This document shows positions 1 to 64,000 of a stretch of 64,000 bases of DNA, in pieces. Position numbers and translations under genes: made by a program. The stretch comes from Acetomicrobium hydrogeniformans. GTDB taxonomy: Bacteria > Synergistota > Synergistia > Synergistales > JAFGMB01. How positions within the stretch are numbered: the stretch's first letter is position 1; each line of letters begins with the position of its first letter. The notes beneath the pieces are model-generated. The model was not told the DNA's origin and made no database searches. It saw only the letters and a list, made by a program, of their open reading frames with translations. Where the stretch lies: positions 186,001 to 250,000 of the forward strand of contig JAENYO010000003.1 of NCBI GenBank assembly GCA_016841745.1, given 5' to 3'.

Positions 1-539
1 TACAGCACTATGGTGGTAAACCCGTTTCTATTTCCGTAGCGGAATTGTATGAAGCGATCAGAAGAGGAACAATTGATGGAGCAGAAGTGAGCAATCCCTA
101 TAACGATAAATCTTTCCACGTAGAGGAGGTTGCAAAATATTGGCTTGCTCCTGGTTGGCATCAAACCGGGGTAGTTTATGGAATTATGGTAAATCAGGAA
201 GCGTATCAATCTCTTCCGGAGTATTTACAAGAAATTGTAAAATCAGCAGCCAGAGATTGTCTTGTTGAAAAAACAACCTTTATGGTATTTCAGGATGCGT
301 TAGCTACTCAGTATTTCATAGAACAAGGGGTTCAGATCAATCGTTTGAGTAAAGAAGAACTGGACGAAATGAAGCTGGTAAGAAATAAAATACAGGAAGA
401 ACTTGCTGTAAGTAATCCTGATTATGCCAAAGCTCTGAAATCACAAATTAACTATCTCAAATTATTTGCGCCGTATAGGAGCGCTTCTGCACCGTTTATT
501 TTCGGTGTCAATCAAGATGAATATCCAAACGTTGAATAA
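1..539 (+). CDS. dctP: TRAP transporter substrate-binding protein DctP, C-terminal part (truncated by window edge)
   Basis: The reading frame is open from base 3 to the TAA at 537-539, so the gene begins before the window; a TTG at 45 is only an internal codon. The visible 179 residues match the C-terminal half of DctP-family periplasmic proteins: an AELYEAIRRGTIDGAE segment, where the binding site is remodelled, then the helical end with a long amphipathic helix (EELDEMKLVRNKIQEEL). Such proteins capture organic acids or related anions and hand them to a DctQM membrane pair. The permease genes must lie upstream, outside the window. A strong hairpin terminator follows at 622-679. The family call is firm; the substrate is not determinable. 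Confidence 0.85.
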   Translation, partial: QHYGGKPVSISVAELYEAIRRGTIDGAEVSNPYNDKSFHVEEVAKYWLAPGWHQTGVVYGIMVNQEAYQSLPEYLQEIVKSAARDCLVEKTTFMVFQDALATQYFIEQGVQINRLSKEELDEMKLVRNKIQEELAVSNPDYAKALKSQINYLKLFAPYRSASAPFIFGVNQDEYPNVE

Positions 540-621
540 TCAAATCTTTATTCCAAAAATGTAAAAATATCATATCCTGTTCAAATAGCTCGAAGAAACT
601 AAGAGCCATTTTAATCCTGTC

Positions 622-679
622 AACCCTGCTTTATATGTTTTACCCATTAGCAGAAGTTTCTTATAAAGCAGGGTTTTCC
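622..679 (+). terminator. Intrinsic terminator after dctP
   Basis: Perfect 14-bp inverted repeat (622-635 with 662-675, core AACCCTGCTTTATA), 26-nt loop, followed by TTTTCCC. It lies between the DctP fragment and the cupin gene and probably ends the upstream TRAP transcript. Confidence 0.7.
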
Positions 680-746
680 CTATACGGGTAAACCGTATCT
701 GAAAATATGTCCGCTATTATTTAATCTAACAAAAGGTGGTTAAGTT

Positions 747-1115
747 ATGACAAAAGAATATGTCTGGAAATTAGATGATGTTATTGCAAGTCATCCTCTT
801 AGTAATGATAAAGAAATGGAATTATCTTTCATGGCTCATGGCAAGTTTGCAAGTGTTAATGTTGCTCAGGTTCACGAAACAGTTAAAGCTCATCAACATG
901 TTGATCATGACGAAATCATTTACATTCTTAGGGGAAGACACCAGCTCACTGTAGAAGATAAGGTTTACGAAGTAGAACCTGGTGATCTTATAGTAGTGCC
1001 CTGTGGGATAACACATGAAATTAAATGCGGTGAAGGATATGCAGCTTTATCAATTTATGCACCTGGATGGGATGAAAAAATGCCAGATAGAGTGTTAATT
1101 GAAAGTAAGGAATAA
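747..1115 (+). CDS. Single-domain cupin protein
   Basis: This 122-residue protein is one small beta-barrel cupin. Motif 1 is seen as H49-x-H51-x4-E56-x6-G63 and motif 2 as PGDLIVVPCGITH ending in H90. The metal-binding triad plus Glu is therefore intact, so a bound divalent metal is expected. Start ATG at 747 is preceded by AAAGGTGG. Cupins of this size act as sugar or acid isomerases, dioxygenases or small-ligand sensors; nothing here chooses between them. Its place between a TRAP binding protein and an MmgE/PrpD enzyme suggests a role in catabolism of the imported acid (inference). Confidence 0.8.
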   Translation: MTKEYVWKLDDVIASHPLSNDKEMELSFMAHGKFASVNVAQVHETVKAHQHVDHDEIIYILRGRHQLTVEDKVYEVEPGDLIVVPCGITHEIKCGEGYAALSIYAPGWDEKMPDRVLIESKE

Positions 1116-1226
1116 AAAATATTCATTTGATAATAATAAAAATCTTTTATCCATTTGAAAGTCACATATGTTGAGTTTAATTTTTTAATGGATAAACTTG
1201 TTAGTCAGATCTGGAGGTTGTGCGAG

Positions 1227-2615
1227 ATGTCTGATTTGATGAAAAGAGTAGTTGCGTTTGTAGATAGTACTGAATATGAAGATCTTTCAAATGATGTGAT
1301 TGAATATGCCAAGAAACATATTATGGATACCATCGGAATTATCATAGCGGGTACATCTGCTGAGGGAATCCGTGAAGTAGTCGAATTATCCCATGAATGG
1401 GGTGGTATAGCTGAAAGCACTATTCCAGTTTTTGGATATAAAGTACCTTCTACATCCGCTGCTTTTGCCATTGGTCCCATGGCACGGGCGTGGGATTTCG
1501 GAGGTGTCCACCCTGATGCAAATGAACATACTTCAGAATATGTATTGCCAGCTGCGCTTCCAATAGCAGAAAAACTAGGAAGTTCAGGAAAGGATCTCAT
1601 TCTGGCTGTAGCATTGGGAAATGAAGTTATTTCACGGATTGGAGCTTCAGTTCATACCATCACCGGTGTCAGCATGGCCAAAACATATTCGGTTTTTAAA
1701 ATCTGGGGAGCAGTTGCGGCAGTGGGAAAACTTATGAATCTCAATTCTAGTGAACTGATGAATGCAATGGGATTAGCTTATACCCAGGGTGGTTGCGATA
1801 ACCAAATGTTTGTTGATGGTGTTCTTAAGATAAGACTTCAACATGCTTTCGTTGCAGATTCTGCTATCAAGTCATGCTTATTAGCAAAGAAAGGTCTTAC
1901 GGGGACCCGAAATATCCTTGAAGGTGAAAAAGGCTTTTATTCAGCTTTTTTCCCGAGAAATGATAAGAAATGGGTTCTAGAAGGACTTGATGAGAAGCAC
2001 TTCATCGCACCAAGAACAATTATAAAAGGATATCCAACCTGTACATATACCCATTCTGCCATTGAAACAACCTTATCATGTGTGGTAGAAAACAACATTC
2101 TACCTGATGATGTTGAAAAAGTGATCATTGGAGTAAATACGCCTACTTACAGACTTGTTGTTTTGCCAAAAGAAACACGATATCATCCACAGAATCCTGC
2201 TGATGCCCAATTTAGTATTCCTTACACTACAGCATGTGCAATTGTTAACCGTAGAGTGTTTTTGGATGATTTCTCTTTTAAAGCTTTGGAAAGAAAGTCT
2301 GTTAACAGCATGATGGAAAAGATATATGTAGAGGTTGATCCAGAAATTGAATCGACCGATCCCGTCGGTTTCGCCGGTGCTAAAGTAGCAATCGAAACTA
2401 AAGAAGGTAATCAATTTACCAAGCGAATTGACCATGTCAAAGGAACTCCCGAGAATCCAATGCAATGGATTGATGTCCAAAATAAATTTGCAAGCTGTCT
2501 TCCTTTTGCAGCGTATCCGATGTCAGAAGAAAAAACAACGAAATTGGCGAAATATTTAAGAGCTTTAGAGACTGTTACTTCAATATCTACTATTATTGAA
2601 AATTTGAGTAAATAA
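1227..2615 (+). CDS. MmgE/PrpD family protein
   Basis: The 462-residue protein belongs to the MmgE/PrpD family, which includes 2-methylcitrate dehydratase, cis-aconitate decarboxylase and iminodisuccinate epimerase. The N-terminal helical domain carries the family's early hallmark (AWDFGGVHPDANEHTSEY at about residues 89-106, then pAalPiaeklGsSGkdLilA), and the smaller C-terminal domain begins near residue 265. The open frame extends back to 1155, but GGAGGT at 1213-1218 sits 8 nt before ATG 1227, which gives the normal N-terminus. Next to cupin and TRAP genes, it most likely dehydrates or isomerises a carboxylic acid. The exact substrate is unknown. Confidence 0.85.
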   Translation: MSDLMKRVVAFVDSTEYEDLSNDVIEYAKKHIMDTIGIIIAGTSAEGIREVVELSHEWGGIAESTIPVFGYKVPSTSAAFAIGPMARAWDFGGVHPDANEHTSEYVLPAALPIAEKLGSSGKDLILAVALGNEVISRIGASVHTITGVSMAKTYSVFKIWGAVAAVGKLMNLNSSELMNAMGLAYTQGGCDNQMFVDGVLKIRLQHAFVADSAIKSCLLAKKGLTGTRNILEGEKGFYSAFFPRNDKKWVLEGLDEKHFIAPRTIIKGYPTCTYTHSAIETTLSCVVENNILPDDVEKVIIGVNTPTYRLVVLPKETRYHPQNPADAQFSIPYTTACAIVNRRVFLDDFSFKALERKSVNSMMEKIYVEVDPEIESTDPVGFAGAKVAIETKEGNQFTKRIDHVKGTPENPMQWIDVQNKFASCLPFAAYPMSEEKTTKLAKYLRALETVTSISTIIENLSK

Positions 2616-2947
2616 GAATAACCTGGTTTTCAATTAAGTGGACTTTCATGTTCAAGACTCCGCGGGTTGTAGTATTGATGAAAAATGTTTTTCTAAACTA
2701 TCTTGGTGACATGTACTTCAGACTTTCATGATTCTTTTCGTTACAGTGTACCTCTATGTAGCGGTCAAGTTTTCTGCAAAAACTGGTATCCTTTGAAATG
2801 GCTGCGGTTCACGAATTTACTTTTCAATGTCGTATGGAACCGATCAATATTGGGGTTTATTTCCGAAGAACATATATGGAAATTGGGGTCTGCTATTGAA
2901 ATCGTAAATAACGCTATCCCTAAAGCCCTGAAAAGGTATAAGAAAAT
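2616..2947 (+). other. Non-coding or degenerate stretch after MmgE/PrpD gene
   Basis: No convincing gene. An 82-codon open frame (2703-2951) has no ribosome-binding site, and its first half is low in recognisable protein character. Its last 30 codons (SEEHIWKLGSAIEIVNNAIP and following) look like a genuine enzyme C-terminus ending just before a terminator. This could be the tail of a decayed gene, but no family could be named. Confidence 0.25.
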
Positions 2948-2990
2948 ATAAGACGGAGGTATGGCTCTGAAAAGCCCCTCCGTCTTATTA
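2948..2990 (+). terminator. Intrinsic terminator
   Basis: Perfect 12-bp stem ATAAGACGGAGG (2948-2959) with CCTCCGTCTTAT (2977-2988). A further inner stem GGCT/AGCC lies at 2963-2966 and 2973-2976, and TTATT follows. It ends transcription from the left and could also act for the convergent gene on the minus strand. Confidence 0.75.
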
Positions 2991-3079
2991 TTGATACGAT
3001 CAATAATGGAATCAGACCTTGATTTTAACCGTATGCATGCAATGTTATCCTTGTGTGATGAGGTCTTCTGATTCCCGAT

Positions 3080-3790
3080 TCACATCTTTTCGATGTACAT
3101 CTGAAATGTTTTCAGAAAAGCCGGGTCATAATCGCTGTCAACATGGTTGGAGTTCCACAGGCCTGAATTTTTGACTTCTTCAATAGGACAGTACCTGCCA
3201 AGCCAGTCGTCAGAAGGTTCATCAATCCTTTCCTCTTTCTTCCAGTTACTTAAAAGGGCGATAACATTCTTTTCCAGGTAGCCCCGTTGGCTATCCTCTG
3301 AGGGTTCATCATTTACTTCCAGCCATAAAAAGGGCATTTGCCCAATGATGTTGCTGACCTCCTGTTCAATAGCGAGCTCCTGCCGTTGGATCTTTTTTGT
3401 GACAGAACTGCCCTTACCCCAGGTGTCTGAACGAAGAGAGCCGTATTTATTGATCAGGGAATAACCTATTATCTTTCTCAAGTCAGACTCCCTGTGATCT
3501 CCTCCTCCAGTTCTGCTGTTGCCCTTATGCTGACTCAATCGTGTCCAGAGGGCTATTTTTGATCCGCTGGAAAGAGCATGGGTATCTATTCTAACAACAC
3601 GATAACTTGAACCGGAGTCGCTTCGCACTTCCCCAGGTTCAAAGAAGAAACATATTCCTCTTTCGGGCCAGCGCATATTCCCTTCACATTGGGACAGGAT
3701 CCTCTCTCCGCGAGCCTTACGGTTGCGAAGCTTTGTTTCGAGCATATCCATAAGTTCATAAAATTTCTTTATATCTTCGAGCCTTGACAT
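3080..3790 (-). CDS. Conserved hypothetical protein, possible GIY-YIG-like nuclease fold
   Basis: A soluble protein of 236 residues (239 if the ATG at 3799 is used). ATG 3790 is preferred because AAAGGA lies 8 nt upstream of it, whereas the same AAAGG touches ATG 3799. Visible blocks are GICFFFEPGEVRSD, RVVRIDTHAL, LWTRLSQHKGN, a GGGDHRESDLRK segment, RGYLEKNVIALLSNW, WLGRYCP and SGLWNSNHV. This order resembles a widespread uncharacterised family. The hydrophobic strand, the RxxxH helix and a later E...N pair are reminiscent of GIY-YIG nucleases, but the second motif reads RID where a glycine is expected. The nuclease idea is inference only; the family is real but unnamed. It stands alone, between terminators and a long non-coding stretch. 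Confidence 0.6.
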   Translation of the reverse strand: MSRLEDIKKFYELMDMLETKLRNRKARGERILSQCEGNMRWPERGICFFFEPGEVRSDSGSSYRVVRIDTHALSSGSKIALWTRLSQHKGNSRTGGGDHRESDLRKIIGYSLINKYGSLRSDTWGKGSSVTKKIQRQELAIEQEVSNIIGQMPFLWLEVNDEPSEDSQRGYLEKNVIALLSNWKKEERIDEPSDDWLGRYCPIEEVKNSGLWNSNHVDSDYDPAFLKTFQMYIEKM

Positions 3791-3799
3791 TGGTCTCAT

Positions 3800-4144
3800 C
3801 CTTTCTATATCCTCCTATTATAAGCAATAATCCAAATGTTATTTGCAAAGTGGACCATTCAGGTAGAAATACTTTTACAGAACATATCTGCCCGGGTCTG
3901 AAGAAGCATTATTCTCTATGATCCAGCACAGGTATATTTTTTGTCACTCCAGTACTTTCTGAGTCAGATCGATACAGCACTCTATGCCGTTTATAGCAAT
4001 GATATATCGAATTTACGTGTAACCATGATGTGACAGGTATATCCGACATTTAAACATCTTTTCAGGAGGTTTCGACCTCTTACAGGTGATTTGGTAATCA
4101 AATAGTATTTTTGACAAGATCATTAAGGTTCGGATTTCCAGGAA
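3800..4144. other. Non-coding stretch, no gene seen
   Basis: No open frame here has a ribosome-binding site or protein-like composition. A short GTGGACCATT sequence at about 3851-3860 resembles the sequence near 17241, where a possible insertion-sequence end was noted. Otherwise nothing was recognised up to the promoter at 4145. Confidence 0.4.
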
Positions 4145-4173
4145 TTGACAATGTGCCGTTTGTGTATTATACG
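4145..4173 (+). promoter_or_regulatory. Sigma-70 type promoter for the QueG-like gene
   Basis: Consensus TTGACA at 4145-4150, a 17-nt spacer, then TATACG at 4168-4173. Transcription would begin near 4180 and give a leader of about 80 nt before ATG 4262. Confidence 0.65.
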
Positions 4174-4261
4174 AGATACCAGGCTTTCTATTTCCTTTGG
4201 GTATTTGGAATTTATAATCAAAGAAATGCAACAGAGCATGAGCCTCATGAGGAGGATAAAG

Positions 4262-5128
4262 ATGTCCGAAATAGAAAAGAATGCACGGATGGTTAGAGAG
4301 ATGATAGAAACTATTGTGATGTCTTCTCCGGAAAATGTACTTGGAGGGCCCTTTGGGAACGAACCTGCATGGGGCAAGCCTATGGTGGGTTTCTGCACCG
4401 GAGATGATCCTGTGTTTAAAGCTTTCAGGGATGCTATTGGAGAAGACCACTGGACACCCCTGGAAATATTTACCAGGGCTTTCCCGGAGTTGGAAGTGAA
4501 GGCTGAAGATCTTTCGGTTATCAGCTGGATCCTTCCACAAACGGCCATAACGAAGGAGGATCACCGAAAAGAGAGAGAATATCCCAGTGAGAGATGGACT
4601 CGTTCCAGGATATACGGTGAGCAATTCAACGACCTCCTGCGTAATGAAATAGTAAAAGATCTCCTTGATAAGGGTTTCGAAGCCGTCGCCCCTGTACTTG
4701 CCTGTGAGTGGAGCAGTGTGGAATCCGATAAATATGTGTACTCCTCAAAATGGTCTGAAAGGCATCTGGCATATGCCTGTGGTCTCGGGACTTTTGGCCT
4801 TTGTGATGGGCTTATAACTCCACTGGGCAAGGCAGTACGATTCGGCTCTTTGGTGGTCAGGATGCCTTTGCCAGGAGCATCAAGATCCTGCGACACATAT
4901 TATGATAATTGTCCCTTCCTTAAAGAAGGTAAGTGCGGAGCCTGTATTGCCAGGTGTCCTGCAGGAGCCATTTCCGAAAAGGGACATGATAAAAGGCGAT
5001 GCCGGGAATATATACAGCAGGTAGTCGCACCTTATGTAAAAGAAACATGGGATCTTGAAGGATCCACAGGCTGCGGTCTGTGCCAGGTGGGCATACCCTG
5101 TGAGTCCGGTATTCCTGAGGGCTTTTAG
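4262..5128 (+). CDS. QueG-like 4Fe-4S protein
   Basis: A 288-residue cytosolic iron-sulfur protein related to the epoxyqueuosine reductase (QueG) family but shorter. The C-terminal third holds the cysteine-rich part: CDTYYDNCPF, then CGACIARCP and GCGLCQVGIPC, enough ligands for about two [4Fe-4S] clusters. The middle (HLAYACGLGTFGLCDGLITP) matches the conserved AGLG-type block of QueG-like proteins that bind a corrinoid. The open frame begins at 4145, but AGGAGG 6-8 nt before ATG 4262 fixes the start. True QueG has a HEAT-like C-terminal region that is missing here, so it may be one of the stand-alone reductases of anaerobes, acting on an unknown substrate. The promoter lies at 4145-4173. 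Confidence 0.75.
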   Translation: MSEIEKNARMVREMIETIVMSSPENVLGGPFGNEPAWGKPMVGFCTGDDPVFKAFRDAIGEDHWTPLEIFTRAFPELEVKAEDLSVISWILPQTAITKEDHRKEREYPSERWTRSRIYGEQFNDLLRNEIVKDLLDKGFEAVAPVLACEWSSVESDKYVYSSKWSERHLAYACGLGTFGLCDGLITPLGKAVRFGSLVVRMPLPGASRSCDTYYDNCPFLKEGKCGACIARCPAGAISEKGHDKRRCREYIQQVVAPYVKETWDLEGSTGCGLCQVGIPCESGIPEGF

Positions 5129-5205
5129 AAATCTGTTTCCCAACAATGTAGAAGGAAGGGTGTTTCCCGGAGCAAGATCCATTTACACAGAATGCATAAT
5201 CCCGG

Positions 5206-6168
5206 TTAATTGATCTGTTTCTTCAGGTGTGATACCAGTTCTTTGAACTGTCTATACATCTTTCTTCTTCCAAGATACGAAGAAAAGTTGATTATTGGGA
5301 GATCGTTGTTTGGTCTCCCTTCGCTTTTCCAGTCTATAACTATTAACCTGTCATTGTTATCTCCTTTTTGCTGGACAATCAGGTTTTCTTTGTTCCAGCA
5401 AAAAATCAGTTTTTCCAGTTGAAGCATATCCTTGTAAAGTGTTTCTATCAGACGGATAACATGGTTAATCTGTCCAGGATTCTCTTCCAGATATGAGTCC
5501 ATGCGGGCTGAGTAATTTCCATCATCGTCTCTGAGACGTTCAAACACCAGGCCAGGTCCCAGGTTTGTAAGCAGTATTCCATGGCAGCGTGGAGCATGAT
5601 GGTAGAACTTTTCACCAAGAAACCTGCTTTGGGTCCGGTAAAATCTTGCTTCTTCCCTGTTGGATGAAAAATCTGCCAGCCAGGGCATAATCATTCTTTT
5701 TATCCGTTTAAAGGGGCTGTTATGAAGTCCCTCATTCCAGGGTTTATCCACCTTTATGCATAGTCCGGGGTTATTTGGGTGTGCATAGCATTTGCGGTTG
5801 TCGCCTGTCCCAAGATGGAGTTCTGGCGTCAGTTGAAGGCAGTTCTGATAGGAAAACCTGTATTTTCGTTTATTTTTCTTTCTTTTACCGCGAAAGATAT
5901 CTGAGAGCATGTTATATTCAGGCACAAAAGTTTCTTCCCATATTTTACTAGTTCTGCAATAAATAGATCTCGCATGGTGATGATGACCTTGTAATTCATA
6001 TATTTCTGCAATTTTATCCAGGTATGGAGTAAGGGAAGGGTGGTGTTCCCCGAGAATTTCTTCTGCTTTCTCCAGACCTTTTTTTGCGAGGCTAAGAGCC
6101 TGGCCGTATTTGCTGTTCTCACAAAGCAGCGCTATGTTATTGTGGAGTTGGTAAGGTAGTGTAGACAT
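5206..6168 (-). CDS. TPR domain fused to YrbL-like kinase-fold protein
   Basis: The 320-residue protein starts at ATG 6168, preceded by TAGGAGAG. Residues about 1-85 form two to three tetratricopeptide helix pairs of the kinesin-light-chain type (NNIALLCENSKYGQALSLAK; HPSLTPYLDKIAEIYELQG). Residues about 110-315 match the YrbL (PhoP network) family, a protein-kinase-like fold: LGTGDNRKCYAHP as glycine loop, CIKV with the conserved Lys, GPGLVFERLRDDDG as hinge, and LIVIDWKSEG as a DFG-like segment. YrbL proteins are usually about 200 residues without TPRs, so this is a fusion. Its substrate and partners are unknown. It converges on the QueG-like gene with 77 nt between them. Confidence 0.7.
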   Translation of the reverse strand: MSTLPYQLHNNIALLCENSKYGQALSLAKKGLEKAEEILGEHHPSLTPYLDKIAEIYELQGHHHHARSIYCRTSKIWEETFVPEYNMLSDIFRGKRKKNKRKYRFSYQNCLQLTPELHLGTGDNRKCYAHPNNPGLCIKVDKPWNEGLHNSPFKRIKRMIMPWLADFSSNREEARFYRTQSRFLGEKFYHHAPRCHGILLTNLGPGLVFERLRDDDGNYSARMDSYLEENPGQINHVIRLIETLYKDMLQLEKLIFCWNKENLIVQQKGDNNDRLIVIDWKSEGRPNNDLPIINFSSYLGRRKMYRQFKELVSHLKKQIN

Positions 6169-6356
6169 CTTTAAACTCTCCTACGTTGTTATATGAGATA
6201 GCAATGAGAAGATAAATAAAACAAGTTTATGTCTGCAATTTGCCTTAGAGATGAAGGAGTCCATTAAATTCCATCAATATGGAATCTAATTATCCGTGTT
6301 TTTCTTTATTTTTCAAGGTCTTTACCATGTGAACATGAGAGGGGCAGGATCTGATC

Positions 6357-7130
6357 TTACACGTTCTGAAGAACGGTTTCTTTTGAAGGTGAGTGTATGG
6401 AATCTTCCTGGGATAAGGGCTCTTGGTTAAGCACGTAGTCCAATCCTTCCATGTGGTAATTCAGCACCAGTTCCAGCGGAAAGTCCATTTCTTGAAGAAT
6501 GGCTTCACTTCTTGTCATTTCCCCGATGTCGTAATAGATGTGGGCATCGCTGCCCATAATTACGGGAACATCGTAATGGCGGCAGAGCTTAAGCAGGATG
6601 AGTGCATTCTGACGGCAATTCTGTCTGGTTGTTTCTGGACAGAAGCTTGAGTTGTTGAGTTCAAGAGCCACTTTTTCCCGGCTGGCGGCATAAACCAGTT
6701 CTTCATAGTCAAGGGGAAAACGGGAATCGTCTGGATGCCCGATCATTTTCACGAAGGGGTTCTGCATGGCTCCCACAAGGGCTTGGGTATTCTCTTCTGC
6801 TGTTCCGGAGTCTATGCATGGCCGATGGATGCTGGCGATAACATAGTCCAGTTTTGAGGCCAATTCGTTTTTTACGTCGATGGAGCCTTCGTAATTCAGG
6901 ATGTTTGCCTCTATGCCCTTGTATATCCTGATGTTCGAAATGGTTTCGCGAATGATTTTGAAGTTTCCGAAGTAAAAGGGATGAGCTGCACCAGGCATGG
7001 TGCAGGCATGATCCGAGAAGCCCATGGCTATCAGGCCCCGTTCTTTTGCCGCTTCGATATTTTCCTTCAATGTGCTGTAAGCGTGCCCACTTGCTATGGT
7101 GTGGGTGTGCAGATCAAAAAGTGGCTTCAT
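6357..7130 (-). CDS. PHP domain phosphoesterase (YcdX/histidinol-phosphatase-like)
   Basis: A 257-residue PHP-superfamily metal-dependent phosphoesterase. The metal ligands expected for a trinuclear site are in order: H8-x-H10 in FDLHTHT, SDHA near residue 40, the Glu in KGIEANIL near 73, ASIHRP near 100, GHPDDSRF near 131 and GSDAHIYYDIG near 194. GAGGAG lies 6-8 nt before ATG 7130. The family includes YcdX-type phosphatases, histidinol phosphatase and nucleotide or DNA phosphoesterases; the size and the HPDD block fit the YcdX-like branch. No his genes are nearby, so a histidine role is not supported. It may share a transcript with the downstream TPR-YrbL gene, 188 nt away. Confidence 0.8.
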   Translation of the reverse strand: MKPLFDLHTHTIASGHAYSTLKENIEAAKERGLIAMGFSDHACTMPGAAHPFYFGNFKIIRETISNIRIYKGIEANILNYEGSIDVKNELASKLDYVIASIHRPCIDSGTAEENTQALVGAMQNPFVKMIGHPDDSRFPLDYEELVYAASREKVALELNNSSFCPETTRQNCRQNALILLKLCRHYDVPVIMGSDAHIYYDIGEMTRSEAILQEMDFPLELVLNYHMEGLDYVLNQEPLSQEDSIHSPSKETVLQNV

Positions 7131-7275
7131 TGTGTCTCCTCGTTATATTGCTCCATTTACTGTTGTTCTCCATTAAGTCCGTCTTCTTGTACACTAAAAA
7201 TCCTTTTCTGTCCAGACTGGCTGCCCTTATCCCAGTTTGTGACCCATGGAGGAATATTTTATTTTCTCTGGACAA

Positions 7276-7298
7276 AGTAACCACTTCAGTGGTTTACT
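7276..7298. promoter_or_regulatory. Inverted repeat upstream of DUF2177 gene
   Basis: AGTAACCACT and AGTGGTTTACT form a near-perfect hairpin or operator with a 2-nt centre, 46 nt before the DUF2177 start. Its function is unknown. Confidence 0.35.
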
Positions 7299-7343
7299 TC
7301 GAATAGAAGGATAGAGGATAACCATGAAATCAGGAGGTGTGAC

Positions 7344-7742
7344 TTGAAAATGAGTACGGGTTTTCTGAAGATATACCTTTTGACGCTGCTCCCGTTCGTT
7401 GCCATGGACGGAGTCTGGCTGGGTTTTGTTGCGTCTAAGTTCTACAAGTCACAGATCGGCTATATTATGGCCGAAAGGCCCAACTGGCTTGCAGCGGTTC
7501 TGTTTTATCTGCTGTTCATTGCGGGAATGGTGTTTTTTGTTACGGGAAGGGAAGGCGGCATTTCCCAGGCTATCCTGAGGGGTGCGTTTTTCGGTTTTAT
7601 CTGCTATGCAACATATGATCTCACCAACCTTGCGACCCTCAAAGACTGGCCTGTCCTGGTGACAGTGGTTGACATGTGCTGGGGAACCTTTCTTGGTTCA
7701 GGTACCGCTGCTATAGCGGTCTGGTTGAAAGGTATTCTTTAG
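7344..7742 (+). CDS. DUF2177 family small membrane protein
   Basis: A 132-residue integral membrane protein with four predicted helices. Residues about 8-30 contain the family signature LPFVAMDGVWLGFVA; others lie near 48-66, 77-98 and 105-130. The conserved block YATYDLTNLATLKDWP at about 91-106 is typical of DUF2177, whose function is not known. The start may be TTG 7344 or ATG 7350; AGGAGGTG at 7331-7338 fits TTG better (5 nt) than ATG (11 nt). It is a single gene between two non-coding stretches, followed by a terminator-like hairpin. Confidence 0.8.
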   Translation: MKMSTGFLKIYLLTLLPFVAMDGVWLGFVASKFYKSQIGYIMAERPNWLAAVLFYLLFIAGMVFFVTGREGGISQAILRGAFFGFICYATYDLTNLATLKDWPVLVTVVDMCWGTFLGSGTAAIAVWLKGIL

Positions 7743-7760
7743 GCAGTGCTGAAAAGAACC

Positions 7761-7802
7761 AAAAACAGGGCTACTGTAAGGTTTGATGCCAGCAGTAGCC
7801 CC
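7761..7802 (-). terminator. Terminator between convergent genes
   Basis: Nine-bp perfect stem (7768-7776 with 7793-7801, GGGCTACTG). Read on the minus strand it is followed by TGTTTTTGG, so it most likely ends the Asp/Glu racemase-family transcript; on the plus strand there is no T-run. Confidence 0.55.
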
Positions 7803-7842
7803 GGGTATTGTAAAACTTTCAATTTTTCAAAGTGAGATGGAT

Positions 7843-8583
7843 TTACATGTATCCCTCATATTTCGTGGGGACAAGGGCTGAATGGACATGTTTTATCATG
7901 GTGATAAAGTCGAAAACCGGCCTGCCCGTTGCTGCATGAACGGCGTGTGCATAGGGAGGCAGGTCGCTGCATTCCAGCAATATGGCTGCAACTTCCGGGT
8001 GTTCTGCCACCATGCGATCAGCAACTCCGACAACTTCTTTCCTGACCAGGTCTGAATCCATGGTACCTTTCTCTTCAAGAACTGATGTGCGGAATTCTTC
8101 CTGTTCCTCCATGCCGTAGATAACCAGAGGCATCTCTTTTGTGATCCCGACGTTTTCAAAGTGCTCATCGGTCAGGCAGGATGAATTTGCGGTGATAATA
8201 CCTATTTTCTGATTAGTGCTAAGGGTCCTGTAAATGAATGGAACCTGGAGGAGGCTTGATAAAAAGACGGGAACCTTTACGGACTCTGCAACTTTTTTCT
8301 GGAAAAGAGCCATGAACCCGCATGCTCCGGTAATGGCCCGGACACCTTCTGCTTCAAGCTCCCTTGCTCCTTCGATGAAGGGAGTAAGGAGTTCAGGGTC
8401 CCTCTCATTCAGAAGCCTTTCAATTGAGGAACCTTTGATCTCCTTGTATCGGACAGGGAAAGGATATGTGGTGGCGTTCCCGACGTTTCCCGGTACGCAT
8501 GGATATGCCGCGTCCAGAATAAGAATTCCGATGGTTTCCCCGTCCCATGAGCGTGTTTTACTCTTGATCGTGTATATTGACAT
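7843..8583 (-). CDS. Aspartate/glutamate racemase family protein
   Basis: The 246-residue protein has the two-domain architecture of the Asp/Glu/hydantoin racemase superfamily. The two catalytic cysteines are seen in ITGACGFMA (about residue 87) and LLECSDLPPY (about residue 202). Upstream of the start is GAGGGGGG. The N-terminal segment (GILILDAAYPCVPGNVGNATT) is typical of a subgroup annotated only as racemase family and common next to peptidase and amino-acid genes. It is transcribed divergently from an M19 dipeptidase, so both may handle D- or modified amino acids. The substrate is unproven. Confidence 0.8.
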   Translation of the reverse strand: MSIYTIKSKTRSWDGETIGILILDAAYPCVPGNVGNATTYPFPVRYKEIKGSSIERLLNERDPELLTPFIEGARELEAEGVRAITGACGFMALFQKKVAESVKVPVFLSSLLQVPFIYRTLSTNQKIGIITANSSCLTDEHFENVGITKEMPLVIYGMEEQEEFRTSVLEEKGTMDSDLVRKEVVGVADRMVAEHPEVAAILLECSDLPPYAHAVHAATGRPVFDFITMIKHVHSALVPTKYEGYM

Positions 8584-8755
8584 TCTAGTCCCCCCTCAAT
8601 TATTGTTGCTATGCTTTTTACTTTAATTCAGAATATTTATTCAGACAAGGGGTCGGGAAGATAAAAGACTTTAAAGGACTATAATCTCTAATGGAAGAGT
8701 TATTTCGTGATATTCCCTGCCTGAGAAACTGAAAATATATATGGAGGTTTCCCTT

Positions 8756-9805
8756 ATGATGGATGATAAAAAAGCTCAACTCACATTCAAAGAACAGGCC
8801 GAAGCACTTCATGAAAACAATCTGGTTGCGGATGCTCATTTTGACCTTCTTGACCTTGTCCTGGCTAAACGCCTGAAGGGCGAAAACAGGGTTATCGAAA
8901 AGGACTACCTTCCCGGACTGAGGGCTGGTGGTGTGGACCTGGTTATTTCTTCCCTTTTCGTGGAGAACGAGTTCCTGCCGGAAATGGGACTCAGAAGGAC
9001 CCTCGATCAGATAAGCGCCCTTTATTCCGAAATGGATGAAAGCCCGGGGCTTTTTTCGTTATGCCGTAATACCGAAGAGATCCGACAGGCCCGACAGAGA
9101 GGCGAGCTTGCCATAGTTCTTTCCTTTGAAGGACTTGATCCTATCGGTAACGACCTTTCCCTTTTAAGGATCTTTTATGAATTGGGAGTAAGAGGAGTGG
9201 GGCTCACTTGGAGCCGCCGCAATTACGCTGCCGATGGCTGTCTGTTTGATGAGGAGGAAGAAGGCAGGAAAGGTGGGCTTACCAGCTTCGGGATTCGGGT
9301 TATTCAGGAAGCAGTCCAGCTGGGAATGTACCTCGATATAAGTCATCTCAACGATGAGGGGGTGGAGGACCTTCTTGAATTCTATAATGGTCCGGTCATG
9401 GCCTCCCATTCGAACTGCCGGAATCTGGCCCCTGTGATGCGGAATCTCACCGATGATCAGATCCGCAGTCTGGCATCCCGGGGCGGGGTTATGGGAATGA
9501 ACGTCTGCAGCGCCTTTGTGGGTGACTCTGATAAAAACATGATGAGCGAAAAGGACCTTGCTTATCATGTCGATCATATACGCAACCTTGTCGGGATGGA
9601 CCATGTGGGATTCGGATTCGACTTCTGTGATGAATTGACGGACTTTTCCCAGCCCGGAGCCGAAAGGTTCTGCGACTGTATCAAGGGACACAGCCGATGT
9701 GTTGATCTTACTGCAGAATTGCTGGCCCGAGGCTACACCGAAGAGGATGCTGTAAAAGTCATGGGAGGCAATTTATTGCGTTTCCTCAAGGATACAGTAA
9801 AGTAG
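8756..9805 (+). CDS. Membrane dipeptidase family (peptidase M19) enzyme
   Basis: This 349-residue zinc dipeptidase hydrolyses dipeptides, in some members including those with a C-terminal D-residue. Zinc-site motifs are visible: D26-A-H28-F-D30, FEGLDPIG near 129 (bridging Glu), DISHLND near 200, SHSNCR near 221 and GFGFDF near 285. An upstream ATG at 8741 is part of the ribosome-binding site itself (ATGGAGG); GGAGG at 8743-8747 sits 8 nt before ATG 8756. There is no signal peptide, so the enzyme is cytosolic. It is divergent from the racemase-family gene, with a 172-nt shared control region. A TATAAT at 8680-8685 may be the -10 element, without a clear -35. Confidence 0.88.
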   Translation: MMDDKKAQLTFKEQAEALHENNLVADAHFDLLDLVLAKRLKGENRVIEKDYLPGLRAGGVDLVISSLFVENEFLPEMGLRRTLDQISALYSEMDESPGLFSLCRNTEEIRQARQRGELAIVLSFEGLDPIGNDLSLLRIFYELGVRGVGLTWSRRNYAADGCLFDEEEEGRKGGLTSFGIRVIQEAVQLGMYLDISHLNDEGVEDLLEFYNGPVMASHSNCRNLAPVMRNLTDDQIRSLASRGGVMGMNVCSAFVGDSDKNMMSEKDLAYHVDHIRNLVGMDHVGFGFDFCDELTDFSQPGAERFCDCIKGHSRCVDLTAELLARGYTEEDAVKVMGGNLLRFLKDTVK

Positions 9806-9931
9806 CCTGTTTTTCTGCTTGATATGTTATTTTGAAGTTTCTATATTCTGTATCTGTTATTTGCTTTCCTTTAGTTTATTCTGTTGATGTAAGTACGCCG
9901 GTAAAGAAATTTCAACAAGGGAGAAATTGAA

Positions 9932-10576
9932 ATGAACAATTTTTCAAGACGGATGATCAAGCTTTTGTTCGGCCTGTTCCTGTATGCCCTGGGAATAGTT
10001 GTTACCATGAAAGCCCATCTGGGTTTTGCACCATGGCAGGTATTCCACCAGGGTGTTTCCCTGACCATAGGTTTGCCTATCGGCAAGGTCAGCATACTTA
10101 CGGGATTTGTGATATGTATACTCGCGTACCTTTCCGGAGAGAAGCTTGGTCTTGGAACCATTCTTAACATGTTTCTGATAGGTATCTTCCTGGACTGGAT
10201 CCTGGAATCGAATGTCATACCTCAGATGAACGGTTTTATTTCCGGAATAATCATGATGTTCGTTGGTCTTTTCATAATTTCCTTTGCATCCTATTTTTAC
10301 ATCGGGTCTGGTTTTGGAGCAGGGCCGAGAGACAGTCTCATGGTAGCTATAGAGCGCAAGACCGGACTAGCTGTGGGTATTTCCAAGGGGATAATAGAGG
10401 GTTCTGCGGTAGTGGTGGGCTGGTTTCTGGGAGGTCCTGTAGGATTTGGAACGGTGATCGCAGCATTCGGAATAAGCTTCTGTATCCAGATAGTGTTCTC
10501 CCTGATGAAATTCGAGACCACACTGGTTAAGCATGGAACCCTGGGGGTAACCCTGCAGAATCTGAAAGCCTCTTGA
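9932..10576 (+). CDS. YczE/YyaS/YitT-type integral membrane protein, copy 1
   Basis: A 214-residue membrane protein with five to six hydrophobic helices, of the COG2364 (YczE/YyaS) type. Typical blocks are the N-terminal GLFLYALGI, LGFAPWQVFHQG, SILTGFVICI, EKLGLGTILNMFLIGIF, and the very conserved SGFGAGPRDSLMVA, then GWFLGGPVGFGT. The family has no established function; some members sit beside transport or secondary-metabolism genes. A paralogue about 80 percent identical over its full length, without gaps (counted by eye), lies at 31696-32340. It follows the dipeptidase by 126 nt and ends before a strong hairpin. Confidence 0.8.
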   Translation: MNNFSRRMIKLLFGLFLYALGIVVTMKAHLGFAPWQVFHQGVSLTIGLPIGKVSILTGFVICILAYLSGEKLGLGTILNMFLIGIFLDWILESNVIPQMNGFISGIIMMFVGLFIISFASYFYIGSGFGAGPRDSLMVAIERKTGLAVGISKGIIEGSAVVVGWFLGGPVGFGTVIAAFGISFCIQIVFSLMKFETTLVKHGTLGVTLQNLKAS

Positions 10577-10610
10577 GGACTTAATAAATAAACTGTAATA
10601 AGGATCCTAT

Positions 10611-10648
10611 ACAAGACGAGGCCCGGATCTCTCCGGGCCTCGTCTTGT
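10611..10648. terminator. Bidirectional terminator-like hairpin
   Basis: Perfect 16-bp stem ACAAGACGAGGCCCGG (10611-10626) with its complement at 10633-10648 and a 6-nt loop. It lies between convergent genes (YczE type and beta-helix protein). T-runs are short on both sides. Confidence 0.65.
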
Positions 10649-10664
10649 TCTGTGGAATGGTGAT

Positions 10665-12239
10665 TTAGATATTCTTTTTAAACCTTGCAAGAGCGAGGAG
10701 GGGAAGGATGAGCAGTAGAAGGCCAGGTATAGATGCTCCGGTGTTACAGCCGCCGCCGGAACTTTCCTCTCCGGAGATGTAAGGGCTTTCCCTCCATGGG
10801 GAATAATCTACATATTCTGAAACCGTGTCTCCGAGGCCGTTGGGGTTGTCGTAAGAGGGGGTGTCCATAGCAGAATCAGGGTCATAAGGGCCGCTTGGGT
10901 CCCCCCACCAGTTGTTTTTCGCGTCGATCAGGGTCCCGGGGACGGTGTCGTTAAGAAGGCCGTATGTCAGGTTGCCTTCAAAATTGTTGTTCTCAACCAC
11001 GAAGATTGAATCTTCCAGGTAATTTTCGTGACTGATGTACAGTCCATAATCATTGTCAAGAAAACTGTTGTGTCGGACTTCAACCTTTCCAGTGCTACCA
11101 TAGAATAGATTTTCAAAGTCAAGACCATCTTCTTCACACTCGAAAATAACATTTTCCTCGCAGTATAAATTGAATCCACTGGCGTTACTTGTATATCCGA
11201 TATATTTCAGATGGATACCGTCTCCATTTCCCGAATCTGGGAAACAATCTGCTATTACATTCTTACGCAGATAAATTGAACCCGTCATATCCGCGAATAA
11301 TTCTACAAGGTAAATTCCGCAGTTACCGCCGGTTATTTTGTTTTCATCCACATAAACCAACAATGGATCTGATCCGGATACCCCGAGTTTTTCTATATGG
11401 ATCCCGGAATCATAATCACCGGTAACGGTATTTCCTTTGACCCATGTGGTTCTTTCCGCGTTATTCATGTAAATGCCGTAACTTCCATTGGTTCCTGAAA
11501 AATCTATATTGTTGTTTTCGATCTTGAAAGATACTGATTCCCCGTCAGGGTCTATTTCATCAACATAAATGCCGGCAGTACTGCATTCATAAAGACTGTT
11601 GTCTGATATTTCTACGTTTCCGCCGTAAATGTAATTCAAAATGATTCCACTTGATGGTCCATCTACGGAGTTGTCAAGGATTTTTATATCCACATCCTGG
11701 TAAAGCCCCATATCTCCTTCCATGAAGATCCCGTTTCCAGTGCTGTATACAATATTGTCTTCGATAGTAAAGGAACAACCATCAATTTCTGCGTTCCAAT
11801 GGAAGTAAATTCCGGTTTGTGTATTGGAGATCCAGTTTGATGAGAGTTTCACATCTTCAGTCTGGTTTACATTGACAGCTATTCCACAGTCAGAATTTTC
11901 TATGGTGAATTTTTCGACTGTTAGACCGTTGCCTGTAAGCTCGATCCCGTAGTTTACGCCATCGATGGTGGCACCCCAGGTGACCAGGGACCTGAGGGTA
12001 AGCCTGTCCTTATAGACGATAACGTCTTCGTAATAAGTTCCTGCTTCAACCAGTATGGTGTCTCCATCGGAAGCACTGTCAACGGCTTCCTGGATGGTGG
12101 CGAAAGGCTGGGACTGGGTTCCTGGATCGCTGTCACTTCCATCTGTAGCTACATACCAGGTATCAGCGAAACCTGCTCCTGCGGCCAGTAGAAGAAGTAT
12201 CAGAGAAAATGCGACCGTTAACCAGATGCATCTCTTCAT
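10665..12239 (-). CDS. Secreted right-handed beta-helix protein with Synergist-CTERM sorting signal
   Basis: This 524-residue surface or periplasmic protein opens with a Sec signal peptide (basic MKR, hydrophobic core, cleavage after GAGFA near residue 25). It continues with a DUF1565-like start (WYVATDGSDSDPGTQSQPFATIQEAV) and then a long series of parallel beta-helix coils (repeated IxxNxI / GIYxxx units, about residues 60-460), the pectate-lyase-like fold. The C-terminus has SGGGCNTG, a hydrophobic stretch (GLLLLILPLLALA) and RFKKN, which matches the Synergist-CTERM sorting signal with its invariant cysteine. No lyase catalytic set was identified, so adhesion or binding is as likely as polysaccharide cleavage. 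GGAGAG precedes ATG 12239. Confidence 0.85.
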   Translation of the reverse strand: MKRCIWLTVAFSLILLLLAAGAGFADTWYVATDGSDSDPGTQSQPFATIQEAVDSASDGDTILVEAGTYYEDVIVYKDRLTLRSLVTWGATIDGVNYGIELTGNGLTVEKFTIENSDCGIAVNVNQTEDVKLSSNWISNTQTGIYFHWNAEIDGCSFTIEDNIVYSTGNGIFMEGDMGLYQDVDIKILDNSVDGPSSGIILNYIYGGNVEISDNSLYECSTAGIYVDEIDPDGESVSFKIENNNIDFSGTNGSYGIYMNNAERTTWVKGNTVTGDYDSGIHIEKLGVSGSDPLLVYVDENKITGGNCGIYLVELFADMTGSIYLRKNVIADCFPDSGNGDGIHLKYIGYTSNASGFNLYCEENVIFECEEDGLDFENLFYGSTGKVEVRHNSFLDNDYGLYISHENYLEDSIFVVENNNFEGNLTYGLLNDTVPGTLIDAKNNWWGDPSGPYDPDSAMDTPSYDNPNGLGDTVSEYVDYSPWRESPYISGEESSGGGCNTGASIPGLLLLILPLLALARFKKNI

Positions 12240-12563
12240 CTTGCTGTCACTCTCCTTTCAAATATGGACAACAGAAATGCTGCTGTTTCTTTTGTTAGTC
12301 ATAACTTGCAGGTACGAAAGAACATAGATAATCAGCTGTGTTCAGAGAGAAGGAAAGTAGGGATATAAAGATATATGGAAGTGCACATTCCGCTACAGGT
12401 ATTGGGGCATAAGTGCAATTTCATTATATAGTTAATCATTCCTATTACAAGTAAAATCTTGAATGGAGCCTGGGTGAGCGGAAAATGGAGTTTACTAATC
12501 CCAGGAATCATGGTTGGCTGTATCTTTGTAGAAATCAAGATGCAGTCAGGTATGTTACAAGAC
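12240..12563. other. Non-coding stretch between divergent genes
   Basis: Upstream region of the beta-helix gene (minus strand) and of the ABC operon (plus strand). No supported gene; short frames here lack ribosome-binding sites. Apart from the promoter at 12564-12591, nothing was recognised up to 12723. Confidence 0.4.
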
Positions 12564-12591
12564 TTTACATTTTGCCCAGACAGTTTATAAT
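12564..12591 (+). promoter_or_regulatory. Probable promoter of the ABC importer operon
   Basis: TTTACA at 12564-12569, a 16-nt spacer and TATAAT at 12586-12591. The leader to ATG 12724 would be about 125 nt. Confidence 0.45.
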
Positions 12592-12723
12592 TTTCCATGT
12601 AATTAACTCTTCTCACCGTTACATAAATGAAATATATTTATAACCCTTTCTTTACAGTTCAGTAGTAGCATAGCTTTTTAACGGATATCTATCAAACATC
12701 CCAGAAGCGAAAAGGCTGGAAAA

Positions 12724-13536
12724 ATGATAAAAAAATCCCTCTTCCTGACTGTCGGTATCATGTATCTTTTCTTCATAATAGCTCCTATTATCCTGATGAT
12801 GATTGGGTCTTTCGGTGAAAAATGGTTTGGAACCCTTCTCCCGACAGGTTTTACTTTTGAATGGTACGCAAAGCTGTTCAGCAGGCTCATGTATGTGAGA
12901 GCGATGAAGATGAGCCTGCAGGTGGCTTCTTTGACGGTACTCATAAATGCCTTCCTGGCTATCTCTTCTGTTTATGCGGTGTATGTTCTGAATAAGGACT
13001 GGCTTACCAGGGCCTTTGATTTTATAATTCTTCTTCCTATCGCTGTCCCGCCTGTAGTAATGGGGTTGGGGCTTGTCCAGGCTTTCAACTGGCCAGGCTT
13101 TTCTCTTGTGGGGACTTGGCAGCTTCTCCTGGGGGCCCATGTGATATTCACCATGCCCTTCATGCTCAAACCTCTGATGGCCAACATGGAACTGATAGGC
13201 TGGAATACCCTGGAGGATGCAGCCCTTTCGTTGGGGGCGTCGCCTCTTTTCCTCGCCCGCAAAGTTCTTGTGCCCAATTTGCTTCCTGGACTGATATCCG
13301 GTTCCATAATGACCTTTGCCATGTCCCTTGGAGAATTCCAGCTTGCCGTTATGGTGACCGGATCGACTTCCCAGACCTATCCGGTTGTCCTTTACCAGGC
13401 TTTTTACGTCAGTACCGGTTTTGCCTGTGCAGCAACAACCCTTCTAGTCCTTATGTCCATTGTCAGTCTTTTCGGGGTGATCGGTATGAGTTTTATTTTC
13501 AGAACGAGAATAGACAAAGTTAGCCTTTCTGCATAA
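12724..13536 (+). CDS. ABC importer permease, PotC/CysW type
   Basis: A 270-residue inner-membrane permease with six helices. The cytoplasmic EAA loop that contacts the ATPase is clear (EDAALSLGASPLFLARKVLVPNLLPG, about residues 165-190). The sequence fits the binding-protein-dependent group serving polyamines, iron(III), thiamine or phosphonates. It is the first gene of an operon whose second permease is the last gene (16242-17078). The start ATG has only a weak upstream purine run (GGCTGGAAAA). Its stop is followed after about 17 nt by the SLOG gene. Confidence 0.85.
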   Translation: MIKKSLFLTVGIMYLFFIIAPIILMMIGSFGEKWFGTLLPTGFTFEWYAKLFSRLMYVRAMKMSLQVASLTVLINAFLAISSVYAVYVLNKDWLTRAFDFIILLPIAVPPVVMGLGLVQAFNWPGFSLVGTWQLLLGAHVIFTMPFMLKPLMANMELIGWNTLEDAALSLGASPLFLARKVLVPNLLPGLISGSIMTFAMSLGEFQLAVMVTGSTSQTYPVVLYQAFYVSTGFACAATTLLVLMSIVSLFGVIGMSFIFRTRIDKVSLSA

Positions 13537-13553
13537 TAGGGGGTGTGCCAATC

Positions 13554-14063
13554 TTGTTGAACAGTTCGGATGCTACAATAATTGTTTCGGTTATAGGTAC
13601 ATCAACGGCTTCGAGTGAGATATATGCCCTTGCCCTTGAGGTGGGAAGGCTGCTTGTCCGAAGAGGATGTATTGTGGCCTGCGGAGGAAGAGGCGGGGTT
13701 ATGGAGGCGGTATGCCGGGGAGCTTTCGAGGAGGAAGGGATATCCATAGGATTTCTGCCTGGTGGTATAGAAGAAGCTAATTCCTACGTTACCATTCCCA
13801 TTCCGACCGGTCTGGGTGAAGCCCGGAATCTTCTGGTAGTTTCAGCCGGGAAAGCTGTCATATCGATCGGCAGTGCCTTTGGGACCCTGTCAGAGATCGG
13901 TTTTGCCCTCAAGTCCGGGAAGCCTCTTGTGGGCCTTGCAACCTGGAAAGCTATTGATGAAGAAGGAAATATATTTCCTGCAATGATGGCATCCTGTCCC
14001 GAAGAGGCAGTAGAGATGGCTCTTTCTTCCATATCTGGAGGTAATGATCTTGTCAAAGGTTGA
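13554..14063 (+). CDS. SLOG-family (TIGR00725-like) Rossmann nucleotide-binding protein
   Basis: About 169 residues with the fold of the LOG/DprA-like (SLOG) superfamily: VSVIGTSTAS at the start, ACGGRGGVMEAVCRGAFEEEG (the GG-x-GG-xME-type loop), and IPTGLGEARNLLVVSAGKAVISIGSAFGTLSEIGFALKSGKPL. It matches the uncharacterised group labelled TIGR00725. GTG 13545 has its purine run (AGGGGG, 13538-13543) only 1 nt away, so TTG 13554, 10 nt away, is the more likely start. The end overlaps the next gene by 14-20 nt, so translation is probably coupled. Unusually, it sits inside an ABC importer operon; a link to the transported nucleotide- or vitamin-like ligand is inference. Confidence 0.75.
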   Translation: MLNSSDATIIVSVIGTSTASSEIYALALEVGRLLVRRGCIVACGGRGGVMEAVCRGAFEEEGISIGFLPGGIEEANSYVTIPIPTGLGEARNLLVVSAGKAVISIGSAFGTLSEIGFALKSGKPLVGLATWKAIDEEGNIFPAMMASCPEEAVEMALSSISGGNDLVKG

Positions 14064-15102
14064 ACTCAGGGGCGTAACAAAAAAATTTGGCAGGACTACT
14101 GCCATATCTTCTCTTGATCTTTGTGTCGAGAAAAGTGAGTTCCTTTCCCTGGTCGGTCCCTCTGGTTGCGGCAAAACAACTACCTTGAGGCTTATAGCAG
14201 GTTTTATCCGTCCCGATTCGGGAAAAGTGCTGATTGGAAACAAAGATATGAACAGGGTCAGTGTTAAAAACAGGGATGTGGGGATCGTCTTCCAGAATTA
14301 TGCCCTTTTCCCGAATATGACAGCTTCGGAAAATGTTGCTTTTGGCATGAAGGCAAGAAAGGCAGAGCAGGGGACGATAACTACCAGAGTTACGGAACTG
14401 CTCGAAATGGTGGGTCTTTCAGCAAAGGCAACTTCCTTCCCTAATGAACTTTCCGGAGGTCAGCAGCAGAGAATAGCCCTCGCCAGGGCTTTGGCCATCG
14501 AGCCCAGAGTGCTCCTTCTGGATGAACCCCTCTCTGCACTTGATGCCAAAGTAAGAAATACGCTGAGATTTGAGATCAAAAGGATCCAGCAGGAAAGCGG
14601 TATAACCACCATTTATGTGACTCACGACCAGGAGGAAGCCCTTGCCATCTCTGACAGGGTAGCCCTGATGAATTCTGGCAGGATAGAACAGATAGGTACT
14701 CCAGGACAGATCTACTCTAGACCGTCAACCCTTTTTTCGGCCAATTTTGTAGGGGTTAACAACCTTATTAAGGGTGATTACAAGGGAAATGAGATCTTTA
14801 GATGGGCTGGAGGTACTGTGTCTGCTGCCTGTAGTTGCGGGTTAAAGCCGGGAAGATGCTGGTTATCCATAAGACCGGAAAAGATAAAGATCGAGAAGAC
14901 AGAAGAAAGTCAGTCCAATTCTGTGAGTGGTGTCTGCAGGGGAAAGATCTTTCTCGGTCCCCTTGTCAGACTTGCTGTTGAAAGCTATGGAGAGATGTTT
15001 CTTGTGGACCTTCTGAATGAGAACCTTCAGGAAATATCTACAGGTAAAAGAATGGATCTCTATTTTGCTCCCGAAAATACTCTTCTCATAAGAGAGGAAT
15101 AA
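14050..15102 (+). CDS. ABC importer ATPase (PotA/FbpC type)
   Basis: This cytoplasmic ATPase of about 350 residues energises the adjacent permeases. Walker A GPSGCGKTT is near residue 38, the Q-loop in VFQNYALFPNMT near 82, signature LSGGQQQRIALARAL near 135, Walker B VLLLDEPLSALD near 155 and switch His in VTHDQEEAL near 190. A C-terminal TOBE-like domain (SIRPEKIKIEK) follows. ATG 14044 is only 2 nt after GGAGGT, whereas TTG 14050 is 8 nt after it and is preferred; both are in the same frame. It overlaps the SLOG gene. Confidence 0.9.
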   Translation: MSKVELRGVTKKFGRTTAISSLDLCVEKSEFLSLVGPSGCGKTTTLRLIAGFIRPDSGKVLIGNKDMNRVSVKNRDVGIVFQNYALFPNMTASENVAFGMKARKAEQGTITTRVTELLEMVGLSAKATSFPNELSGGQQQRIALARALAIEPRVLLLDEPLSALDAKVRNTLRFEIKRIQQESGITTIYVTHDQEEALAISDRVALMNSGRIEQIGTPGQIYSRPSTLFSANFVGVNNLIKGDYKGNEIFRWAGGTVSAACSCGLKPGRCWLSIRPEKIKIEKTEESQSNSVSGVCRGKIFLGPLVRLAVESYGEMFLVDLLNENLQEISTGKRMDLYFAPENTLLIREE

Positions 15103-15159
15103 GATTTCCCGGATGGACCGGGGAAAAATACAAACCTGTTTACAGGGAGGTGTTGAAGT

Positions 15160-16233
15160 ATGCGTAAGCTTATGGTTCTTTTTGTTTTAGTGTCCCTTTG
15201 CTTTGCAGGGGCAACTTCAGCGGATATCACCAAGGAACTATATCCTGGTGAAAGGGATCTCTATGAAGCAGCAAAGAAGGAAAGCGGTCTTAACAGTTAT
15301 GACACAGGACCCACATGGGCTAACTGGCAGGCTCTTTTTGACGGTTTTGAAGCAAGGTACGGAATCCAGATCAACTATAATGATCTTGGAAGCGGTGCCA
15401 CAGTTGTTCGTCTCGATAAGGAGAAGAACAACCCCCAGGGCGATACTGCCTATTATTTCATGCCCTTCGGAGCAGCAGCCGGAGATAAAGGTCTGACTGA
15501 ACCCTTCAAGCCCACTAATTTTGACAGGATCCCCAAGACCCTCAAGGATTCCGAAGGCAAGTGGTTCTGTATTCACAAGGCTACTATTGTCTTCGTGATC
15601 AACAAGAAGCTTGTGAAGGATGTTCCCATGGGATGGCAGGATCTGCTTGAGTCCAGGTACAAGAAGTCGGTTGTCTATCTAGACCCAAGGACCACCGGTA
15701 TCGGTTACGCCATAACCATAGCCACTACCTATGCGAATGGTGGAAACCTGGATAACATGGAGACGGGTATCAACTATCTTGCCGAGCTTCAGAAGGCCGG
15801 AAATGTCCGCATGATAGAGAAAACTACAGAATATGACAAGTTCATCAAGGGTGAGATCCCCGTCTGGATCACCTACGATATGAATGCCTACAGGGCAAAA
15901 TACATAGCAGGCCTCGGTGATGATATTGAGATCGTCATACCGGAAGAGGGAACAATTGCTTCCCCCTATGCCATCAGCCTCGTAAAGGGCGGACCCAACC
16001 CCAACGCCGGAAAACTCTGGCTCAACTACATTACATCCGAAGAAGGCCAGGGGCTCTTCGCCAAAGGCTTTGTCCGGCCAATCCTTCCGGGATTCGATTT
16101 CCCGGAAGAAGTGGCTGACAAGTTCCTTCCCGATTCAGACTATGAAAGAGTTATGGATGTAGACTGGGTGAAAGCAAAGGAAGTACAGAAAGAAGCTTCA
16201 GATCTTTGGGGCAGCAAGGTTCTTGGAGAGTAG
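15160..16233 (+). CDS. ABC importer periplasmic substrate-binding protein (AfuA/iron-polyamine type)
   Basis: A 357-residue exported binding protein. The signal peptide is MRKLMVLFVLVSLCFAGATSA, with cleavage near residue 21. The mature part follows the two-lobe pattern of class II (family 1/6) binding proteins, with DTGPTWANWQALFDGFE early, GSGATVVRLDKEKNNPQGD near residue 80, a VFVINKKLV hinge strand and a late KGGPNPNAGKLWLNYITSEEGQ block. Related proteins bind iron(III), phosphonates, sugar phosphates or thiamine. No tyrosine set for iron could be confirmed, so the ligand remains open. GGGAGGTG lies 7-9 nt before ATG 15160. Confidence 0.82.
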   Translation: MRKLMVLFVLVSLCFAGATSADITKELYPGERDLYEAAKKESGLNSYDTGPTWANWQALFDGFEARYGIQINYNDLGSGATVVRLDKEKNNPQGDTAYYFMPFGAAAGDKGLTEPFKPTNFDRIPKTLKDSEGKWFCIHKATIVFVINKKLVKDVPMGWQDLLESRYKKSVVYLDPRTTGIGYAITIATTYANGGNLDNMETGINYLAELQKAGNVRMIEKTTEYDKFIKGEIPVWITYDMNAYRAKYIAGLGDDIEIVIPEEGTIASPYAISLVKGGPNPNAGKLWLNYITSEEGQGLFAKGFVRPILPGFDFPEEVADKFLPDSDYERVMDVDWVKAKEVQKEASDLWGSKVLGE

Positions 16234-16241
16234 CAAAGACA

Positions 16242-17078
16242 ATGGAACGCCGGGGCTGGATATATATACTGCTTCTTCCCATAACGATCGTTCTGGCAGT
16301 GTTCCTGCTTTGGCCCTTTGTGCTTGTTTTCTTGGAAAGCCTCTTCTCCGAGGGGAGGCTTTCCCTTGTCAATTACACATCTCTTTTCATTAAAGGGCTT
16401 TACCGGGAATCCCTTGCTACAAGTCTTATCCTGTCTTTCAGCACCGCTCTTCTGGGTACTTTGATCGGGATTCCCCTTTCGTATGCTCTTCACAAAAGCG
16501 GCCGAAAAACAAGAGGTTTTCTTCTTTCCATAAACGCCATTCCCCTCACCTTCAGCGGACTTGTGGTAGGTTTTTCTTTCATAGTTCTTCTGGGGACGAG
16601 CGGATTTTTCACTCTTCTGCTTAAACAGTTCTTCGGCATAAATCCTCTTGAATTTTCAGCCTTCCTCTTCACCTGGAGAGGGCTCATGGTGGCCTATCTC
16701 TACTTCCTGATCCCGAGGATGATCCTTACCATGATCTCCGCATGGAGCAATGCCAACTGGAGCCTTCTGGAAGCTGCAGTCAGTCTTGGGGCAGGGCCTT
16801 TTACAGTGCTGTTCAAGGTTTTGCTGCCCATGCTTGGGCCCGCTATCCTTGCTGGTTCTTCTCTTCTTTTTGCCGTAAGCATGGGAGCCTATGGAACAGC
16901 TTTTGCCCTCACAGGAGTGGCCGTGAAGATCCTTCCCCTCGTTATTTTTACCCATGTATCGGATCTGGCCGCTGATATTGAAAAGGCCGATTCCCTTGCT
17001 GTGGTTCTTGCTCTGGTCACAACCGGAGTGATACTTCTCTACGAGCAGGTTTTTTCCCGAAAACTTGTGAAAAGGTAA
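16242..17078 (+). CDS. ABC importer permease, PotB/CysU type
   Basis: The 278-residue second permease of the system has six helices and an EAA loop (EAAVSLGAGPFTVLFKVLLPMLGP, about residues 180-205). The open frame begins at TTG 16206 inside the previous gene, but ATG 16242 gives a normal N-terminus (MERRGWIYILLLP) with GGAG 13 nt upstream. Starting just after the binding-protein stop, it closes the operon permease-SLOG-ATPase-binding protein-permease. The order is unusual because the two permeases bracket the rest. No strong terminator follows. Confidence 0.87.
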   Translation: MERRGWIYILLLPITIVLAVFLLWPFVLVFLESLFSEGRLSLVNYTSLFIKGLYRESLATSLILSFSTALLGTLIGIPLSYALHKSGRKTRGFLLSINAIPLTFSGLVVGFSFIVLLGTSGFFTLLLKQFFGINPLEFSAFLFTWRGLMVAYLYFLIPRMILTMISAWSNANWSLLEAAVSLGAGPFTVLFKVLLPMLGPAILAGSSLLFAVSMGAYGTAFALTGVAVKILPLVIFTHVSDLAADIEKADSLAVVLALVTTGVILLYEQVFSRKLVKR

Positions 17079-17445
17079 GAAACAGGAAAAATATACCTAA
17101 CGTTATAAATAGTGTATTTTATTCCACAGTTATATTTTTCTTAGAATAAAAAACGACTTCTGAATTTATGGCGAGTAATAATAGAAATATGAATATTTTT
17201 CAATGGGTCCAATTTTAGCAACTTTTTCGCATTTTAACTGGACCACTTTTCGGGGAGCAGGTCACATAACTGTAAATTCATCTTAATGGATATTGATTTC
17301 CCTGACAAGCAGAACATTGATGTACATGGAATACTCAGACAATGGCAGAGTAACTGGAATTTATTGTTCATATCCTGCATAGGGGGAATCTTTACGAAGT
17401 CTACTTATATTATCATCATGAATCAATGATATTTCACTGCTCTAC
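17079..17445. other. Non-coding stretch before the GH13 cluster
   Basis: AT-rich, no gene. At 17214-17246 GGGTCCAATTTTAGC and TTTTAACTGGACC form a partial inverted arrangement, followed by ACTTTTCGGGG; this resembles the repeats found at some insertion-sequence ends and may mark an old insertion. The assignment is weak. A promoter follows at 17446-17475. Confidence 0.3.
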
Positions 17446-17475
17446 TTGGAAATCGTAAAGCCATTGGGGTATAAT
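17446..17475 (+). promoter_or_regulatory. Probable promoter of the glgE-treS-glgB segment
   Basis: TTGGAA at 17446-17451, an 18-nt spacer and TATAAT at 17470-17475. It would give a leader of about 175 nt before ATG 17657. Confidence 0.4.
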
Positions 17476-17656
17476 TATGAGTAATTGGTTAAACACGGGG
17501 GCCTGTGAGTTCTAGATAAATCTGCTTTTTCATTGTTATTCTCATCGTAAACCATCCTTTCCCTTTTCCTGTAATTAAGATTAATTCTATTAAAGAGGAT
17601 ATTAAAACCCATAATTTTCCCCAGTATTTCCCCGATTTAGAGGGAGTGATCTCAGT

Positions 17657-19636
17657 ATGATCGAAGGTAGGAAACGTGTATCTATCGAGGCCGTGAGTCC
17701 GGAGGTCGACTGCGGAAGGTTTCCGGTGAAAAGGATCGCAGGAGAGAAGGTCGAAGTTGAGGCCCATGTCTTTGCCGATGGTCACGACCAGGTGGTGGCC
17801 TGCCTCATGTACAGAAAGGCCGATGAGGTTTCCTGGAACAGGGTTTTCATGAGCCCTCTCGAAAATGACCGATGGACCGGAAGCTTCCAGGCTGACGAAA
17901 TGGGAGCATGGTTTTACACGGTCTGCGGATGGATTGATCACTTTCTGACATGGCAGGAGGATCTGAAAAAAAGGATATATGCAGGTCAGGAAATAGAACA
18001 GGAACTATTGATAGGGGTAGAGATGATCAAGGAAGCCAGGTCCCGGGTTGATGAGGATGCTGATGAGATCTTCGACGGGTGGTGCCGGAGCATTGAAGGC
18101 CAGGAGGATGGGTTTCGGGCGGCCCGGATAGCTTTGAGTCCTGAACTTGGAATCCTCATGAGCCGATATGTCGAGGAGGACCGTATTTCATTTTATGAAA
18201 AAGAACTGGTCCTCTGGGTGGACAGGGAGAAGGCCGGCTTCAGTACCTGGTACGAAGTTTTCCCCCGATCCTGGGGAGAAGGTGAAGGGCATGGTACTTT
18301 CGCGGACCTGGAAAAGCAGATCCCTGAAATTTCCAGGATGGGTTTCGATGTACTCTATCTTTCGCCTATCCATCCCATCGGTATGATCAACCGCAAGGGG
18401 AGGAACAACTCCATAACTGCAGGGCCGGATTCCCCGGGCAGTCCCTGGGCCATTGGATCCGTAGAAGGCGGGCATAAATCCATACACCCCCAACTGGGGA
18501 GAGAAGAGGATTTCCTGTCTCTGATCCGCTGTTCAAAGGAATGGGGCATGGAAATAGCCCTGGATCTGGCTTTTCAATGCTCTCCCGATCACCCCTATGT
18601 TAAAGAGCATCCTGAATGGTTTCGCTGGCGTCCGGATGGAGTCATTCAGTATGCTGAAAACCCTCCTAAAAAGTATGAAGATATTGTTCCTTTCGATTTT
18701 GAATGTCAGGATTGGCAGGCCCTGTGGGATGAACTGGGAAGTATCCTTTTCCACTGGATAGATATGGGAGTGAGGATCTTCAGGGTGGACAACCCCCATA
18801 CGAAACCTTTTGCTTTCTGGGAATGGCTCTTTAATTCGGCCAGAAAGGATCATCCCGATGTGATCTTTCTTTCGGAGGCCTTTACTCGTCCCAGGGTTAT
18901 GTCCCGGCTGGCGAAGGTGGGCTTCAGTCAATCCTACACCTATTTCACATGGCGCAATACAAAATCAGAGTTACAGACTTACCTGGAAGAGCTGATCAGG
19001 GGAGAGCTCAGGGAATACTTCCGGCCCAATTTCTGGCCCAATACGCCTGACATCCTTCCCCAGTTCCTACAGTTCGGAGGCAGGGCAGCCTTTGTTTCAC
19101 GGCTTGTCCTTGCGGCCACCCTTTCATCCAATTACGGCATCTATGGACCTGCTTTTGATCTCTGCGTATCCGAGGCTATGGAAGACAGAGAGGAGTATGC
19201 GGATTCCGAAAAATACGAGATAAAAAGGTGGGATCTGAACAGTCCCGCCAGTCTCAGGGATTTTATAGAAAGGGTGAACCGCATAAGAAATGAAAATCCG
19301 GCACTCTGGAAAACCTTCAACCTTAAGTTCTACGAGGTGGACAACGACCAGATCATTTTTTTCGAAAAAAGGACGGAAGACCTCTCGAATGTCGTCATGG
19401 TGGCTGTCAACCTGGATCCTTTCCACAGGCAGTCGGGTACGGTAAGGGTCCCTATCGGGGATCTTGGCATAAGTTCGGAGGATTCCTATATGCTTCATGA
19501 ACTCATCAGCGATGAAAGGTGTCTCTGGCAGGGAGAGTTCAATCGTGTGGATCTGGATCCCGGCATCCTGCCGGCAGGAATTTTTATTGTAAATCGGACA
19601 CTTCGGAAAGAATCAGATTTCGACTACTTCATGTGA
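17657..19636 (+). CDS. glgE: Alpha-1,4-glucan:maltose-1-phosphate maltosyltransferase
   Basis: This 659-residue GH13 enzyme transfers maltosyl units from maltose-1-phosphate to the non-reducing end of alpha-1,4-glucan. The N-terminal beta-sandwich (about residues 1-110, VKRIAGEKVEVEAHVFADGH) and the helical insert (110-195) are characteristic of GlgE. The barrel starts at TWYEVFPRSWG. The catalytic Asp nucleophile is D378 in FRVDNPHTKP and the acid E407 in LSEAFTRP; PHTKPF is a GlgE hallmark. Length fits the family (650-700). AGAGGGAGTG precedes ATG 17657. It is the first of six alpha-glucan and trehalose genes; the TreS-maltokinase fusion that makes its substrate starts 14 nt downstream. Confidence 0.93.
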   Translation: MIEGRKRVSIEAVSPEVDCGRFPVKRIAGEKVEVEAHVFADGHDQVVACLMYRKADEVSWNRVFMSPLENDRWTGSFQADEMGAWFYTVCGWIDHFLTWQEDLKKRIYAGQEIEQELLIGVEMIKEARSRVDEDADEIFDGWCRSIEGQEDGFRAARIALSPELGILMSRYVEEDRISFYEKELVLWVDREKAGFSTWYEVFPRSWGEGEGHGTFADLEKQIPEISRMGFDVLYLSPIHPIGMINRKGRNNSITAGPDSPGSPWAIGSVEGGHKSIHPQLGREEDFLSLIRCSKEWGMEIALDLAFQCSPDHPYVKEHPEWFRWRPDGVIQYAENPPKKYEDIVPFDFECQDWQALWDELGSILFHWIDMGVRIFRVDNPHTKPFAFWEWLFNSARKDHPDVIFLSEAFTRPRVMSRLAKVGFSQSYTYFTWRNTKSELQTYLEELIRGELREYFRPNFWPNTPDILPQFLQFGGRAAFVSRLVLAATLSSNYGIYGPAFDLCVSEAMEDREEYADSEKYEIKRWDLNSPASLRDFIERVNRIRNENPALWKTFNLKFYEVDNDQIIFFEKRTEDLSNVVMVAVNLDPFHRQSGTVRVPIGDLGISSEDSYMLHELISDERCLWQGEFNRVDLDPGILPAGIFIVNRTLRKESDFDYFM

Positions 19637-19650
19637 GGGGAGGAGAAAGC

Positions 19651-22600
19651 ATGTCTATTCTGTCAGAAGACGGAGATCAGGATCTGCTCTGGTTCAAGGA
19701 TGCAATCGTTTATCAGCTGCACGTGAAGTCTTTCTTTGACTATAATGGCGATGGTATTGGCGATTTGCGGGGTTTGCTGGAAAAACTCGACTACCTTAAA
19801 AACCTGGGAGTGACGGCGATCTGGCTTCTCCCATTTTATCCATCTCCCTTGAAGGATGACGGTTATGATATCTCGGGATACATGGATGTTAACCCGGATT
19901 ACGGAAATCTGAAGGATTTCAGGCGTTTACTCAAAGAGGCCCATTCCAGAGGCATGAGGGTTATCACAGAGCTGATCCTCAACCATACATCGGACCAGCA
20001 TCCCTGGTTCCAGAAGTCCCGGAGAGCGAGACCGGGTTCTGCATGGCGTAATTATTATGTCTGGAGCGGCACTTCCGAGAGATATAGTGATGCGCGCATC
20101 ATTTTTCAGGATTTTGAGACCTCCAACTGGAGCTGGGATCCTGTTGCAGGCAGCTATTTCTGGCACCGTTTCTACTCCCACCAGCCGGATCTGAACTTCG
20201 AGAATCCTCAGGTAAGGAAGGCAATGGTGAAGGTGCTTGACTTCTGGTTGGATATGGGTGTGGATGGTCTCAGGCTGGATGCTGTCCCCTACCTTTTCGA
20301 ACGGGAAGGGACGAACTGCGAAAACCTCCAGGAGACCCACGACTTTCTTAAAAGCCTGAGAACCCATGTGGACAGCCATTTCCCGGGCACCATGCTTCTT
20401 GCGGAAGCCAACCAGTGGCCTGAAGATGCTGTGGCATATTTCGGGCAGGGTGAGGAGTGCCATATGGCCTTCCATTTCCCCATAATGCCGCGGATATTCA
20501 TGTCCATTCAGATGGAGGACAGGTTTCCCCTGGTGGACATTCTGGACCAGACCCCCCATATCCCGGATATATGCCAGTGGGCCATGTTCCTTCGAAACCA
20601 TGATGAATTGACCCTGGAAATGGTCACTGACGAAGAAAGAGACTACATGTACAGGGTGTTTGCAAGGGAGAGGCAGGCCCGGATAAATCTGGGCATCCGC
20701 CGAAGGCTTGCGCCATTGATGGGAAACAACAGGCGGAAAATAGAGCTCATCAATGTCATTCTTCTGTCCCTTCCCGGGACTCCCGTTATCTATTATGGCG
20801 ATGAGATAGGCATGGGAGACAATTACTTCCTCGGCGACAGAAATGGAGTCAGGACTCCCATGCAGTGGTCGGCCGACCGGAACGCAGGTTTTTCCAGGGC
20901 TAATCCCCAGAAACTATTCCTTCCTCCCATCATAGATCCCCAATACCATTTTGAGGTGGTCAATGTGGAGAACCAGGAAACCAGCCAGTCCTCACTTCTA
21001 TGGTGGACCAAACGGATTCTGACCACCAGAAAGCGTTTCAGAGCTTTTGGCAGAGGGCAGATCGAGATTCTTGCTCCGGAAAACCCGAAGATACTTGCCT
21101 TCATCCGTCACTGGGAAGATGAGATCATACTCGTTGTGGCCAACCTGTCCGGTTTTTCTCAGGTCGTGGAACTTGATCTCTTCCAATATGCGGGCCTGAT
21201 GCCTGAAGAGATAGTCAGTGGGAACAGCTTTCCCCAAATAAAGGAGCGTCCCTACCTCCTGACCATTGGACCTCACGATTATTTCTGGTTTCTTCTTGCA
21301 CCTGAAAAAGATTCCATCGAGGTTTCAGGAACAAGGGAGATTCCCGAACTGAAGTTTTCGAAATGGGAGGATCTTCTTTTCGGGATTTCCCGGAAGGCCC
21401 TGGAAGAAAAAATTCTCCCTGCCTTTCTGCAGAAGTGCCGGTGGTTCGGTTCCAAATCACGATCCATCAGCAGGGTATCCCTGATGGATCATTTTACTCT
21501 CAAACTGGATTCCCATCTTTCCTTCCTTACTTTTACCAGGGTCCAGTTCACGGAGGGTTCCTCAGAGACCTACCTGCTCCCCCTTTCTCTCGCGACAGGT
21601 GACGGCGCATTCCGACTCAGGGAAGATCACCCGGATGCGGTCATTGCGAAAGTGGTTCTGATGTCTGGCGAGGGTGTTCTTTACGATGGGGTTCATGATG
21701 AGCATTTCAGGGAAAAACTGCTTCATCTTCTGATCCACAGCAGGATGCTGAAAGGTGAAGAGGGAAGAGCTTTTTCAGGAAGGGGAACAGGTCTGAAAGG
21801 GCTCGTCTCTGGTCTATCCGTGCGTTCTCAAATTATGAAACTCGATCAGAGCAACTCTTCCATCCTCTATGGAAAAAAGCTTGTCCTTAAACTTTTTCGC
21901 AAACTGGAGGAAGGTCTGAACCCGGAAAAGGAACTGGCGGGTTTCCTTTCGAAGAAAGCCGCTTTTCAGAATGTGCCTGTGTTCAGGGGGATCCTTGAAT
22001 ACAGAACTGGAGAGGGGGTACCCCTGACGGTGGGTATACTTCAGGATTATGTCCCCAATCAGGGAGATGCCTGGGGTTATACTCTTGGTACTCTCGATAC
22101 CTGCTTTGAAAGCATCCTTGCCAGGCCTGAAGAGTTCAGAGATCTTGCGCATTGGGCCCCCCCCCTTCTGGATACCGATCTCCATGGTCAGCAGCCCCTT
22201 CTTACAGAGACCATTGGTGAGTTTTTTCTGGAAATGATCCAGCTGCTCGGTAAAAGAACTGCAGAACTCCATATAGCCCTGGCCTCTGGCCGGTCCGATC
22301 CGGACTTTGTCTCCGAGCGTTTCTCAGCCCTCTATCAGCGTTCGGTTTACCAGAGCGTAAGAGAGCAGGTCAGGAGAACTCTTCTTGCCCTGCGAAGAAA
22401 TCTTGAGAGGCTACCGGAAACCGTGAAGGCAGAGGCCGCCGAAACCGTGAAGGCAGAGGCCGAAATACTGCGCCGTATCCGCAGATTGACCGAAGGAGTT
22501 ATCGATTCATGCAAGATCAGGATACATGGAGACTTCCATCTTGGCCAGGTCCTTTTCACAGGCAAGGATTTCATGATCATTGATTTTGAAGGCGAGCCCG

Positions 22601-22974
22601 CAAGACCCTTTAGCGAAAGGAGACTGAAACGTTCTCCCTTCAGGGATGTGGCCGGGATGATCCGTTCCTTCGATTATGCGGTTTCCACGTCCTTTAGAAA
22701 ACGGATCGTTCTCCGACCTGAACTTGCTCCCATACTGGAGCCTCTTCTTGACCCCCTTTACAGGGCGTTGAGCTCGGTGTTTCTCCATGCCTATCTTGGA
22801 AGAGCAGGTAACGCTGAATTCATTCCTGCTGACAGAAACAGGATCGAGATACTTCTGGAAGCCTTCCTGCTCGAGAAAGCCCTTTATGAGATCAGATACG
22901 AGATGGATAACCGTCCCGAATGGATTCTCACACCCCTTAAAGGGATACGCAATATCCTGGAGAGGGGCGTCTGA
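19651..22974 (+). CDS. treS: Trehalose synthase-maltokinase fusion
   Basis: The 1107-residue protein joins two enzymes. Residues about 10-560 are trehalose synthase (GH13, trehalose-maltose isomerisation): FKDAIVYQLHVKSFFD opening, D210 in GLRLDA, E252 in LLAEANQWP and D318 in RNHDEL. Residues about 620-1107 are maltokinase, which phosphorylates maltose to maltose-1-phosphate: CRWFGSKSR opening, IHGDFHLGQV with D961 and IIDFEGEP with D978, in a kinase-like fold. The product feeds GlgE directly. The frame extends upstream to 19519 inside glgE, but AGGGGAGGAG before ATG 19651 fixes the start. Oddities are a C9 run at 22157-22165 and a 24-bp tandem duplication at 22417-22464, both in the kinase half. 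Confidence 0.93.
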   Translation: MSILSEDGDQDLLWFKDAIVYQLHVKSFFDYNGDGIGDLRGLLEKLDYLKNLGVTAIWLLPFYPSPLKDDGYDISGYMDVNPDYGNLKDFRRLLKEAHSRGMRVITELILNHTSDQHPWFQKSRRARPGSAWRNYYVWSGTSERYSDARIIFQDFETSNWSWDPVAGSYFWHRFYSHQPDLNFENPQVRKAMVKVLDFWLDMGVDGLRLDAVPYLFEREGTNCENLQETHDFLKSLRTHVDSHFPGTMLLAEANQWPEDAVAYFGQGEECHMAFHFPIMPRIFMSIQMEDRFPLVDILDQTPHIPDICQWAMFLRNHDELTLEMVTDEERDYMYRVFARERQARINLGIRRRLAPLMGNNRRKIELINVILLSLPGTPVIYYGDEIGMGDNYFLGDRNGVRTPMQWSADRNAGFSRANPQKLFLPPIIDPQYHFEVVNVENQETSQSSLLWWTKRILTTRKRFRAFGRGQIEILAPENPKILAFIRHWEDEIILVVANLSGFSQVVELDLFQYAGLMPEEIVSGNSFPQIKERPYLLTIGPHDYFWFLLAPEKDSIEVSGTREIPELKFSKWEDLLFGISRKALEEKILPAFLQKCRWFGSKSRSISRVSLMDHFTLKLDSHLSFLTFTRVQFTEGSSETYLLPLSLATGDGAFRLREDHPDAVIAKVVLMSGEGVLYDGVHDEHFREKLLHLLIHSRMLKGEEGRAFSGRGTGLKGLVSGLSVRSQIMKLDQSNSSILYGKKLVLKLFRKLEEGLNPEKELAGFLSKKAAFQNVPVFRGILEYRTGEGVPLTVGILQDYVPNQGDAWGYTLGTLDTCFESILARPEEFRDLAHWAPPLLDTDLHGQQPLLTETIGEFFLEMIQLLGKRTAELHIALASGRSDPDFVSERFSALYQRSVYQSVREQVRRTLLALRRNLERLPETVKAEAAETVKAEAEILRRIRRLTEGVIDSCKIRIHGDFHLGQVLFTGKDFMIIDFEGEPARPFSERRLKRSPFRDVAGMIRSFDYAVSTSFRKRIVLRPELAPILEPLLDPLYRALSSVFLHAYLGRAGNAEFIPADRNRIEILLEAFLLEKALYEIRYEMDNRPEWILTPLKGIRNILERGV
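22157..22165 (+). repeat. C9 homopolymer inside the maltokinase domain
   Basis: Nine consecutive C bases after GGG, in frame as Ala-Pro-Pro-Leu. Tracts of this length are slippage-prone, and one base lost or gained would truncate the kinase half while leaving trehalose synthase intact. Confidence 0.8.
22417..22464 (+). repeat. In-frame 24-bp tandem duplication in treS-maltokinase
   Basis: GAAACCGTGAAGGCAGAGGC begins each of two adjacent 24-bp units, which encode ETVKAEAA and ETVKAEAE. The unit lengthens a charged helix or linker between the kinase subdomains, shortly before the catalytic IHGDFH block. Confidence 0.9.
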
Positions 22975-23004
22975 TGAGAGAAAAGAGGCATAGGAGGAAT
23001 TCAG

Positions 23005-24945
23005 ATGAGTAAAGAAAAAGAAAAGGTCCTTTACGATTTTACCCTCTTTTCTGATGAGGACATTTATATCTTCAGGGAGGGCAACCATACTCACCTTTTT
23101 GAAAAGCTTGGAGCCCATATACTGAAAGAGAGTGATCCCGGAGGGGTCTATTTCGCAGTGTGGGCACCAAATGCGGAAAGAGTTTCCGTGGTTGGGGATT
23201 TCAATGCATGGATACCCGATATTTACCCGTTAAGGGCAAGGAAAGATCTCTCGGGGATATGGGAGGGCCTTATCCCGGGGCTTCCGGATGGAGAAAGATA
23301 CAAGTATCACATTGTTTCACTGCAAAAGCGGTACAGGGTAGACAAGGGGGATCCTTTTGCCTTTGCCTGGGAGACGGCTCCGAAGACCGCTTCGGTGATC
23401 CATGATCTTGCCTATGAGTGGCATGACGGGGAATGGATGTCCGGCAGAGGGGCTTTGAACTCAATGGATTCACCCCTTTCCATCTACGAGGTACACATGG
23501 GTTCATGGAGACGTGTATCGGAAGAGGGCGGAAGGTCCCTCTCCTACAGGGAGATGGCTCCCCTTCTGGCTGAGTACGTTAAGGAGATGAATTTTACTCA
23601 CGTAGAGTTCCTCCCGCTCATGGAGCATCCCTTTTACGGTTCCTGGGGATACCAGACTCTGGGTTACTTTTCTCCATCAAGCCGATACGGAACCCCTCAG
23701 GATATGATGTTTCTGGTCGATTACCTTCACCAGCAGGGGATCGGGGTGATCATGGACTGGGTACCCTCTCATTTCCCGAACGACGAGTATGGCCTGGTCT
23801 TTTTCGACGGGACCCATCTCTACGAACATCAGGACCCGAAAGAGGGTTTTCATCCCGAATGGAGGAGCTGCATATTCAACTACGGCCGCAACGAGGTAAG
23901 GGCCTTTCTTCTGAGCAGTGCTGTTTTCTGGCTGGAAAAGTATCATGTTGATGGATTGAGGGTCGATGGAGTTGCTTCCATGCTTTACCGGGATTATGCC
24001 AGGAATGAGGGGGAATGGATACCGAACCGCTTCGGGGGAAGAGAAAACCTCGAGGCCATTTCGTTACTGAAAAAACTGAATGAGACTATCTACAGGGAAT
24101 TCCCGGATGTACAGGTAATTGCAGAAGAGTCTACATCCTGGCCCATGGTCACCCGTCCGGTTCACGTAGGAGGCCTGGGTTTCGGAATGAAGTGGAATAT
24201 GGGATGGATGCACGATGTTCTTGACTATGCCTCAAAAGATCCTGTCCATCGTAAATTTCACCATAACCGTCTTACCTTCGGAATGATATATTCCTATTCC
24301 GAGAATTTCCTTCTTCCCTTTTCTCACGACGAGGTTGTTTATGGAAAGAGATCACTCCTTGAGAAGATGCCGGGAGACGACTGGCAGAAATTTGCCAACC
24401 TCCGACTTTTCCTAGGCTATATGACGGCCTATCCCGGGAAGAAACTCCTTTTCATGGGAGGAGAGTTTGGGCAGAGAAGAGAGTGGGATCACGAACAGAG
24501 CCTGGATTGGGATCTTCTGAAATATCCGCCTCATCAGGGGATAAAACGATGGGTTAAGGAAGTCAACGGTATTTACAGGAATACCCCTGCCCTTTACAGG
24601 AAGGATTTTGATCCCGAGGGATTTGAATGGGTCAGCTGTGATGATGTTGAAAACAGCATTCTGGTTTTTTTGCGTAAAGGTTCCCTTTCAGATCCTACGA
24701 TCCTCGTTCTATGTAACTTTACCCCAGTTCCCAGGCATAACTACAGAGTTGGTGTACCCTCCGGTGGATGGTGGAAGGAGATACTCAACAGCGACTCCCC
24801 TGTTTACGGAGGTAGCGGCCAGGGAAATATGGGGGGTAGAGAAGCCTCACCCGTTCCCTTCCACGGGAAAAGTCATTCCCTTTCACTGACTCTTCCTCCT
24901 CTTTCGATCGTTCTTTTCCGCAGAGAGGGTGAAGATGTTTCATGA
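23005..24945 (+). CDS. glgB: 1,4-alpha-glucan branching enzyme
   Basis: This 646-residue GH13 enzyme introduces alpha-1,6 branches into glucan. A CBM48 domain sits at about residues 20-130 (YFAVWAPNAERVSVVGDFNAW). In the barrel are SIYEVHMGSWRR, catalytic D321 in GLRVDGVASML, E374 in IAEESTSWP and FSHDEVVYGK. A C-terminal beta-domain follows from about 540. Length is normal for the short type lacking a second CBM48. AGGAGG lies 8 nt before ATG 23005, and the gene starts 30 nt after the TreS-maltokinase stop. Together with GlgE it makes branched glucan. The N-terminus (TLFSDEDIYIFREGNHTHLFEKLGAH) is the usual GlgB opening. Confidence 0.95.
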   Translation: MSKEKEKVLYDFTLFSDEDIYIFREGNHTHLFEKLGAHILKESDPGGVYFAVWAPNAERVSVVGDFNAWIPDIYPLRARKDLSGIWEGLIPGLPDGERYKYHIVSLQKRYRVDKGDPFAFAWETAPKTASVIHDLAYEWHDGEWMSGRGALNSMDSPLSIYEVHMGSWRRVSEEGGRSLSYREMAPLLAEYVKEMNFTHVEFLPLMEHPFYGSWGYQTLGYFSPSSRYGTPQDMMFLVDYLHQQGIGVIMDWVPSHFPNDEYGLVFFDGTHLYEHQDPKEGFHPEWRSCIFNYGRNEVRAFLLSSAVFWLEKYHVDGLRVDGVASMLYRDYARNEGEWIPNRFGGRENLEAISLLKKLNETIYREFPDVQVIAEESTSWPMVTRPVHVGGLGFGMKWNMGWMHDVLDYASKDPVHRKFHHNRLTFGMIYSYSENFLLPFSHDEVVYGKRSLLEKMPGDDWQKFANLRLFLGYMTAYPGKKLLFMGGEFGQRREWDHEQSLDWDLLKYPPHQGIKRWVKEVNGIYRNTPALYRKDFDPEGFEWVSCDDVENSILVFLRKGSLSDPTILVLCNFTPVPRHNYRVGVPSGGWWKEILNSDSPVYGGSGQGNMGGREASPVPFHGKSHSLSLTLPPLSIVLFRREGEDVS

Positions 24946-24963
24946 GCCAGAGTTGCGGATTTA

Positions 24964-24996
24964 AGCAGCCCTTTCCTGTACATGGCTGGTTTTTTC
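24964..24996 (+). terminator. Weak hairpin with T-run between glgB and glgX
   Basis: Short stem CAGCC/GGCTG with a 13-nt loop followed by GTTTTTTC. It may partly end the first half of the cluster. No convincing separate promoter was found before glgX, so read-through is possible. Confidence 0.35.
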
Positions 24997-25060
24997 ATAT
25001 AGCAACAGGTGATGTAGCGTAATATTATAGTTTCTTTATTCCTGGCTGGAGGTGAAGAGC

Positions 25061-27178
25061 TTGGAGATATGGCCTGGAAAACCTTTTCCCTTGGGTGCGA
25101 CTTTTGATGGCACAGGTACAAATTTTTCTCTTTTCTCCGAGATTGCCGATAAAGTGGAATTGTGTATCATCAATGATGAAGGACAGCAGATCTGCGTAGA
25201 TCTTCCTGAATATACTGCTCTTTGCTGGCATGGTTATCTCCCCTCTGTAGGTCCTGGTCAGAGATATGGCTTCCGGGTCCATGGTCCCTGGGACCCCGCA
25301 AAGGGGCATCTCTGCAATCCATCCAAGTTCCTTATCGACCCTTATTCGAAGGCCATAGAGGGTCGGGTTCAGTGGAATGAGGCTGTATTTCCTTATTTTT
25401 TCAGGGACACTGAAGAAAGCAGGAATGATATGGACAGCCTTCCATTCATGCCTCGGAGCGTAGTGATAGATTCATATTTCGACTGGGGAGATGACCATTG
25501 TCCTAAGGTGCCTCTTAATGAAACGATAATTTATGAACTGCATGTGCGGGGATTTTCAATCAGGAATCCGGAAATTCCCGAAAATATAAGGGGCACTTAC
25601 TCTGCTCTGGCGCATCCGGTTTCGATAAGGCATTTTCACGATCTGGGGATTACCTCCATCGAGCTTATGCCCATACATCAATTTATCCATGACAATTATC
25701 TTATGGAAAAGGGACTGAGGAACTACTGGGGGTATAACTCCATCGGCTACCTGGCTCCTCATGATGAATATTCCAGCCTTCATCCTGGGGGAGGAGAGGT
25801 CCGGGAATTCAAGGAGATGGTAAGAGCCCTGCACCGGGAGGGTATCGAAGTGATCCTGGATGTAGTATATAACCACACTGCAGAGGGTAATCACCGGGGT
25901 CCCGTGCTGTCCATGAAGGGAATTGACAATGTTGCCTACTACAGGCTTACAGAAGAGGATCAGCGTTATTACATGGATTATACCGGAACGGGAAATTCCC
26001 TGAACGCCCGGCACCCTCATGTGCTGCAGCTCATAATGGATTCCCTCCGGTACTGGATCAATGAGATGCATGTGGACGGTTTCCGTTTCGATCTCGCTTC
26101 CACATTGGCCAGGGAACTTTATGATGTAGATAAGCTTTCCTCTTTCTTCGATATCATTCAGCAGGATCCTGTAATAAGTCAGGTGAAACTTATTGCTGAA
26201 CCCTGGGATATCGGAGAGGGCGGCTATCAGGTGGGTAATTTCCCACCCTTGTGGTCCGAATGGAACGGGAAATACCGGGATTGTATGAGGGATTTCTGGA
26301 GGGGAGAAGAACAGATGATAGGGGAATTTGCCTCCAGATTCACAGGAAGTTCCGATCTATACGAAAATTCCTGCAGAAAGCCCTTCGCAAGCGTTAACTT
26401 CATAACTGCCCACGATGGTTTCACACTGGAAGACCTGGTTTCCTACAATAAAAAACACAATGAGGCCAATGGGGAAAAGAACAGGGACGGTGAGGACCAT
26501 AACAGGTCCTGGAACTGTGGTTTGGAAGGTCCAACAGAGGATGGACAGGTTCTTTCCCTGAGGAAAAGGCAGAAACGGAATTTCCTTGCGACCCTGATGC
26601 TCTCGCAGGGCATTCCCATGCTCCTTGGCGGAGATGAACTGGGGCGTACACAGAAGGGGAACAATAATTCCTACTGTCAGGATAACGAAATTTCGTGGTT
26701 TGACTGGGAAAGGGTGGATGATGCCCTCATCTCCTTCACGAAAAATCTGATCTTCTTCAGGAGAGAGCATCTTGTTTTCCAGAGGAAAAAATGGTTCCAG
26801 GGCAGGTCCAAGAAAGGCAATGAGCTTGGAGATATTGGCTGGTTCAACTCTGACGGGAAGAGAATGACTGAGGATGACTGGAATACGGGGCATACCAGGA
26901 GTATGACTATCTTTCTTAACGGCGAAGCCATACCAAGCCGCGATTCCAGGGGAATGCCTGTACGGGATGATTCTTTCCTGATCCTGGTAAATGCCAGTAA
27001 CGAATCCGTGAATTTAACCCTTCCCGAGGAAAAATGGGGGCTGTCATGGAGTAAAGTTCTTGATACCGCAGTAGATTCTTTCATCGATCCCCCCGCAGAA
27101 ATGGAGGCGGGCCAAAATCTGATGATGGGAGGAAAGTCTCTCGTGGTGCTGCAACACAGAAGAGATGATGTGAAATGA
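25061..27178 (+). CDS. glgX: Glycogen debranching enzyme, GlgX/isoamylase type
   Basis: This 705-residue GH13 enzyme hydrolyses alpha-1,6 branches. An N-terminal CBM48 domain (GKPFPLGATFDGTGTNFSLFS) spans about residues 5-110. Then come ETIIYELHVRGFS, DVVYNHTAEGN, D344 in GFRFDLAST, E380 in LIAEPWD and TAHDGFTLEDLVSYN, all typical of GlgX/TreX. GTG 25052 lies within the ribosome-binding site (TGGAGG, 25047-25052), so TTG 25061, 8 nt further, is preferred. Its last codons overlap treY (ATGA), which indicates translational coupling. Debranched chains are the substrate for TreY, so this gene is the entry to the trehalose-making half. Confidence 0.92.
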   Translation: MEIWPGKPFPLGATFDGTGTNFSLFSEIADKVELCIINDEGQQICVDLPEYTALCWHGYLPSVGPGQRYGFRVHGPWDPAKGHLCNPSKFLIDPYSKAIEGRVQWNEAVFPYFFRDTEESRNDMDSLPFMPRSVVIDSYFDWGDDHCPKVPLNETIIYELHVRGFSIRNPEIPENIRGTYSALAHPVSIRHFHDLGITSIELMPIHQFIHDNYLMEKGLRNYWGYNSIGYLAPHDEYSSLHPGGGEVREFKEMVRALHREGIEVILDVVYNHTAEGNHRGPVLSMKGIDNVAYYRLTEEDQRYYMDYTGTGNSLNARHPHVLQLIMDSLRYWINEMHVDGFRFDLASTLARELYDVDKLSSFFDIIQQDPVISQVKLIAEPWDIGEGGYQVGNFPPLWSEWNGKYRDCMRDFWRGEEQMIGEFASRFTGSSDLYENSCRKPFASVNFITAHDGFTLEDLVSYNKKHNEANGEKNRDGEDHNRSWNCGLEGPTEDGQVLSLRKRQKRNFLATLMLSQGIPMLLGGDELGRTQKGNNNSYCQDNEISWFDWERVDDALISFTKNLIFFRREHLVFQRKKWFQGRSKKGNELGDIGWFNSDGKRMTEDDWNTGHTRSMTIFLNGEAIPSRDSRGMPVRDDSFLILVNASNESVNLTLPEEKWGLSWSKVLDTAVDSFIDPPAEMEAGQNLMMGGKSLVVLQHRRDDVK

Positions 27179-29823
27179 GAGATCTGCCTGTGTGCACCTA
27201 CAGGATCCAGATGACGCCTTCATTCGGTTTCAGAGATGTAACCCTTCTCATGCCCTATTTTGTCCGCCTGGGAGTAAGCCATCTCTATACCTCTCCCTAT
27301 CTGCAGGCTTCGCCGGGCAGCACTCATGGCTATGATGTGACCGATCCTCTCAGGATAAATGAGGAGCTGGGCGGAGAAAAGGGGCACAGGGAATTCATAT
27401 CTGCCCTGCGGGAGAATGGACTGAAAAACCTCATTGATATAGTACCTAACCATATGGCCATTTCCGGACCGGAGAACAGATGGTGGTGGGACGTCCTGGA
27501 GAACGGCCCCTCCAGCCCTTATGCGGCATTCTTTGATGTTGACTGGGAACCTCCCGAAGCTTCAATGAAAAATAAAATACTTCTTCCTGTCCTTGAGGAC
27601 CATTATGGAAGAGTCCTCGAAAAAGGACTAATCTCATTGGCAAGAGAGGGATCAGACTTTCATATCTGTTATCGTAACAGGGTTTTCCCCATGGCTCCCA
27701 GATCAATATCGGGACTTCTTGAGACAGTAGGCAAAGAAGCGGGCCATTCGGAAATCCTTTTCTTTGCACATTCCATTGAGAACCTTCCCCTGCCAAGTGT
27801 AACCGATCATGAATCTACCAGTTTGCGGCACCGGAACATCAGGGTCATCAAACAAGGTATTTCCCGTCTTTTCAATGTTGAACCTGACCTCAAGGATATT
27901 GCAGACAGGGTGATAAGTGATGTCAATTCAGATCCTGATGCCCTTGATGAGATATTGGAAAAACAGAACTACAGGCTTTCTTTCTGGTGTAAGGCAAGGG
28001 AGGATCTGGCGTACAGAAGGTTTTTCGATATCAACAGCCTTGTAGGTCTGAGGGTAGAGGATGAAGGGGTATTCAGGGAAACCCATTCTCTTGTCCTTGG
28101 CTGGCTGAAAGATGGACTTGTTGAAGGTATCAGAGTGGATCACCCTGACGGACTGAGGGATCCGGAAGGATATTTTTCCAGGATAATAGAGGAAGCCCCC
28201 GGGTCCTGGATAGTCGCGGAAAAGATACTGGTACAGGGGGAAAAACTTAGAAAAAGCTGGTCCATCCATGGTACTACGGGATACGACTTTCTTAACCTGG
28301 CGGGAGGTCTTTTCGTCGATCCTTCTGCCCAGAGAAGTCTGACCAGATTTTATAACAGATTTGCGGAGAATGAGAAACCCTTTGAGAAAATTATCATAGA
28401 TAAGAAAATGCTTGTCCTGAATGAACTTTTCGGGAGCGATCTGAACCGCCTCAGCCAGATGCTCCTTGATATCTGCAGTTACTACAGGAAATATCGCGAT
28501 TACATGAGGAACGAAGTAACCTTTACTCTCAAGGCCCTCATTGTATCAATGGATGTCTACAGGACCTATGTTTCTCCCGAAAGGGGGCGGCCAGGGAGAG
28601 ATGACAGGAAAGTCATTCGAAGGTGTGCTGGAAATGCTGCAATTCATTTTCCCCATATTGACCTTGATCTGCTCAGGTTCATTCTGGATATCCTGCTTCT
28701 GAAAAAAAGAGGAGCTATGGAGAGTGAATTTGTGGCCAGGTTTCAGCAGCTTACGGGTCCTGTAATGGCCAAAGGAGTGGAAGATACCGCCCTCTACTGT
28801 TATTACCCCCTGATATGTCTGAACGAGGTCGGAGGGGACCCTTCCGACTTTGGGACATCCCTGAAAGAGTTTCATTTCCAGATGAACGACAGGGCTGTTT
28901 CCTCTCCATTAAGCCTTCTTGCAACTTCTACTCATGACACCAAGAGGAGTGAGGATGTAAGGAGCAGAATAGCCCTTCTGTCAGAGATCCCCAGGGAATG
29001 GAAAAAGAGGGTTGTGGAGTGGAAAGCCATGAACAGTTCTTTCTGGAACGGGGCAGGACCGGACAGGAACATGGAATATTTTATTTACCAGACCCTGGTG
29101 GGTATCTGGCCTATTTCAGATGAGAGGCTTTTGTCCTATCTGGAAAAAGCTGCGAGAGAGGGCAAAGAATATACTTCATGGAACAGGATCGATAAAGAAT
29201 ATGAGGATAAGCTGAGTAGTTTTGCCAGGGGAATTCTTTCACATACCCCCTTTATCAGGGATCTTGAAAATTTTCTTGAGATACTTACTGTGCCGGGAAG
29301 GATCAACTCTCTTTCCCAGACCCTTCTCAAGCTGACACTTCCGGGGGTTCCGGATATTTACCAGGGCTGTGAGATCTGGAATTTCAGCCTTGTTGATCCT
29401 GACAACAGAAGAGAGGTGGATTACAAAAGACTTATTGCATTGCAGAAAGAAGCAATGGGTCTCGATGGTTCACCCGATTTAAGCACAGATGATATAGGCT
29501 TGAGTAAAATGTGGCTTATCATGAAAACCCTCAATTTCAGGAGGGAAAATCCCAGCATTTTCGAGCCTGGTTCAAGCTACAGTGTCCTTCATCCTTCCGG
29601 AGAGAAAGCGAATCATCTGGTTGCTTACATGAGGAACGAAGATTGCCTGGTAATGACTCCAAGACTGCCTCTGAAACGAGGCAGTTCATGGAGTGAAACC
29701 TTTCTTAATGTTCCGGAGGGAAACTGGAAAAACCTCTTTACGGGAGAAGAATTTTCGGGAAACAGGATAAGAATTGAGGATATGCTGAAGATTTTCCCTG
29801 TGGCTCTCCTCTACAGGGAATGA
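27175..29823 (+). CDS. treY: Malto-oligosyltrehalose synthase
   Basis: An 882-residue GH13 enzyme that turns the reducing-end alpha-1,4 bond of a maltodextrin into an alpha,alpha-1,1 bond, making maltooligosyl trehalose. The opening VCTYRIQMTPSFGF and YTSPYLQASPGSTHGYDV are TreY signatures. The catalytic pair is D322 in GIRVDHPDGL and E349 in WIVAEKIL; the late region has KGVEDTALYCY, STHDTKRSEDVR and LKLTLPGVPDIYQG. The length is within the TreY range. ATG 27175 overlaps the glgX stop by four bases (ATGA). TreZ follows after 9 nt and completes the TreYZ pathway. Confidence 0.95.
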   Translation: MRDLPVCTYRIQMTPSFGFRDVTLLMPYFVRLGVSHLYTSPYLQASPGSTHGYDVTDPLRINEELGGEKGHREFISALRENGLKNLIDIVPNHMAISGPENRWWWDVLENGPSSPYAAFFDVDWEPPEASMKNKILLPVLEDHYGRVLEKGLISLAREGSDFHICYRNRVFPMAPRSISGLLETVGKEAGHSEILFFAHSIENLPLPSVTDHESTSLRHRNIRVIKQGISRLFNVEPDLKDIADRVISDVNSDPDALDEILEKQNYRLSFWCKAREDLAYRRFFDINSLVGLRVEDEGVFRETHSLVLGWLKDGLVEGIRVDHPDGLRDPEGYFSRIIEEAPGSWIVAEKILVQGEKLRKSWSIHGTTGYDFLNLAGGLFVDPSAQRSLTRFYNRFAENEKPFEKIIIDKKMLVLNELFGSDLNRLSQMLLDICSYYRKYRDYMRNEVTFTLKALIVSMDVYRTYVSPERGRPGRDDRKVIRRCAGNAAIHFPHIDLDLLRFILDILLLKKRGAMESEFVARFQQLTGPVMAKGVEDTALYCYYPLICLNEVGGDPSDFGTSLKEFHFQMNDRAVSSPLSLLATSTHDTKRSEDVRSRIALLSEIPREWKKRVVEWKAMNSSFWNGAGPDRNMEYFIYQTLVGIWPISDERLLSYLEKAAREGKEYTSWNRIDKEYEDKLSSFARGILSHTPFIRDLENFLEILTVPGRINSLSQTLLKLTLPGVPDIYQGCEIWNFSLVDPDNRREVDYKRLIALQKEAMGLDGSPDLSTDDIGLSKMWLIMKTLNFRRENPSIFEPGSSYSVLHPSGEKANHLVAYMRNEDCLVMTPRLPLKRGSSWSETFLNVPEGNWKNLFTGEEFSGNRIRIEDMLKIFPVALLYRE

Positions 29824-29832
29824 AAAGGCGAA

Positions 29833-31617
29833 GTGGAGTATATGAACGAGATCAGGGTATGGGCTCCTGAGGTCGGGTCCCTTAAGCTCGTTACCATGGA
29901 TCGCAGGATCAGGATGAAGGCTCAGACAGGAGGATGGTGGGTCTGCACTTCAGAGCATATCCAACATGGCCTGGATTACAAGTTCTCCATTGACGGGAAA
30001 GCCCCTCTTCCTGATCCCAGGTCCGGCTGGCAGCCCTATGGTGTTCATGGTTACTCCAGGTATATTGACCATTCCCTTTTTCAATGGAAAGACACCGAAT
30101 GGCAGCCCCATGAACTGGGGTCTGCCATTATATACGAACTTCATACGGGTACTTTCAGCGAAGAGGGAACCTTCCAGGGGATAACAGCACATCTGGATCA
30201 TCTTCAGTCCCTTGGCATTACACACATAGAGCTTATGCCGGTAAATTCCTTTTCCGGGGACAGGGGATGGGGATATGATGGGGTATATCCTTTTGCTCCC
30301 ATGGAGAGCTATGGAGGCCCCGATGGGCTGAAGATGCTGGTTGACGAATGCCACAGAAGAGGGTTTTCCATGATCCTTGATGTGGTCTATAACCATCTCG
30401 GTCCAGAGGGGAATTATCTTGGTCATTATGGACCATATTTTACTGAAAAATACTCTACACCCTGGGGTTCTGCCATCAATTTTGACGGACCCGGCAGCGA
30501 TGAGGTCCGCAGGTTCTTTATTGATAATGCCATAATGTGGCTCAGGGATTACCACTTTGATGTTCTCCGGATCGACGCGGTCCACTCTATTTTCGATATG
30601 TCAGCCCTTCATTTTCTGGAGGAGCTTTCTTCAGCAGTGGATCAGTTTTCCCGTAATAACGGAAGGAAGAAATACGTGATCGCCGAAAGTGATCTTAACG
30701 ATCCCCGCATAATAACTCCAAGGGAAAGGGGAGGCTACGGTATTCACGCCCAGTGGTGCGACGACCTTCATCATTCGATACATGCTTTTCTCACAGGAGA
30801 GAGAAAGGGATATTATCAGGACTTTGGGAAACTCGAGGATATAGCAAAGGCACTTAAAAAGGGATATGTATGGGATGGGAAATATTCCTCTTGCAGAATG
30901 AGGAGACATGGTAGATCCTCTGCGGAAATCCGGGGAGACAGGCTTGTGGGCTTTATACAGGATCATGATCAGGTTGGTAACCGGGCCAGGGGAGAGAGGT
31001 TTGATCATCTTGCAGGGACAGGGATGCTGATGTGTGCAGCGGCCCTGTATATTTGTTCTCCCTTCATTCCCATGGTATTTCAAGGGGAAGAATGGGCCGC
31101 AGGAACGCCCTTTCAGTATTTTTCCTCTCATCAGGATCCACAACTGGGAAGGGCCGTAACGGAGGGACGGCGAAGGGAATTCCTTTCCTTCGGTTGGAAA
31201 GAAAAGGATATTCCTGATCCCCAGAACCTGGATACTTTCCAGGGGTCAAAACTCAATTGGAAGGAGCTCTCCGAAGAGGATCATGGCAGGGTGCTGGAAT
31301 GGTACAGAAAGCTTATCGCTGTAAGGAAAAAATTTCCCGAACTGCATGATGGAAGTCTTGACGGGGTCAATGTACGGTTTTCGGAGGAGAAAAAGTGGTT
31401 TTCCTTCCAGAGAGGGCGGATCCTGCTGGCTTTTAACTTCAGTTCAAAGGTAAATCAGGTCCGTCCTCTGGATGATCCCTGTTTCGACATGCTTCTTACT
31501 TCTGACCCCGCATGTGAGATCCGGAAAAATGAACTGTTTTTACCTCCTGGATCTGTTGCCCTTCTCAGGGGTATGAACATCCTGCCATGTGAGATAAACA
31601 GCTATTTTTATGTATAA
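29833..31617 (+). CDS. treZ: Malto-oligosyltrehalose trehalohydrolase
   Basis: This GH13 enzyme of about 594 residues cleaves maltooligosyl trehalose to free trehalose and a shortened dextrin. An N-terminal CBM48-like domain (EIRVWAPEVGSLKLV) leads to IIYELHTGTFS, MPVNSFSGDRGWGYDGVYPF (a TreZ signature), DVVYNHLGPEGNY, D248 in VLRIDAVHSIFD, E285 in VIAESDLNDPR and QDHDQVGNRA. The start may be GTG 29833 or ATG 29842, with only moderate purine runs before each. It is the last gene of the glucan/trehalose cluster. The trehalose it makes can re-enter the pathway through TreS. Confidence 0.95.
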   Translation: MEYMNEIRVWAPEVGSLKLVTMDRRIRMKAQTGGWWVCTSEHIQHGLDYKFSIDGKAPLPDPRSGWQPYGVHGYSRYIDHSLFQWKDTEWQPHELGSAIIYELHTGTFSEEGTFQGITAHLDHLQSLGITHIELMPVNSFSGDRGWGYDGVYPFAPMESYGGPDGLKMLVDECHRRGFSMILDVVYNHLGPEGNYLGHYGPYFTEKYSTPWGSAINFDGPGSDEVRRFFIDNAIMWLRDYHFDVLRIDAVHSIFDMSALHFLEELSSAVDQFSRNNGRKKYVIAESDLNDPRIITPRERGGYGIHAQWCDDLHHSIHAFLTGERKGYYQDFGKLEDIAKALKKGYVWDGKYSSCRMRRHGRSSAEIRGDRLVGFIQDHDQVGNRARGERFDHLAGTGMLMCAAALYICSPFIPMVFQGEEWAAGTPFQYFSSHQDPQLGRAVTEGRRREFLSFGWKEKDIPDPQNLDTFQGSKLNWKELSEEDHGRVLEWYRKLIAVRKKFPELHDGSLDGVNVRFSEEKKWFSFQRGRILLAFNFSSKVNQVRPLDDPCFDMLLTSDPACEIRKNELFLPPGSVALLRGMNILPCEINSYFYV

Positions 31618-31695
31618 ATGTAAGTTATTATATATACATATACATTATTATCTGAACCTATCTTCTTAATTTTTGTCAATGGAGGAGTTTTTTTA

Positions 31696-32340
31696 ATGAA
31701 CAACTTTGGAAAACGGATGAGCAAGCTTATATTCGGCCTGTTTTTATATGCCCTTGGTATAGTCATTACCATGAAAGCAAGCCTTGGATTTGCTCCCTGG
31801 GAGGTCTTTCACCAGGGTGTAGCAAATACTATAGGTATGTCCATAGGAAATGTGAGCATACTGACCGGTTTTGTAATTTGTATTTTTGTTGTTCTTATGG
31901 GGGAGAAGCTCGGTCTTGGAACGATCCTCAATATGTTTCTGATCGGGATATTCATGGATCGTATTCTGGCTCTAAATGTGATACCGGCAATGGGAGGCTT
32001 TGTATCGGGTTCAGTGATTATGCTGACAGGTCTTTTTACCATATCCTTTGCCTCCTATTTTTACATAGGCTCTGGTTTCGGGGCCGGTCCCAGGGACAGC
32101 CTCATGGTTGCCATAGAAAGGAAAACAGGTCTGGCTGTGGGTATCTCCAGGGGAATAATTGAGGGATCTGCGGTCCTTACCGGCTGGTTCCTTGGCGGAC
32201 CGGTAGGTCTTGGAACGGTTTTTGCTGCTTTCGGTATCAGTTTCTGTATCCAGGCTGTTTTTTCTCTTCTGAAGTTTAAAACAACCCTCGTAAAGCATGA
32301 AACCCTTGGCGTAACTCTACAGAGCCTGAAATCCTCGTAA
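31696..32340 (+). CDS. YczE/YyaS/YitT-type integral membrane protein, copy 2
   Basis: A 214-residue membrane protein of the same COG2364-like family as 9932-10576. The segments GEKLGLGTILNMFLIGIF and the SFASYFYIGSGFGAGPRDSL region are identical in the two. By eye about 40 of 214 positions differ, and no gap is needed. Differences cluster in the third and fourth helices (about residues 64-117). AATGGAGGAG precedes ATG 31696. It sits between TreZ and thiol peroxidase, so its location says little about function. A recent duplication with dispersed copies is the simplest reading. Confidence 0.8.
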   Translation: MNNFGKRMSKLIFGLFLYALGIVITMKASLGFAPWEVFHQGVANTIGMSIGNVSILTGFVICIFVVLMGEKLGLGTILNMFLIGIFMDRILALNVIPAMGGFVSGSVIMLTGLFTISFASYFYIGSGFGAGPRDSLMVAIERKTGLAVGISRGIIEGSAVLTGWFLGGPVGLGTVFAAFGISFCIQAVFSLLKFKTTLVKHETLGVTLQSLKSS

Positions 32341-32488
32341 CTAAAAGGTTCATGTAACAGTCTCAAGGTCTCGCAACAGATGTATGGCAGGGACTTGTTA
32401 CTGATGGGATTCCATGTTGAGGATTGAATCTGTCATTACTGTGATACAATGAACATACTTCTATAATGTATCAGGAGGTGACGCTAAT

Positions 32489-33010
32489 ATGGAAAGAACA
32501 GGAATTATTACTATGAAGGGAAATCCCCTCACTCTTGTGGGGCCATCCCTTTCAGTGGGCGACAAGGCTCCGGATTTTGCTGTTCTGGATCAGGGACTGG
32601 TTCCTAAAACCCTGAAAGATTTTGCTGATCACATTAAGGTTATTTCAGTTACGCCTTCCCTTGATACCCCTGTATGCGATCTTCAGATCCACTGGTTCAA
32701 CGAAGATGCGGCCAATATGCCCGGTGATGTGGATGTTCTGAATATCTCAATGGATCTGCCCTTTGCTCTCAGTCGTTTCTGCTCAACCAAGGGCATACAA
32801 AGGGCTCTTGCCCTTTCTGACCACAGGGATGCATTATTTGGGCTGAACTGGGGAGTTCTGATCAAGGAGCTGAGATTGCTTGCCAGGGCTGTTTTCATAG
32901 TCGATAAAGACGATGTTATCCGTTATATCCAGATCGTGTCTGAAGTTACCCAGGAACCTGATTATGAACAGGCCATGCAGGCTCTGGAGAAAATAACAAA
33001 CAAGGTCTGA
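32489..33010 (+). CDS. tpx: Thiol peroxidase (atypical 2-Cys peroxiredoxin)
   Basis: This 173-residue cytosolic peroxiredoxin of the Tpx subfamily reduces hydroperoxides. The peroxidatic Cys63 is in PSLDTPVCDLQ and the resolving Cys98 in SRFCSTKG, a spacing typical of Tpx. The N-terminal GNPLTLVG and VGDKAPDF blocks agree. AGGAGGTG precedes ATG 32489. It is probably monocistronic, with a good terminator 10 nt after the stop. A peroxide-detoxifying enzyme fits an anaerobe that meets oxygen now and then. Confidence 0.93.
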   Translation: MERTGIITMKGNPLTLVGPSLSVGDKAPDFAVLDQGLVPKTLKDFADHIKVISVTPSLDTPVCDLQIHWFNEDAANMPGDVDVLNISMDLPFALSRFCSTKGIQRALALSDHRDALFGLNWGVLIKELRLLARAVFIVDKDDVIRYIQIVSEVTQEPDYEQAMQALEKITNKV

Positions 33011-33019
33011 TATCAATAT

Positions 33020-33060
33020 AAAACCGGGGTTGTTCCTGTGACCCCGGTTTTCATTTTTTT
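33020..33060 (+). terminator. Intrinsic terminator of tpx
   Basis: Eleven-bp perfect stem AAAACCGGGGT (33020-33030) with 33041-33051, 10-nt loop, followed by CATTTTTTT. Confidence 0.85.
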
Positions 33061-33120
33061 CCTGAAAGTCTGTTTCGCTCCAGAGGATTACCCTTCATCT
33101 GAAAATGTGAGGCCTTCGAA

Positions 33121-33807
33121 ATGGGAATGATCAAGGAAAAATTTCAGGAAGTCAGTGATGAATTTAACCAGATAGCGAAGGGGAACATTTCTTTTTTCGA
33201 GGCGATTCTGCCCATTTTGATCTTCCTTTTTCTGGCGGATATATGGAGTTTTCGGGCTGCTGCCCTTTTGTCAATTCTTGCAGGTCTGTTTTTTACTGCA
33301 AGAAACATAGCCCGGCGCGGAGCGGTCATCTATCCTCTCGGAGGTCTTCTAGCCCTTATCATTGCAGTTTTTGCTGTAAGGATGGGAGGAAGAGCCGGAA
33401 ATGTACTGATCCCGGCTGTCGGGACTAATGGGATTGTTTTTCTGCTTTGTCTGACCACCCTTCCTGTACGGCGACCCTTTGCCGCATGGACTAGCTATTT
33501 TACCCGCCACTATCCCTTGTCCTGGTACTGGCACCCCATGGTCCGCCCGGCCTATTCGGAAGTTACTTTCCTGTGGGCAGCATTTTTTGGTATTCGCCTG
33601 TTTATGCAGATCCTTCTTCTTCAGTCGGAGAATTCCCTTCAAGTCCTTCTGTTTTCATTTTTCTCAGGCTGGCCTGCCATAGCAGGACTTCTTGCGGTCA
33701 GCTATCTTTACGGCACCTGGAGGTTGAGGGATCTGGGAGGGCCAGGGGTGGATGAGTTCCGCAGGGGAGATCCTCCTCCATGGAAGGGACAGAAGAAGGG
33801 CTTCTGA
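33121..33807 (+). CDS. Multi-pass membrane protein of unknown function
   Basis: 228 residues with five or six hydrophobic segments (about 24-40, 46-62, 70-86, 94-112, 145-165, 178-195). There is a charged N-terminus and a hydrophilic, proline-rich C-terminal tail (RRGDPPPWKGQKKGF). The pairing of small helices with a conserved-looking RPFAAWTSYFTRHYPLSWYWHP loop resembles DUF3159/septation-protein-like families, but this is not firm. Base composition and codon use are like the neighbours. The ATG at 33121 has only a weak upstream signal (GAGGCCTTCGAA). No function can be given. Confidence 0.55.
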   Translation: MGMIKEKFQEVSDEFNQIAKGNISFFEAILPILIFLFLADIWSFRAAALLSILAGLFFTARNIARRGAVIYPLGGLLALIIAVFAVRMGGRAGNVLIPAVGTNGIVFLLCLTTLPVRRPFAAWTSYFTRHYPLSWYWHPMVRPAYSEVTFLWAAFFGIRLFMQILLLQSENSLQVLLFSFFSGWPAIAGLLAVSYLYGTWRLRDLGGPGVDEFRRGDPPPWKGQKKGF

Positions 33808-33937
33808 ATCTGAAGCCTGGAAGCCTTCGAGGGAAAGGAAAAACAATTTCCGACAGTGTCAGCATTCTGTCCTGAAGAGCTAGTGGAGATGTATCTTTTC
33901 TCTATCCATGTCTGATTCAACATATCTTTCTGTGCAT

Positions 33938-33957
33938 TATTTCAATATAATGAAATA
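33938..33957 (+). promoter_or_regulatory. Palindrome centred on a -10 element
   Basis: TATTTCA-ATATAA-TGAAATA is a perfect 7-bp inverted repeat around a TATAAT (33946-33951). If the TATAAT is the -10 element, transcription starts near 33958 and a dimeric repressor could bind exactly over it. No good -35 was seen. Confidence 0.4.
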
Positions 33958-34000
33958 GCATATGGTATTAGAGACAACGCTGAAGAGGGAGATGGGGAAA

Positions 34001-35914
34001 ATGAATGGCAGCTCTGAGAAAAACAGCAATGTACTTTTCAACAATGCTTCAAATCCTATCATTTACAGGGATCTTCTTCTGTTTTCGCTTTCCCTGCTGG
34101 TTTTATTTTTCACCTTCAACACCGGACCGGCCTCTGCCCAGGTTTCTGTTTACCATCAGTTTTTCTTTTCAGAAAAAGGAACAGTTCTTCAATCCCTGCC
34201 TGTGCCGGGAAAAAAGCTGGCTATCAAGGGTCTCAAGCCCGTTTCGAATATTGACCTTATTCGCAGGGTCCCCTTTTCACTGACTGGAGTTAGTAAAACA
34301 GATCTGGCTATTCAGAGGGACAGTGGGGAGTTCCACAACTTCCTGAAGGCTTCGCAGGTGGATTGGAATTTTAAAGAGAATCTTAATGTAAAGTTCTGCT
34401 GGAACAGTACCGAAACCGGAGTGTCTTCTGTGGTATGGCAGGTTTCGACCATGCGTTTTTCTCCGGATAATGCATTATGGGAAAACCCTCCCGGTCTTGT
34501 TGCCAGCGGCCCCGCTGTTCTGCAGAATGTGCAGAATGGTAAATATCCAAAAGTTTTCCTGGTCGATTTCTCCAGGTTTGCCCCGAGGCCTCCATCGAAA
34601 GTTTTGAAGATAAAAACACTGACAGATCAGAAACCTTCCAGCCTGCAGCCGGTGAAACAGGTAAGCATTAAAAAGAGTATCCCCCAGGTTATGCCTAAGG
34701 AGCAGCCTGCAGTTACAAAGCTAAAGCTCAAGACAGCTCCAAAGATAAACCTGAAACAGGATAAGGGTTTTTCTTCTCTTGACATGAACTATTTCGTGCG
34801 GGTGGTAACCCTGGGTCCCGATGGGCAGCCTGCAGGTATTCCTTGCGAACCGGTCAGGATCCTCTATGGAGATCCCCTATATGACGGCAGCATAAAGGTG
34901 GAACCCGATGCCTTTGAGAAACCGGAGGCCCTTCATCCACAGATCAGGGTTGAAAGGTATGTCCCGATACAGAACCAGGCAACGGATGCCATGTATCACG
35001 TGATAGCGATAAAAGATATACCGAACCCTTTTGGAGGAGAACCGTTGATCCGAAAGGGCGATAAGTTTGATCTGAGGCCAAGACAGGAGGACAAAAGCTT
35101 TCTCGAATCCGTGGGTGACTTCTTCTCGGACGTTGTGGAATGGGCCATTGATGCAGTGAACTGGGCCTCCAGGACCTATGAAAATATCAAGAACGCTGGA
35201 CTGGATGCAGCATGTTCTGTGGCAGGAGAACGGTTCAGGGGAGCTTTCGAAATGGGTCTTAATATCGGAATGGCAGCGGTAGGAGTACCCCCGGGCATTC
35301 CGAATTTCGATGAGCTTACTGATATGGGTGTGGGATATCTTGTGGCTGTCGCCACTGAGCAGGCCATTGGTGCAGGGGTAGAGCCGCTTCTAGCTGCGGA
35401 AGCTGCAGAAAGGGGCGTTAATGTTTTTGTGGATGAAATGAGAAAACAGGCAAACGGAGGAGGCAATATGGATGCCTTCTTCAAGCCAGATCCTGATTAC
35501 TACTATCGGCCAGCCTGCATGGAACTGAAGATAACCAACCCCGAATCTGCTCCGACGAACCAGGTTACTGGAAAGATACGGATAACAGTGAAGGATGGAA
35601 ACTGGGATGAGGACCTTTTCCATGAGGCTTTTTTCCACGTGCCATCGATCAGACCCGGGGAAACTCTGACCCTTCCCGTTTACCTGGAGGAATACATGGA
35701 AGATAAAATTGAAGACCATGATTATTATGCTGGAATGCAGCGGTTCTGGACCCGGTATGTCATGCCGGCAAAGGTTCTTGTGTTATCGGGTATTTATGAA
35801 ACATGGTATCCGGACAGACCGAGTGGCGGCCCGGGTGACTACAAGTATGAAAACTACGAGGAAGCTCATCAGGTCTTTACCATCCAGGATTGCAGAGAGG
35901 TTATGTTACCCTGA
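34001..35914 (+). CDS. Large exported protein of unknown function
   Basis: A 637-residue protein with an N-terminal hydrophobic signal (LLLFSLSLLVLFFTFNTG, then ASAQ, cleavage near residue 46). After it come two beta-rich regions that read like fibronectin/immunoglobulin-type sandwiches (about 50-200 and 255-315, e.g. VDWNFKENLNVKFCWNS and DMNYFVRVVTLGPDG), a Lys/Pro-rich linker at about 200-250, and a small-residue-rich helical region (about 380-500, FGMAAVGVPPGIPNF-like). A third beta-rich domain (ELKITNPESAPTNQVTGKIRI) and a YMEDKIEDHDYYAG segment follow. Of three in-frame ATGs, 34001 has GAGGGAG 9 nt upstream and lies downstream of a likely -10 element. No family was recognised. Confidence 0.6.
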   Translation: MNGSSEKNSNVLFNNASNPIIYRDLLLFSLSLLVLFFTFNTGPASAQVSVYHQFFFSEKGTVLQSLPVPGKKLAIKGLKPVSNIDLIRRVPFSLTGVSKTDLAIQRDSGEFHNFLKASQVDWNFKENLNVKFCWNSTETGVSSVVWQVSTMRFSPDNALWENPPGLVASGPAVLQNVQNGKYPKVFLVDFSRFAPRPPSKVLKIKTLTDQKPSSLQPVKQVSIKKSIPQVMPKEQPAVTKLKLKTAPKINLKQDKGFSSLDMNYFVRVVTLGPDGQPAGIPCEPVRILYGDPLYDGSIKVEPDAFEKPEALHPQIRVERYVPIQNQATDAMYHVIAIKDIPNPFGGEPLIRKGDKFDLRPRQEDKSFLESVGDFFSDVVEWAIDAVNWASRTYENIKNAGLDAACSVAGERFRGAFEMGLNIGMAAVGVPPGIPNFDELTDMGVGYLVAVATEQAIGAGVEPLLAAEAAERGVNVFVDEMRKQANGGGNMDAFFKPDPDYYYRPACMELKITNPESAPTNQVTGKIRITVKDGNWDEDLFHEAFFHVPSIRPGETLTLPVYLEEYMEDKIEDHDYYAGMQRFWTRYVMPAKVLVLSGIYETWYPDRPSGGPGDYKYENYEEAHQVFTIQDCREVMLP

Positions 35915-35971
35915 GATCCTGGAAAAGAGTGAATTCTTTTTTTCTGAATTGAGAACAGGAGAGTGCAGCTG

Positions 35972-36760
35972 TTGATAAAGGTTGGAGATATGGTAATGGG
36001 TTATTCCGAGACCGGAGAGGGTGCGCCCCTGGTCATGATAATGGGTTACGGTTCAACCCGGAACCTGTGGGAGCCCGAGACAATTGATAAACTGGCAGAA
36101 GATTTCAGGGTAATAACTTTCGATAACCGCGGAATAGGGGAGACTGAAAGGGGTTCTCTTCCTTTTTCAGTCTCGCAGTTTGCGGATGATACCTACGGTC
36201 TTATTAAGGCCCTTGGGATTGACAAGACACATGTTCTTGGCTGGTCCATGGGATCTCTCATAGCGCAGGAACTGGCTTTGACCCATCCCGATTCGGTGGA
36301 AGGACTGGTTCTATATTCGACATTCTGTGACGGGGGTATGTTTCCACCCGATCCTAAAGTTCTCGAAAGACTTCAGGACAGGTCCGGGTCTCCGGAGGAG
36401 AGGGGCATGCGTTGGATAGAGGCCCTGTTCCCACGAGAATGGACAGAGGAGAACGGCGAAAGGATCAAGGATATTTTCTGGCGTCCCATGGGGGAGATTC
36501 CGGGAGAAACCCTGGCAGGTCAGGCAGAGGCCATATACCGATGGAAGGGAAGCAAGGACCGACTCGAACATCTTCCATCTGCAACCCTTCTGATCACAGG
36601 AGACAGGGATATCCTTACCCCTAATGATAACTCGGAATTTATGGTCTCCAGGATACCCGGAACGAAACTGGCGATGATTGAGGGAGCCGGCCACGGGCTT
36701 ATGTTTCAGGATCCGGACCACTTCCTTTCAATAGTGAAAAGATTTCTTCTGAATACATAA
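35972..36760 (+). CDS. Alpha/beta hydrolase
   Basis: This 262-residue alpha/beta hydrolase has the nucleophile elbow G90-W-S92-M-G, the acid in LLITGDRDILTP and the His in GAGHGLMFQ. The oxyanion region is MIMGYGST and the strand-3 motif is TFDNRGIGET, giving the 3-oxoadipate enol-lactonase/haloperoxidase-like look. GTG 35963 touches the purine run AGGAG, whereas TTG 35972 is 9 nt from it and is preferred. Substrate unknown; esterase or lactonase activity is likely from the fold. It starts about 60 nt after the exported protein and may share its transcript. Confidence 0.85.
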   Translation: MIKVGDMVMGYSETGEGAPLVMIMGYGSTRNLWEPETIDKLAEDFRVITFDNRGIGETERGSLPFSVSQFADDTYGLIKALGIDKTHVLGWSMGSLIAQELALTHPDSVEGLVLYSTFCDGGMFPPDPKVLERLQDRSGSPEERGMRWIEALFPREWTEENGERIKDIFWRPMGEIPGETLAGQAEAIYRWKGSKDRLEHLPSATLLITGDRDILTPNDNSEFMVSRIPGTKLAMIEGAGHGLMFQDPDHFLSIVKRFLLNT

Positions 36761-36828
36761 TTTGATCCATGGGCAGGTATTGACTTTTTATTTCTGCAGG
36801 TTAGAATCTCCAGAGAAAATAATATTCC

Positions 36829-36957
36829 TGAAGGGGAGTAGCTTCACAGGGCAGGGTCAACAACCTGGTGCATAGCATCTGGTCCTGCCGTTAGGCTTAA
36901 AAAGCTGATTAGCGAGACCTTCGGTATGGCGGTGGCCATGCTGAAGGTCTTTTTTAT
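36829..36957 (+). ncRNA. yybP-ykoY (manganese) riboswitch with terminator
   Basis: The leader of the cation antiporter shows the yybP-ykoY pattern: GAAGGGGAGTAGC at 36830-36842, a GGTCAACAACC internal loop, CCTGCCG, and AGCGAGACCTTC at 36911-36922 closing P1 by pairing GAAGG with CCTTC. The 3' P1 strand is also the 5' arm of an intrinsic terminator (36915-36930 with 36935-36950, then a run of T), so the two folds exclude each other. In this class, Mn2+ binding stabilises P1 and lets transcription continue; that direction is inferred from known members. Confidence 0.85.
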
Positions 36958-36984
36958 TGGAATAAACCACAGGAGGGACCCGTA

Positions 36985-37920
36985 ATGTTAATGCTCGTTA
37001 TCATGGGATGTGCAGGGATCATTATTCTTTATGCAGGAGGAGAGATACTTGTAAAATATGCTTCCGCCCTGGGGCAGAAAACAGGTCTTTCGGACCTTTT
37101 CATTGGGCTTACCATTGTAGCTTTCGGAACTTCTGCTCCTGAACTGGTTTCGTCCCTTATTGCTATGCTAAAAGGTTCTTCAGGTCTGATAATAGGGAAT
37201 GTACTGGGATCGAATATCACAAATATAGGTCTTATCCTTGCCTTATCGGCTATGATAAGCCCCTTTGCCACGGATTTCAGAAGGAACTGGAAGGATTTCT
37301 TTTTTCTTGGCACGGCAAGTACTTTTGCAGGTCTTGTAATGTTTACAGGGCATATAGATCCATGGGAAGGCCTCATCCTTCTGGGACTCTTCCTTCTTTA
37401 CACCTTCTACCTGTTAAGGTCAAACAGCACTATGGATTCAAAAATCAGAAAATCACAGACAGGAATAGATCTGAAAAGTCTTATTCCTTCCATCGCTGGA
37501 ATAGTGACAGGAATATGCCTGCTTCCGCTGGGTGCAGAACTTCTTGTCAATTCAGCTCTCAGGATATCCGCTCTTCTGGGAGTTTCGGAACACCTTATGG
37601 GGCTGACCCTTGTTGCTGTGGGAACAAGCCTTCCGGAGCTCGCGACCAGCCTGATCGCAGCCCTTCGAAAAAGAGGAGATCTCTGCCTGGGTAATATTAT
37701 GGGATCAAATATTTTCAATGTGCTTGTTGTTCCAGGGATATGTTCCATATTCGGGAAGCTGGACTTCATGGCGGGGATAGTAAGGTCTGATATCATTATC
37801 ATGATAATAATATCCATGGCGGCGATTTCACTTTCATTTTCAAGGAGTTATCTTAGCAGGAGGGAGGGAACCTTCCTCCTGACATGTTACCTGGGCTACA
37901 TATTTAACCTCGTTTCCTGA
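36985..37920 (+). CDS. CaCA-family cation antiporter, likely exporting manganese
   Basis: This 311-residue membrane antiporter of the Ca2+/cation exchanger superfamily (YrbG-like) has about ten helices in two inverted halves. The two alpha-repeats are seen in LTIVAFGTSAPELVSS (about residue 45) with GNVLGSNITNIGLILA, and in LTLVAVGTSLPELATS (about residue 207) with GNIMGSNIFNVLVVPG; both Glu and Asn sites are intact. CACAGGAGGGAC precedes ATG 36985. A yybP-ykoY riboswitch controls it, and this class senses Mn2+, so manganese export is the best guess rather than calcium. That substrate call is inference from the regulation. Confidence 0.87.
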   Translation: MLMLVIMGCAGIIILYAGGEILVKYASALGQKTGLSDLFIGLTIVAFGTSAPELVSSLIAMLKGSSGLIIGNVLGSNITNIGLILALSAMISPFATDFRRNWKDFFFLGTASTFAGLVMFTGHIDPWEGLILLGLFLLYTFYLLRSNSTMDSKIRKSQTGIDLKSLIPSIAGIVTGICLLPLGAELLVNSALRISALLGVSEHLMGLTLVAVGTSLPELATSLIAALRKRGDLCLGNIMGSNIFNVLVVPGICSIFGKLDFMAGIVRSDIIIMIIISMAAISLSFSRSYLSRREGTFLLTCYLGYIFNLVS

Positions 37921-38059
37921 GGAAGTTCTGAAATTGCATTGAAGGTCTTTTTTCTGGAGCCGGAAAGGGGCATAATGATCTTGAGACGGATACCCCTTGA
38001 GGGTAATCGTTTTCATGCCTTCACGAAAGAGTATTTTCATGACAGCTGGAGGTCTTTAA

Positions 38060-38734
38060 ATGAATCCTTACAATATAGAAATCGAAAGCATAATTCGTTC
38101 AGAACGTCAAAGCATATCCCTTGCAGTCACTGATGAAGCCCTGCTTGTGGTAAGGGCTCCCTTTCATGTTTCAGAGAACTATATCCAGGATGTTATCCGT
38201 AAAAAATCAGGTTGGATCAGGAAAAAAGTTGAAGAAATGAAAAATAGAAAGCCTTTTCCTGTAAAGAAATTTATTCAGGGAGAGGCTTTTTTGTATCTTG
38301 GCAGAAGTTATCCACTTTTATTTGGGGATAAGATGGGGATAGATGTGCAAATCACGGATAACCTTGTGGTATGCTGTGGAAAAAGCCCGGTTCGAGATGT
38401 ACTTATCCACTGGTACAGGGAGAGGGCAATGGAAAAAATCAGTGAAAGATGTGAATATTATTCCTGCATAACAGGGCTGAACCCCCTTTCGGTGAAGATA
38501 TCCAACGCTTCAAAAAGATGGGGCTCCTGCAGCAGCAGAGGCAGTATCAATTTCACCTGGAGGCTGGTGATGGCTCCCCTTGATGTAATTGATTACGTGG
38601 TGGTCCATGAGCTTACTCACCTTAAAGAGCTCAATCATTCGAAACAATTCTGGAACAGGGTGAGATCCATAATGCCAGACTACAGGATCCGTCAGAAGTG
38701 GCTTCGGGATAATGGCAGATCACTTGTAGTCTGA
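38060..38734 (+). CDS. YgjP-type metallopeptidase-like protein
   Basis: The 224-residue protein of the YgjP/M48-like (DUF45) family has the zinc motif H183-E-L-T-H187 with the third ligand in NHSKQFW (H193), and the family's SKRWGSCSSRG segment at 151-161. The N-terminal half is beta-rich. Members are often called SprT-like or UTP pyrophosphatase (YgjP); the real substrate is unsettled. GGAGGT precedes ATG 38060. No operon partner is evident. Confidence 0.85.
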   Translation: MNPYNIEIESIIRSERQSISLAVTDEALLVVRAPFHVSENYIQDVIRKKSGWIRKKVEEMKNRKPFPVKKFIQGEAFLYLGRSYPLLFGDKMGIDVQITDNLVVCCGKSPVRDVLIHWYRERAMEKISERCEYYSCITGLNPLSVKISNASKRWGSCSSRGSINFTWRLVMAPLDVIDYVVVHELTHLKELNHSKQFWNRVRSIMPDYRIRQKWLRDNGRSLVV

Positions 38735-38861
38735 GGGAATCCCTGCAATATTTTTCCGGTTCCGTCTGACCTGACTTTGATTGGTTCTATGAATTTATAT
38801 ACAGGCCCTCGGCCAGAAATGCTTTAAGCCGGTGTCATTATTTTACAGAGGAGGAGAGTTC

Positions 38862-39659
38862 ATGCAGAAAAGATATTTTAAGGACGAGATCAAAAAAGGT
38901 CAAAAACTTATCGGTACCTGGGTCCAGATAGGTAGTCCCGAAGTGGTAGAAATGGTGGGGCTGGCTGGCTTTGATTTTGCCGTTATTGATACTGAACATT
39001 CATATTTTGGCATTGAAACGTCAGAAAATCTTGTAAGGGCAGCCGATGCCGTTGATCTTATCCCCTTTATCCGGGTATCCCGAAAGGATCCCTCCCTTGT
39101 CATGAAAGCCCTCGATACAGGTGCCGCGGGTTTTGTGTATCCCGGTGTCCTTTGCAGGGAAGATGCAGAGGAGGCAGTAAGTGCCTCAAAATATCCGCCC
39201 CTGGGAACCCGGGGAGCCTGTCCCTTTGTCAGGGCAGCAGGCCATGTAGCCCGGGACTGGGAAAAGCATGCTGAACATTCCAACGAAGATCTGGTAAGCA
39301 TTATCCTCGTTGAAGGTCAGGAGGGCGTGGAAAACTTTGAGGAAATAATAGGCGTTCCCCATATTGATGTGATAATGATGGGTCCCTTTGACCTCTCCGT
39401 ATCTCTTGGTGTAGGAGGTCAGGTGGAACATCCCCTGGTAATGGAAAAATTCGGAGAGATGATAGATCTTGCAGCATCCAGGGGTGTCGCTCTGATGCCG
39501 AATATCTTTAATCCTGACCTTGAAAAGGTCGCAGAGCTTTCTGATCTCTGGTTTGGAAGAGGATGCCAGTCTCTAATTGTCAATACTGATAAACTCATGT
39601 TCTCCTGGGGTATGGAACAGAATCTGAAAAGGGCATGGAGATCGAGAGATAAATATTAG
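38862..39659 (+). CDS. HpcH/HpaI family aldolase
   Basis: A 265-residue class II (metal-dependent) aldolase of the HpcH/HpaI family, which splits or forms 2-keto-3-deoxy or 4-hydroxy-2-oxo acids to pyruvate plus an aldehyde. Visible are GTWVQIGSPEVVEMVGLAGFDFAVIDTEHS, the metal and substrate region FIRVSRKDPS, DTGAAGFVYPGV, ILVEGQEGVENF and IMMGPFDLSVSLG. The frame reaches back to 38832, but CAGAGGAGGAG before ATG 38862 fixes the start. It may cleave KDG-like or 2,4-diketo acids in the same pathway as the aldolase and kinases downstream. Confidence 0.88.
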   Translation: MQKRYFKDEIKKGQKLIGTWVQIGSPEVVEMVGLAGFDFAVIDTEHSYFGIETSENLVRAADAVDLIPFIRVSRKDPSLVMKALDTGAAGFVYPGVLCREDAEEAVSASKYPPLGTRGACPFVRAAGHVARDWEKHAEHSNEDLVSIILVEGQEGVENFEEIIGVPHIDVIMMGPFDLSVSLGVGGQVEHPLVMEKFGEMIDLAASRGVALMPNIFNPDLEKVAELSDLWFGRGCQSLIVNTDKLMFSWGMEQNLKRAWRSRDKY

Positions 39660-39798
39660 TTTATTTATAGGGCGGGAAGCATGAAAAAGGAGTTCCTCTG
39701 GAGAATTCCTGTCTTACCAGCGGCCTCTTTTTAATGTTTTCTTTATTCTTTTGTATTATGATTATGGAATATTTTTTGAAAGGGAGGTTATCCTTCAT

Positions 39799-40179
39799 AT
39801 GACAATTTCTAAACCCTACTGCGGAAAGATAGAAGCATTGCCCCTGCTTAATACCGGAGAGGAAGATCAGATCACCAAAAGAGTGGTTTTTGGCCCGGGT
39901 AAGTTCTGGGAGGATCATGTGATGAGGGTATTCACCGTGAAACCTGGTGCTGCAAGTCCCTTTCACAGCCACGACTGGCCCCACTATGTGATCTTTCTTC
40001 GTGGTAAGGCTGCCGGTAAGATCGATGGGGTAACTGTGAATCTTGAAAAGGGTGATTATGCCTATGTACCTCCCGATGTGGATCATAATTTTTCCAACAG
40101 CGGAGATGAGGATCTGGTCTTCATATGCATTGTTCCCACAAAAGGTGATGAATACTGTTACCCTGGATCGGAAGAATAA
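39799..40179 (+). CDS. Cupin domain protein
   Basis: This 126-residue single cupin starts at ATG 39799 with GGGAGG upstream; the frame extends to 39751 without a signal. Motif 1 is SPFHSHDWPHYVIFLRG (H-x-H, with His where Glu often lies) and motif 2 is KGDYAYVPPDVDHNF. It resembles sugar-acid-associated cupins that act as isomerases, or as stabilising partners in pectin and uronate pathways, e.g. KdgF-like proteins. KdgF-like activity on 4,5-unsaturated uronate is a guess. It follows the HpaI aldolase by 139 nt and is ended by a clear terminator. Confidence 0.75.
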   Translation: MTISKPYCGKIEALPLLNTGEEDQITKRVVFGPGKFWEDHVMRVFTVKPGAASPFHSHDWPHYVIFLRGKAAGKIDGVTVNLEKGDYAYVPPDVDHNFSNSGDEDLVFICIVPTKGDEYCYPGSEE

Positions 40180-40203
40180 CAAGGTTTAACGTATAAATAA
40201 AGG

Positions 40204-40238
40204 AAGAGGCCGGGGATCCACTCCCCGGCCTCTTTTAC
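40204..40238 (+). terminator. Intrinsic terminator
   Basis: Perfect 12-bp stem AAGAGGCCGGGG (40204-40215) with 40223-40234, 7-nt loop, then TT. It ends the HpaI-cupin transcript. The rest of 40239-40460 shows no gene. Confidence 0.75.
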
Positions 40239-40460
40239 CTGGATTATCTTCAACTTGAACTCTTGAATCAAGGCTATCAGTATTTCTTATGGATGGCTGT
40301 TGATCCGTCCCCTCATTTACCGTGACATCCAGATGACACGTCATCCTGAAAAGTGTAAAATGTGTGGATAGCCTTCCTTTTCTTTTTCTGTTCTTTCCGC
40401 CGAAAAAGTTATTATTTCTACCCCTTTATTCTCTTCTTATTATTGCTCTTAAAGTATGTG

Positions 40461-40516
40461 CATCTTTGTCCAGTTTGACAAAGATGTAAAAAAGGATATC
40501 ATTTCAGTATGATATC
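40461..40516 (+). promoter_or_regulatory. Promoter with two operator-like palindromes before the first IclR gene
   Basis: TTGACA at 40475-40480, a 16-nt spacer and TATCAT at 40497-40502. Two perfect inverted repeats overlap the elements: CATCTTTGTC-cagttt-GACAAAGATG (40461-40486) over the -35, and GATATCAT-ttcagt-ATGATATC (40495-40516) over the -10. Both have a 6-nt centre. They fit dimer or tetramer binding by an IclR-type repressor and probable autoregulation. Confidence 0.65.
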
Positions 40517-40539
40517 TCATTTAATGGAATGAGGGTACG

Positions 40540-41310
40540 ATGAGCGGAATAAAAGATACAAACCTTCAACTTCTCGAAAGGACCTTTGCCATCCTGGATT
40601 ATATCTCCAGGGAGGGGCGCGCATGCAGCCTGAAGGAGATAGTAGATGCGACTGGCATATCCAAACCTTCTGTACACAGGATCCTTTCGACTCTTAACAA
40701 GAACCTGGCAGTCATAAAGGACAGCCATTCCCAGTATCGTATCGGGCCCAAAATGCTTCAGTGGGCCAGGGCATGCAAGGGCAATTCAGAGCTTTTGAGC
40801 GTTGCCATGCCCTACCTGGACAGGATATGGCATGTGGCAGGCGAAACTATTCATCTAGTAAGTTATGAGAATGGCCATGCCTATTATCTTTCCAAAACAG
40901 AGAGTAAACATCCCCTTCAGATGCGTTCCAGGATGGGAGATCCTGTTTTTTTCCATTCCACAGCTGCCGGCAAGGCCATCCTTTTTTCTCTTCCCGATGC
41001 GGAGTTCGAATCCTTTATCAGCCAGGAACAACTGGAAAAACGTACTCCCCATACAATAACGGATCCGCAGATCTTTTATAAACAGCGGAAGGATTTTGCG
41101 GAGCAGGGTTACTGCCAGGAGATCCAGGAAAATGAGATCGATATACGCTGTATAGCAGCTCCGGTCCTGAACAGCGAGGGTTATCCCCTTGGATCTGTGA
41201 GCATTACATGTCCCATATACCGCTGTGACGACACCAGGGCAGCTGAATTGGGTCTTCTTCTCGCTGCAGTGATCCCGGAATTATCCGCCGAATTCGGTTA
41301 TTCTCAATAA
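40540..41310 (+). CDS. IclR family transcriptional regulator, copy 1
   Basis: This 256-residue DNA-binding regulator has an N-terminal winged helix-turn-helix (residues about 10-65, CSLKEIVDATGISKPSVHRILSTL) and a C-terminal IclR effector-binding domain (about 75-250, e.g. GKAILFSLPD, GYCQEIQENEIDIRCIAAPV, PLGSVSITCP). It sits directly before the KDPG-type aldolase and KDG kinase genes and is likely their local regulator, with a sugar acid or 2-keto-3-deoxy acid as effector (inference). The upstream promoter carries two inverted repeats. A paralogue lies at 52240. Confidence 0.88.
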   Translation: MSGIKDTNLQLLERTFAILDYISREGRACSLKEIVDATGISKPSVHRILSTLNKNLAVIKDSHSQYRIGPKMLQWARACKGNSELLSVAMPYLDRIWHVAGETIHLVSYENGHAYYLSKTESKHPLQMRSRMGDPVFFHSTAAGKAILFSLPDAEFESFISQEQLEKRTPHTITDPQIFYKQRKDFAEQGYCQEIQENEIDIRCIAAPVLNSEGYPLGSVSITCPIYRCDDTRAAELGLLLAAVIPELSAEFGYSQ

Positions 41311-41359
41311 CCTTTATAGAGGACAGTCAAAGCCTTAATTATATGGAGGTGCTGAATAA

Positions 41360-42019
41360 ATGAGGAAGATAAGAAAGCTGGAAGTCATGGAAACTGTGAG
41401 TAGCGTCGGAGTAGTCGGTATAATCCGTACCCCTGACATTCCTGCTGCAATAGAGATGGGTAGAGGAATGATAGACGGAGGAGTAAGGGTCCTGGAAGTT
41501 TCTCTTACTTTTCCCGGTTCCCTGGATGTAATTAAAGAAATCAGAAGGGAAAATTCCGGTAAGGATTTTATCCTGGGGGCGGGTACTGTTGGAGATGCTC
41601 CTTCCGCCAGGATGAGTATACTGGCTGGTGCTGAATTTATTGTCTGCCACTGCCTCTCCGAAGAAGTCATACGTATGTGCAACAGGTATGGAGTTGCCTG
41701 TACGCCAGGTGTCCAGACTGTTACTGAAGCTGTCAGAGCCCTTGAGCTTGGATGTGATGTTGTAAAGGCCTTCCCCGGTAGTATTCTCGGGCCAGGCTTT
41801 ATCAAGGCAGTTCACGGACCTGTTCCTTATGTGGAAATAATTCCGGTGGGAGGGGTATCCCTCAATAATCTGGGGGATTGGTTCAGTGCAGGAGCCTATG
41901 CTGTCGGGCTGGGAAGCGCCCTTACTAAGGAAGAGGGCAGGGATGCAGCCTATGAGACAGTTATGAAGAAGGCTCGAACGACGATTGAAACAATAAAAGC
42001 TGTTCGTTCAGATAAATAA
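41360..42019 (+). CDS. eda: KDPG/KDPGal-type aldolase (Eda family)
   Basis: A 219-residue class I (Schiff-base) aldolase that splits 2-keto-3-deoxy-6-phosphogluconate or its galactose epimer to pyruvate and glyceraldehyde-3-phosphate. Conserved parts are VVGIIRT, the general base Glu46 in VLEVSLT, GAGTVGD, CTPGVQTVTEA and Lys136 in VVKAFPGS, then EIIPVGGVS. GGAGGTG precedes ATG 41360. Immediately upstream of a PfkB kinase, it completes the phosphorylated branch of KDG breakdown. Whether it prefers KDPG, KDPGal or KHG cannot be told. Confidence 0.85.
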   Translation: MRKIRKLEVMETVSSVGVVGIIRTPDIPAAIEMGRGMIDGGVRVLEVSLTFPGSLDVIKEIRRENSGKDFILGAGTVGDAPSARMSILAGAEFIVCHCLSEEVIRMCNRYGVACTPGVQTVTEAVRALELGCDVVKAFPGSILGPGFIKAVHGPVPYVEIIPVGGVSLNNLGDWFSAGAYAVGLGSALTKEEGRDAAYETVMKKARTTIETIKAVRSDK

Positions 42020-42046
42020 GAAACATTCAGAGAGGTGATCTGCTAA

Positions 42047-43075
42047 ATGTCAAAAATAGTGACTTTCGGAGAGATAATGCTGAGACTCACACCGCCGGGA
42101 CGGGAGGTCATTCTTCAGACTCCGCAGTTTGTTGCCACTCCTGGAGGAGCAGAGGCAAATGTGGCTATATCACTTGCCAATTATGGAGAAAATACTTCCT
42201 ACGTGACGGCCCTTCCGGAGAATCCCATAGCCGATGCCATAGTGGGTGAGCTTAAGAGATTTAATGTAAATACTGAAAATATTATTCGCTGCGGAGACAG
42301 GGTAGGTACCTACTATACCCAGACCGGATCGGTCATGCGCCCTTCAAAGGTTATCTACGACAGGGCCCATTCTTCGATTGCAGAGGTCAAACCGGGAGAT
42401 TTTGACTGGGACTCCATTCTGGAAGATACGAAATGGTTTCACGTAACAGGGATAACTCCTGCAATAGCATCCGGTACAGCAGAAGTGACCCTGGAGGCTC
42501 TAAAAAAGTGCCGGGAAAAAAGTATCACAGTATCATGTGACCTCAACTACAGGAAGAAATTGTGGAAGTGGGGGAAACCTCCAGTCGAAGTAATGTCCGA
42601 AGTAGCGAAATATGTAGATGTGATGATAGCGAACGAAGAAGACTGTCAGAAGTGTCTTGGCATAGAACTCGATGTGGATGTTACATCCGGATCTCTGGAC
42701 AGCAGTAAGTACAGGGCTTTGGCTTCGAAGGTAATGGCTATGTTCCCTCAGGTCTCGTATCTGGCCGTAAGCCTCAGGGAGAGCGTTAGTGCAGACCATA
42801 ACAACTGGTCCGGAGTTCTGGCCACCAGGGATGCTTTCTATCAAAGCCGAAAATACAGCATCACAAATATAGTGGACCGCATCGGGGGAGGAGATTCCTT
42901 TGGTTCAGGTCTGATATATGGTCTCAACCATCTTGATGGAGATCAGGCAGCGATAGATTTTGCCATTGCAGCATCAGCAATTAAACATACCATCTATGGA
43001 GATTTCAACAGGGTTTCTAAAGAGGATGTACTGACCCTGATGGGCGGAGATGCCAGCGGAAGAGTACAGAGGTAA
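42047..43075 (+). CDS. kdgK: PfkB-family 2-keto-3-deoxygluconate kinase
   Basis: A 342-residue PfkB (ribokinase-fold) sugar kinase. ATP and catalytic motifs are PGGAEANVAISLANYG near residue 32 and DRIGGGDSFGSGLIYGL near 275 (catalytic Asp in GGGD). The KDG-kinase look comes from SCDLNYRKKLW and from its partner, the Eda-type aldolase 27 nt upstream. AGAGGTGATC lies 7-9 nt before ATG 42047. Product KDPG would feed the aldolase. A second, diverged PfkB kinase is at 53098. Confidence 0.82.
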   Translation: MSKIVTFGEIMLRLTPPGREVILQTPQFVATPGGAEANVAISLANYGENTSYVTALPENPIADAIVGELKRFNVNTENIIRCGDRVGTYYTQTGSVMRPSKVIYDRAHSSIAEVKPGDFDWDSILEDTKWFHVTGITPAIASGTAEVTLEALKKCREKSITVSCDLNYRKKLWKWGKPPVEVMSEVAKYVDVMIANEEDCQKCLGIELDVDVTSGSLDSSKYRALASKVMAMFPQVSYLAVSLRESVSADHNNWSGVLATRDAFYQSRKYSITNIVDRIGGGDSFGSGLIYGLNHLDGDQAAIDFAIAASAIKHTIYGDFNRVSKEDVLTLMGGDASGRVQR

Positions 43076-43118
43076 GAACTTTGGAGTTTTTTCATATCTT
43101 TTATTGGGGGTTTAAGTA

Positions 43119-44267
43119 ATGTTTGTTAGTACCCGAGCTTTGAGTAATCCACCTTCAGGCATAAGAGCTATGTTTGCAAAGGCTGCTCACTATGACAATG
43201 TACTTAATCTAGGGATAGGGGAACCTGATTTTCCGACTCCAATGAACATAAGAGAGTCCGCAATTAATGCTTTAAAAAAAGGATTAACAAAATATACTCC
43301 TAATGCCGGAATATTAGATCTTAGGAATGCTCTGATGGGAAAGCTTGCTAGAGAAAACGGATTAAAAGGATCAGGAGTCGAAAATATAATAGTAACCACT
43401 GGGGCCTGCGAAGCAATAACCTTGTCTCTTTTTACAGTTACTGATCCTGGAGATGAAGTAATTGTCCCCGTTCCGAGCTGGTCCAATTACATTGGACAGG
43501 TTCATTTAGCTGGGGCAAAAGCTGTTCCTGTGGCCACATTTGAGAAAGATAAATTTCATATTACAGTTGAGGCGATCAAAGAGGTTCTTACAGAAAAAAC
43601 CAAAGTCTTGGTCATTAACACCCCTTCCAATCCTACCGGAGCGGTACTGTCAAAAGAGGAATTGATTGAGATAGGGAGCCTGGCAAAGAAGTACAACTTT
43701 ATGATCATTTCGGATGAACCATATGAGAAATTTATCTATGGAGGCAGGGATCATGTAAGTATAGGTTCACTGGAGGGGATGGAGGGATATGTCCTGACTG
43801 TAAATAGCTTTTCAAAGACCTATTCCATGACAGGTTGGCGGGTTGGTTATGTTCACGGTAGTTCGGATATTGTTTCCAGTATGGTCAAACTCCAGGAAAA
43901 TTTTTCATCTTGTGTTAATACTCCTTCGCAATATGCTTGTATAGATGCTTTAAATGGTTCTCAAGATGCAACGGAAAAAATGTTTGAAAGCTATGTTGTG
44001 CGTAGAAATCTTATTGTGGAAGGCCTCAATTCTTTGCCTGAAATATCCTGCCTATGGCCTGAAGGATCTTTTTATGCTTTCCCAAATATTTCCAGATTAA
44101 AAAAATCTTCTGAAGAAGTTGCAATTGAGTGGCTGGAAAAGTCACAAGTAGTAACTGTTCCGGGAACAGCCTTTGGTGCAGCTGGAGAAGGATTTTTGAG
44201 GTTATCCTTTGCTGCTAGTGTGGAAGTTATTGAGGAAGCAATTGAAAGATTAAAGTTGTTACTCTAA
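43119..44267 (+). CDS. Class I/II PLP-dependent aminotransferase
   Basis: A 382-residue fold-type I aminotransferase. PLP contacts are seen: TTGACEAITLSL, NTPSNPTGAVLS, ISDEPYEKFIY and the Schiff-base Lys in NSFSKTYSMTGWRVGY (about residue 234). The sequence is closest to aspartate or branched-chain-type aminotransferases, but the substrate is not evident. TGGGGG precedes ATG 43119. From here to 51320 the DNA is visibly AT-richer than on both sides. The gene heads a module that also includes a sugar ABC importer, a threonine synthase-like enzyme and a SelA/DgaE-like enzyme. Confidence 0.87.
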   Translation: MFVSTRALSNPPSGIRAMFAKAAHYDNVLNLGIGEPDFPTPMNIRESAINALKKGLTKYTPNAGILDLRNALMGKLARENGLKGSGVENIIVTTGACEAITLSLFTVTDPGDEVIVPVPSWSNYIGQVHLAGAKAVPVATFEKDKFHITVEAIKEVLTEKTKVLVINTPSNPTGAVLSKEELIEIGSLAKKYNFMIISDEPYEKFIYGGRDHVSIGSLEGMEGYVLTVNSFSKTYSMTGWRVGYVHGSSDIVSSMVKLQENFSSCVNTPSQYACIDALNGSQDATEKMFESYVVRRNLIVEGLNSLPEISCLWPEGSFYAFPNISRLKKSSEEVAIEWLEKSQVVTVPGTAFGAAGEGFLRLSFAASVEVIEEAIERLKLLL

Positions 44268-44371
44268 TTAAATCTTAAATGAAAAATGGGAGGTGATGAA
44301 CAGTTTTATTTACGAAGGAAAAGAGCAAAGGAAGCTTTTCAAATAATTCTTGAAAGTGGGAGGTAATTGCT

Positions 44372-45619
44372 ATGAAAGGTTATAGTACTAAGTTCAGAGT
44401 TTTTGGATTAGCGCTGATTTTTCTGATGATACTGGGGGTAGGTTCAGCCTTTGCAAAAGTTACCCTTCAATATGCTAATTGGCAGTGGCACGAATCTGGA
44501 CGTTCTGATGTGTTGCAGAGTTTTGTTGATGCTTTTGAAAAGGCAAATCCCGATATTACAATTGAAAAGGTAGCTATACCCTATTCTACTTACAACGATG
44601 CTTTAACGACTCAGTTTGAGGCTGGTGGGGGACCAGATCTCATGTTTGTTCAGGATATGGCTCTAATTCCATGGATCAACCACGGATATCTTGCTTCATT
44701 AAATGAGTTAATGGATCTGGCAAGTTTTTCCGAGTTCTTCCCGGTCCAGCAGGAAACCGCAGTAAAGGATGGTAAAACTTTTGCAGTAATTTATGAAGGA
44801 TTTCCTTACGCCGGATTGTCTTATAACAAACTTCTCTTTGAGAAAGCCGGCATTGATGTTCCAACGACCCCTGAAGAACTTCTTGAGGCCTCGGACGCAA
44901 TTTATAAGGCAACAGGAAAACCTGGTCTGATTCATCCGACCAACCTTTCTAATCCTTCATACATTATGCAGGGTGGCATGATAGTTATTGAAGGATTTGG
45001 TGGCAGGATCGTCAAAGATGGGAAATTCGCTGTTACTGAGCCGGAGTTTATTAAGGGAGTAGAATTTTTAAAGAAGATCTATAATCTGGAATCTACGCCT
45101 GCGGGAATGGAATTTGGTGTCCAGAGACAGCAGTTCCTTGCTGGTGATGCTGGTATGGTAATGGATGGCAGCTATTGGCCCTCAATTGTAAAAATGAATA
45201 ACCCTGAATTGTATGAGAACCTTGGTGTTGCCAAACTCCCCTTCCCTGATCCAGCAAGTCCCTTTGAAACCAATTGGTATGCTGTGAATAAGAACTCGAA
45301 GAACAAAGAGGCTGCAGCAAAATTTGTAGCTTTCCTGCTTAGCCCCGAGCAGGCAAATAAATGGGCAGTAATTTCCAGTATTCCAGGCCTTACTTATACT
45401 TATGAGGCAGTGGAAAAAGAATATCCCTGGTTTAAGATCTATGCTGATGTTTCTCCTCAAGGCGTAGTAAGAATGCTGCCAGGTTATGAAAGCCATACAC
45501 CTGAAATTAGACGCATGGTTGCAGATGCTATTTCTTCTGCTATGAGTGGCCAGCAGTCTTGCGAAGATGCAATGAAAAGACTTGAAAAAGATCTGCTCAA
45601 ACGTTTTGGTGATAAATAA
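44372..45619 (+). CDS. Sugar ABC importer substrate-binding protein (family 1)
   Basis: A 415-residue exported binding protein. The signal peptide is MKGYSTKFRVFGLALIFLMI with SAFA cleavage near residue 27. The mature protein has the pattern of family 1 (maltose/glycerol-3-phosphate-type) binding proteins: FEKANPDITIEKV, GGGPDLMFVQDMALIPWINHGYL, and late SPEQANKWAVISSIPGL. GTGGGAGG precedes ATG 44372. It is followed by a hairpin and then two permease genes. Together with the UgpC-like ATPase at 50220 it forms a complete sugar or sugar-acid importer. Confidence 0.9.
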   Translation: MKGYSTKFRVFGLALIFLMILGVGSAFAKVTLQYANWQWHESGRSDVLQSFVDAFEKANPDITIEKVAIPYSTYNDALTTQFEAGGGPDLMFVQDMALIPWINHGYLASLNELMDLASFSEFFPVQQETAVKDGKTFAVIYEGFPYAGLSYNKLLFEKAGIDVPTTPEELLEASDAIYKATGKPGLIHPTNLSNPSYIMQGGMIVIEGFGGRIVKDGKFAVTEPEFIKGVEFLKKIYNLESTPAGMEFGVQRQQFLAGDAGMVMDGSYWPSIVKMNNPELYENLGVAKLPFPDPASPFETNWYAVNKNSKNKEAAAKFVAFLLSPEQANKWAVISSIPGLTYTYEAVEKEYPWFKIYADVSPQGVVRMLPGYESHTPEIRRMVADAISSAMSGQQSCEDAMKRLEKDLLKRFGDK

Positions 45620-45634
45620 AAATATGTAAATAAA

Positions 45635-45674
45635 AAGAAGATCCGGGCTATCTAAAACCAGCCCGGATCTTCTT
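45635..45674 (+). terminator. Hairpin between binding protein and permeases
   Basis: Perfect 15-bp stem AAGAAGATCCGGGCT (45635-45649) with 45660-45674, 10-nt loop and no long T-run. Such hairpins after binding-protein genes usually cut down downstream transcription or protect the upstream mRNA. Confidence 0.65.
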
Positions 45675-45812
45675 AGAATTAGGTACTATGAGTTGTTTTA
45701 CCATTCGTTTATGCAATGATATTTGATTAGTAAAAGAAATTCTGGAGAAATAGGTAGGATTTCAAACGCATTACATTATCATTGGTAGATTACTCCTCTT
45801 GAGAAAATTTAA

Positions 45813-46796
45813 ATGTCCAGGAGCATGAAACCAGTAAACAAGACTATCTTTTGCGAGGGAATGACCATCAAAATGGGAATTTTTAATACTGAAATCTCCA
45901 ATTTAAAGGAAAAATTTACTAGATTCTGTAGAAACGAAGAATATGTTCCTTATCTTCTTAATCTGTTGATAGTGCTTTCTATTGTCTTATTATTTGTTTA
46001 TCCATTGATTTATGGTGTTTTAAGCAGCGTATATTCTAAAGGCGAATTCAGTGTTGCTAATTATTCCAGATTATTAACAGATAGAAATTTCTGGCATGCA
46101 CTTTGGGTTACCGTATTATATGTTTTTTTCTACACTGTAGGTATTATGTTTATCGGTTTTGTAACGGCATTGGCAATTGATGTCGGAGAAGAAAGAAAAT
46201 TACCGGGATCAAAGATCTTAAGTTCCTTTCTTACCTTACCCTATGCTATCCCTGATGTTGTGGGGTCTCTTGTCTGGCTTTGGATGATGAATCCCCGCCA
46301 TGGGATTATCAATTATTTACTCTCTTTCCTGGGAATCGAAGGCTTGAAGTGGCTAACGAGTGGGGATCTTGCGTTGATAAGTGTAGTACTGGTGGGAATA
46401 TGGCGCTTATTTCCCATGCATACTTTAATTATCCTCGCTGCTTTTAAAACTGTACCTAGATCTTTGTATGAAGCAGCTGACCTGGATGGAGCATCTACCT
46501 TACAACAGTTTTTCTACATTACATTGCCTTCTATAGCAAATATTATGAAGTTTCTGGTTTTATTAACTGTAGTGTGGAGTTTTAAGCGTTTTACCATAAT
46601 CTGGCTTCTGACAAGGGGTGGGCCTATGCATGCAACAGAAACCCTTGCGATTATGATTTATACGGAGGCATTTAAGTTCTTTGACAGAGGGTATGCCTCG
46701 GCAATAGCAGTTTCGTTATTAATAATTGTAGGGGCTGTTTCTGTGCTTTACATGAAATTCTTCAAAGAATCTGAAGCAGAAGGAGGCCTGCTTTAA
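45813..46796 (+). CDS. Sugar ABC importer permease 1 (UgpA/MalF type)
   Basis: A membrane permease of about 310-327 residues with six helices and an EAA loop EAADLDGASTLQQFFYITLPS (about residue 220). ATG 45813 has no clear ribosome-binding site; downstream in-frame ATGs at 45861 and 45873 (near GAGGGA) are alternatives, so the N-terminus is uncertain. Its stop overlaps the next gene's start by one base (TAATG), showing coupling. DNA here is among the most AT-rich of the window (16 of 60 G+C at 45961-46020). Confidence 0.87.
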   Translation: MSRSMKPVNKTIFCEGMTIKMGIFNTEISNLKEKFTRFCRNEEYVPYLLNLLIVLSIVLLFVYPLIYGVLSSVYSKGEFSVANYSRLLTDRNFWHALWVTVLYVFFYTVGIMFIGFVTALAIDVGEERKLPGSKILSSFLTLPYAIPDVVGSLVWLWMMNPRHGIINYLLSFLGIEGLKWLTSGDLALISVVLVGIWRLFPMHTLIILAAFKTVPRSLYEAADLDGASTLQQFFYITLPSIANIMKFLVLLTVVWSFKRFTIIWLLTRGGPMHATETLAIMIYTEAFKFFDRGYASAIAVSLLIIVGAVSVLYMKFFKESEAEGGLL

Positions 46797-47632
46797 TGTC
46801 TGGTAAAAGGAACGTTCACTATAGAAAAATAGGTATATACTTTATCCTTTTCTTTATGGCCATAGCTATTGTATTTCCCATTTATTGGATGTTATTAACT
46901 ACTTTCCAACCAACGAGTCAGGCTACTGCTTACCCACCTTCATTATTTTTCAAGAGTTTTAGTCTGGATAAAGTTATAGAAGTTCTTCTAGATACAAGTG
47001 TGATCAAATGGATCTTCAATTCCTTTATTGTTGCATTGGGAGTAGTAGTAGTAAATTTATTGATTTCGGTCCCAGCTGCGTATTCTATTGCCAGATATAA
47101 AATTAAATGTAATACGATTCTTTTGTTTGTGGTATTGGTAACGCAGATGATCCCTCCTGCCATAATGGTCGTTCCCTTGTTTGAAATCTTTGCTTCTGTC
47201 GGACTGAATAATAATTTATTGTCCCTGATATTAGCCGATTCAATTCTTACTTTACCTATAGGCACCTGGATATTAATTGGTTTTTTTGAAAATATACCCA
47301 CAGAAATTGAAGAAGCAGCAATTATGGATGGCGCATCAAAGATGATGCTCTTCTATAGAATAAGTTTGCCTTTAACTTATCCTGCTATGGTAACGGTGGC
47401 AATTTTAACCTTCTTTGATGCCTGGAACGAATATATGTATGCATATACTTTTATTTCTGATCAAAGTAAATGGGTTGGTACTGTAGGAGTAGCTTCATTT
47501 ATGGGGCAATTCCTGACGGATTGGCAGGCTGTAATGGCTTCTTCGTTAATCTTTTCTATTTTACCAATGTTGATATATATTTTCTTGAGAAAATATATTG
47601 TCCGAGGAGTATCAGAAGGATTTGCAAAGTAA
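46796..47632 (+). CDS. Sugar ABC importer permease 2 (UgpE/MalG type)
   Basis: A 278-residue permease with six helices and EAA loop EEAAIMDGASKMMLFYRISLPL (about residue 180). The N-terminal first helix and the FQPTSQATAYPPSLFFK periplasmic loop are typical of the MalG-like partner. It is translationally coupled to permease 1 (start overlaps its stop). Followed after 33 nt by the threonine synthase-like gene, so importer and enzyme genes probably form one transcript. Confidence 0.9.
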   Translation: MSGKRNVHYRKIGIYFILFFMAIAIVFPIYWMLLTTFQPTSQATAYPPSLFFKSFSLDKVIEVLLDTSVIKWIFNSFIVALGVVVVNLLISVPAAYSIARYKIKCNTILLFVVLVTQMIPPAIMVVPLFEIFASVGLNNNLLSLILADSILTLPIGTWILIGFFENIPTEIEEAAIMDGASKMMLFYRISLPLTYPAMVTVAILTFFDAWNEYMYAYTFISDQSKWVGTVGVASFMGQFLTDWQAVMASSLIFSILPMLIYIFLRKYIVRGVSEGFAK

Positions 47633-47665
47633 ATTCTAAGAGGAGAGCTCTTCCGGGAGGTTGAA

Positions 47666-48865
47666 ATGAAGTATCAACTTATTTGTCAAGCCTGTAATAA
47701 AATATTTTCATCTGAATCAGGACTTTATACGTGTCCTGCTTGTCAATCCAGTTTGAGAGTGGAATATGTTGATCCGCGAACAGTCTTTAATGACCACAAC
47801 CATTTACCTGGAATATGGAAGTATTTTTCAAAACTTCCTTTAGAAAGTGAATCATTCATCAGCATGGGGGAAGGTTCTACTCCTTTGCTTCATTTAGGAA
47901 ACAGAACATCTTCTACTATTGATATATGGGTAAAGAATGAATCGCTAAATCCTACTGGAACGTATAAGGATAGGCCAGCCTCTGTATCCGTATCCAAAGC
48001 AAAAGAGTTAGGGGCAAAGGGAGTAGTAGTTGCTTCCGATGGCAACGCTGCTCCTGCTGTCGCTGCGTATGCAGCTAAAGGAGATGTACCCTGCATTGTT
48101 TTAATGCCCCAAAAAACACCTGAATTGCGCTATCTCCAAGCTGCTGCTTATGGTGCAAAGATAATCCTTATTGATGGTTCAATCAATGACTGCCTTGATA
48201 TAGCTCGAGAAATTGCCAATAAAACAGGATATCACAATTGTTGTACTGCAAATACAGTTAATCCTTACCAGATCGAAGGGAACAAAACTTTATCGTTCGA
48301 AATATTAGATCAGCTTTTAGAAGTCCCTGATTGGGTAGCTGTCCCGGTGGGTGGCGGCGGTGTCTTAAGCGCTGTTGGAAAGGGTTTTCAGGAAATGAAA
48401 AAGTCAGGGAGAATTGAAAGGATCCCCAGGATACTTGCTGTTCAGGCACAGAATTGTGCTCCTTTGGTCGCAGCTTTTTCTGGTGATGGAGTGATAAGAA
48501 AACTTGAACAAGTTCAAGATACGATAGCAATAACAATAGCTTTACCTTACCCGCCAGATGGGGAAATGGCTCTCGATTATATTAAACAAAGCAATGGCCA
48601 TGCCATAGCAGTGACAGAAGAAGAGATTATGAGCAGTGTTTTCCATTTATCAGGTAAACATGGAATCCTTTCAGAACCTTCAGGCGCAGTTTCTTTTTCC
48701 GGTTTAATGAAGGCTCACGATCAAGGGATAATACAATATGGAGAAAAGTGTGTTGCTATCCTTACTGGTAGCGGTTTAAAAACCATTGAAGCATTCAAAA
48801 AAGGGTTGGAAAATGTGATTAGTGTTCCTAACGACATAGAGTCAGTTTTGACAAAATTGAACTGA
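47666..48865 (+). CDS. Threonine synthase-like PLP enzyme
   Basis: The 399-residue fold-type II PLP enzyme carries an N-terminal zinc-ribbon-like start (CQACNKIF...CPACQSS, residues 9-31), as in archaeal-type threonine synthases. The PLP Lys is in NPTGTYKDRPAS (about residue 97); SDGNAAPAVAAYAAKG and VPVGGGGVLSAVGKG are the phosphate- and ring-binding loops. CCGGGAGG precedes ATG 47666. In a catabolic island next to a sugar importer it may act as a beta/gamma-eliminase or ammonia-lyase on a hydroxyamino acid rather than make threonine (inference); no thrA/B/homoserine genes are nearby. Confidence 0.8.
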   Translation: MKYQLICQACNKIFSSESGLYTCPACQSSLRVEYVDPRTVFNDHNHLPGIWKYFSKLPLESESFISMGEGSTPLLHLGNRTSSTIDIWVKNESLNPTGTYKDRPASVSVSKAKELGAKGVVVASDGNAAPAVAAYAAKGDVPCIVLMPQKTPELRYLQAAAYGAKIILIDGSINDCLDIAREIANKTGYHNCCTANTVNPYQIEGNKTLSFEILDQLLEVPDWVAVPVGGGGVLSAVGKGFQEMKKSGRIERIPRILAVQAQNCAPLVAAFSGDGVIRKLEQVQDTIAITIALPYPPDGEMALDYIKQSNGHAIAVTEEEIMSSVFHLSGKHGILSEPSGAVSFSGLMKAHDQGIIQYGEKCVAILTGSGLKTIEAFKKGLENVISVPNDIESVLTKLN

Positions 48866-48967
48866 CTTTAATTGACTGGTCCCTAAATGGGTTTCATATC
48901 GATGTTTAAAATCCATCAGAATAGCCCCTTTGTCCGATCTTCTATTTTGGGAAGGAGTTACTTAATT

Positions 48968-50119
48968 ATGAAAGATTCCGTTGATTTTTACGAAAAACTT
49001 GGAGTAAGTAAACTGATTAACGCGGCGGGAACCTATACAGTTATTGGTGGTTCACGTATGAGTAAAAAAACGCTGGAAGCAATGGGTCTGGCAGCTAGCA
49101 ATTTTGTAGATATCCGGGATCTTCAGCGAAAAGTACATGCAAGATTGGCAGAGATAACCAGGAATGAAGGGGCATATGTTGCAACCGGAGCGGCTGCATC
49201 CCTTTATATTGCAGCAGGTGCGTGTATATCAATGAAATATGACCGTCCTTTCACTTATCTTTCAAGAGAACAAATAGAGAAAACAGAAGTAATAGTGCAA
49301 CGTTCCCATAGAAACCCTTATGATTGGGGTATTCGTCAGCTCGGAGCAAAGCTGATAGAGATTGGCTATCCGAATGTTATTCAGCCCACAAGTATTGAAG
49401 ATCTGAGATATGCAATAAATGAAAATACAGTTGCCATATTTTATGCAGCCATGCCAAACGGGGGCTGGACTGCAGACGGCGAGCTTGAAATGGATAAAAC
49501 TATCGAAATAGCACAGGAATTTAATATTCCCGTTATAGTAGATGCAGCGGCACAGCTTCCTCCAGTAGATAATCTTTGGAACTTTACCAAGGCTGGAGCT
49601 ACTGCTGTTATTTTCAGTGGTGGTAAGGATCTTCGTGGACCCCAGGCAAGTGGACTTATCGTAGGCAAAAAACATCTTATGGACAAAATTGTAGAAACCG
49701 GTTTTCCCAACTATGGTATTGGAAGGATGCTGAAGGTTGGACGTGAAGAAATGTGCGGTTTACTTGCGGCAGTAGAACAATATGTCACCATGGACCATGA
49801 AGCCAGGAGAGACAAATGTGAAAAGGAAGTACAGATGATCATTGCTGCCTTTGCAGAAGCAGAAGATATTTCTGTTATCAGATCTTTTCCTAATGAGGCA
49901 GGGCAACCTGTTCCTCAAGCTTTTCTGACTGTAAATTGTTCTCTTGATAACATTTCTCCGACCGTGCAGGAAAAATTACGCTGTGGTTCGCCTGGAGTGG
50001 CTGTCGCTCCTTTTGATGAAAGATCTTTTTTCATCAATCCTATGACATTGGATGAAGGCGAACTGGTAAAAGTCCTGGATAGATTGAAGCAAGTTTTTTC
50101 AGAACTTGGAATAAAATAA
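48968..50119 (+). CDS. SelA/DgaE-like PLP-dependent enzyme
   Basis: A 383-residue fold-type I PLP protein of the SelA-like class that includes D-glucosaminate-6-phosphate ammonia-lyase (DgaE). It opens with KLGVSKLINAAGTYTVIGGS, has VATGAAASLYIAAG, a DAAAQLPP aspartate and the PLP Lys in FSGGKDLRGPQASG (about residue 228), all shared with DgaE-type proteins. The frame reaches back to 48887, but AAGGAG 10 nt before ATG 48968 gives the normal start. DgaE releases ammonia and forms 2-keto-3-deoxygluconate-6-phosphate, which the Eda-type aldolase could cleave, so a role in amino-sugar acid use is plausible but unproven. SelA proper is longer. Confidence 0.78.
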   Translation: MKDSVDFYEKLGVSKLINAAGTYTVIGGSRMSKKTLEAMGLAASNFVDIRDLQRKVHARLAEITRNEGAYVATGAAASLYIAAGACISMKYDRPFTYLSREQIEKTEVIVQRSHRNPYDWGIRQLGAKLIEIGYPNVIQPTSIEDLRYAINENTVAIFYAAMPNGGWTADGELEMDKTIEIAQEFNIPVIVDAAAQLPPVDNLWNFTKAGATAVIFSGGKDLRGPQASGLIVGKKHLMDKIVETGFPNYGIGRMLKVGREEMCGLLAAVEQYVTMDHEARRDKCEKEVQMIIAAFAEAEDISVIRSFPNEAGQPVPQAFLTVNCSLDNISPTVQEKLRCGSPGVAVAPFDERSFFINPMTLDEGELVKVLDRLKQVFSELGIK

Positions 50120-50219
50120 AATATTTTTCACAGATGAAAATTGCTTTTTGAGGTTTCTGAAGCCAATTTCTGTGACATTATCAATTGTCAGAACTCAAGA
50201 TTTCAAGGAAGGTGTCAAT

Positions 50220-51320
50220 ATGGCCAATGTATCGCTAAAGGGTTTCTCAAAAAAGTTTAAAAATACTGTAGCGGTTGATAATCTCAATATCGAAATAGAA
50301 GATAAGGATTTTGCAGTTCTAGTAGGTCCTTCTGGATGTGGTAAGACTACTACCCTCAGAGCAATTGCAGGATTAGAACAAGCTTCTGCAGGTGAAATTT
50401 ACATAGGAGATACTCTGGTAAATGATGTCTTGCCCAAAGATAGAGATATAGCAATGGTATTTCAGAGTTATGCCCTTTATCCTCATATGACTGTTTATGA
50501 CAATATGGCTTTTGGATTAAAACTCAAAAAGCTTCCCAAGCAAGAGATAGACAATCGAGTTCAAGAAGCAGCTAAGATACTGGATATCGAACCTTTATTA
50601 CAAAGAAAACCCAAGCAACTTTCAGGCGGTCAAAGACAAAGGGTAGCAGTAGGTCGAGCTATTGTTAGAAAACCTAAAGTTTTTTTATTCGATGAACCTC
50701 TTTCAAATCTTGATGCCAAGCTAAGAGTTTCAATGAGAGCTGAAATAAGTAAGCTCCATCAAAGACTGGGTGCAACTATTGTTTATGTTACTCATGATCA
50801 GATCGAAGCAATGACCATGGCTACTAAAATCTTTGTCATGAATCATGGTAAATTACAGCAGTCAGGTCACCCCTTAGAGCTTTACAGGAACCCTTCAAAT
50901 AAGTTTGTCGCAGGATTTATTGGTTCACCCGCAATGAACTTTATGGATGGAATCCTTAAAAAGGAGAATGGACGTATCCTTTTTCAAATTGGTGATTCTA
51001 AACTAGAAGTAACAGATTCATTCCAGGATTCACTCCAGCAGTATTTAGATAAAGATGTAATATTTGGAGTTAGACCTGAAGATTTTCATATTCGACCTCT
51101 TCATGATGAAGAAACATCCTTTGCATCAATTAAGGTTCAAGTGGAGGTTATAGAGCCTCTTGGAGAAGAAAGTTATGTCCACTTCGTTCTGGGTAGTGAG
51201 GCTATGATTGCAAGAATGCGAAGTACTGAGTTCATGAAAGTAGGAGATGAAATATCTTTATATATTGATATGGCAAAGACTCATTTTTTTGATAAGAAGT
51301 CATCTCTTACTATTATGTAA
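50220..51320 (+). CDS. Sugar ABC importer ATPase (UgpC/MsmK type)
   Basis: A 366-residue ATPase. Walker A GPSGCGKTTT is near residue 37, Q-loop VFQSYALYPHMTVYDNM near 80, signature LSGGQRQRVAVGRAIV near 133, Walker B VFLFDEPLSNLDAK near 153 and switch His in VTHDQIEAMTM near 188. A regulatory TOBE/OB domain fills the rest (FGVRPEDFHI). AAGGAAGG precedes ATG 50220; the frame extends further upstream to 50148. Its place at the end of the AT-rich module, away from the permeases, suggests it belongs to the same transcript. Confidence 0.9.
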   Translation: MANVSLKGFSKKFKNTVAVDNLNIEIEDKDFAVLVGPSGCGKTTTLRAIAGLEQASAGEIYIGDTLVNDVLPKDRDIAMVFQSYALYPHMTVYDNMAFGLKLKKLPKQEIDNRVQEAAKILDIEPLLQRKPKQLSGGQRQRVAVGRAIVRKPKVFLFDEPLSNLDAKLRVSMRAEISKLHQRLGATIVYVTHDQIEAMTMATKIFVMNHGKLQQSGHPLELYRNPSNKFVAGFIGSPAMNFMDGILKKENGRILFQIGDSKLEVTDSFQDSLQQYLDKDVIFGVRPEDFHIRPLHDEETSFASIKVQVEVIEPLGEESYVHFVLGSEAMIARMRSTEFMKVGDEISLYIDMAKTHFFDKKSSLTIM

Positions 51321-51390
51321 TATTGAATAAAATTATTTAAGAACTATTCAGAGAGAATGTTCTTTAAAGATTTCGAGGAGGTTTCTTGTT

Positions 51391-51852
51391 ATGAACATAG
51401 AAAAAAAACTGGAGGAGAGGGGATACACTCTTCCGAAAGCGGCGAAACCAGTTGCAGCCTACATCCCTTTTCGTAAAACCGGTAATCTGATCTATATCTC
51501 CGGTCAGGACTGCCGGGTCAACGGAGTTTTGAAATATGAAGGCAAAGTGGGGGCAGATGTGACAGAAGAACAGGCATATGAGGCATCCAGAATCACTGCT
51601 ATCAATCTTCTTGCAATTTTAAAAAGCGCAATTGGAGATCTTGATAAGGTATCGAAAATAGTGAACCTTCATGGTTTTGTAAATAGTGCTCCCGGTTTTG
51701 TAAGGCAGCCCATGGTTATAAATGGAGCCTCGGAATTTCTGGTTGAGGTTTTTGGCGAAAAGGGAAAACATTCCAGATGTGCCCTTTCTGCCAATGAGCT
51801 TCCCTTCAATACCCCGGTTGAGATAGAGATGATAGTTGAGGTAAGGGAGTAG
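51391..51852 (+). CDS. RidA family protein
   Basis: A 153-residue RidA/YjgF-type protein (the YjgH-like branch with the insert GEKGKHSRCALSANELPFN). The conserved Arg for imine binding lies in HSRCALSANELP and IYISGQ at the N-terminus is typical. RidA enzymes hydrolyse reactive enamine/imine intermediates made by PLP enzymes, which fits the ammonia-lyase-type genes just upstream. Base composition returns to that of the flanks near here. GAGGAGG precedes ATG 51391. Confidence 0.85.
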   Translation: MNIEKKLEERGYTLPKAAKPVAAYIPFRKTGNLIYISGQDCRVNGVLKYEGKVGADVTEEQAYEASRITAINLLAILKSAIGDLDKVSKIVNLHGFVNSAPGFVRQPMVINGASEFLVEVFGEKGKHSRCALSANELPFNTPVEIEMIVEVRE

Positions 51853-52095
51853 GATCTGCAAAGAGTAATTGTGTTTTGGGCGAATAGGCCCGTTGATTTT
51901 GTAATTGCGAATAACGACCAGACTTTAAGGTTACATGCATGAAACGACTCTTGTTGATGCTGCGTGTGACCTTTTACATTTCTTACAGTCCAGTTTCATT
52001 GACCTGTTCTATGTATCATCTCCGGTTTATATGCTATTTCCCCGAAAGTGTTAAGCATGGAGGGCTTCTTCCGTTTTCCGTCACTCTGATATGAG

Positions 52096-52125
52096 TTGTA
52101 ATTACCGATATTATCCGAATATAAT
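52096..52125 (+). promoter_or_regulatory. Probable promoter of the second IclR gene
   Basis: TTGTAA at 52096-52101, an 18-nt spacer and TATAAT at 52120-52125. Transcription would start near 52132. Confidence 0.4.
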
Positions 52126-52190
52126 TTGAGATTAAATATCAATTACTCTCAATTAGATATTGTTTGACAATTATTTCTGGAGGATGTAAG

Positions 52191-52238
52191 GTTATTCTGT
52201 TTCATTTTAAGGAATCTTGTTCCATAAAACGGAATAAC
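52191..52238 (+). promoter_or_regulatory. Long inverted repeat in the leader of the second IclR gene
   Basis: GTTATTCTGTTTCAT (52191-52205) and ATAAAACGGAATAAC (52224-52238) pair over 15 positions (13 Watson-Crick plus 2 that can pair G-U or wobble) around an 18-nt loop containing GGAATCTTGTTCC. It could be an IclR operator just after the start site or a structured leader. Confidence 0.5.
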
Positions 52239-52239
52239 A

Positions 52240-53004
52240 ATGGGGGAAATGATGAAAGTTCTTAATCGGGCTGTCGTAATCCTCAATGTACTTTCTGATA
52301 AAGGGATTCCCATGGGAATAACAGAGATCTCGGAAGAAACCGTTCTTCCCAAGGCTACTACTCATAGAATTCTTGGAGCTCTCCAGGAAAACTATCTTGT
52401 TCTGCAGGATCGCCACCAGCAGTATTCTCTCGGTCCGGCCTTTCTCCGTTGGGCTTATTCGTATAACAGATCCAGGGGGCTCATAGATATAGCCCGTCCA
52501 TTCCTTCAGGAACTTTCCGAGAAAATCAGTGAAACCATCCATCTTGTGATCTACGAAAACAGAAAAGCATACTACATTTACAAGATCGAGAGTTCCCATC
52601 CCGTAGGCATGCTTTCCAGAACAGGTACGGAACTACCCCTCTACAGTACCGGTGTGGGTAGAGCTATCCTTTCTGTTCTTCCCCAGGAGGATCTGGATGA
52701 ATACCTGGAAAGGACAGATCTATTGAAAAGAACCCCTGATACGCTGATCGACAGAGAAAGACTTCGAGGGATCCTGAAGGAATTTAAGGATAAAGGCTAT
52801 TCAGAAGAGAATCAGCAGAATGAAGTGGGTATAAGGTGCGTTGGAGCTGCAATCCTGGACTCCAATCATCTCCCTACCGGTGCAATCAGTATTTCAATTC
52901 CGGCTTATCGCTTCCAGGACAAAAAAGTTGATGAATACGGCATGTTGGCGAAAAACACCGCAGAACTCATTTCCAGAACATTCGGATGGAGTAATCAGGA
53001 TTAG
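52240..53004 (+). CDS. IclR family transcriptional regulator, copy 2
   Basis: The 254-residue regulator has an N-terminal winged helix-turn-helix (about 8-65, GITEISEETVLPKATTHRILGAL) and a C-terminal IclR effector domain (about 75-250, GVGRAILSVLPQ, GYSEENQQNEVGIRCVGAAI, PTGAISISIP). It is clearly related to copy 1 (40540) but distinct. Three in-frame ATGs at 52240, 52249 and 52252 are possible starts; GGGGGAA favours 52249 or 52252. It precedes a PfkB kinase, the TTT importer, two DHDPS-family genes and a DgoK-type kinase, which it probably controls. Confidence 0.88.
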   Translation: MGEMMKVLNRAVVILNVLSDKGIPMGITEISEETVLPKATTHRILGALQENYLVLQDRHQQYSLGPAFLRWAYSYNRSRGLIDIARPFLQELSEKISETIHLVIYENRKAYYIYKIESSHPVGMLSRTGTELPLYSTGVGRAILSVLPQEDLDEYLERTDLLKRTPDTLIDRERLRGILKEFKDKGYSEENQQNEVGIRCVGAAILDSNHLPTGAISISIPAYRFQDKKVDEYGMLAKNTAELISRTFGWSNQD

Positions 53005-53097
53005 TATATCTGTTGAAATAAAACAGGATCTTCTGCCTGTGAGAAAGATAATCGTAAAACCATCATCGGTGATCATATATTCAGGGAAGGTGTTTTT

Positions 53098-54045
53098 ATG
53101 GCAGAGGTAATGTGTTTCGGTGAACCCATGGTGGGTTTTTTCACCCGATTGAAAGAAGGTAAGACCGGTTCTTTTGAAATGGCCATCGGAGGGGACACTT
53201 CCAACGTTGCCCTTGGTGTAAACAAGCTGGGACATCCTTCCAGCTATCTTACCAGGATAGGGAATGATTTTTTCGGGAATGCCATTGTTGATGCCTGGAA
53301 ACAGGGGGGAGTAGATCTCTCAAACGTGATCACGGACTATGTGAATGGTACAGGCATTTATTTTGCTACCTATGATTCCAGGGGAGGACACCAGTTCTTT
53401 TATAAAAGGAAGGGATCGGCTGCCTCCTTTTTTTCAGTTACAGATACGAAACTGGCTAACTTTGAAGGAATAAGGATTTTCCATCTTAGCGGAATATCTC
53501 AGGCAATAAGCAGAAGCTGCATGGAGGCCTCATATGAATTGCTCTCCCGCTGTTCTTCTGAAAAGATCAGAATATCCTATGACTTGAACTATCGGGAGGC
53601 TCTGTGGAGCAGGGATCTGTTCAGAAGTACGGCCCTTTACACCATAAGAAATTTTGCAAGTCTTCTATCCTTAACCGAAGAAGAAGCTTCCTTGCTTGGT
53701 TTTCAGGGTGATCCGGAAGAAATTGTAAGAACTCTACTGAGTGAAGGCCCGGAATATGTGGGATTGAAACTTGGGAGTAGGGGTTGTGTTATTGGAACAG
53801 AAAAAGGAATTGTTTCCTCCAATGCTTTTGAAACCAGGGTGGTGGATACTACAGGAGCCGGAGATGCTTTTACCTCCGCTTTTCTCGTTGCAGTCCTGGA
53901 AGGCATGGAAACAGGAGATATGGCCTTCTTTGCCAATGCGGTAGCTTCTGCAGTCTGTGGCGCTGTAGGTTCTACAAGTGGACAGCCTTCCCGTAATGAA
54001 ATAGAAGCTTTTATCCAGTCTCAAGCAAAAGGACTCAATAAATGA
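53098..54045 (+). CDS. PfkB-family sugar kinase, KDG-kinase-like
   Basis: A 315-residue ribokinase-fold kinase. IGGDTSNVALGVNKLGH near residue 30 and DTTGAGDAFTSAFLVAVL near 255 (catalytic Asp in GAGD) are intact; SYDLNYREALWS is shared with KDG kinases. It diverges from the PfkB kinase at 42047, which has GGGD. AGGGAAGG precedes ATG 53098. With the TTT importer and DgoK-type kinase, the sugar-acid transport system probably has its own kinase. The substrate could be KDG, KDGal or a related ketoacid. Confidence 0.83.
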   Translation: MAEVMCFGEPMVGFFTRLKEGKTGSFEMAIGGDTSNVALGVNKLGHPSSYLTRIGNDFFGNAIVDAWKQGGVDLSNVITDYVNGTGIYFATYDSRGGHQFFYKRKGSAASFFSVTDTKLANFEGIRIFHLSGISQAISRSCMEASYELLSRCSSEKIRISYDLNYREALWSRDLFRSTALYTIRNFASLLSLTEEEASLLGFQGDPEEIVRTLLSEGPEYVGLKLGSRGCVIGTEKGIVSSNAFETRVVDTTGAGDAFTSAFLVAVLEGMETGDMAFFANAVASAVCGAVGSTSGQPSRNEIEAFIQSQAKGLNK

Positions 54046-54183
54046 AAGATGTACAAAAATATGCATTGTGTAAAGATCATAATTCCCAAAATAACAGGAG
54101 GTGGAACTAAGGGGCATAAGAAAAGCGATATGAAGCAGGGTGTTTTAATGAAGTAATAACAGAATGGAAAGGAGTGGATCTTT

Positions 54184-55143
54184 GTGAGAAAGGTACTGAT
54201 TCTTGGTTTGATCGCTGTATTCCTGATGGTTGCTTCTGCCGGTTTTGCGGCATATCCGGAAAAAGGCGTAACAGTTATTTGTCCATGGGGGGCAGGCGGT
54301 GGAACTGACCGGGTTGCTCGTTTTATGGCAACAGAGCTCGAGAAGGCTTATGGAGAACCCTTTGTGGTTGTCAATAAGACTGGCGGAGGCGGAGCTGTAG
54401 GTCATGGTGCCGGTGCTTATGCAAAAGCCGATGGGTATAACATTACCCTTCTGACCCTTGAGATCACTACAATGCACTGGATGGGGCTAACCAAACTTAC
54501 TTACGAGGATTTCGATTATGTTATCCAGATAAATCAGGATCCTTCAGCTGTAATGGTACGTTCAGACGCTCCCTGGAAAGGTGTGAAAGATCTTCTCAAT
54601 GACGTCAAGGCTAATCCGGGTAAATATAAATTTTCCGGCTCCGGTGCGGGAACCATCTGGGATCTTTCCAGGATCGGAATGTTCGATAAGGTGGGTATTC
54701 CTGTGGATGCAGCTACCTGGATACCGACAAAGGGGGCGGCTCCTTCTATTGTAGAGCTTCTTGGAGGACATGTTGATGTAATTACCTGCAGCCTGCCTGA
54801 AGCGGCAGCCCAGGTCGAATCGGGAGAATTCAAAGCCCTTGCAATAATGGCTGATACAAGGGATACCCGGTTCCCCGATGTTCCCACTCTCAAGGAACAA
54901 GGCATTGACTGGTCATCCGGTACTTTCAGAGGGATAGCTGTTCCAAAGGGTACACCAAAGGAGATAGTTAAGAGCCTTTATGAGACCTGTAACAAGATCG
55001 TAACTTCCGATGCCTATAAGGATTTTATGAACAAGAACGGTTTTGGCATCAAGATCAGAAACTCCGAAGAATTTTACAACTTCTGTAAAGAGCAGGATAT
55101 GACCTGGAAGAAAGTCCTTGAACTTGGCGGTTACGCAAAATAG
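54184..55143 (+). CDS. tctC: TTT transporter substrate-binding protein TctC
   Basis: This 319-residue exported binding protein of the tripartite tricarboxylate transporter type binds citrate or other organic acids. Signal peptide MRKVLILGLIAVFLMVASA with cleavage near FAA. The mature part shows VTVICPWGAGGGTDRVAR, NKTGGGGAVG, YKFSGSGAGTIWDLSR, GGHVDVITCSLPEA and TPKEIVKSLY, all typical TctC. GGAAAGGAG precedes GTG 54184. A G/C-rich hairpin follows and then TctB and TctA. The ligand may be a sugar acid, given the neighbouring enzymes. Confidence 0.92.
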   Translation: MRKVLILGLIAVFLMVASAGFAAYPEKGVTVICPWGAGGGTDRVARFMATELEKAYGEPFVVVNKTGGGGAVGHGAGAYAKADGYNITLLTLEITTMHWMGLTKLTYEDFDYVIQINQDPSAVMVRSDAPWKGVKDLLNDVKANPGKYKFSGSGAGTIWDLSRIGMFDKVGIPVDAATWIPTKGAAPSIVELLGGHVDVITCSLPEAAAQVESGEFKALAIMADTRDTRFPDVPTLKEQGIDWSSGTFRGIAVPKGTPKEIVKSLYETCNKIVTSDAYKDFMNKNGFGIKIRNSEEFYNFCKEQDMTWKKVLELGGYAK

Positions 55144-55150
55144 TATGATG

Positions 55151-55183
55151 ATCCCGCCCCCCCTCCTGATGGGGGGGCGGGAT
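55151..55183 (+). terminator. GC-rich hairpin between tctC and tctB
   Basis: 13-bp stem (ATCCCGCCCCCCC at 55151-55163 with 55171-55183) and 7-nt loop; no T-run. It probably lowers permease expression relative to the binding protein. Confidence 0.65.
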
Positions 55184-55197
55184 ACCGGGAGCCTGAC

Positions 55198-55677
55198 ATG
55201 AAGAAGAAAACAAGTCTGTTTTTTGGAATTTCACTTGTAATAATAGCTATATCTGTGATCTATCGATCCAGAACATTTCCGTCTTTTATAATGTCTGGAA
55301 AGAAACTCGCTGGTCCGGGTTTTTTCCCGAATCTACTTAGTTACGGGCTTATTGTGACAGGGTTTTACGAAATACTGCTTGCTCTGCGATCAGGAAAAGT
55401 GTCTGAAAGATCATCCTTGTCTGACTATTTGAAGGACTGGGGAAATCAGAATGTATTGATCATCATAGGGAGTCTTTTCCTATACGTTATTCTTCTGGAA
55501 AAAATGGGGTATATCATAACGACTTTCCTCTTTTCGTCTCTTCTGATGATCAGAATGAAAACAGGCTGGATAAGGGGAACAGTTGTATCTGCGGTAGTTG
55601 TCTTTCTGATAATGGCCCTGTTTGTGAAGCTATTTCGGATCCAGCTGCCTCAAGGCTTCCTGAATATTTCATTATAG
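55198..55677 (+). CDS. tctB: TTT transporter small membrane subunit TctB
   Basis: A 159-residue membrane protein with four helices (about 7-22, 43-58, 85-102, 115-145), the second component of the tripartite tricarboxylate transporter. The GPGFFPNLLSYGLIVTG segment is a usual TctB feature. CGGGAG lies 7-9 nt before ATG 55198. It lies between tctC and tctA in the standard order. Confidence 0.88.
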   Translation: MKKKTSLFFGISLVIIAISVIYRSRTFPSFIMSGKKLAGPGFFPNLLSYGLIVTGFYEILLALRSGKVSERSSLSDYLKDWGNQNVLIIIGSLFLYVILLEKMGYIITTFLFSSLLMIRMKTGWIRGTVVSAVVVFLIMALFVKLFRIQLPQGFLNISL

Positions 55678-55689
55678 GAGAACCTGGTA

Positions 55690-57180
55690 ATGACGATCCT
55701 GACTATTTTTCAGCTTAAAATACTTGTACCCTGGATACTTTCCATGGGATTCGGAATACTGGTAGGAGGAACCCCGGGATTGACTGCCACGATGGCAGTG
55801 GCTCTCATAGTTCCAATAAGCTATTACCTCGATCCTCTTGCAGGTCTGGCAATGATACTGGGTGTTTCTTTTACATCCATATTTACGGGAGATATTCCGG
55901 CGACATTCCTGAGGATTCCCGGGACTCCGGCCTCGGGGGCTGCAGTGCTTGATGGTTATGAACTGACGAAACAGGGTAAGGGTTCCCTCGCCCTCACTAT
56001 TGATCTGTTCTGTTCTGTTATGGGGGGTCTTATCGGGGTTCTGATATTGATCCTTATAGCTCCTCCGCTGGCGAGATTTGCGCTTAAATTCAGCAGCTTT
56101 CAGTATTTCTGGCTTGGTGTATTCGGCCTGAGTATGAGTTCAGTCTTGAGTAGCGGGAACATGACAAGGGGTCTCGTTTCAGCTCTTCTGGGGCTCCTCG
56201 TATCAACTGTAGGAATTGATATTACTACAGGATATCCCAGATTTGCCTTTGGTTGCACAGAACTGATGGGAGGTATTGGTTTTATTCCTGCCATGGTAGG
56301 CCTTTTCGGTATCTCTGAAGTTCTGAAAAACGTCCGCAGCAAGGAAAGACTTCTTGCTACAAGCATTGAGGATAAACTGAAGGTTTCTGCATCTGAAACG
56401 TTTGGCATTATATTCAAGCGAAAATGGACCCTTATCAGGGCCGCCCTTATCGGGACCTGTGTTGGGGCTCTTCCAGGAGCGGGAGCTGATATAGCAGCAT
56501 GGGTTGCTTACGGCCTGGAAAAAAAGACCTCTTCCCATCCCGAAAAATTTGGAAAGGGCTGTTTTGAAGGTGTAATAGCACCTACCAGTGCTAATAATGC
56601 TGCTTTGGGGGGAACATGGATACCTGCCCTGGTTTTTGGTGTACCGGGAGATTCAATAACGGCCATTGTCCTGGGAGCCATGATGATGTACGGACTCCGT
56701 CCTGGACCACTGATATTCCAGCAGAATGCGGATCTTGTAAAGGGTATTTTTATGATAGCCCTGTTTTCCCAGCTCTTTCTTATTCCTGTGGGTCTTATCG
56801 GTATCAAGATATACGGCACTATCCTGAAATTACCCAGAAATATCATCATGGTAATAGTTCTTGTCTTTTCTATCGTTGGATCCTTTGCCATAAGGAACAG
56901 TCTTTTTGACATATATATAATGATAGCCTTCGGGGTTGTTGGATATTCTTTTGAGAAGATAAGGATCCCCCTGCCGCCAATGATCCTGGGGATAATCCTT
57001 GGTCCCATGATAGAAGATAACCTGAGGGTTGGACTTATTAAAACTGCAGGAAGTTTTATCCCCTTTCTGACCGATCCCATAAGTATGAGCCTGATAACAC
57101 TTATAATATTTACTTTCTTCGGGAGCAGGATCGGAGGAATTTTCAAACTCCTCTTCCAGAACAATGACCAGGACGGGTAG
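55690..57180 (+). CDS. tctA: TTT transporter large membrane subunit TctA
   Basis: The 496-residue membrane protein has about twelve helices, the main transport channel of the tripartite tricarboxylate system. Signature blocks are GILVGGTPGLTATMAVAL, GASVLDGY-like SGAAVLDGYELTKQGK, GALPGAGADIAAWVAYG and GVPGDSITAIVLGAMM. ATAGGAG precedes ATG 55690. Followed after 42 nt by the DHDPS-family gene, so the whole set may be one transcript from the second IclR gene onwards. Confidence 0.94.
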   Translation: MTILTIFQLKILVPWILSMGFGILVGGTPGLTATMAVALIVPISYYLDPLAGLAMILGVSFTSIFTGDIPATFLRIPGTPASGAAVLDGYELTKQGKGSLALTIDLFCSVMGGLIGVLILILIAPPLARFALKFSSFQYFWLGVFGLSMSSVLSSGNMTRGLVSALLGLLVSTVGIDITTGYPRFAFGCTELMGGIGFIPAMVGLFGISEVLKNVRSKERLLATSIEDKLKVSASETFGIIFKRKWTLIRAALIGTCVGALPGAGADIAAWVAYGLEKKTSSHPEKFGKGCFEGVIAPTSANNAALGGTWIPALVFGVPGDSITAIVLGAMMMYGLRPGPLIFQQNADLVKGIFMIALFSQLFLIPVGLIGIKIYGTILKLPRNIIMVIVLVFSIVGSFAIRNSLFDIYIMIAFGVVGYSFEKIRIPLPPMILGIILGPMIEDNLRVGLIKTAGSFIPFLTDPISMSLITLIIFTFFGSRIGGIFKLLFQNNDQDG

Positions 57181-57222
57181 TAATAAAAATTTTTAAAGAA
57201 GCATAAAGGAGGAATTCAGATA

Positions 57223-58110
57223 ATGTTCAAAATGAAGGGCATCGTCCCTCCCATGATCACACCATTTGACGTGGATGGTGAAGTAGATACTGAAAATCTG
57301 GTTCGACTGCTGGATTTTCTCAAAACCAGGGTAGATGGTCTTTTCATCTGCGGTTCTTATGGATCAGGTCCCATGATGTCCCTTTCGGAAAGGAAACTGG
57401 TTGCCGAGATAACCCATGCAACAGTAGGGAAAGATATTCCGGTAATAGTGCATATCGGTACCACTAATACAAGAGACAGCATCGAACTGGGTCTCCACGC
57501 TCTCTCGCTGGGTTGTGATGCTGTAGCTGCGGTAGGTCCCTATTACTACCATCATAACCAGGAAAATGTTATGGAATATTATTCAAAGATCCTTATAACC
57601 CTGGAAAGACAGATCCCTTTCTATATCTATCACAATGTCAAATTTTCGGGTTATGAGATCAACATTGATACATTGAAGAAATTAAAGGATCTGGGAATTC
57701 ATGGTATCAAGGATGCTACCTTTGACCTTCTCAAACTGGCTACTTATATGAGAGAACTTGCTGATGAAACATTCGATGTGGCCCTTGGGACTGAAGCATT
57801 ATGGACTGCAGCATACGCTCTTGGCTGCAGATCTTTTATCCCGGGCCTTGGTAATGCGTTCCCGGAGATCTGCAGAAAGATGTATCTGGAAGGTATTGAA
57901 GGGAAACTGGAAGAGTGCAGACAGACCCAGTTCAAGGTTAACCGGATAAGAGAGATCATGTATCTGGCGAAATCTACCCAGCTTGCAGTATATGCCATGC
58001 TTGAGATAAGAGGGGTCATCAAAGCCTATCCCAGGTCTCCCTTTGTCCCTGCAGGAAAGGAAGAGATAGACAGCATTCGAAAAGAACTTCAGGCACTGGG
58101 AATGGTCTAG
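57223..58110 (+). CDS. DHDPS/NAL-family lyase or aldolase, copy 1
   Basis: A 295-residue class I aldolase-fold enzyme (TIM barrel) with Tyr136 in IPFYIYHN and the Schiff-base Lys163 in GIKDATFD. It opens with MKGIVPPMITPFD. Instead of the canonical GTTGE of DapA there is GSYGSGP at 44-50, so it is probably not dihydrodipicolinate synthase but a pyruvate-type aldolase or dehydratase for 2-keto-3-deoxy acids. AAAGGAGG precedes ATG 57223. It sits between tctA and a DgoK-type kinase; a homologue lies at 59212. Confidence 0.87.
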   Translation: MFKMKGIVPPMITPFDVDGEVDTENLVRLLDFLKTRVDGLFICGSYGSGPMMSLSERKLVAEITHATVGKDIPVIVHIGTTNTRDSIELGLHALSLGCDAVAAVGPYYYHHNQENVMEYYSKILITLERQIPFYIYHNVKFSGYEINIDTLKKLKDLGIHGIKDATFDLLKLATYMRELADETFDVALGTEALWTAAYALGCRSFIPGLGNAFPEICRKMYLEGIEGKLEECRQTQFKVNRIREIMYLAKSTQLAVYAMLEIRGVIKAYPRSPFVPAGKEEIDSIRKELQALGMV

Positions 58111-58111
58111 G

Positions 58112-59137
58112 ATGTATTTTGCTTCAATAGATTGTGGTTCCACTAACTCAAGGATATACATACTTAATGAAAAGGGGGTTCTGCTGGGAAAAACCTTCAG
58201 ATCGGTAGGGGTGAGGGATACAAGTATTCATGGCAGCAACGATTATCTGAAAACGAATCTGGAATGTGCCTTTTACGAGGCAGTTGAAACTGCAGGACTG
58301 GATCACAGGGATATATCCTTTGTTATTTCTGCGGGAATGATAACGTCTGAACTGGGACTTATGGAAGTTCCCCATCTCTGGGCTCCGGTTACAGTATATG
58401 ACCTTGCCTGCAATCTTCAGGAGGTTCATGATCCGGAAATTTTCTCCATCGACCTTCCCATTTACTTTATTCCAGGTGTGAAGAACAGGTATAAAAAGGG
58501 AAATGCGAAACTCAGCGATGTAGCTCTGCTCGATTTCATGAGAGGAGAGGAAACCCAGATGGCGGGTCTCATTGCCATGGATATAGCATCTTTTCCCCTG
58601 ACGGTGGCCGTCCTTTCATCCCATACAAAGTTTATCAGTATTGATAAAAACAAGGCCATTAAGGGTTCGGTAACAACTCTTTCAGGGCAGCTTTACGCAG
58701 CAATAGTAAAGGAAACCAGTATAGGTAAATCGGTCAGGGTAGAGGGAAGTACCGAGGGTTTCCCCATGGATATGCAGGTTGTTGACTGTGCCTACGAACA
58801 GGTTCGCAGAACAGGTCTGGTGAGAAGTCTTCTTATGCCCCGATTTCTTGATACCCTCCTGGATACGGAACCTTTTCAAAGGCAGCTCTTTCTTCAAAGT
58901 GCCATTGCTACCGAAGATCTGGAGGCTATGAATGCTTTTGAATTGATGGGTTTTCCCATAAAAACAAACATTATCCTTATGGGTCAGGAAGAAAGATGCA
59001 GGATCTATAGTTATCTTTTAAAGGAGAAAATGGGTTTTACTGAAGATATCTCTTCCATAACCGAGTCTGAAGAGATCGATATGTTCAACATCAGGGGAAC
59101 CCTGGTTATTGCACAACAGGCAGGTCTTCTTGTATGA
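58112..59137 (+). CDS. dgoK: 2-keto-3-deoxygalactonate kinase-like protein
   Basis: A 341-residue protein of the DgoK family (2-dehydro-3-deoxygalactonokinase). ATP-binding phosphate motif IDCGSTNSRIYI at about 5-16 and FMRGEETQMAGL near 150 mark the ASKHA-type fold; LSSHTKFISIDK follows. The ATG lies 1 nt after the previous stop, so translation is coupled; no clear ribosome-binding site is seen. It would phosphorylate KDGal to KDPGal, which the Eda-type aldolase at 41360 could split. Confidence 0.88.
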   Translation: MYFASIDCGSTNSRIYILNEKGVLLGKTFRSVGVRDTSIHGSNDYLKTNLECAFYEAVETAGLDHRDISFVISAGMITSELGLMEVPHLWAPVTVYDLACNLQEVHDPEIFSIDLPIYFIPGVKNRYKKGNAKLSDVALLDFMRGEETQMAGLIAMDIASFPLTVAVLSSHTKFISIDKNKAIKGSVTTLSGQLYAAIVKETSIGKSVRVEGSTEGFPMDMQVVDCAYEQVRRTGLVRSLLMPRFLDTLLDTEPFQRQLFLQSAIATEDLEAMNAFELMGFPIKTNIILMGQEERCRIYSYLLKEKMGFTEDISSITESEEIDMFNIRGTLVIAQQAGLLV

Positions 59138-59211
59138 AGATCTTCCAGTAATGCTCAAACAGATTTATCAGGTTTTTCAATACACAAATATGTGCGGAGG
59201 TGTTTTTTATC

Positions 59212-60111
59212 ATGAAAGCAAAAGAGTATCTGGGTGTAATTCCTCCTCTTCTTTCGTCATTCACCAGAGAAGGAGAGATATATGAGAAAGGGATAAGGGA
59301 GATAATCAGATATGTGCTTCCCCATGTCCACGGACTTTATCCCGTAGGCACATATGGGTGCGGTCCCCTGATGACCCTCCCTGAAAGAAAGAAGGTCCTG
59401 GAAATAATTCTTGATGAAGTGGCAGGGGCTATACCTGTTGTCGCCCACGTGGGATGTGCTGATACCAGGTCTGTGATCGAACTGGGACAGCATGCAAGAT
59501 CTGCTGGTGCTTCCGGTACAGGAGCAGTTTCCCCGTACTATTCTCCCCGTCTTTCAGATGAAGCCCTTTACGCTCATTTCAAGTCCATAATGGACGCAAT
59601 CAACGAAGAGGATTTTCCTTTCTTTGTATATAATAACCAGAACCTTTCCCAGAACTTTGTATCGCCAAAGCTTCTGAAGCGTCTTGCTGACGAAGGGCTC
59701 AGGGGTGTAAAGGACAGTTCCTTTGACCTCGTAAATTTCTTCTTCTACCAGGAAGCTGTGAAGGATTATCCGGATTTTCAGGTCATAGTAGGAACTGAAG
59801 CCATTTTTATGGGTGCCTTTGAGGCCGGAGCCACCGGTACGGTATGTGGAATGGGCAACATATTTCCGGAGATAATGAGGAAGATGTATGATCAGTTCAT
59901 TTCAGGCGATAAAGAAGGGGCTATGGAGACCCAGCGTCTCATCCTCAAGATAAGACAGGTGACCAAGAGCGGACCCACCGTACCTATAATGCATTACATC
60001 CTGAGGGAGAAGGGTATCGACGCAGGTCATTCAAGGAGTCCCTATATCGAGATCAGTGAGGAAGTCAAGAGCGTGGTTTCCAGAACACTGAAGGAAATGG
60101 AGCTCCTGTAG
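59212..60111 (+). CDS. DHDPS/NAL-family lyase or aldolase, copy 2
   Basis: A 299-residue class I aldolase-fold enzyme with Tyr140 in FFVYNNQN and Schiff-base Lys167 in GVKDSSFD. The DapA-type GTTGE loop is replaced by GTYGCGP, as in copy 1 (GSYGSGP), so the pair forms a distinct subgroup; the tyrosine segments differ (FFVYNN and FYIYHN), hinting at different substrates. The frame begins at GTG 59200, but GGAGGTG at about 59195-59201 fits ATG 59212. A strong terminator follows. Confidence 0.87.
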   Translation: MKAKEYLGVIPPLLSSFTREGEIYEKGIREIIRYVLPHVHGLYPVGTYGCGPLMTLPERKKVLEIILDEVAGAIPVVAHVGCADTRSVIELGQHARSAGASGTGAVSPYYSPRLSDEALYAHFKSIMDAINEEDFPFFVYNNQNLSQNFVSPKLLKRLADEGLRGVKDSSFDLVNFFFYQEAVKDYPDFQVIVGTEAIFMGAFEAGATGTVCGMGNIFPEIMRKMYDQFISGDKEGAMETQRLILKIRQVTKSGPTVPIMHYILREKGIDAGHSRSPYIEISEEVKSVVSRTLKEMELL

Positions 60112-60151
60112 TATCATCATTAAAAAGAATAAACCGGAAATTGCTCCCGGT

Positions 60152-60186
60152 AAAAAAGGGATGGACATTGGCCATCCCTTTTTTAA
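60152..60186 (+). terminator. Intrinsic terminator of the TTT/DHDPS operon
   Basis: Perfect 13-bp stem AAAAAAGGGATGG (60152-60164) with 60172-60184 and a 7-nt loop; the 3' arm ends in six Ts. Confidence 0.85.
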
Positions 60187-60485
60187 TTGTAAGAAATTGT
60201 TTAGAGGATAAACTTGTACAAAACGAAATTCCATCATTTACTCCCCTTGACATACTTTCTTAAATATAATATTTTATTCAGTAGTTCATATGTCCTACAT
60301 TTATACAGTAATACATATATACATATATACATTTATGAAAATCATGCACAATATGGTTAACCGTTAACTACAGAGAGAATAAGATATTTTACTGTTCTCT
60401 GTAGGCAGGGGAGGGGGAAATAAAGAGAAACTCTTAAGGGTAAAAGGATCGATTGTTCAATAACATTCTGAAGGAGGTATGTTTG
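60187..60485. other. Regulatory non-coding stretch before the TRAP genes
   Basis: AT-rich, no gene. A promoter (60247-60275), a repeated ACATATAT element (60313-60332), GTTAACCGTTAAC (60356-60368) and a hairpin TACAGAGA/TCTCTGTA (60369-60376 with 60396-60403) are seen. Confidence 0.5.
60247..60275 (+). promoter_or_regulatory. Probable promoter of the TRAP operon
   Basis: TTGACA at 60247-60252, a 17-nt spacer and TATTTT at 60270-60275. The leader would be about 200 nt and contain the elements described for this stretch. Confidence 0.45.
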
Positions 60486-61508
60486 ATGAAAAAAATGGTT
60501 TTGCTGCTTGTAGTTGCAGGTCTGGTGCTGTCTCTCGGATGTGCAGGTGCTATAGCAGGTGAAAAGGTCGTTAAGTGGAAATGGGCACACTATCAGCCTG
60601 TAGATTCTCTGGTTGACAAGATGACTGCTGCCATGAAAGAAGAGATAGAAACAAAGACCAATGGAACTATCCAGATAACCGTTTATCCCGCTAACCAGCT
60701 TGGGGACTGGATGGAAGTTTCCGAGCAGATCATGCGTGGAGCTGTGGATATCGGTATTCTTCCCGTTTCTCCCTCTTACGATGCAAGACTTCAGGTCAGG
60801 GTACTTCCTTACTCTGTTATGAACTGGAAAGAGGCAAAGGAAGCCTATCTCGGCGATGATCCTTACCTCTTCAATATTATGGCAGATGCTATGGACGGAA
60901 TCGGTCTTAAGGCCCTTTCAGTAGTTGCAGCAGGTTTCGGCGGCGGTGGTTTTGCTTCTATTCCCGAGTTCGATGTTCTTAACCCTGATGCAGACAAACA
61001 GGGCTACAAAATGCGTTTCCCTCCCGGCAACCAGGCCTGGGAAAACCTCGTTCTTGCCCTTGGTTTCAATCCTACTCCTGTGCCCTGGGGTGAACTGTAT
61101 ATTGCCCAGCAGACCAAGCTTGTTGACTGCCAGATCGGCGGACAGCCTTTCAATACGTGGTCTTCCTTCAGGGATGTTACAAAGTTATGGGTTCAGTACA
61201 ATACCCATTTCCAGAATTCCTTTGCATATATGAACAAGAAAGCATGGGAAAAACTTACTCCTGAACAGCAGAAGATCGTCCAGGAAGTTTGCTCAAAATA
61301 TGGTGACGAGAGCTTCACCTCGGCCATGGCAGAAGATGAGAAATACCGTGAATCTCTTGCAGGTGCAGGCATCAAGGTTATTATGCCTACAGACGAACAG
61401 CTTGCTGTGATAGCCAAAAAGGTCCGGGAAAATGTCTGGCCGGCCATGGATAAGGTGATCGGTAAGGATATCATGGACATTATGAGAAAGCACGCAGGTC
61501 TTCTCTAG
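60486..61508 (+). CDS. dctP: TRAP transporter substrate-binding protein DctP
   Basis: This 340-residue exported binding protein has the signal MKKMVLLLVVAGLVLSLGCAGA; the LSLGC box suggests lipidation, although cleavage after AIAG is also possible. The mature protein has the DctP pattern: WKWAHYQPVDSLVDKMTAAMKEEIETKTNG, ANQLGDWMEVSEQIMRGAVDIG, the conserved Arg in KMRFPPGN, TPVPWGELYIAQQTKLVDCQIG. GAAGGAGG lies 8 nt before ATG 60486; the frame runs back to 60453. The small and large permeases follow. The ligand may be a sugar acid. Confidence 0.93.
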   Translation: MKKMVLLLVVAGLVLSLGCAGAIAGEKVVKWKWAHYQPVDSLVDKMTAAMKEEIETKTNGTIQITVYPANQLGDWMEVSEQIMRGAVDIGILPVSPSYDARLQVRVLPYSVMNWKEAKEAYLGDDPYLFNIMADAMDGIGLKALSVVAAGFGGGGFASIPEFDVLNPDADKQGYKMRFPPGNQAWENLVLALGFNPTPVPWGELYIAQQTKLVDCQIGGQPFNTWSSFRDVTKLWVQYNTHFQNSFAYMNKKAWEKLTPEQQKIVQEVCSKYGDESFTSAMAEDEKYRESLAGAGIKVIMPTDEQLAVIAKKVRENVWPAMDKVIGKDIMDIMRKHAGLL

Positions 61509-61524
61509 ATATAATTCTTTTAAC

Positions 61525-61564
61525 AATAAGGGTGCCGGTCCTATTCAGGATCAGCACCCTTATT
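61525..61564 (+). terminator. Hairpin between dctP and dctQ
   Basis: Perfect 11-bp stem AATAAGGGTGC (61525-61535) with 61554-61564, with a further pairing inside the loop. No T-run, so it is likely an attenuating or mRNA-protecting element. Confidence 0.6.
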
Positions 61565-61688
61565 CAGGAACAATTCCCGTCATTATCCCCCTTGTGTAGT
61601 ATTTTGATAACTAGAATCTATAGCTGGAATCAGGACGGAGAGATCAAGGAACATACTGTTGACTGGAACGCGTGAAAGAGGTGTTACA

Positions 61689-62249
61689 TTGAAAAAAATT
61701 ATTAACTTTGTCTGGGTAGCTCTTCTGAAAATACAGCGCCTGATAATGGTCCTGGCAGTCTGTATATCAACTACAGCTGTTTTTACCGAGGTCATTCTTC
61801 GGTATTTTTTCAAAACTTCCTTTGTCGGCATTGAAGAACTGGCTGCCTATGTTGCTTTCTGGATGTATTTTATCGGAGCTTCCTATGGCGCATACGAACG
61901 GAGCCATATCAAGGCCGAACTGACGCACCTGGTTTTTGGAAATTCCCTGAACTACGCAAGGTGCAGGGCTGTTACAAGTTTCATATCCTTTGCTGCTTCT
62001 GCTTATATCCTCCCATGGGCATATGATTACCTGGTCTGGGGAGTTGTCCGTGGTGAACAGTCCAGATCTACCCTGTTTGGCAATACCTATCCGGTCGTTT
62101 TTTTCCAGGTAAGCATTCTGGTAGGTCTCTGCCTTATGTGTCTCTATTTCCTTGTTGAATTTATCCAGTGGCTGCGAATTATTCTTGACAAATCACCGAT
62201 CCCTGAAGAAATGCTGTCTGCAAGAAAGGAAGCTGAATCATGGATTTAA
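61689..62249 (+). CDS. dctQ: TRAP transporter small permease DctQ
   Basis: A 186-residue membrane protein with four helices, linking the binding protein to DctM. Typical blocks are FFKTSFVGIEELAAYVAFWMYFIGASYGAYERSHIKAEL. TTG 61689 is preferred over the upstream in-frame ATG at 61659, because GAGGTG lies about 7 nt before it. The end overlaps the DctM start by 10 nt. Confidence 0.9.
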   Translation: MKKIINFVWVALLKIQRLIMVLAVCISTTAVFTEVILRYFFKTSFVGIEELAAYVAFWMYFIGASYGAYERSHIKAELTHLVFGNSLNYARCRAVTSFISFAASAYILPWAYDYLVWGVVRGEQSRSTLFGNTYPVVFFQVSILVGLCLMCLYFLVEFIQWLRIILDKSPIPEEMLSARKEAESWI

Positions 62250-63547
62250 TAATCCTTGCCTCCCTTATAATATTTACAGTCCTTATTTTCAGTGGAGTTC
62301 CCATCCCCTTTGGTTTCCTTGTATCCACTATTTTTCTGACAATAACTAAAGGGATAGACCCCTCCTTTCTGCTTCCGGTAGGCTTTGCCAAGATGAACTC
62401 AGTTACACTGCTGAGCCTTCCCTTTTTTATCGCAACGGGTTATATCGTAACCGGAGGTAGTATTGCCAGGCGGCTCATAGATCTTGTTAATGTTATGGTG
62501 GGTAGAATGACAGGCGGACTTGGAGTCGTAGCAGTTGTTGTTTCCTGCGTTTTTGGCGCCATCTCCGGTGCTGCGGCTTCCTCGGTTATCGCTATTGGAA
62601 CTATAATGATCCCCCAGATGGAGGAGCACGGATATCCCCGGGGATATTCGGCAGCCCTTATAAGTTCTGCTGCCGTTCTCAGCACTATGATACCTCCCAG
62701 TCTGGCCATGATAATGTATGCCTTTGTCACAGGTCAGTCCGTAGCAGCCTGTTTCCTGGCCACTATTGGACCGGGTCTGCTCCTTGCTACACTGTTCTGT
62801 ATCATCAATGTATTCATGGTCAAAAAAATGCCCTCAGTTGAGGTTCTTCCCAAAAAACCCTTCGATGAACAGATGAAACTTGTGGGTACTAAAACCAGAT
62901 CAGCCTTTGGAGCAATACTTCTGCCGGTAATGATCCTTGGCGGTATTTACGGCGGAATAATGACTCCAACTGAAGCTGCTGCCGCAGCAGTGTTCTATTC
63001 CATAGTAATGAGCGTAGTAATATACAGGGAAATGAAAATTGGAAAGATGCTTTTCCTTCTGAGGTCTTCTGCTGTAACTACGGGTACCATGATGCTTATG
63101 ACCTTTTTTGCTGCCATTCTCAGCCGGATCTATACCATGGAAAGGGTGCCTCAGCAGATAGCCCAGGTTCTCCTGGGAGTTACGTCAAATAAAGTTTTAC
63201 TGCTCCTCCTTATAAATCTTTTCCTGATATTCATAGGAATGATAATGGATGAGCTCAGCGGCATCCTTATGGTTACACCCCTCCTGTATCCGGTAGTCCT
63301 TCAGTTGGGTATCCATCCCATACATTTTGCAGCTATTCTGGGCACCAATCTTGGAATGGGGATGATGACCCCTCCCATGGCGGGTATTCTCTACATCGGA
63401 GCCAGAACAGGAAATGTCACCATAGATAAAATGATGAAACCGGCCATGTTCCTTATCATTTTTGGCTCAATTCCGGCAATTCTTCTTACTACATTCTGGG
63501 AACCCCTTTCCATGTTCCTTCCGGGGCTTGCCGGGTTTATACACTAA
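62240..63547 (+). CDS. dctM: TRAP transporter large permease DctM
   Basis: A 435-residue membrane protein with about twelve helices, the main sodium-coupled transport subunit. It shows GVPIPFGFLVS, the GAISGAAASSVIAIGTIMIPQM block, MIPPSLAMIMYA, GIMTPTEAAAAAVFYS and GMIMDELSGILMVTPLLYPV, and NLGMGMMTPPMAGIL. ATG 62240 overlaps dctQ, so the two are coupled. It is followed after 42 nt by an enolase-superfamily gene cut by the window end. Confidence 0.95.
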   Translation: MDLIILASLIIFTVLIFSGVPIPFGFLVSTIFLTITKGIDPSFLLPVGFAKMNSVTLLSLPFFIATGYIVTGGSIARRLIDLVNVMVGRMTGGLGVVAVVVSCVFGAISGAAASSVIAIGTIMIPQMEEHGYPRGYSAALISSAAVLSTMIPPSLAMIMYAFVTGQSVAACFLATIGPGLLLATLFCIINVFMVKKMPSVEVLPKKPFDEQMKLVGTKTRSAFGAILLPVMILGGIYGGIMTPTEAAAAAVFYSIVMSVVIYREMKIGKMLFLLRSSAVTTGTMMLMTFFAAILSRIYTMERVPQQIAQVLLGVTSNKVLLLLLINLFLIFIGMIMDELSGILMVTPLLYPVVLQLGIHPIHFAAILGTNLGMGMMTPPMAGILYIGARTGNVTIDKMMKPAMFLIIFGSIPAILLTTFWEPLSMFLPGLAGFIH

Positions 63548-63589
63548 CAGGAAATTTACACAGATAAGAAAGGTGATGGAATAACTGAT

Positions 63590-64000
63590 ATGCGAATAAC
63601 ATCCATAGAAATAATCGAAACCTGTATTCCTCTGCCACATCCTTACAAGTTGTCCAGACGTTATGGTTTCCTCAGGGATACAAAACCGGTAATAGTTAAG
63701 ATCAACACCGATGAAGGTCTTTGCGGATATGGCGAAACAGATCCCATGGGCAAATTTACCGGTGAGACTCCTGAAACCGTAGCTGCTGTTCTTAAGGAAG
63801 ATCTTGTGCCAGCCATTATCGGTGAGGATCCAACCAATGTGCTTATGATAAATCAGATACTGGAGTCCATGGTTCGTGATAACCACATGGCAAAGGGTGC
63901 TATCGATATGGCATGCCACGACCTGCTGGGTAAAGCTGCAGGTATGCCTCTCTATCGTGTTCTTGGCGGCGCCCTTTATGAAGATATCCCGATAATGGGT
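63590..64000 (+). CDS. Enolase-superfamily (mandelate racemase/muconate lactonizing) protein, N-terminal part
   Basis: The frame runs open from ATG 63590 (AAAGGTGATGG upstream) to the end of the window, 137 codons. It is the N-terminal capping domain of the mandelate racemase/muconate lactonizing enzyme group: MRITSIEIIET, a GFLRDTKPVIVKINTDEGLCGYGE core, and AIDMACHDLLGKAAGMPLYRVLGG, which starts the barrel. The catalytic KxK and metal-binding residues lie beyond the window. Sugar-acid dehydratases, racemases and dipeptide epimerases share this start. Given the neighbouring importers and KDG enzymes, an acid-sugar dehydratase is a fair guess. Confidence 0.85.
   Translation, partial: MRITSIEIIETCIPLPHPYKLSRRYGFLRDTKPVIVKINTDEGLCGYGETDPMGKFTGETPETVAAVLKEDLVPAIIGEDPTNVLMINQILESMVRDNHMAKGAIDMACHDLLGKAAGMPLYRVLGGALYEDIPIMG

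Follow-up and report, generated by a model that had tools for sequence, protein, structure and literature searches.

A block of six co-directional, apparently intact genes in a Synergistota genome encodes, with a probability of roughly 0.9, the trehalose/GlgE branch of a complete α-glucan network, whose fluxes, co-transcription and role in stress we infer from sequence. The window analysed here is a stretch of 64,000 nucleotides (C14:186001–250000) from a genome of 3.04 Mb in 15 contigs (99.56% complete, 2.52% contaminated), and the block occupies positions 17657–31617 of its + strand. Family models and coordinates agree with the initial annotation, which had placed glgE, treS-maltokinase, glgB, glgX, treY and treZ in a row; as it had also observed, glgC, glgA, glgM and otsAB are not among the six genes.

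17657–19636, + strand: GlgE; Pfam PF11896 (185 bits, cut-off 25) and PF21702 (75 bits, cut-off 27); residues 7–647 match solved GlgE chains at 579 bits
19651–22974, + strand: TreS–maltokinase fusion; TIGR02456 (891 bits, cut-off 678) and TIGR02457 (494 bits, cut-off 375); TreS domain matches solved trehalose synthase at 845 bits
23005–24945, + strand: GlgB, branching enzyme; TIGR01515 (905 bits, cut-off 464); one of two copies genome-wide
25052–27178, + strand: GlgX, debranching enzyme; TIGR02100 (1016 bits, cut-off 641)
27175–29823, + strand: TreY, maltooligosyltrehalose synthase; TIGR02401 (893 bits, cut-off 499)
29833–31617, + strand: TreZ, maltooligosyltrehalose trehalohydrolase; TIGR02402 (740 bits, cut-off 539)

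Five of the proteins pass their NCBIfam cut-offs in profile searches, and no GlgE model was among the NCBIfam results for the sixth. The GH13 domain of each protein has three acids that are invariant in alignments including the window's own row and that we take to be the catalytic residues. These are D378, E407 and D465 in GlgE (58 rows), D321, E374 and D442 in the GlgB of the block (24 rows), D322, E349 and D588 in TreY (7 rows) and D248, E285 and D379 in TreZ (13 rows), with 39 rows in the TreS alignment; in GlgX, D347, E383 and D455 are common to the window and the single aligned relative, a weak test because there are two rows only. The acids of GlgB, TreY and TreZ were located by reading and alignment, the motif patterns having given no match, and the maltokinase domain returned only motif-like matches in the pattern search. 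The block is thus predicted to encode the four enzymes of the GlgE pathway (TreS, maltokinase, GlgE and GlgB) and, with TreY and TreZ equivalogs and a debranching enzyme, the GlgX(TreX)–TreY–TreZ route to trehalose.

Separating glgB from glgX are 106 bases, the remaining gaps are of 30 bases or fewer, and glgX and treY overlap by 4 bases, a spacing compatible with a putative single transcript across the six genes. The listed treS-maltokinase open reading frame opens at a GTG at 19519, within glgE; translation probably starts at the ATG at 19651, which is preceded by GGGGAGGAG, a good ribosome-binding sequence. Promoter-like and terminator-like sites occurred about as often as in shuffles (18 versus 17.3 and 15 versus 17.7, respectively).

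The reactions of TreS, maltokinase, GlgE, GlgB, GlgX, TreY and TreZ are established enzymology. In the proposed working, TreS would convert trehalose to maltose, and the fused maltokinase would use ATP to form maltose-1-phosphate, which GlgE would polymerise into a glucan branched by GlgB. In the opposite direction, GlgX would debranch the glucan, and TreY and TreZ would free trehalose from the chain ends; carbon is probably shifted in this way between the compatible solute trehalose and stored glucan. These enzyme roles and both directions, from trehalose to branched glucan and from glucan to trehalose, had been proposed in the initial annotation and are sound. Judging by gene content, GlgC and GlgA would supply linear glucan from glucose-1-phosphate, and OtsA with a trehalose-6-phosphate (T6P) phosphatase may yield trehalose directly.

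It is on supply that our reading departs from the earlier one, which saw a closed trehalose–glucan loop fed solely by imported trehalose or maltose. The 14-kb block itself holds no entry enzyme, as such a loop would have it, but the proposal fails, and we regard it as extremely unlikely, because the genome has glgC and glgA as well as an OtsA-family gene and a T6P-phosphatase domain; of the entry genes named with it, GlgM was not found. One strand of contig C10 carries glgC (TIGR02091, 438 bits, cut-off 425), glgA (TIGR02095, 490 bits, cut-off 328), an α-glucan phosphorylase gene (TIGR02094, 559 bits, cut-off 192) and malQ (TIGR00217, 346 bits, cut-off 206), and on the opposite strand are a second glgB (GlgB2; TIGR01515, 899 bits, cut-off 464) and then a gene for a GH57/DUF3536 protein. 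At 112 kb on this contig is the OtsA-family gene (PF00982, 471 bits, cut-off 32.5). Its product stays under the NCBIfam OtsA cut-off (TIGR02400, 515 bits versus 565) and also matches the model of glucosylglycerol-phosphate synthase (318 bits, cut-off 569), so that it may use a different acceptor. Motif patterns for OtsA and GlgA gave no match.

The T6P-phosphatase domain lies approximately 6 kb beyond the end of the window (C14:256 kb; TIGR00685, 164 bits, cut-off 68); being on the window's own contig, it is independent of the binning of C10. It is fused behind a β-phosphoglucomutase-like domain, with a GH65 gene next to it, a layout that we take to be like that of Mycobacterium tuberculosis OtsB1 (Rv2006). 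According to the excerpt of a review consulted here, the active T6P phosphatase is not OtsB1 (PMC11046441), and by analogy the GH65-linked domain may lack this activity. Owing to the low OtsA-family score and the OtsB1-like layout, we place less confidence in the direct route than in the one through GlgC, GlgA, TreY and TreZ, which by itself leaves the loop open. With synthesis of both glucan and trehalose encoded in the genome, the block reads as an ordinary branch.

Two further absences would suit a closed loop. Nine weak matches to GlgM were found genome-wide, the best at 73 bits against a TIGR02149 cut-off of 302, and the GlgM route was rejected as none of them passes; GH37 trehalase was not found in this genome by a search that was positive in 3 of 14 control genomes. 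A 736-residue GT4 protein (contig C8, 276 kb), considered as a candidate, has a glycolipid synthase as its nearest model and falls under every listed cut-off.

Given the 2.52% contamination, C10 could be misbinned. Its tetranucleotide use fits that of the window: two C10 stretches correlate with four window stretches at 0.57–0.73, and seven comparison loci from other genomes do so at 0.13–0.55, on a noisy measure by which a locus on the window's own contig (L006) reaches only 0.20–0.43. A glgC is in any case expected in this genome, because of 185 genomes from Synergistota 134 have the gene above cut-off.

Downstream of the block is a sugar-type ABC importer (44372–51320) that includes a UgpC/MalK-like ATPase and could be taken to feed a closed loop. 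It could also be taken to bring in maltodextrins as the main feed, which the block would simply reroute; maltodextrin is a substrate for TreY/TreZ and for MalQ. The importer, however, stands amid KDPG aldolase, KDG-kinase-like and DgaE-like genes, a sugar-acid-like setting that suggests a different cargo and counts against both proposals. In a genome-wide search with PF00128, moreover, GlgB2 was the one protein found besides the six of the block; there is thus no separate GH13 amylase, and we consider scavenging of maltooligosaccharides very unlikely. The genome has five SBP_bac_1 matches, of which the two in the window were examined for gene context. The ABC genes upstream of the block (within 12724–17078) were rejected as a trehalose importer, since their resemblance, below cut-off in each case, is to systems for 2-aminoethylphosphonate, molybdate and polyamines.

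Across Synergistota, the frequency of glgC indicates that α-glucan synthesis is common, and in this respect the set is less unexpected in the phylum than the initial annotation had held; the surprise was justified for GlgE, present in 11 of the 185 genomes, and for TreZ, above cut-off in four, with an additional gene split across two contigs in genome G020. The remaining listed TreZ matches comprise two at 246 and 230 bits and others at 151 bits or below; the low matches mostly cover model positions 1–250 in frames of about 650 residues, as does that of GlgB2 (142 bits). PF00982 is matched at E ≤0.001 in 59 of the 185 genomes and above cut-off in 55. Among the 11 GlgE-bearing genomes, ten have glgC above cut-off and nine a PF00982 match; G006 (91% complete) has neither, and in G012 (80% complete) a PF00982 match was not found. 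A literature search on Synergistota and trehalose found no paper with either term in its title or abstract, and one on Synergistetes and GlgE returned a single paper (PMC6686919).

Gene neighbourhoods in relatives suggest that the block consists of two cassettes arranged in tandem, glgE–treS/mak–glgB and glgX–treY–treZ. The second occurs in the same order in G120 (same family, other genus; 71–79% identity) and in G181 (48–65% identity), in both with no adjacent glgE; GlgE was not found in the G120 genome, which is 86% complete. Redoxin and DUF3159 homologues precede glgX in G120, whereas in the window both follow treZ. The first cassette is found in a row in G020 and G008. Because the cassettes occur apart in these genomes, the window appears to join two known cassettes.

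GlgE, TreS-Mak and GlgB are accompanied by at least one of TreZ, GlgX and TreY in 12 of 54 named loci (L020, L021, L026, L027, L031, L040, L042, L045, L050, L065, L069 and L070), with TreS-Mak divided into two pieces (L050) and TreY into three (L026); such counts are lower bounds because many loci are short. In L031, from a Pseudomonadota metagenome-assembled genome (MAG), and L020, from a KSB1 MAG, glgE, treS-mak and glgB are followed by treZ and glgX and, in L031, also treY, an order after glgB that differs from the glgX–treY–treZ of the window. Both loci end within the final gene, so that L031 shows all six enzymes with TreY truncated.

Similar blocks in distant phyla, together with the patchy occurrence of GlgE in the phylum, a G+C content of 48.9% in the block versus approximately 44% in its flanks, and a highest identity of the window GlgE to an outside row (61% to L026, Syntrophaceae), could indicate a recent acquisition from beyond Synergistota. 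We consider this unlikely. A quick tree of 58 rows (the window and 57 of the 64 loci L020–L083) places the ten full-length GlgE rows from Synergistota in a single clade with an SH-aLRT support of 96.8, and the rows nearest to the window by tree path are from Synergistota; the tree covers one protein, marks the window's own row as a long branch and draws on relatives found through window GlgE patterns. Left out were L022, which is the same record as L076, and L061, L062, L068, L072, L073 and L083, with fewer than 570 aligned GlgE residues. The tetranucleotide use of the block also fits other window stretches (0.58–0.67), and its gene order after glgB is unlike that of L020 and L031. A foreign block is thus unsupported by this quick, single-protein tree, which speaks for one origin of GlgE inside Synergistota, followed by loss or internal transfer.

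Among the closest described counterparts of the branch is that of Pseudomonas aeruginosa. In the portion of the study drawn on here, deletions and NMR support this enzyme network, osmotolerance is linked with trehalose and desiccation tolerance with the glucan derived from GlgE, and the authors consider a possible futile cycle, costing ATP, from glucan to trehalose and back (PMC8084333). The review excerpt gives the same wiring (PMC11046441). By analogy with P. aeruginosa (PMC8084333), a role in osmolyte and storage buffering is plausible here. As laid out in that portion of the study, strain PAO1 has glgE, treS/pep2 and glgB in one operon and glgX, treY and treZ in another, a division like that of the two cassettes; unlike the block, these are separate operons, the second also contains glgA and malQ, and glgC is absent (PMC8084333). 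In the window genome the cassettes are adjacent, and glgC, glgA, the OtsA-family gene and the T6P-phosphatase domain are located elsewhere. According to the review excerpt, P. aeruginosa is without a dedicated trehalose pathway (PMC11046441).

One could go further and propose that in this lineage the anabolic cassette (glgE–treS/mak–glgB) and the catabolic one (glgX–treY–treZ) form a single co-transcribed unit, so that glucan–trehalose cycling would be turned on in its entirety and metabolites, not separate promoters of the kind present in Pseudomonas, would set its direction, and also that G006, with glgE and no detected glgC, OtsA or TreZ, is an import-fed system such as the initial annotation envisaged; that both should hold seems improbable.

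With the mycobacterial and streptomycete GlgE pathway the window shares TreS, maltokinase, GlgE and GlgB, its GlgE aligning full-length with the solved chains; it differs in the fusion of TreS with maltokinase and in having no GlgM above cut-off. Such fusions are found in many non-actinobacteria (PMC11046441, excerpt). The complete GlgE pathway is described as dominantly restricted to Actinobacteria in the part of a survey available to us (PMC6686919), and the window block and loci of other phyla show that predicted complete sets exist outside that group.

The six-gene set is already known from other bacteria; in Synergistota it is rare, and it is known in kind. Some members of this phylum, often called amino-acid fermenters, carry two α-glucan routes and trehalose genes, with the GlgE branch scattered across the phylum and glgC common. 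The finding can help annotation and the modelling of how anaerobes store carbon and adapt to osmotic change, and it leaves the general view unchanged.

Beginning ~3 kb beyond the end of the window is a pair of adjacent genes on the same contig (C14):
253357–257360 (3357–7360 of locus L084), a β-phosphoglucomutase-like/trehalose-6-phosphate phosphatase fusion gene and a GH65 gene.

The first encodes a 531-aa protein in which a β-phosphoglucomutase-like domain is fused to a trehalose-6-phosphate phosphatase domain. After it, with an overlap of 4 bases, comes the gene for the 803-aa GH65 protein, whose top match among solved structures is 9lb6, named trehalose-6-phosphate hydrolase (497 bits). 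The pair resembles the layout of mycobacterial OtsB1, split over two genes.

Genome G006 (91% complete), one of the 185 Synergistota genomes compared, carries glgE (locus L081, contig C4 of that genome), although neither glgC, OtsA nor a full TreZ was detected there. Its TreS-maltokinase is split into two pieces and its glgB into three, reflecting either decay or an assembly error. No transporter was found among the neighbouring ORFs scanned, six at L082, a relative of L081, and one at L081 itself.

Sitting between glgE and glgB in five loci of Synergistota families f3 and f9 (L075, L077, L078, L079 and L080) is an extra TreS-like protein (35–36% identity over ~525 aa), alongside a full TreS-maltokinase. 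A contig assigned to the archaeon Methanoperedens (L065) has a glgE block too; the nearest relatives of its GlgE in a quick tree of 58 rows are bacterial, perhaps through misbinning or transfer.

The 650-aa ORF at 33962–35914 of the window matches no Pfam family with an E-value of 0.001 or lower. Another protein is encoded on contig C8:
275–277 kb (4769–6979 of locus L004), a protein of 736 aa that ends in a GT4 domain.
The closest model for the GT4 domain is a glycolipid synthase, and the ~350 N-terminal residues have no family match.

Transporter genes in the window include those at:
12724–17078, upstream of glgE, genes for ABC importers that are similar to systems for 2-aminoethylphosphonate, molybdate and polyamines.
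40540–51320, sugar-type ABC importer region (importer genes 44372–47632, ATPase 50148–51320).

Amid the former is a SLOG-like (LDcluster4) gene (13545–14063). Neighbouring the importer at 44372–51320 are genes for an IclR regulator and a KDPG aldolase, together with KDG-kinase-like, aminotransferase, threonine-synthase-like and DgaE-like genes; the products of this region perhaps take up and break down an amino sugar acid.

Follow-up and report, generated by a model that had tools for sequence, protein, structure and literature searches.

A divergent yybP-ykoY-class leader, probably a Mn2+ riboswitch, upstream of a CaCA-superfamily antiporter gene in Acetomicrobium hydrogeniformans

The window analysed here, a stretch of 64,000 nucleotides of Acetomicrobium hydrogeniformans DNA, contains a gene for a CaCA-superfamily antiporter and, 29 nt 5' of it, a leader composed of a yybP-ykoY (Mn2+) riboswitch and a transcription terminator (36827-36956; Table 1). 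The position of a candidate promoter is consistent with a transcript start just 5' of the aptamer. The hallmarks that an initial annotation had described as closing P1 are indeed present, GAAGGGGAGTAGC at 36830-36842 and AGCGAGACCTTC at 36911-36922, and pair with each other as P1.1/L1/P1.2, so that the leader displays the L1 core characteristic of the class (GGGGAGUAGC/GCGAGACC) together with both helices. The gap in the hallmark pattern is 52 nt, and a pattern with a 50-nt gap limit therefore misses the leader, while the widened pattern matches the window once.

Table 1. Positions in the window of the leader elements, the expression signals and the antiporter gene.
Feature	Position	Strand	Basis or remark
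Candidate sigma-70 promoter, TTGACT-16 nt-TAGAAT	36780..36807	+	Consensus match only, 10/12 positions
yybP-ykoY-type Mn2+ aptamer (predicted), three-way-junction form, no P2	36827..36926	+	RF00080 below gathering score, hold-out model R2, covariation
P1.1 5' strand, GAAGG	36830..36834	+	Partner CCTTC, 36918-36922
L1 5' strand, GGAGTA	36835..36840	+	3' strand GAGA, 36914-36917; family-invariant
P1.2 5' strand	36841..36843	+	Partner 36911-36913; compensatory changes
P3.1 5' strand, GGCAGGG	36850..36856	+	Partner 36883-36889; compensatory change in 5/7 pairs
L3 metal-sensing loop (predicted), TCAACAACCT	36857..36866	+	Alignment with published L3 sequences
P3.2 hairpin	36867..36879	+	Covariation, fold
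P4 hairpin	36891..36908	+	Covariation, fold
Intrinsic terminator	36914..36955	+	17-bp stem 36914-36951, T run 36950-36955; 5' arm holds P1.1 3' strand
Shine-Dalgarno-like AGGAGGG	36971..36977	+	7 nt 5' of ATG
CaCA-superfamily antiporter, 311 aa	36985..37920	+	TIGR00367 233.7 bits (cut-off 179.65), two PF01699 repeats

The second leg of the aptamer follows the P3.1-L3-P3.2 arrangement of the class, including its invariable Mn-sensing adenosine, and P2 is absent. When the L3 sequences of known structures are aligned, ACA48UACU in X. oryzae and UCA41AUUC in L. lactis, the marked adenosine is the one that donates its N7 to Mn2+, and its mutant loses the stably docked, Mn-dependent state (PMC6754395). 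The L3 of the window leader reads ACAACCU, which places the sensing adenosine at 36862, as the equivalent of A48 (X. oryzae) and A41 (L. lactis), and this adenosine is conserved in 13 of 13 aligned leaders. Nevertheless, the loop departs from the common ACAUACU, a point against the Mn2+ reading.

The Rfam covariance-model search proposed with the initial annotation gave a divided outcome. RF00080 (Manganese) was the sole match at E up to 10 among 4227 families (36700-37100, 401 nt), but with 16.6 bits (E 0.013) it stayed far below the gathering score of 45, a curated threshold rather than a structural feature, and at that score RF00080 has no match in the window or anywhere in the same genome, so that the proposed check, run with default settings, would formally come out negative. 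The score is low because the aptamer of this clade is divergent and lacks P2. Across the order, RF00080 exceeds the gathering score in a single genome out of 183. The weak match thus characterises the clade as a whole, and a clade-specific model built on 13 leaders recovers 26 leaders in 25 of the 183 genomes. The hold-out model R2 draws only on eight leaders that precede MntP or OadB-like genes in other genomes and, to avoid circularity, excludes the window sequence, its genome and every CaCA leader. Over the whole genome, it matches exactly two places, the window leader (71.4 bits, E 1.5e-18) and the leader of mntP (79.5 bits, E 3.7e-21), these E-values being rough, as the tool itself states for such models; in a second genus, CaCA leaders reach 69-76 bits with R2. 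Moreover, across the 13 aligned leaders, 94% of the cells are paired and 13 of 23 pairs show two-sided changes, with a covariation score of 0.494 versus 0.251 (sd 0.023) in shuffled alignments and at most 0.168 when slid. The fourth pair of P1.1, for instance, is G-C in 7 sequences and A-U in 6. The assignment to the yybP-ykoY class made earlier is thus borne out by the hold-out score and the covariation.

Downstream, the 3' strand of P1 had been proposed to double as the 5' arm of a terminator, and it does: nucleotides 36918-36922 lie inside the terminator stem 36914-36951. Since the stem includes the 3' strand of P1.1, P1.1 and the terminator are mutually exclusive, which is the competition between P1.1 and expression platform found in this class. 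The fold of the leader beats 200 of 200 shuffles (z-score -4.75), and nearest-neighbour energies computed for the full stretch, which leave out tertiary contacts and ions, favour the terminator (-45.1 versus -22.0 kcal/mol), as expected for a switch that would be off without ligand.

The second copy of the leader in this genome lies directly 5' of mntP (C8:450312-451015; L056/L060) and has U-A in place of C-G in P1.2, a compensatory change. Like this copy, leaders in related genomes stand upstream of genes for Mn homeostasis, namely MntP and UPF0016/GDT1. By downstream gene, the 26 leaders of the order divide into MntP (8), UPF0016/GDT1 (2), CaCA (5) and OadB-like (11), and a phylum-wide search of the 188 genomes in the collection found no leaders beyond the order. 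The two UPF0016/GDT1 genes under the same leader are at L080 (G162) and L081 (G161).

The initial annotation had also suggested looking for other CaCA genes with this leader. They exist inside the order, where 18 genomes encode a CaCA protein above the TIGR00367 cut-off, five with the leader, two with a divergent form of it and 11 with none, but among 37 CaCA loci taken from other phyla, model R1 found the leader in none, and RF00080 gave no match in the 20 of these that were scanned with it. In a maximum-likelihood tree, the CaCA protein of the window forms one clade (support 100/99) with those of G006, G015 and G031, and the leaderless proteins, including that of the same-family relative G001, are placed elsewhere. 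MntP is absent from G006, G015, G023 and G031, which represent the other genus of the leader-bearing CaCA clade; according to the listing, G143 and G144 lack it too. In G143 and G144, a divergent yybP-ykoY-like leader precedes a CaCA gene of a different clade (L105, L106). This leader is readable as AGGGAGTAGTC...GTCAACAATCT...GACGAGACT, the conserved L1 and L3 stretches, followed by a terminator; its scores with the 13-leader model are weak (20.1 bits in G143 and 15.7 in G144, the latter copy being cut by the contig end). As the two CaCA proteins of G143 and G144 occupy a third place in the tree, linkage of the leader to CaCA genes either originated in, or was retained by, two or more CaCA lineages.

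The most frequent targets are 11 proteins of the sodium-pump decarboxylase beta subunit family (OadB-like), all in other genomes of the order (L061, L066, L070-L074, L076-L079); no member is encoded in the genome that holds the window. They form their own clade (100/100) against ten canonical members and carry IGIIGAADGPTSIYV instead of IxIIGGADGPTxIY; the protein of G019 scores 435 bits for the family, versus approximately 480-514 for the top-scoring canonical proteins of the order. In those loci that were read, no alpha or gamma partner was recognisable next to these genes, as judged from the open reading frames. In G007, the leader is followed on the same strand by an OadB-like gene and then by mntP (L117, G007:C2:434500-440500, minus, motif at 3417), which likely constitutes a Mn operon. 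The altered L3 of the OadB leaders (UCACCA) was considered as a possible loss of the sensing adenosine, an idea rejected on alignment, in which the change is confined to the base two positions 5' of it; the X. oryzae and L. lactis structures also disagree at that base. A literature search, which did not cover key papers of 2015, found no paper tying the OadB family to a Mn riboswitch. Taken together, the leaders of the order might represent a multi-family Mn2+ efflux regulon in which transporters have been swapped under one divergent aptamer, namely, MntP, UPF0016/GDT1, CaCA (acquired on two or more occasions) and, most surprisingly, the standalone OadB-like clade as a new Mn2+-linked transporter type, although we hold this broader picture tentatively, at slightly worse than even odds.

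The gene under the window leader is, as the earlier annotation had it, of the Ca2+/cation antiporter type: its product combines two inverted Na_Ca_ex repeats with a full-length match to TIGR00367, and the fold is settled by sequence. The closest solved structure is NCX_Mj (MJ0091; PDB 3v5u and others), studied as a Na+/Ca2+ exchanger. We take E54, N81, E213 and D240 to be ligand residues of NCX_Mj; comparison of these four positions shows that the equivalents of E54, N81 and E213 are kept in the window protein, whereas D240 is replaced by N. As TIGR00367 is named for Ca2+/Na+ exchange and just D240 differs, the protein sequence by itself does not establish Mn2+ selectivity. Mn2+ export by this antiporter is the best reading of its regulation and gene distribution, from which it is drawn entirely: the switch is common to mntP in the same genome and to known Mn exporters in relatives, and MntP is absent where the CaCA protein is present in another genus, all of which point to Mn2+ export. 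With the same leader at mntP, the Mn exporters of relatives and the published antiporter BP3410, discussed below, this proposal of the initial annotation is better supported than when it was made.

We therefore regard the leader as a yybP-ykoY-class Mn2+ riboswitch that acts by transcription antitermination, and the antiporter as an exporter of Mn2+ alongside MntP, with a probability of roughly 85%. The aptamer with its covariation, the overlap with the terminator, the leader common to mntP and the clade-specific linkage are read from the DNA itself; Mn2+ as ligand, the ON direction and Mn2+ as the transported ion are what we infer. At low Mn2+, strand 36914-36930 would pair into the terminator and transcription would end at the T run. 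At high cytosolic Mn2+, the metal would be bound between L1 and L3 through the N7 of A36862 and phosphates, the two legs would dock, and docking would stabilise P1.1, keeping its 3' strand out of the terminator. With the terminator blocked, the antiporter would be made and would export Mn2+, as MntP would under the same leader in this genome.

A different division of roles, in which the yybP-ykoY switch is real, the antiporter is chiefly an exporter of Ca2+, or of Ca2+ together with Mn2+, and the RNA senses either ion, seems unlikely. The family name and the NCX_Mj-like ligand residues would suit it, as would the three-way-junction switch of S. pneumoniae mgtA, which reportedly binds Ca2+ and Mn2+ and serves Ca2+ efflux (cited in PMC9495176). 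However, MntP and UPF0016/GDT1 genes of the order stand under the same leader, the CaCA switch of B. pertussis is unaffected by Ca2+ (PMC8546581), and the other genus of the CaCA clade is without MntP, as if it had been replaced by CaCA. Ca2+ may still be an additional substrate of the antiporter, which is compatible with the evidence from regulation. Considerably less probable is a drift of the RNA to another ion, such as Na+ or a different transition metal, which would fit the Na+ linkage of CaCA and OadB-like genes. Two of the target families in the order have Na+-coupled members, and the divergent L3 and the low Rfam score would be in keeping with such a drift; however, the Mn2+-selectivity adenosine does not vary, nor does the L1 core, MntP is among the main targets, including in the same genome, and the known Na+ riboswitch (DUF1646 motif) is a different RNA class. 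Finally, that the leader is a mere attenuator or terminator devoid of ion sensing and resembles the aptamer by chance, as its strong terminator and a Rfam score below gathering might suggest, is ruled out for practical purposes by the hold-out E-value of 1.5e-18 and the compensatory changes in P1.1, P1.2, P3.1, P3.2 and P4.

For an antiporter clade whose members carry the annotation calcium/sodium exchanger, a Mn2+ riboswitch at this locus would point to Mn2+ as the likely ion. It would also complement the experiments published on a CaCA Mn exporter with comparative evidence obtained independently. The curated Rfam threshold misses nearly all Mn riboswitches of the order, and annotation pipelines would too. 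Moreover, the OadB-like clade provides a testable lead, in a family for which no role in metal homeostasis was found.

In B. pertussis, a yybP-ykoY switch governs the CaCA antiporter BP3410, whose expression depends on Mn2+ and does not respond to Ca2+, and which exports Mn according to the authors of that study (PMC8546581). Thus, the association between CaCA genes and this switch is not new; new are the divergent P2-less form missed by Rfam across the order, the mntP and CaCA leaders in one genome, and the OadB-like clade. BP3410 and the window protein are both CaCA-superfamily antiporters directly under a yybP-ykoY transcriptional switch, but BP3410 belongs to a different phylum, and the leader described here scores below gathering, lacks P2 and shares its genome with an mntP that has the same leader. 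The Streptococcus mgtA leader (cited in PMC9495176) is likewise a three-way junction and an ON switch serving a divalent cation exporter, whereas its target is a P-type ATPase and its ligand preference includes Ca2+. The RF00080 RNAs whose structures are known from L. lactis and X. oryzae (PMC6754395) resemble the window leader in L1 (GGGGAGUAGC...GCGAGACC), in the L3 adenosine and in the overlap of P1.1 with the terminator; they differ in forming a four-way junction instead of the three-way junction and in their L3, which here is ACAACCU.
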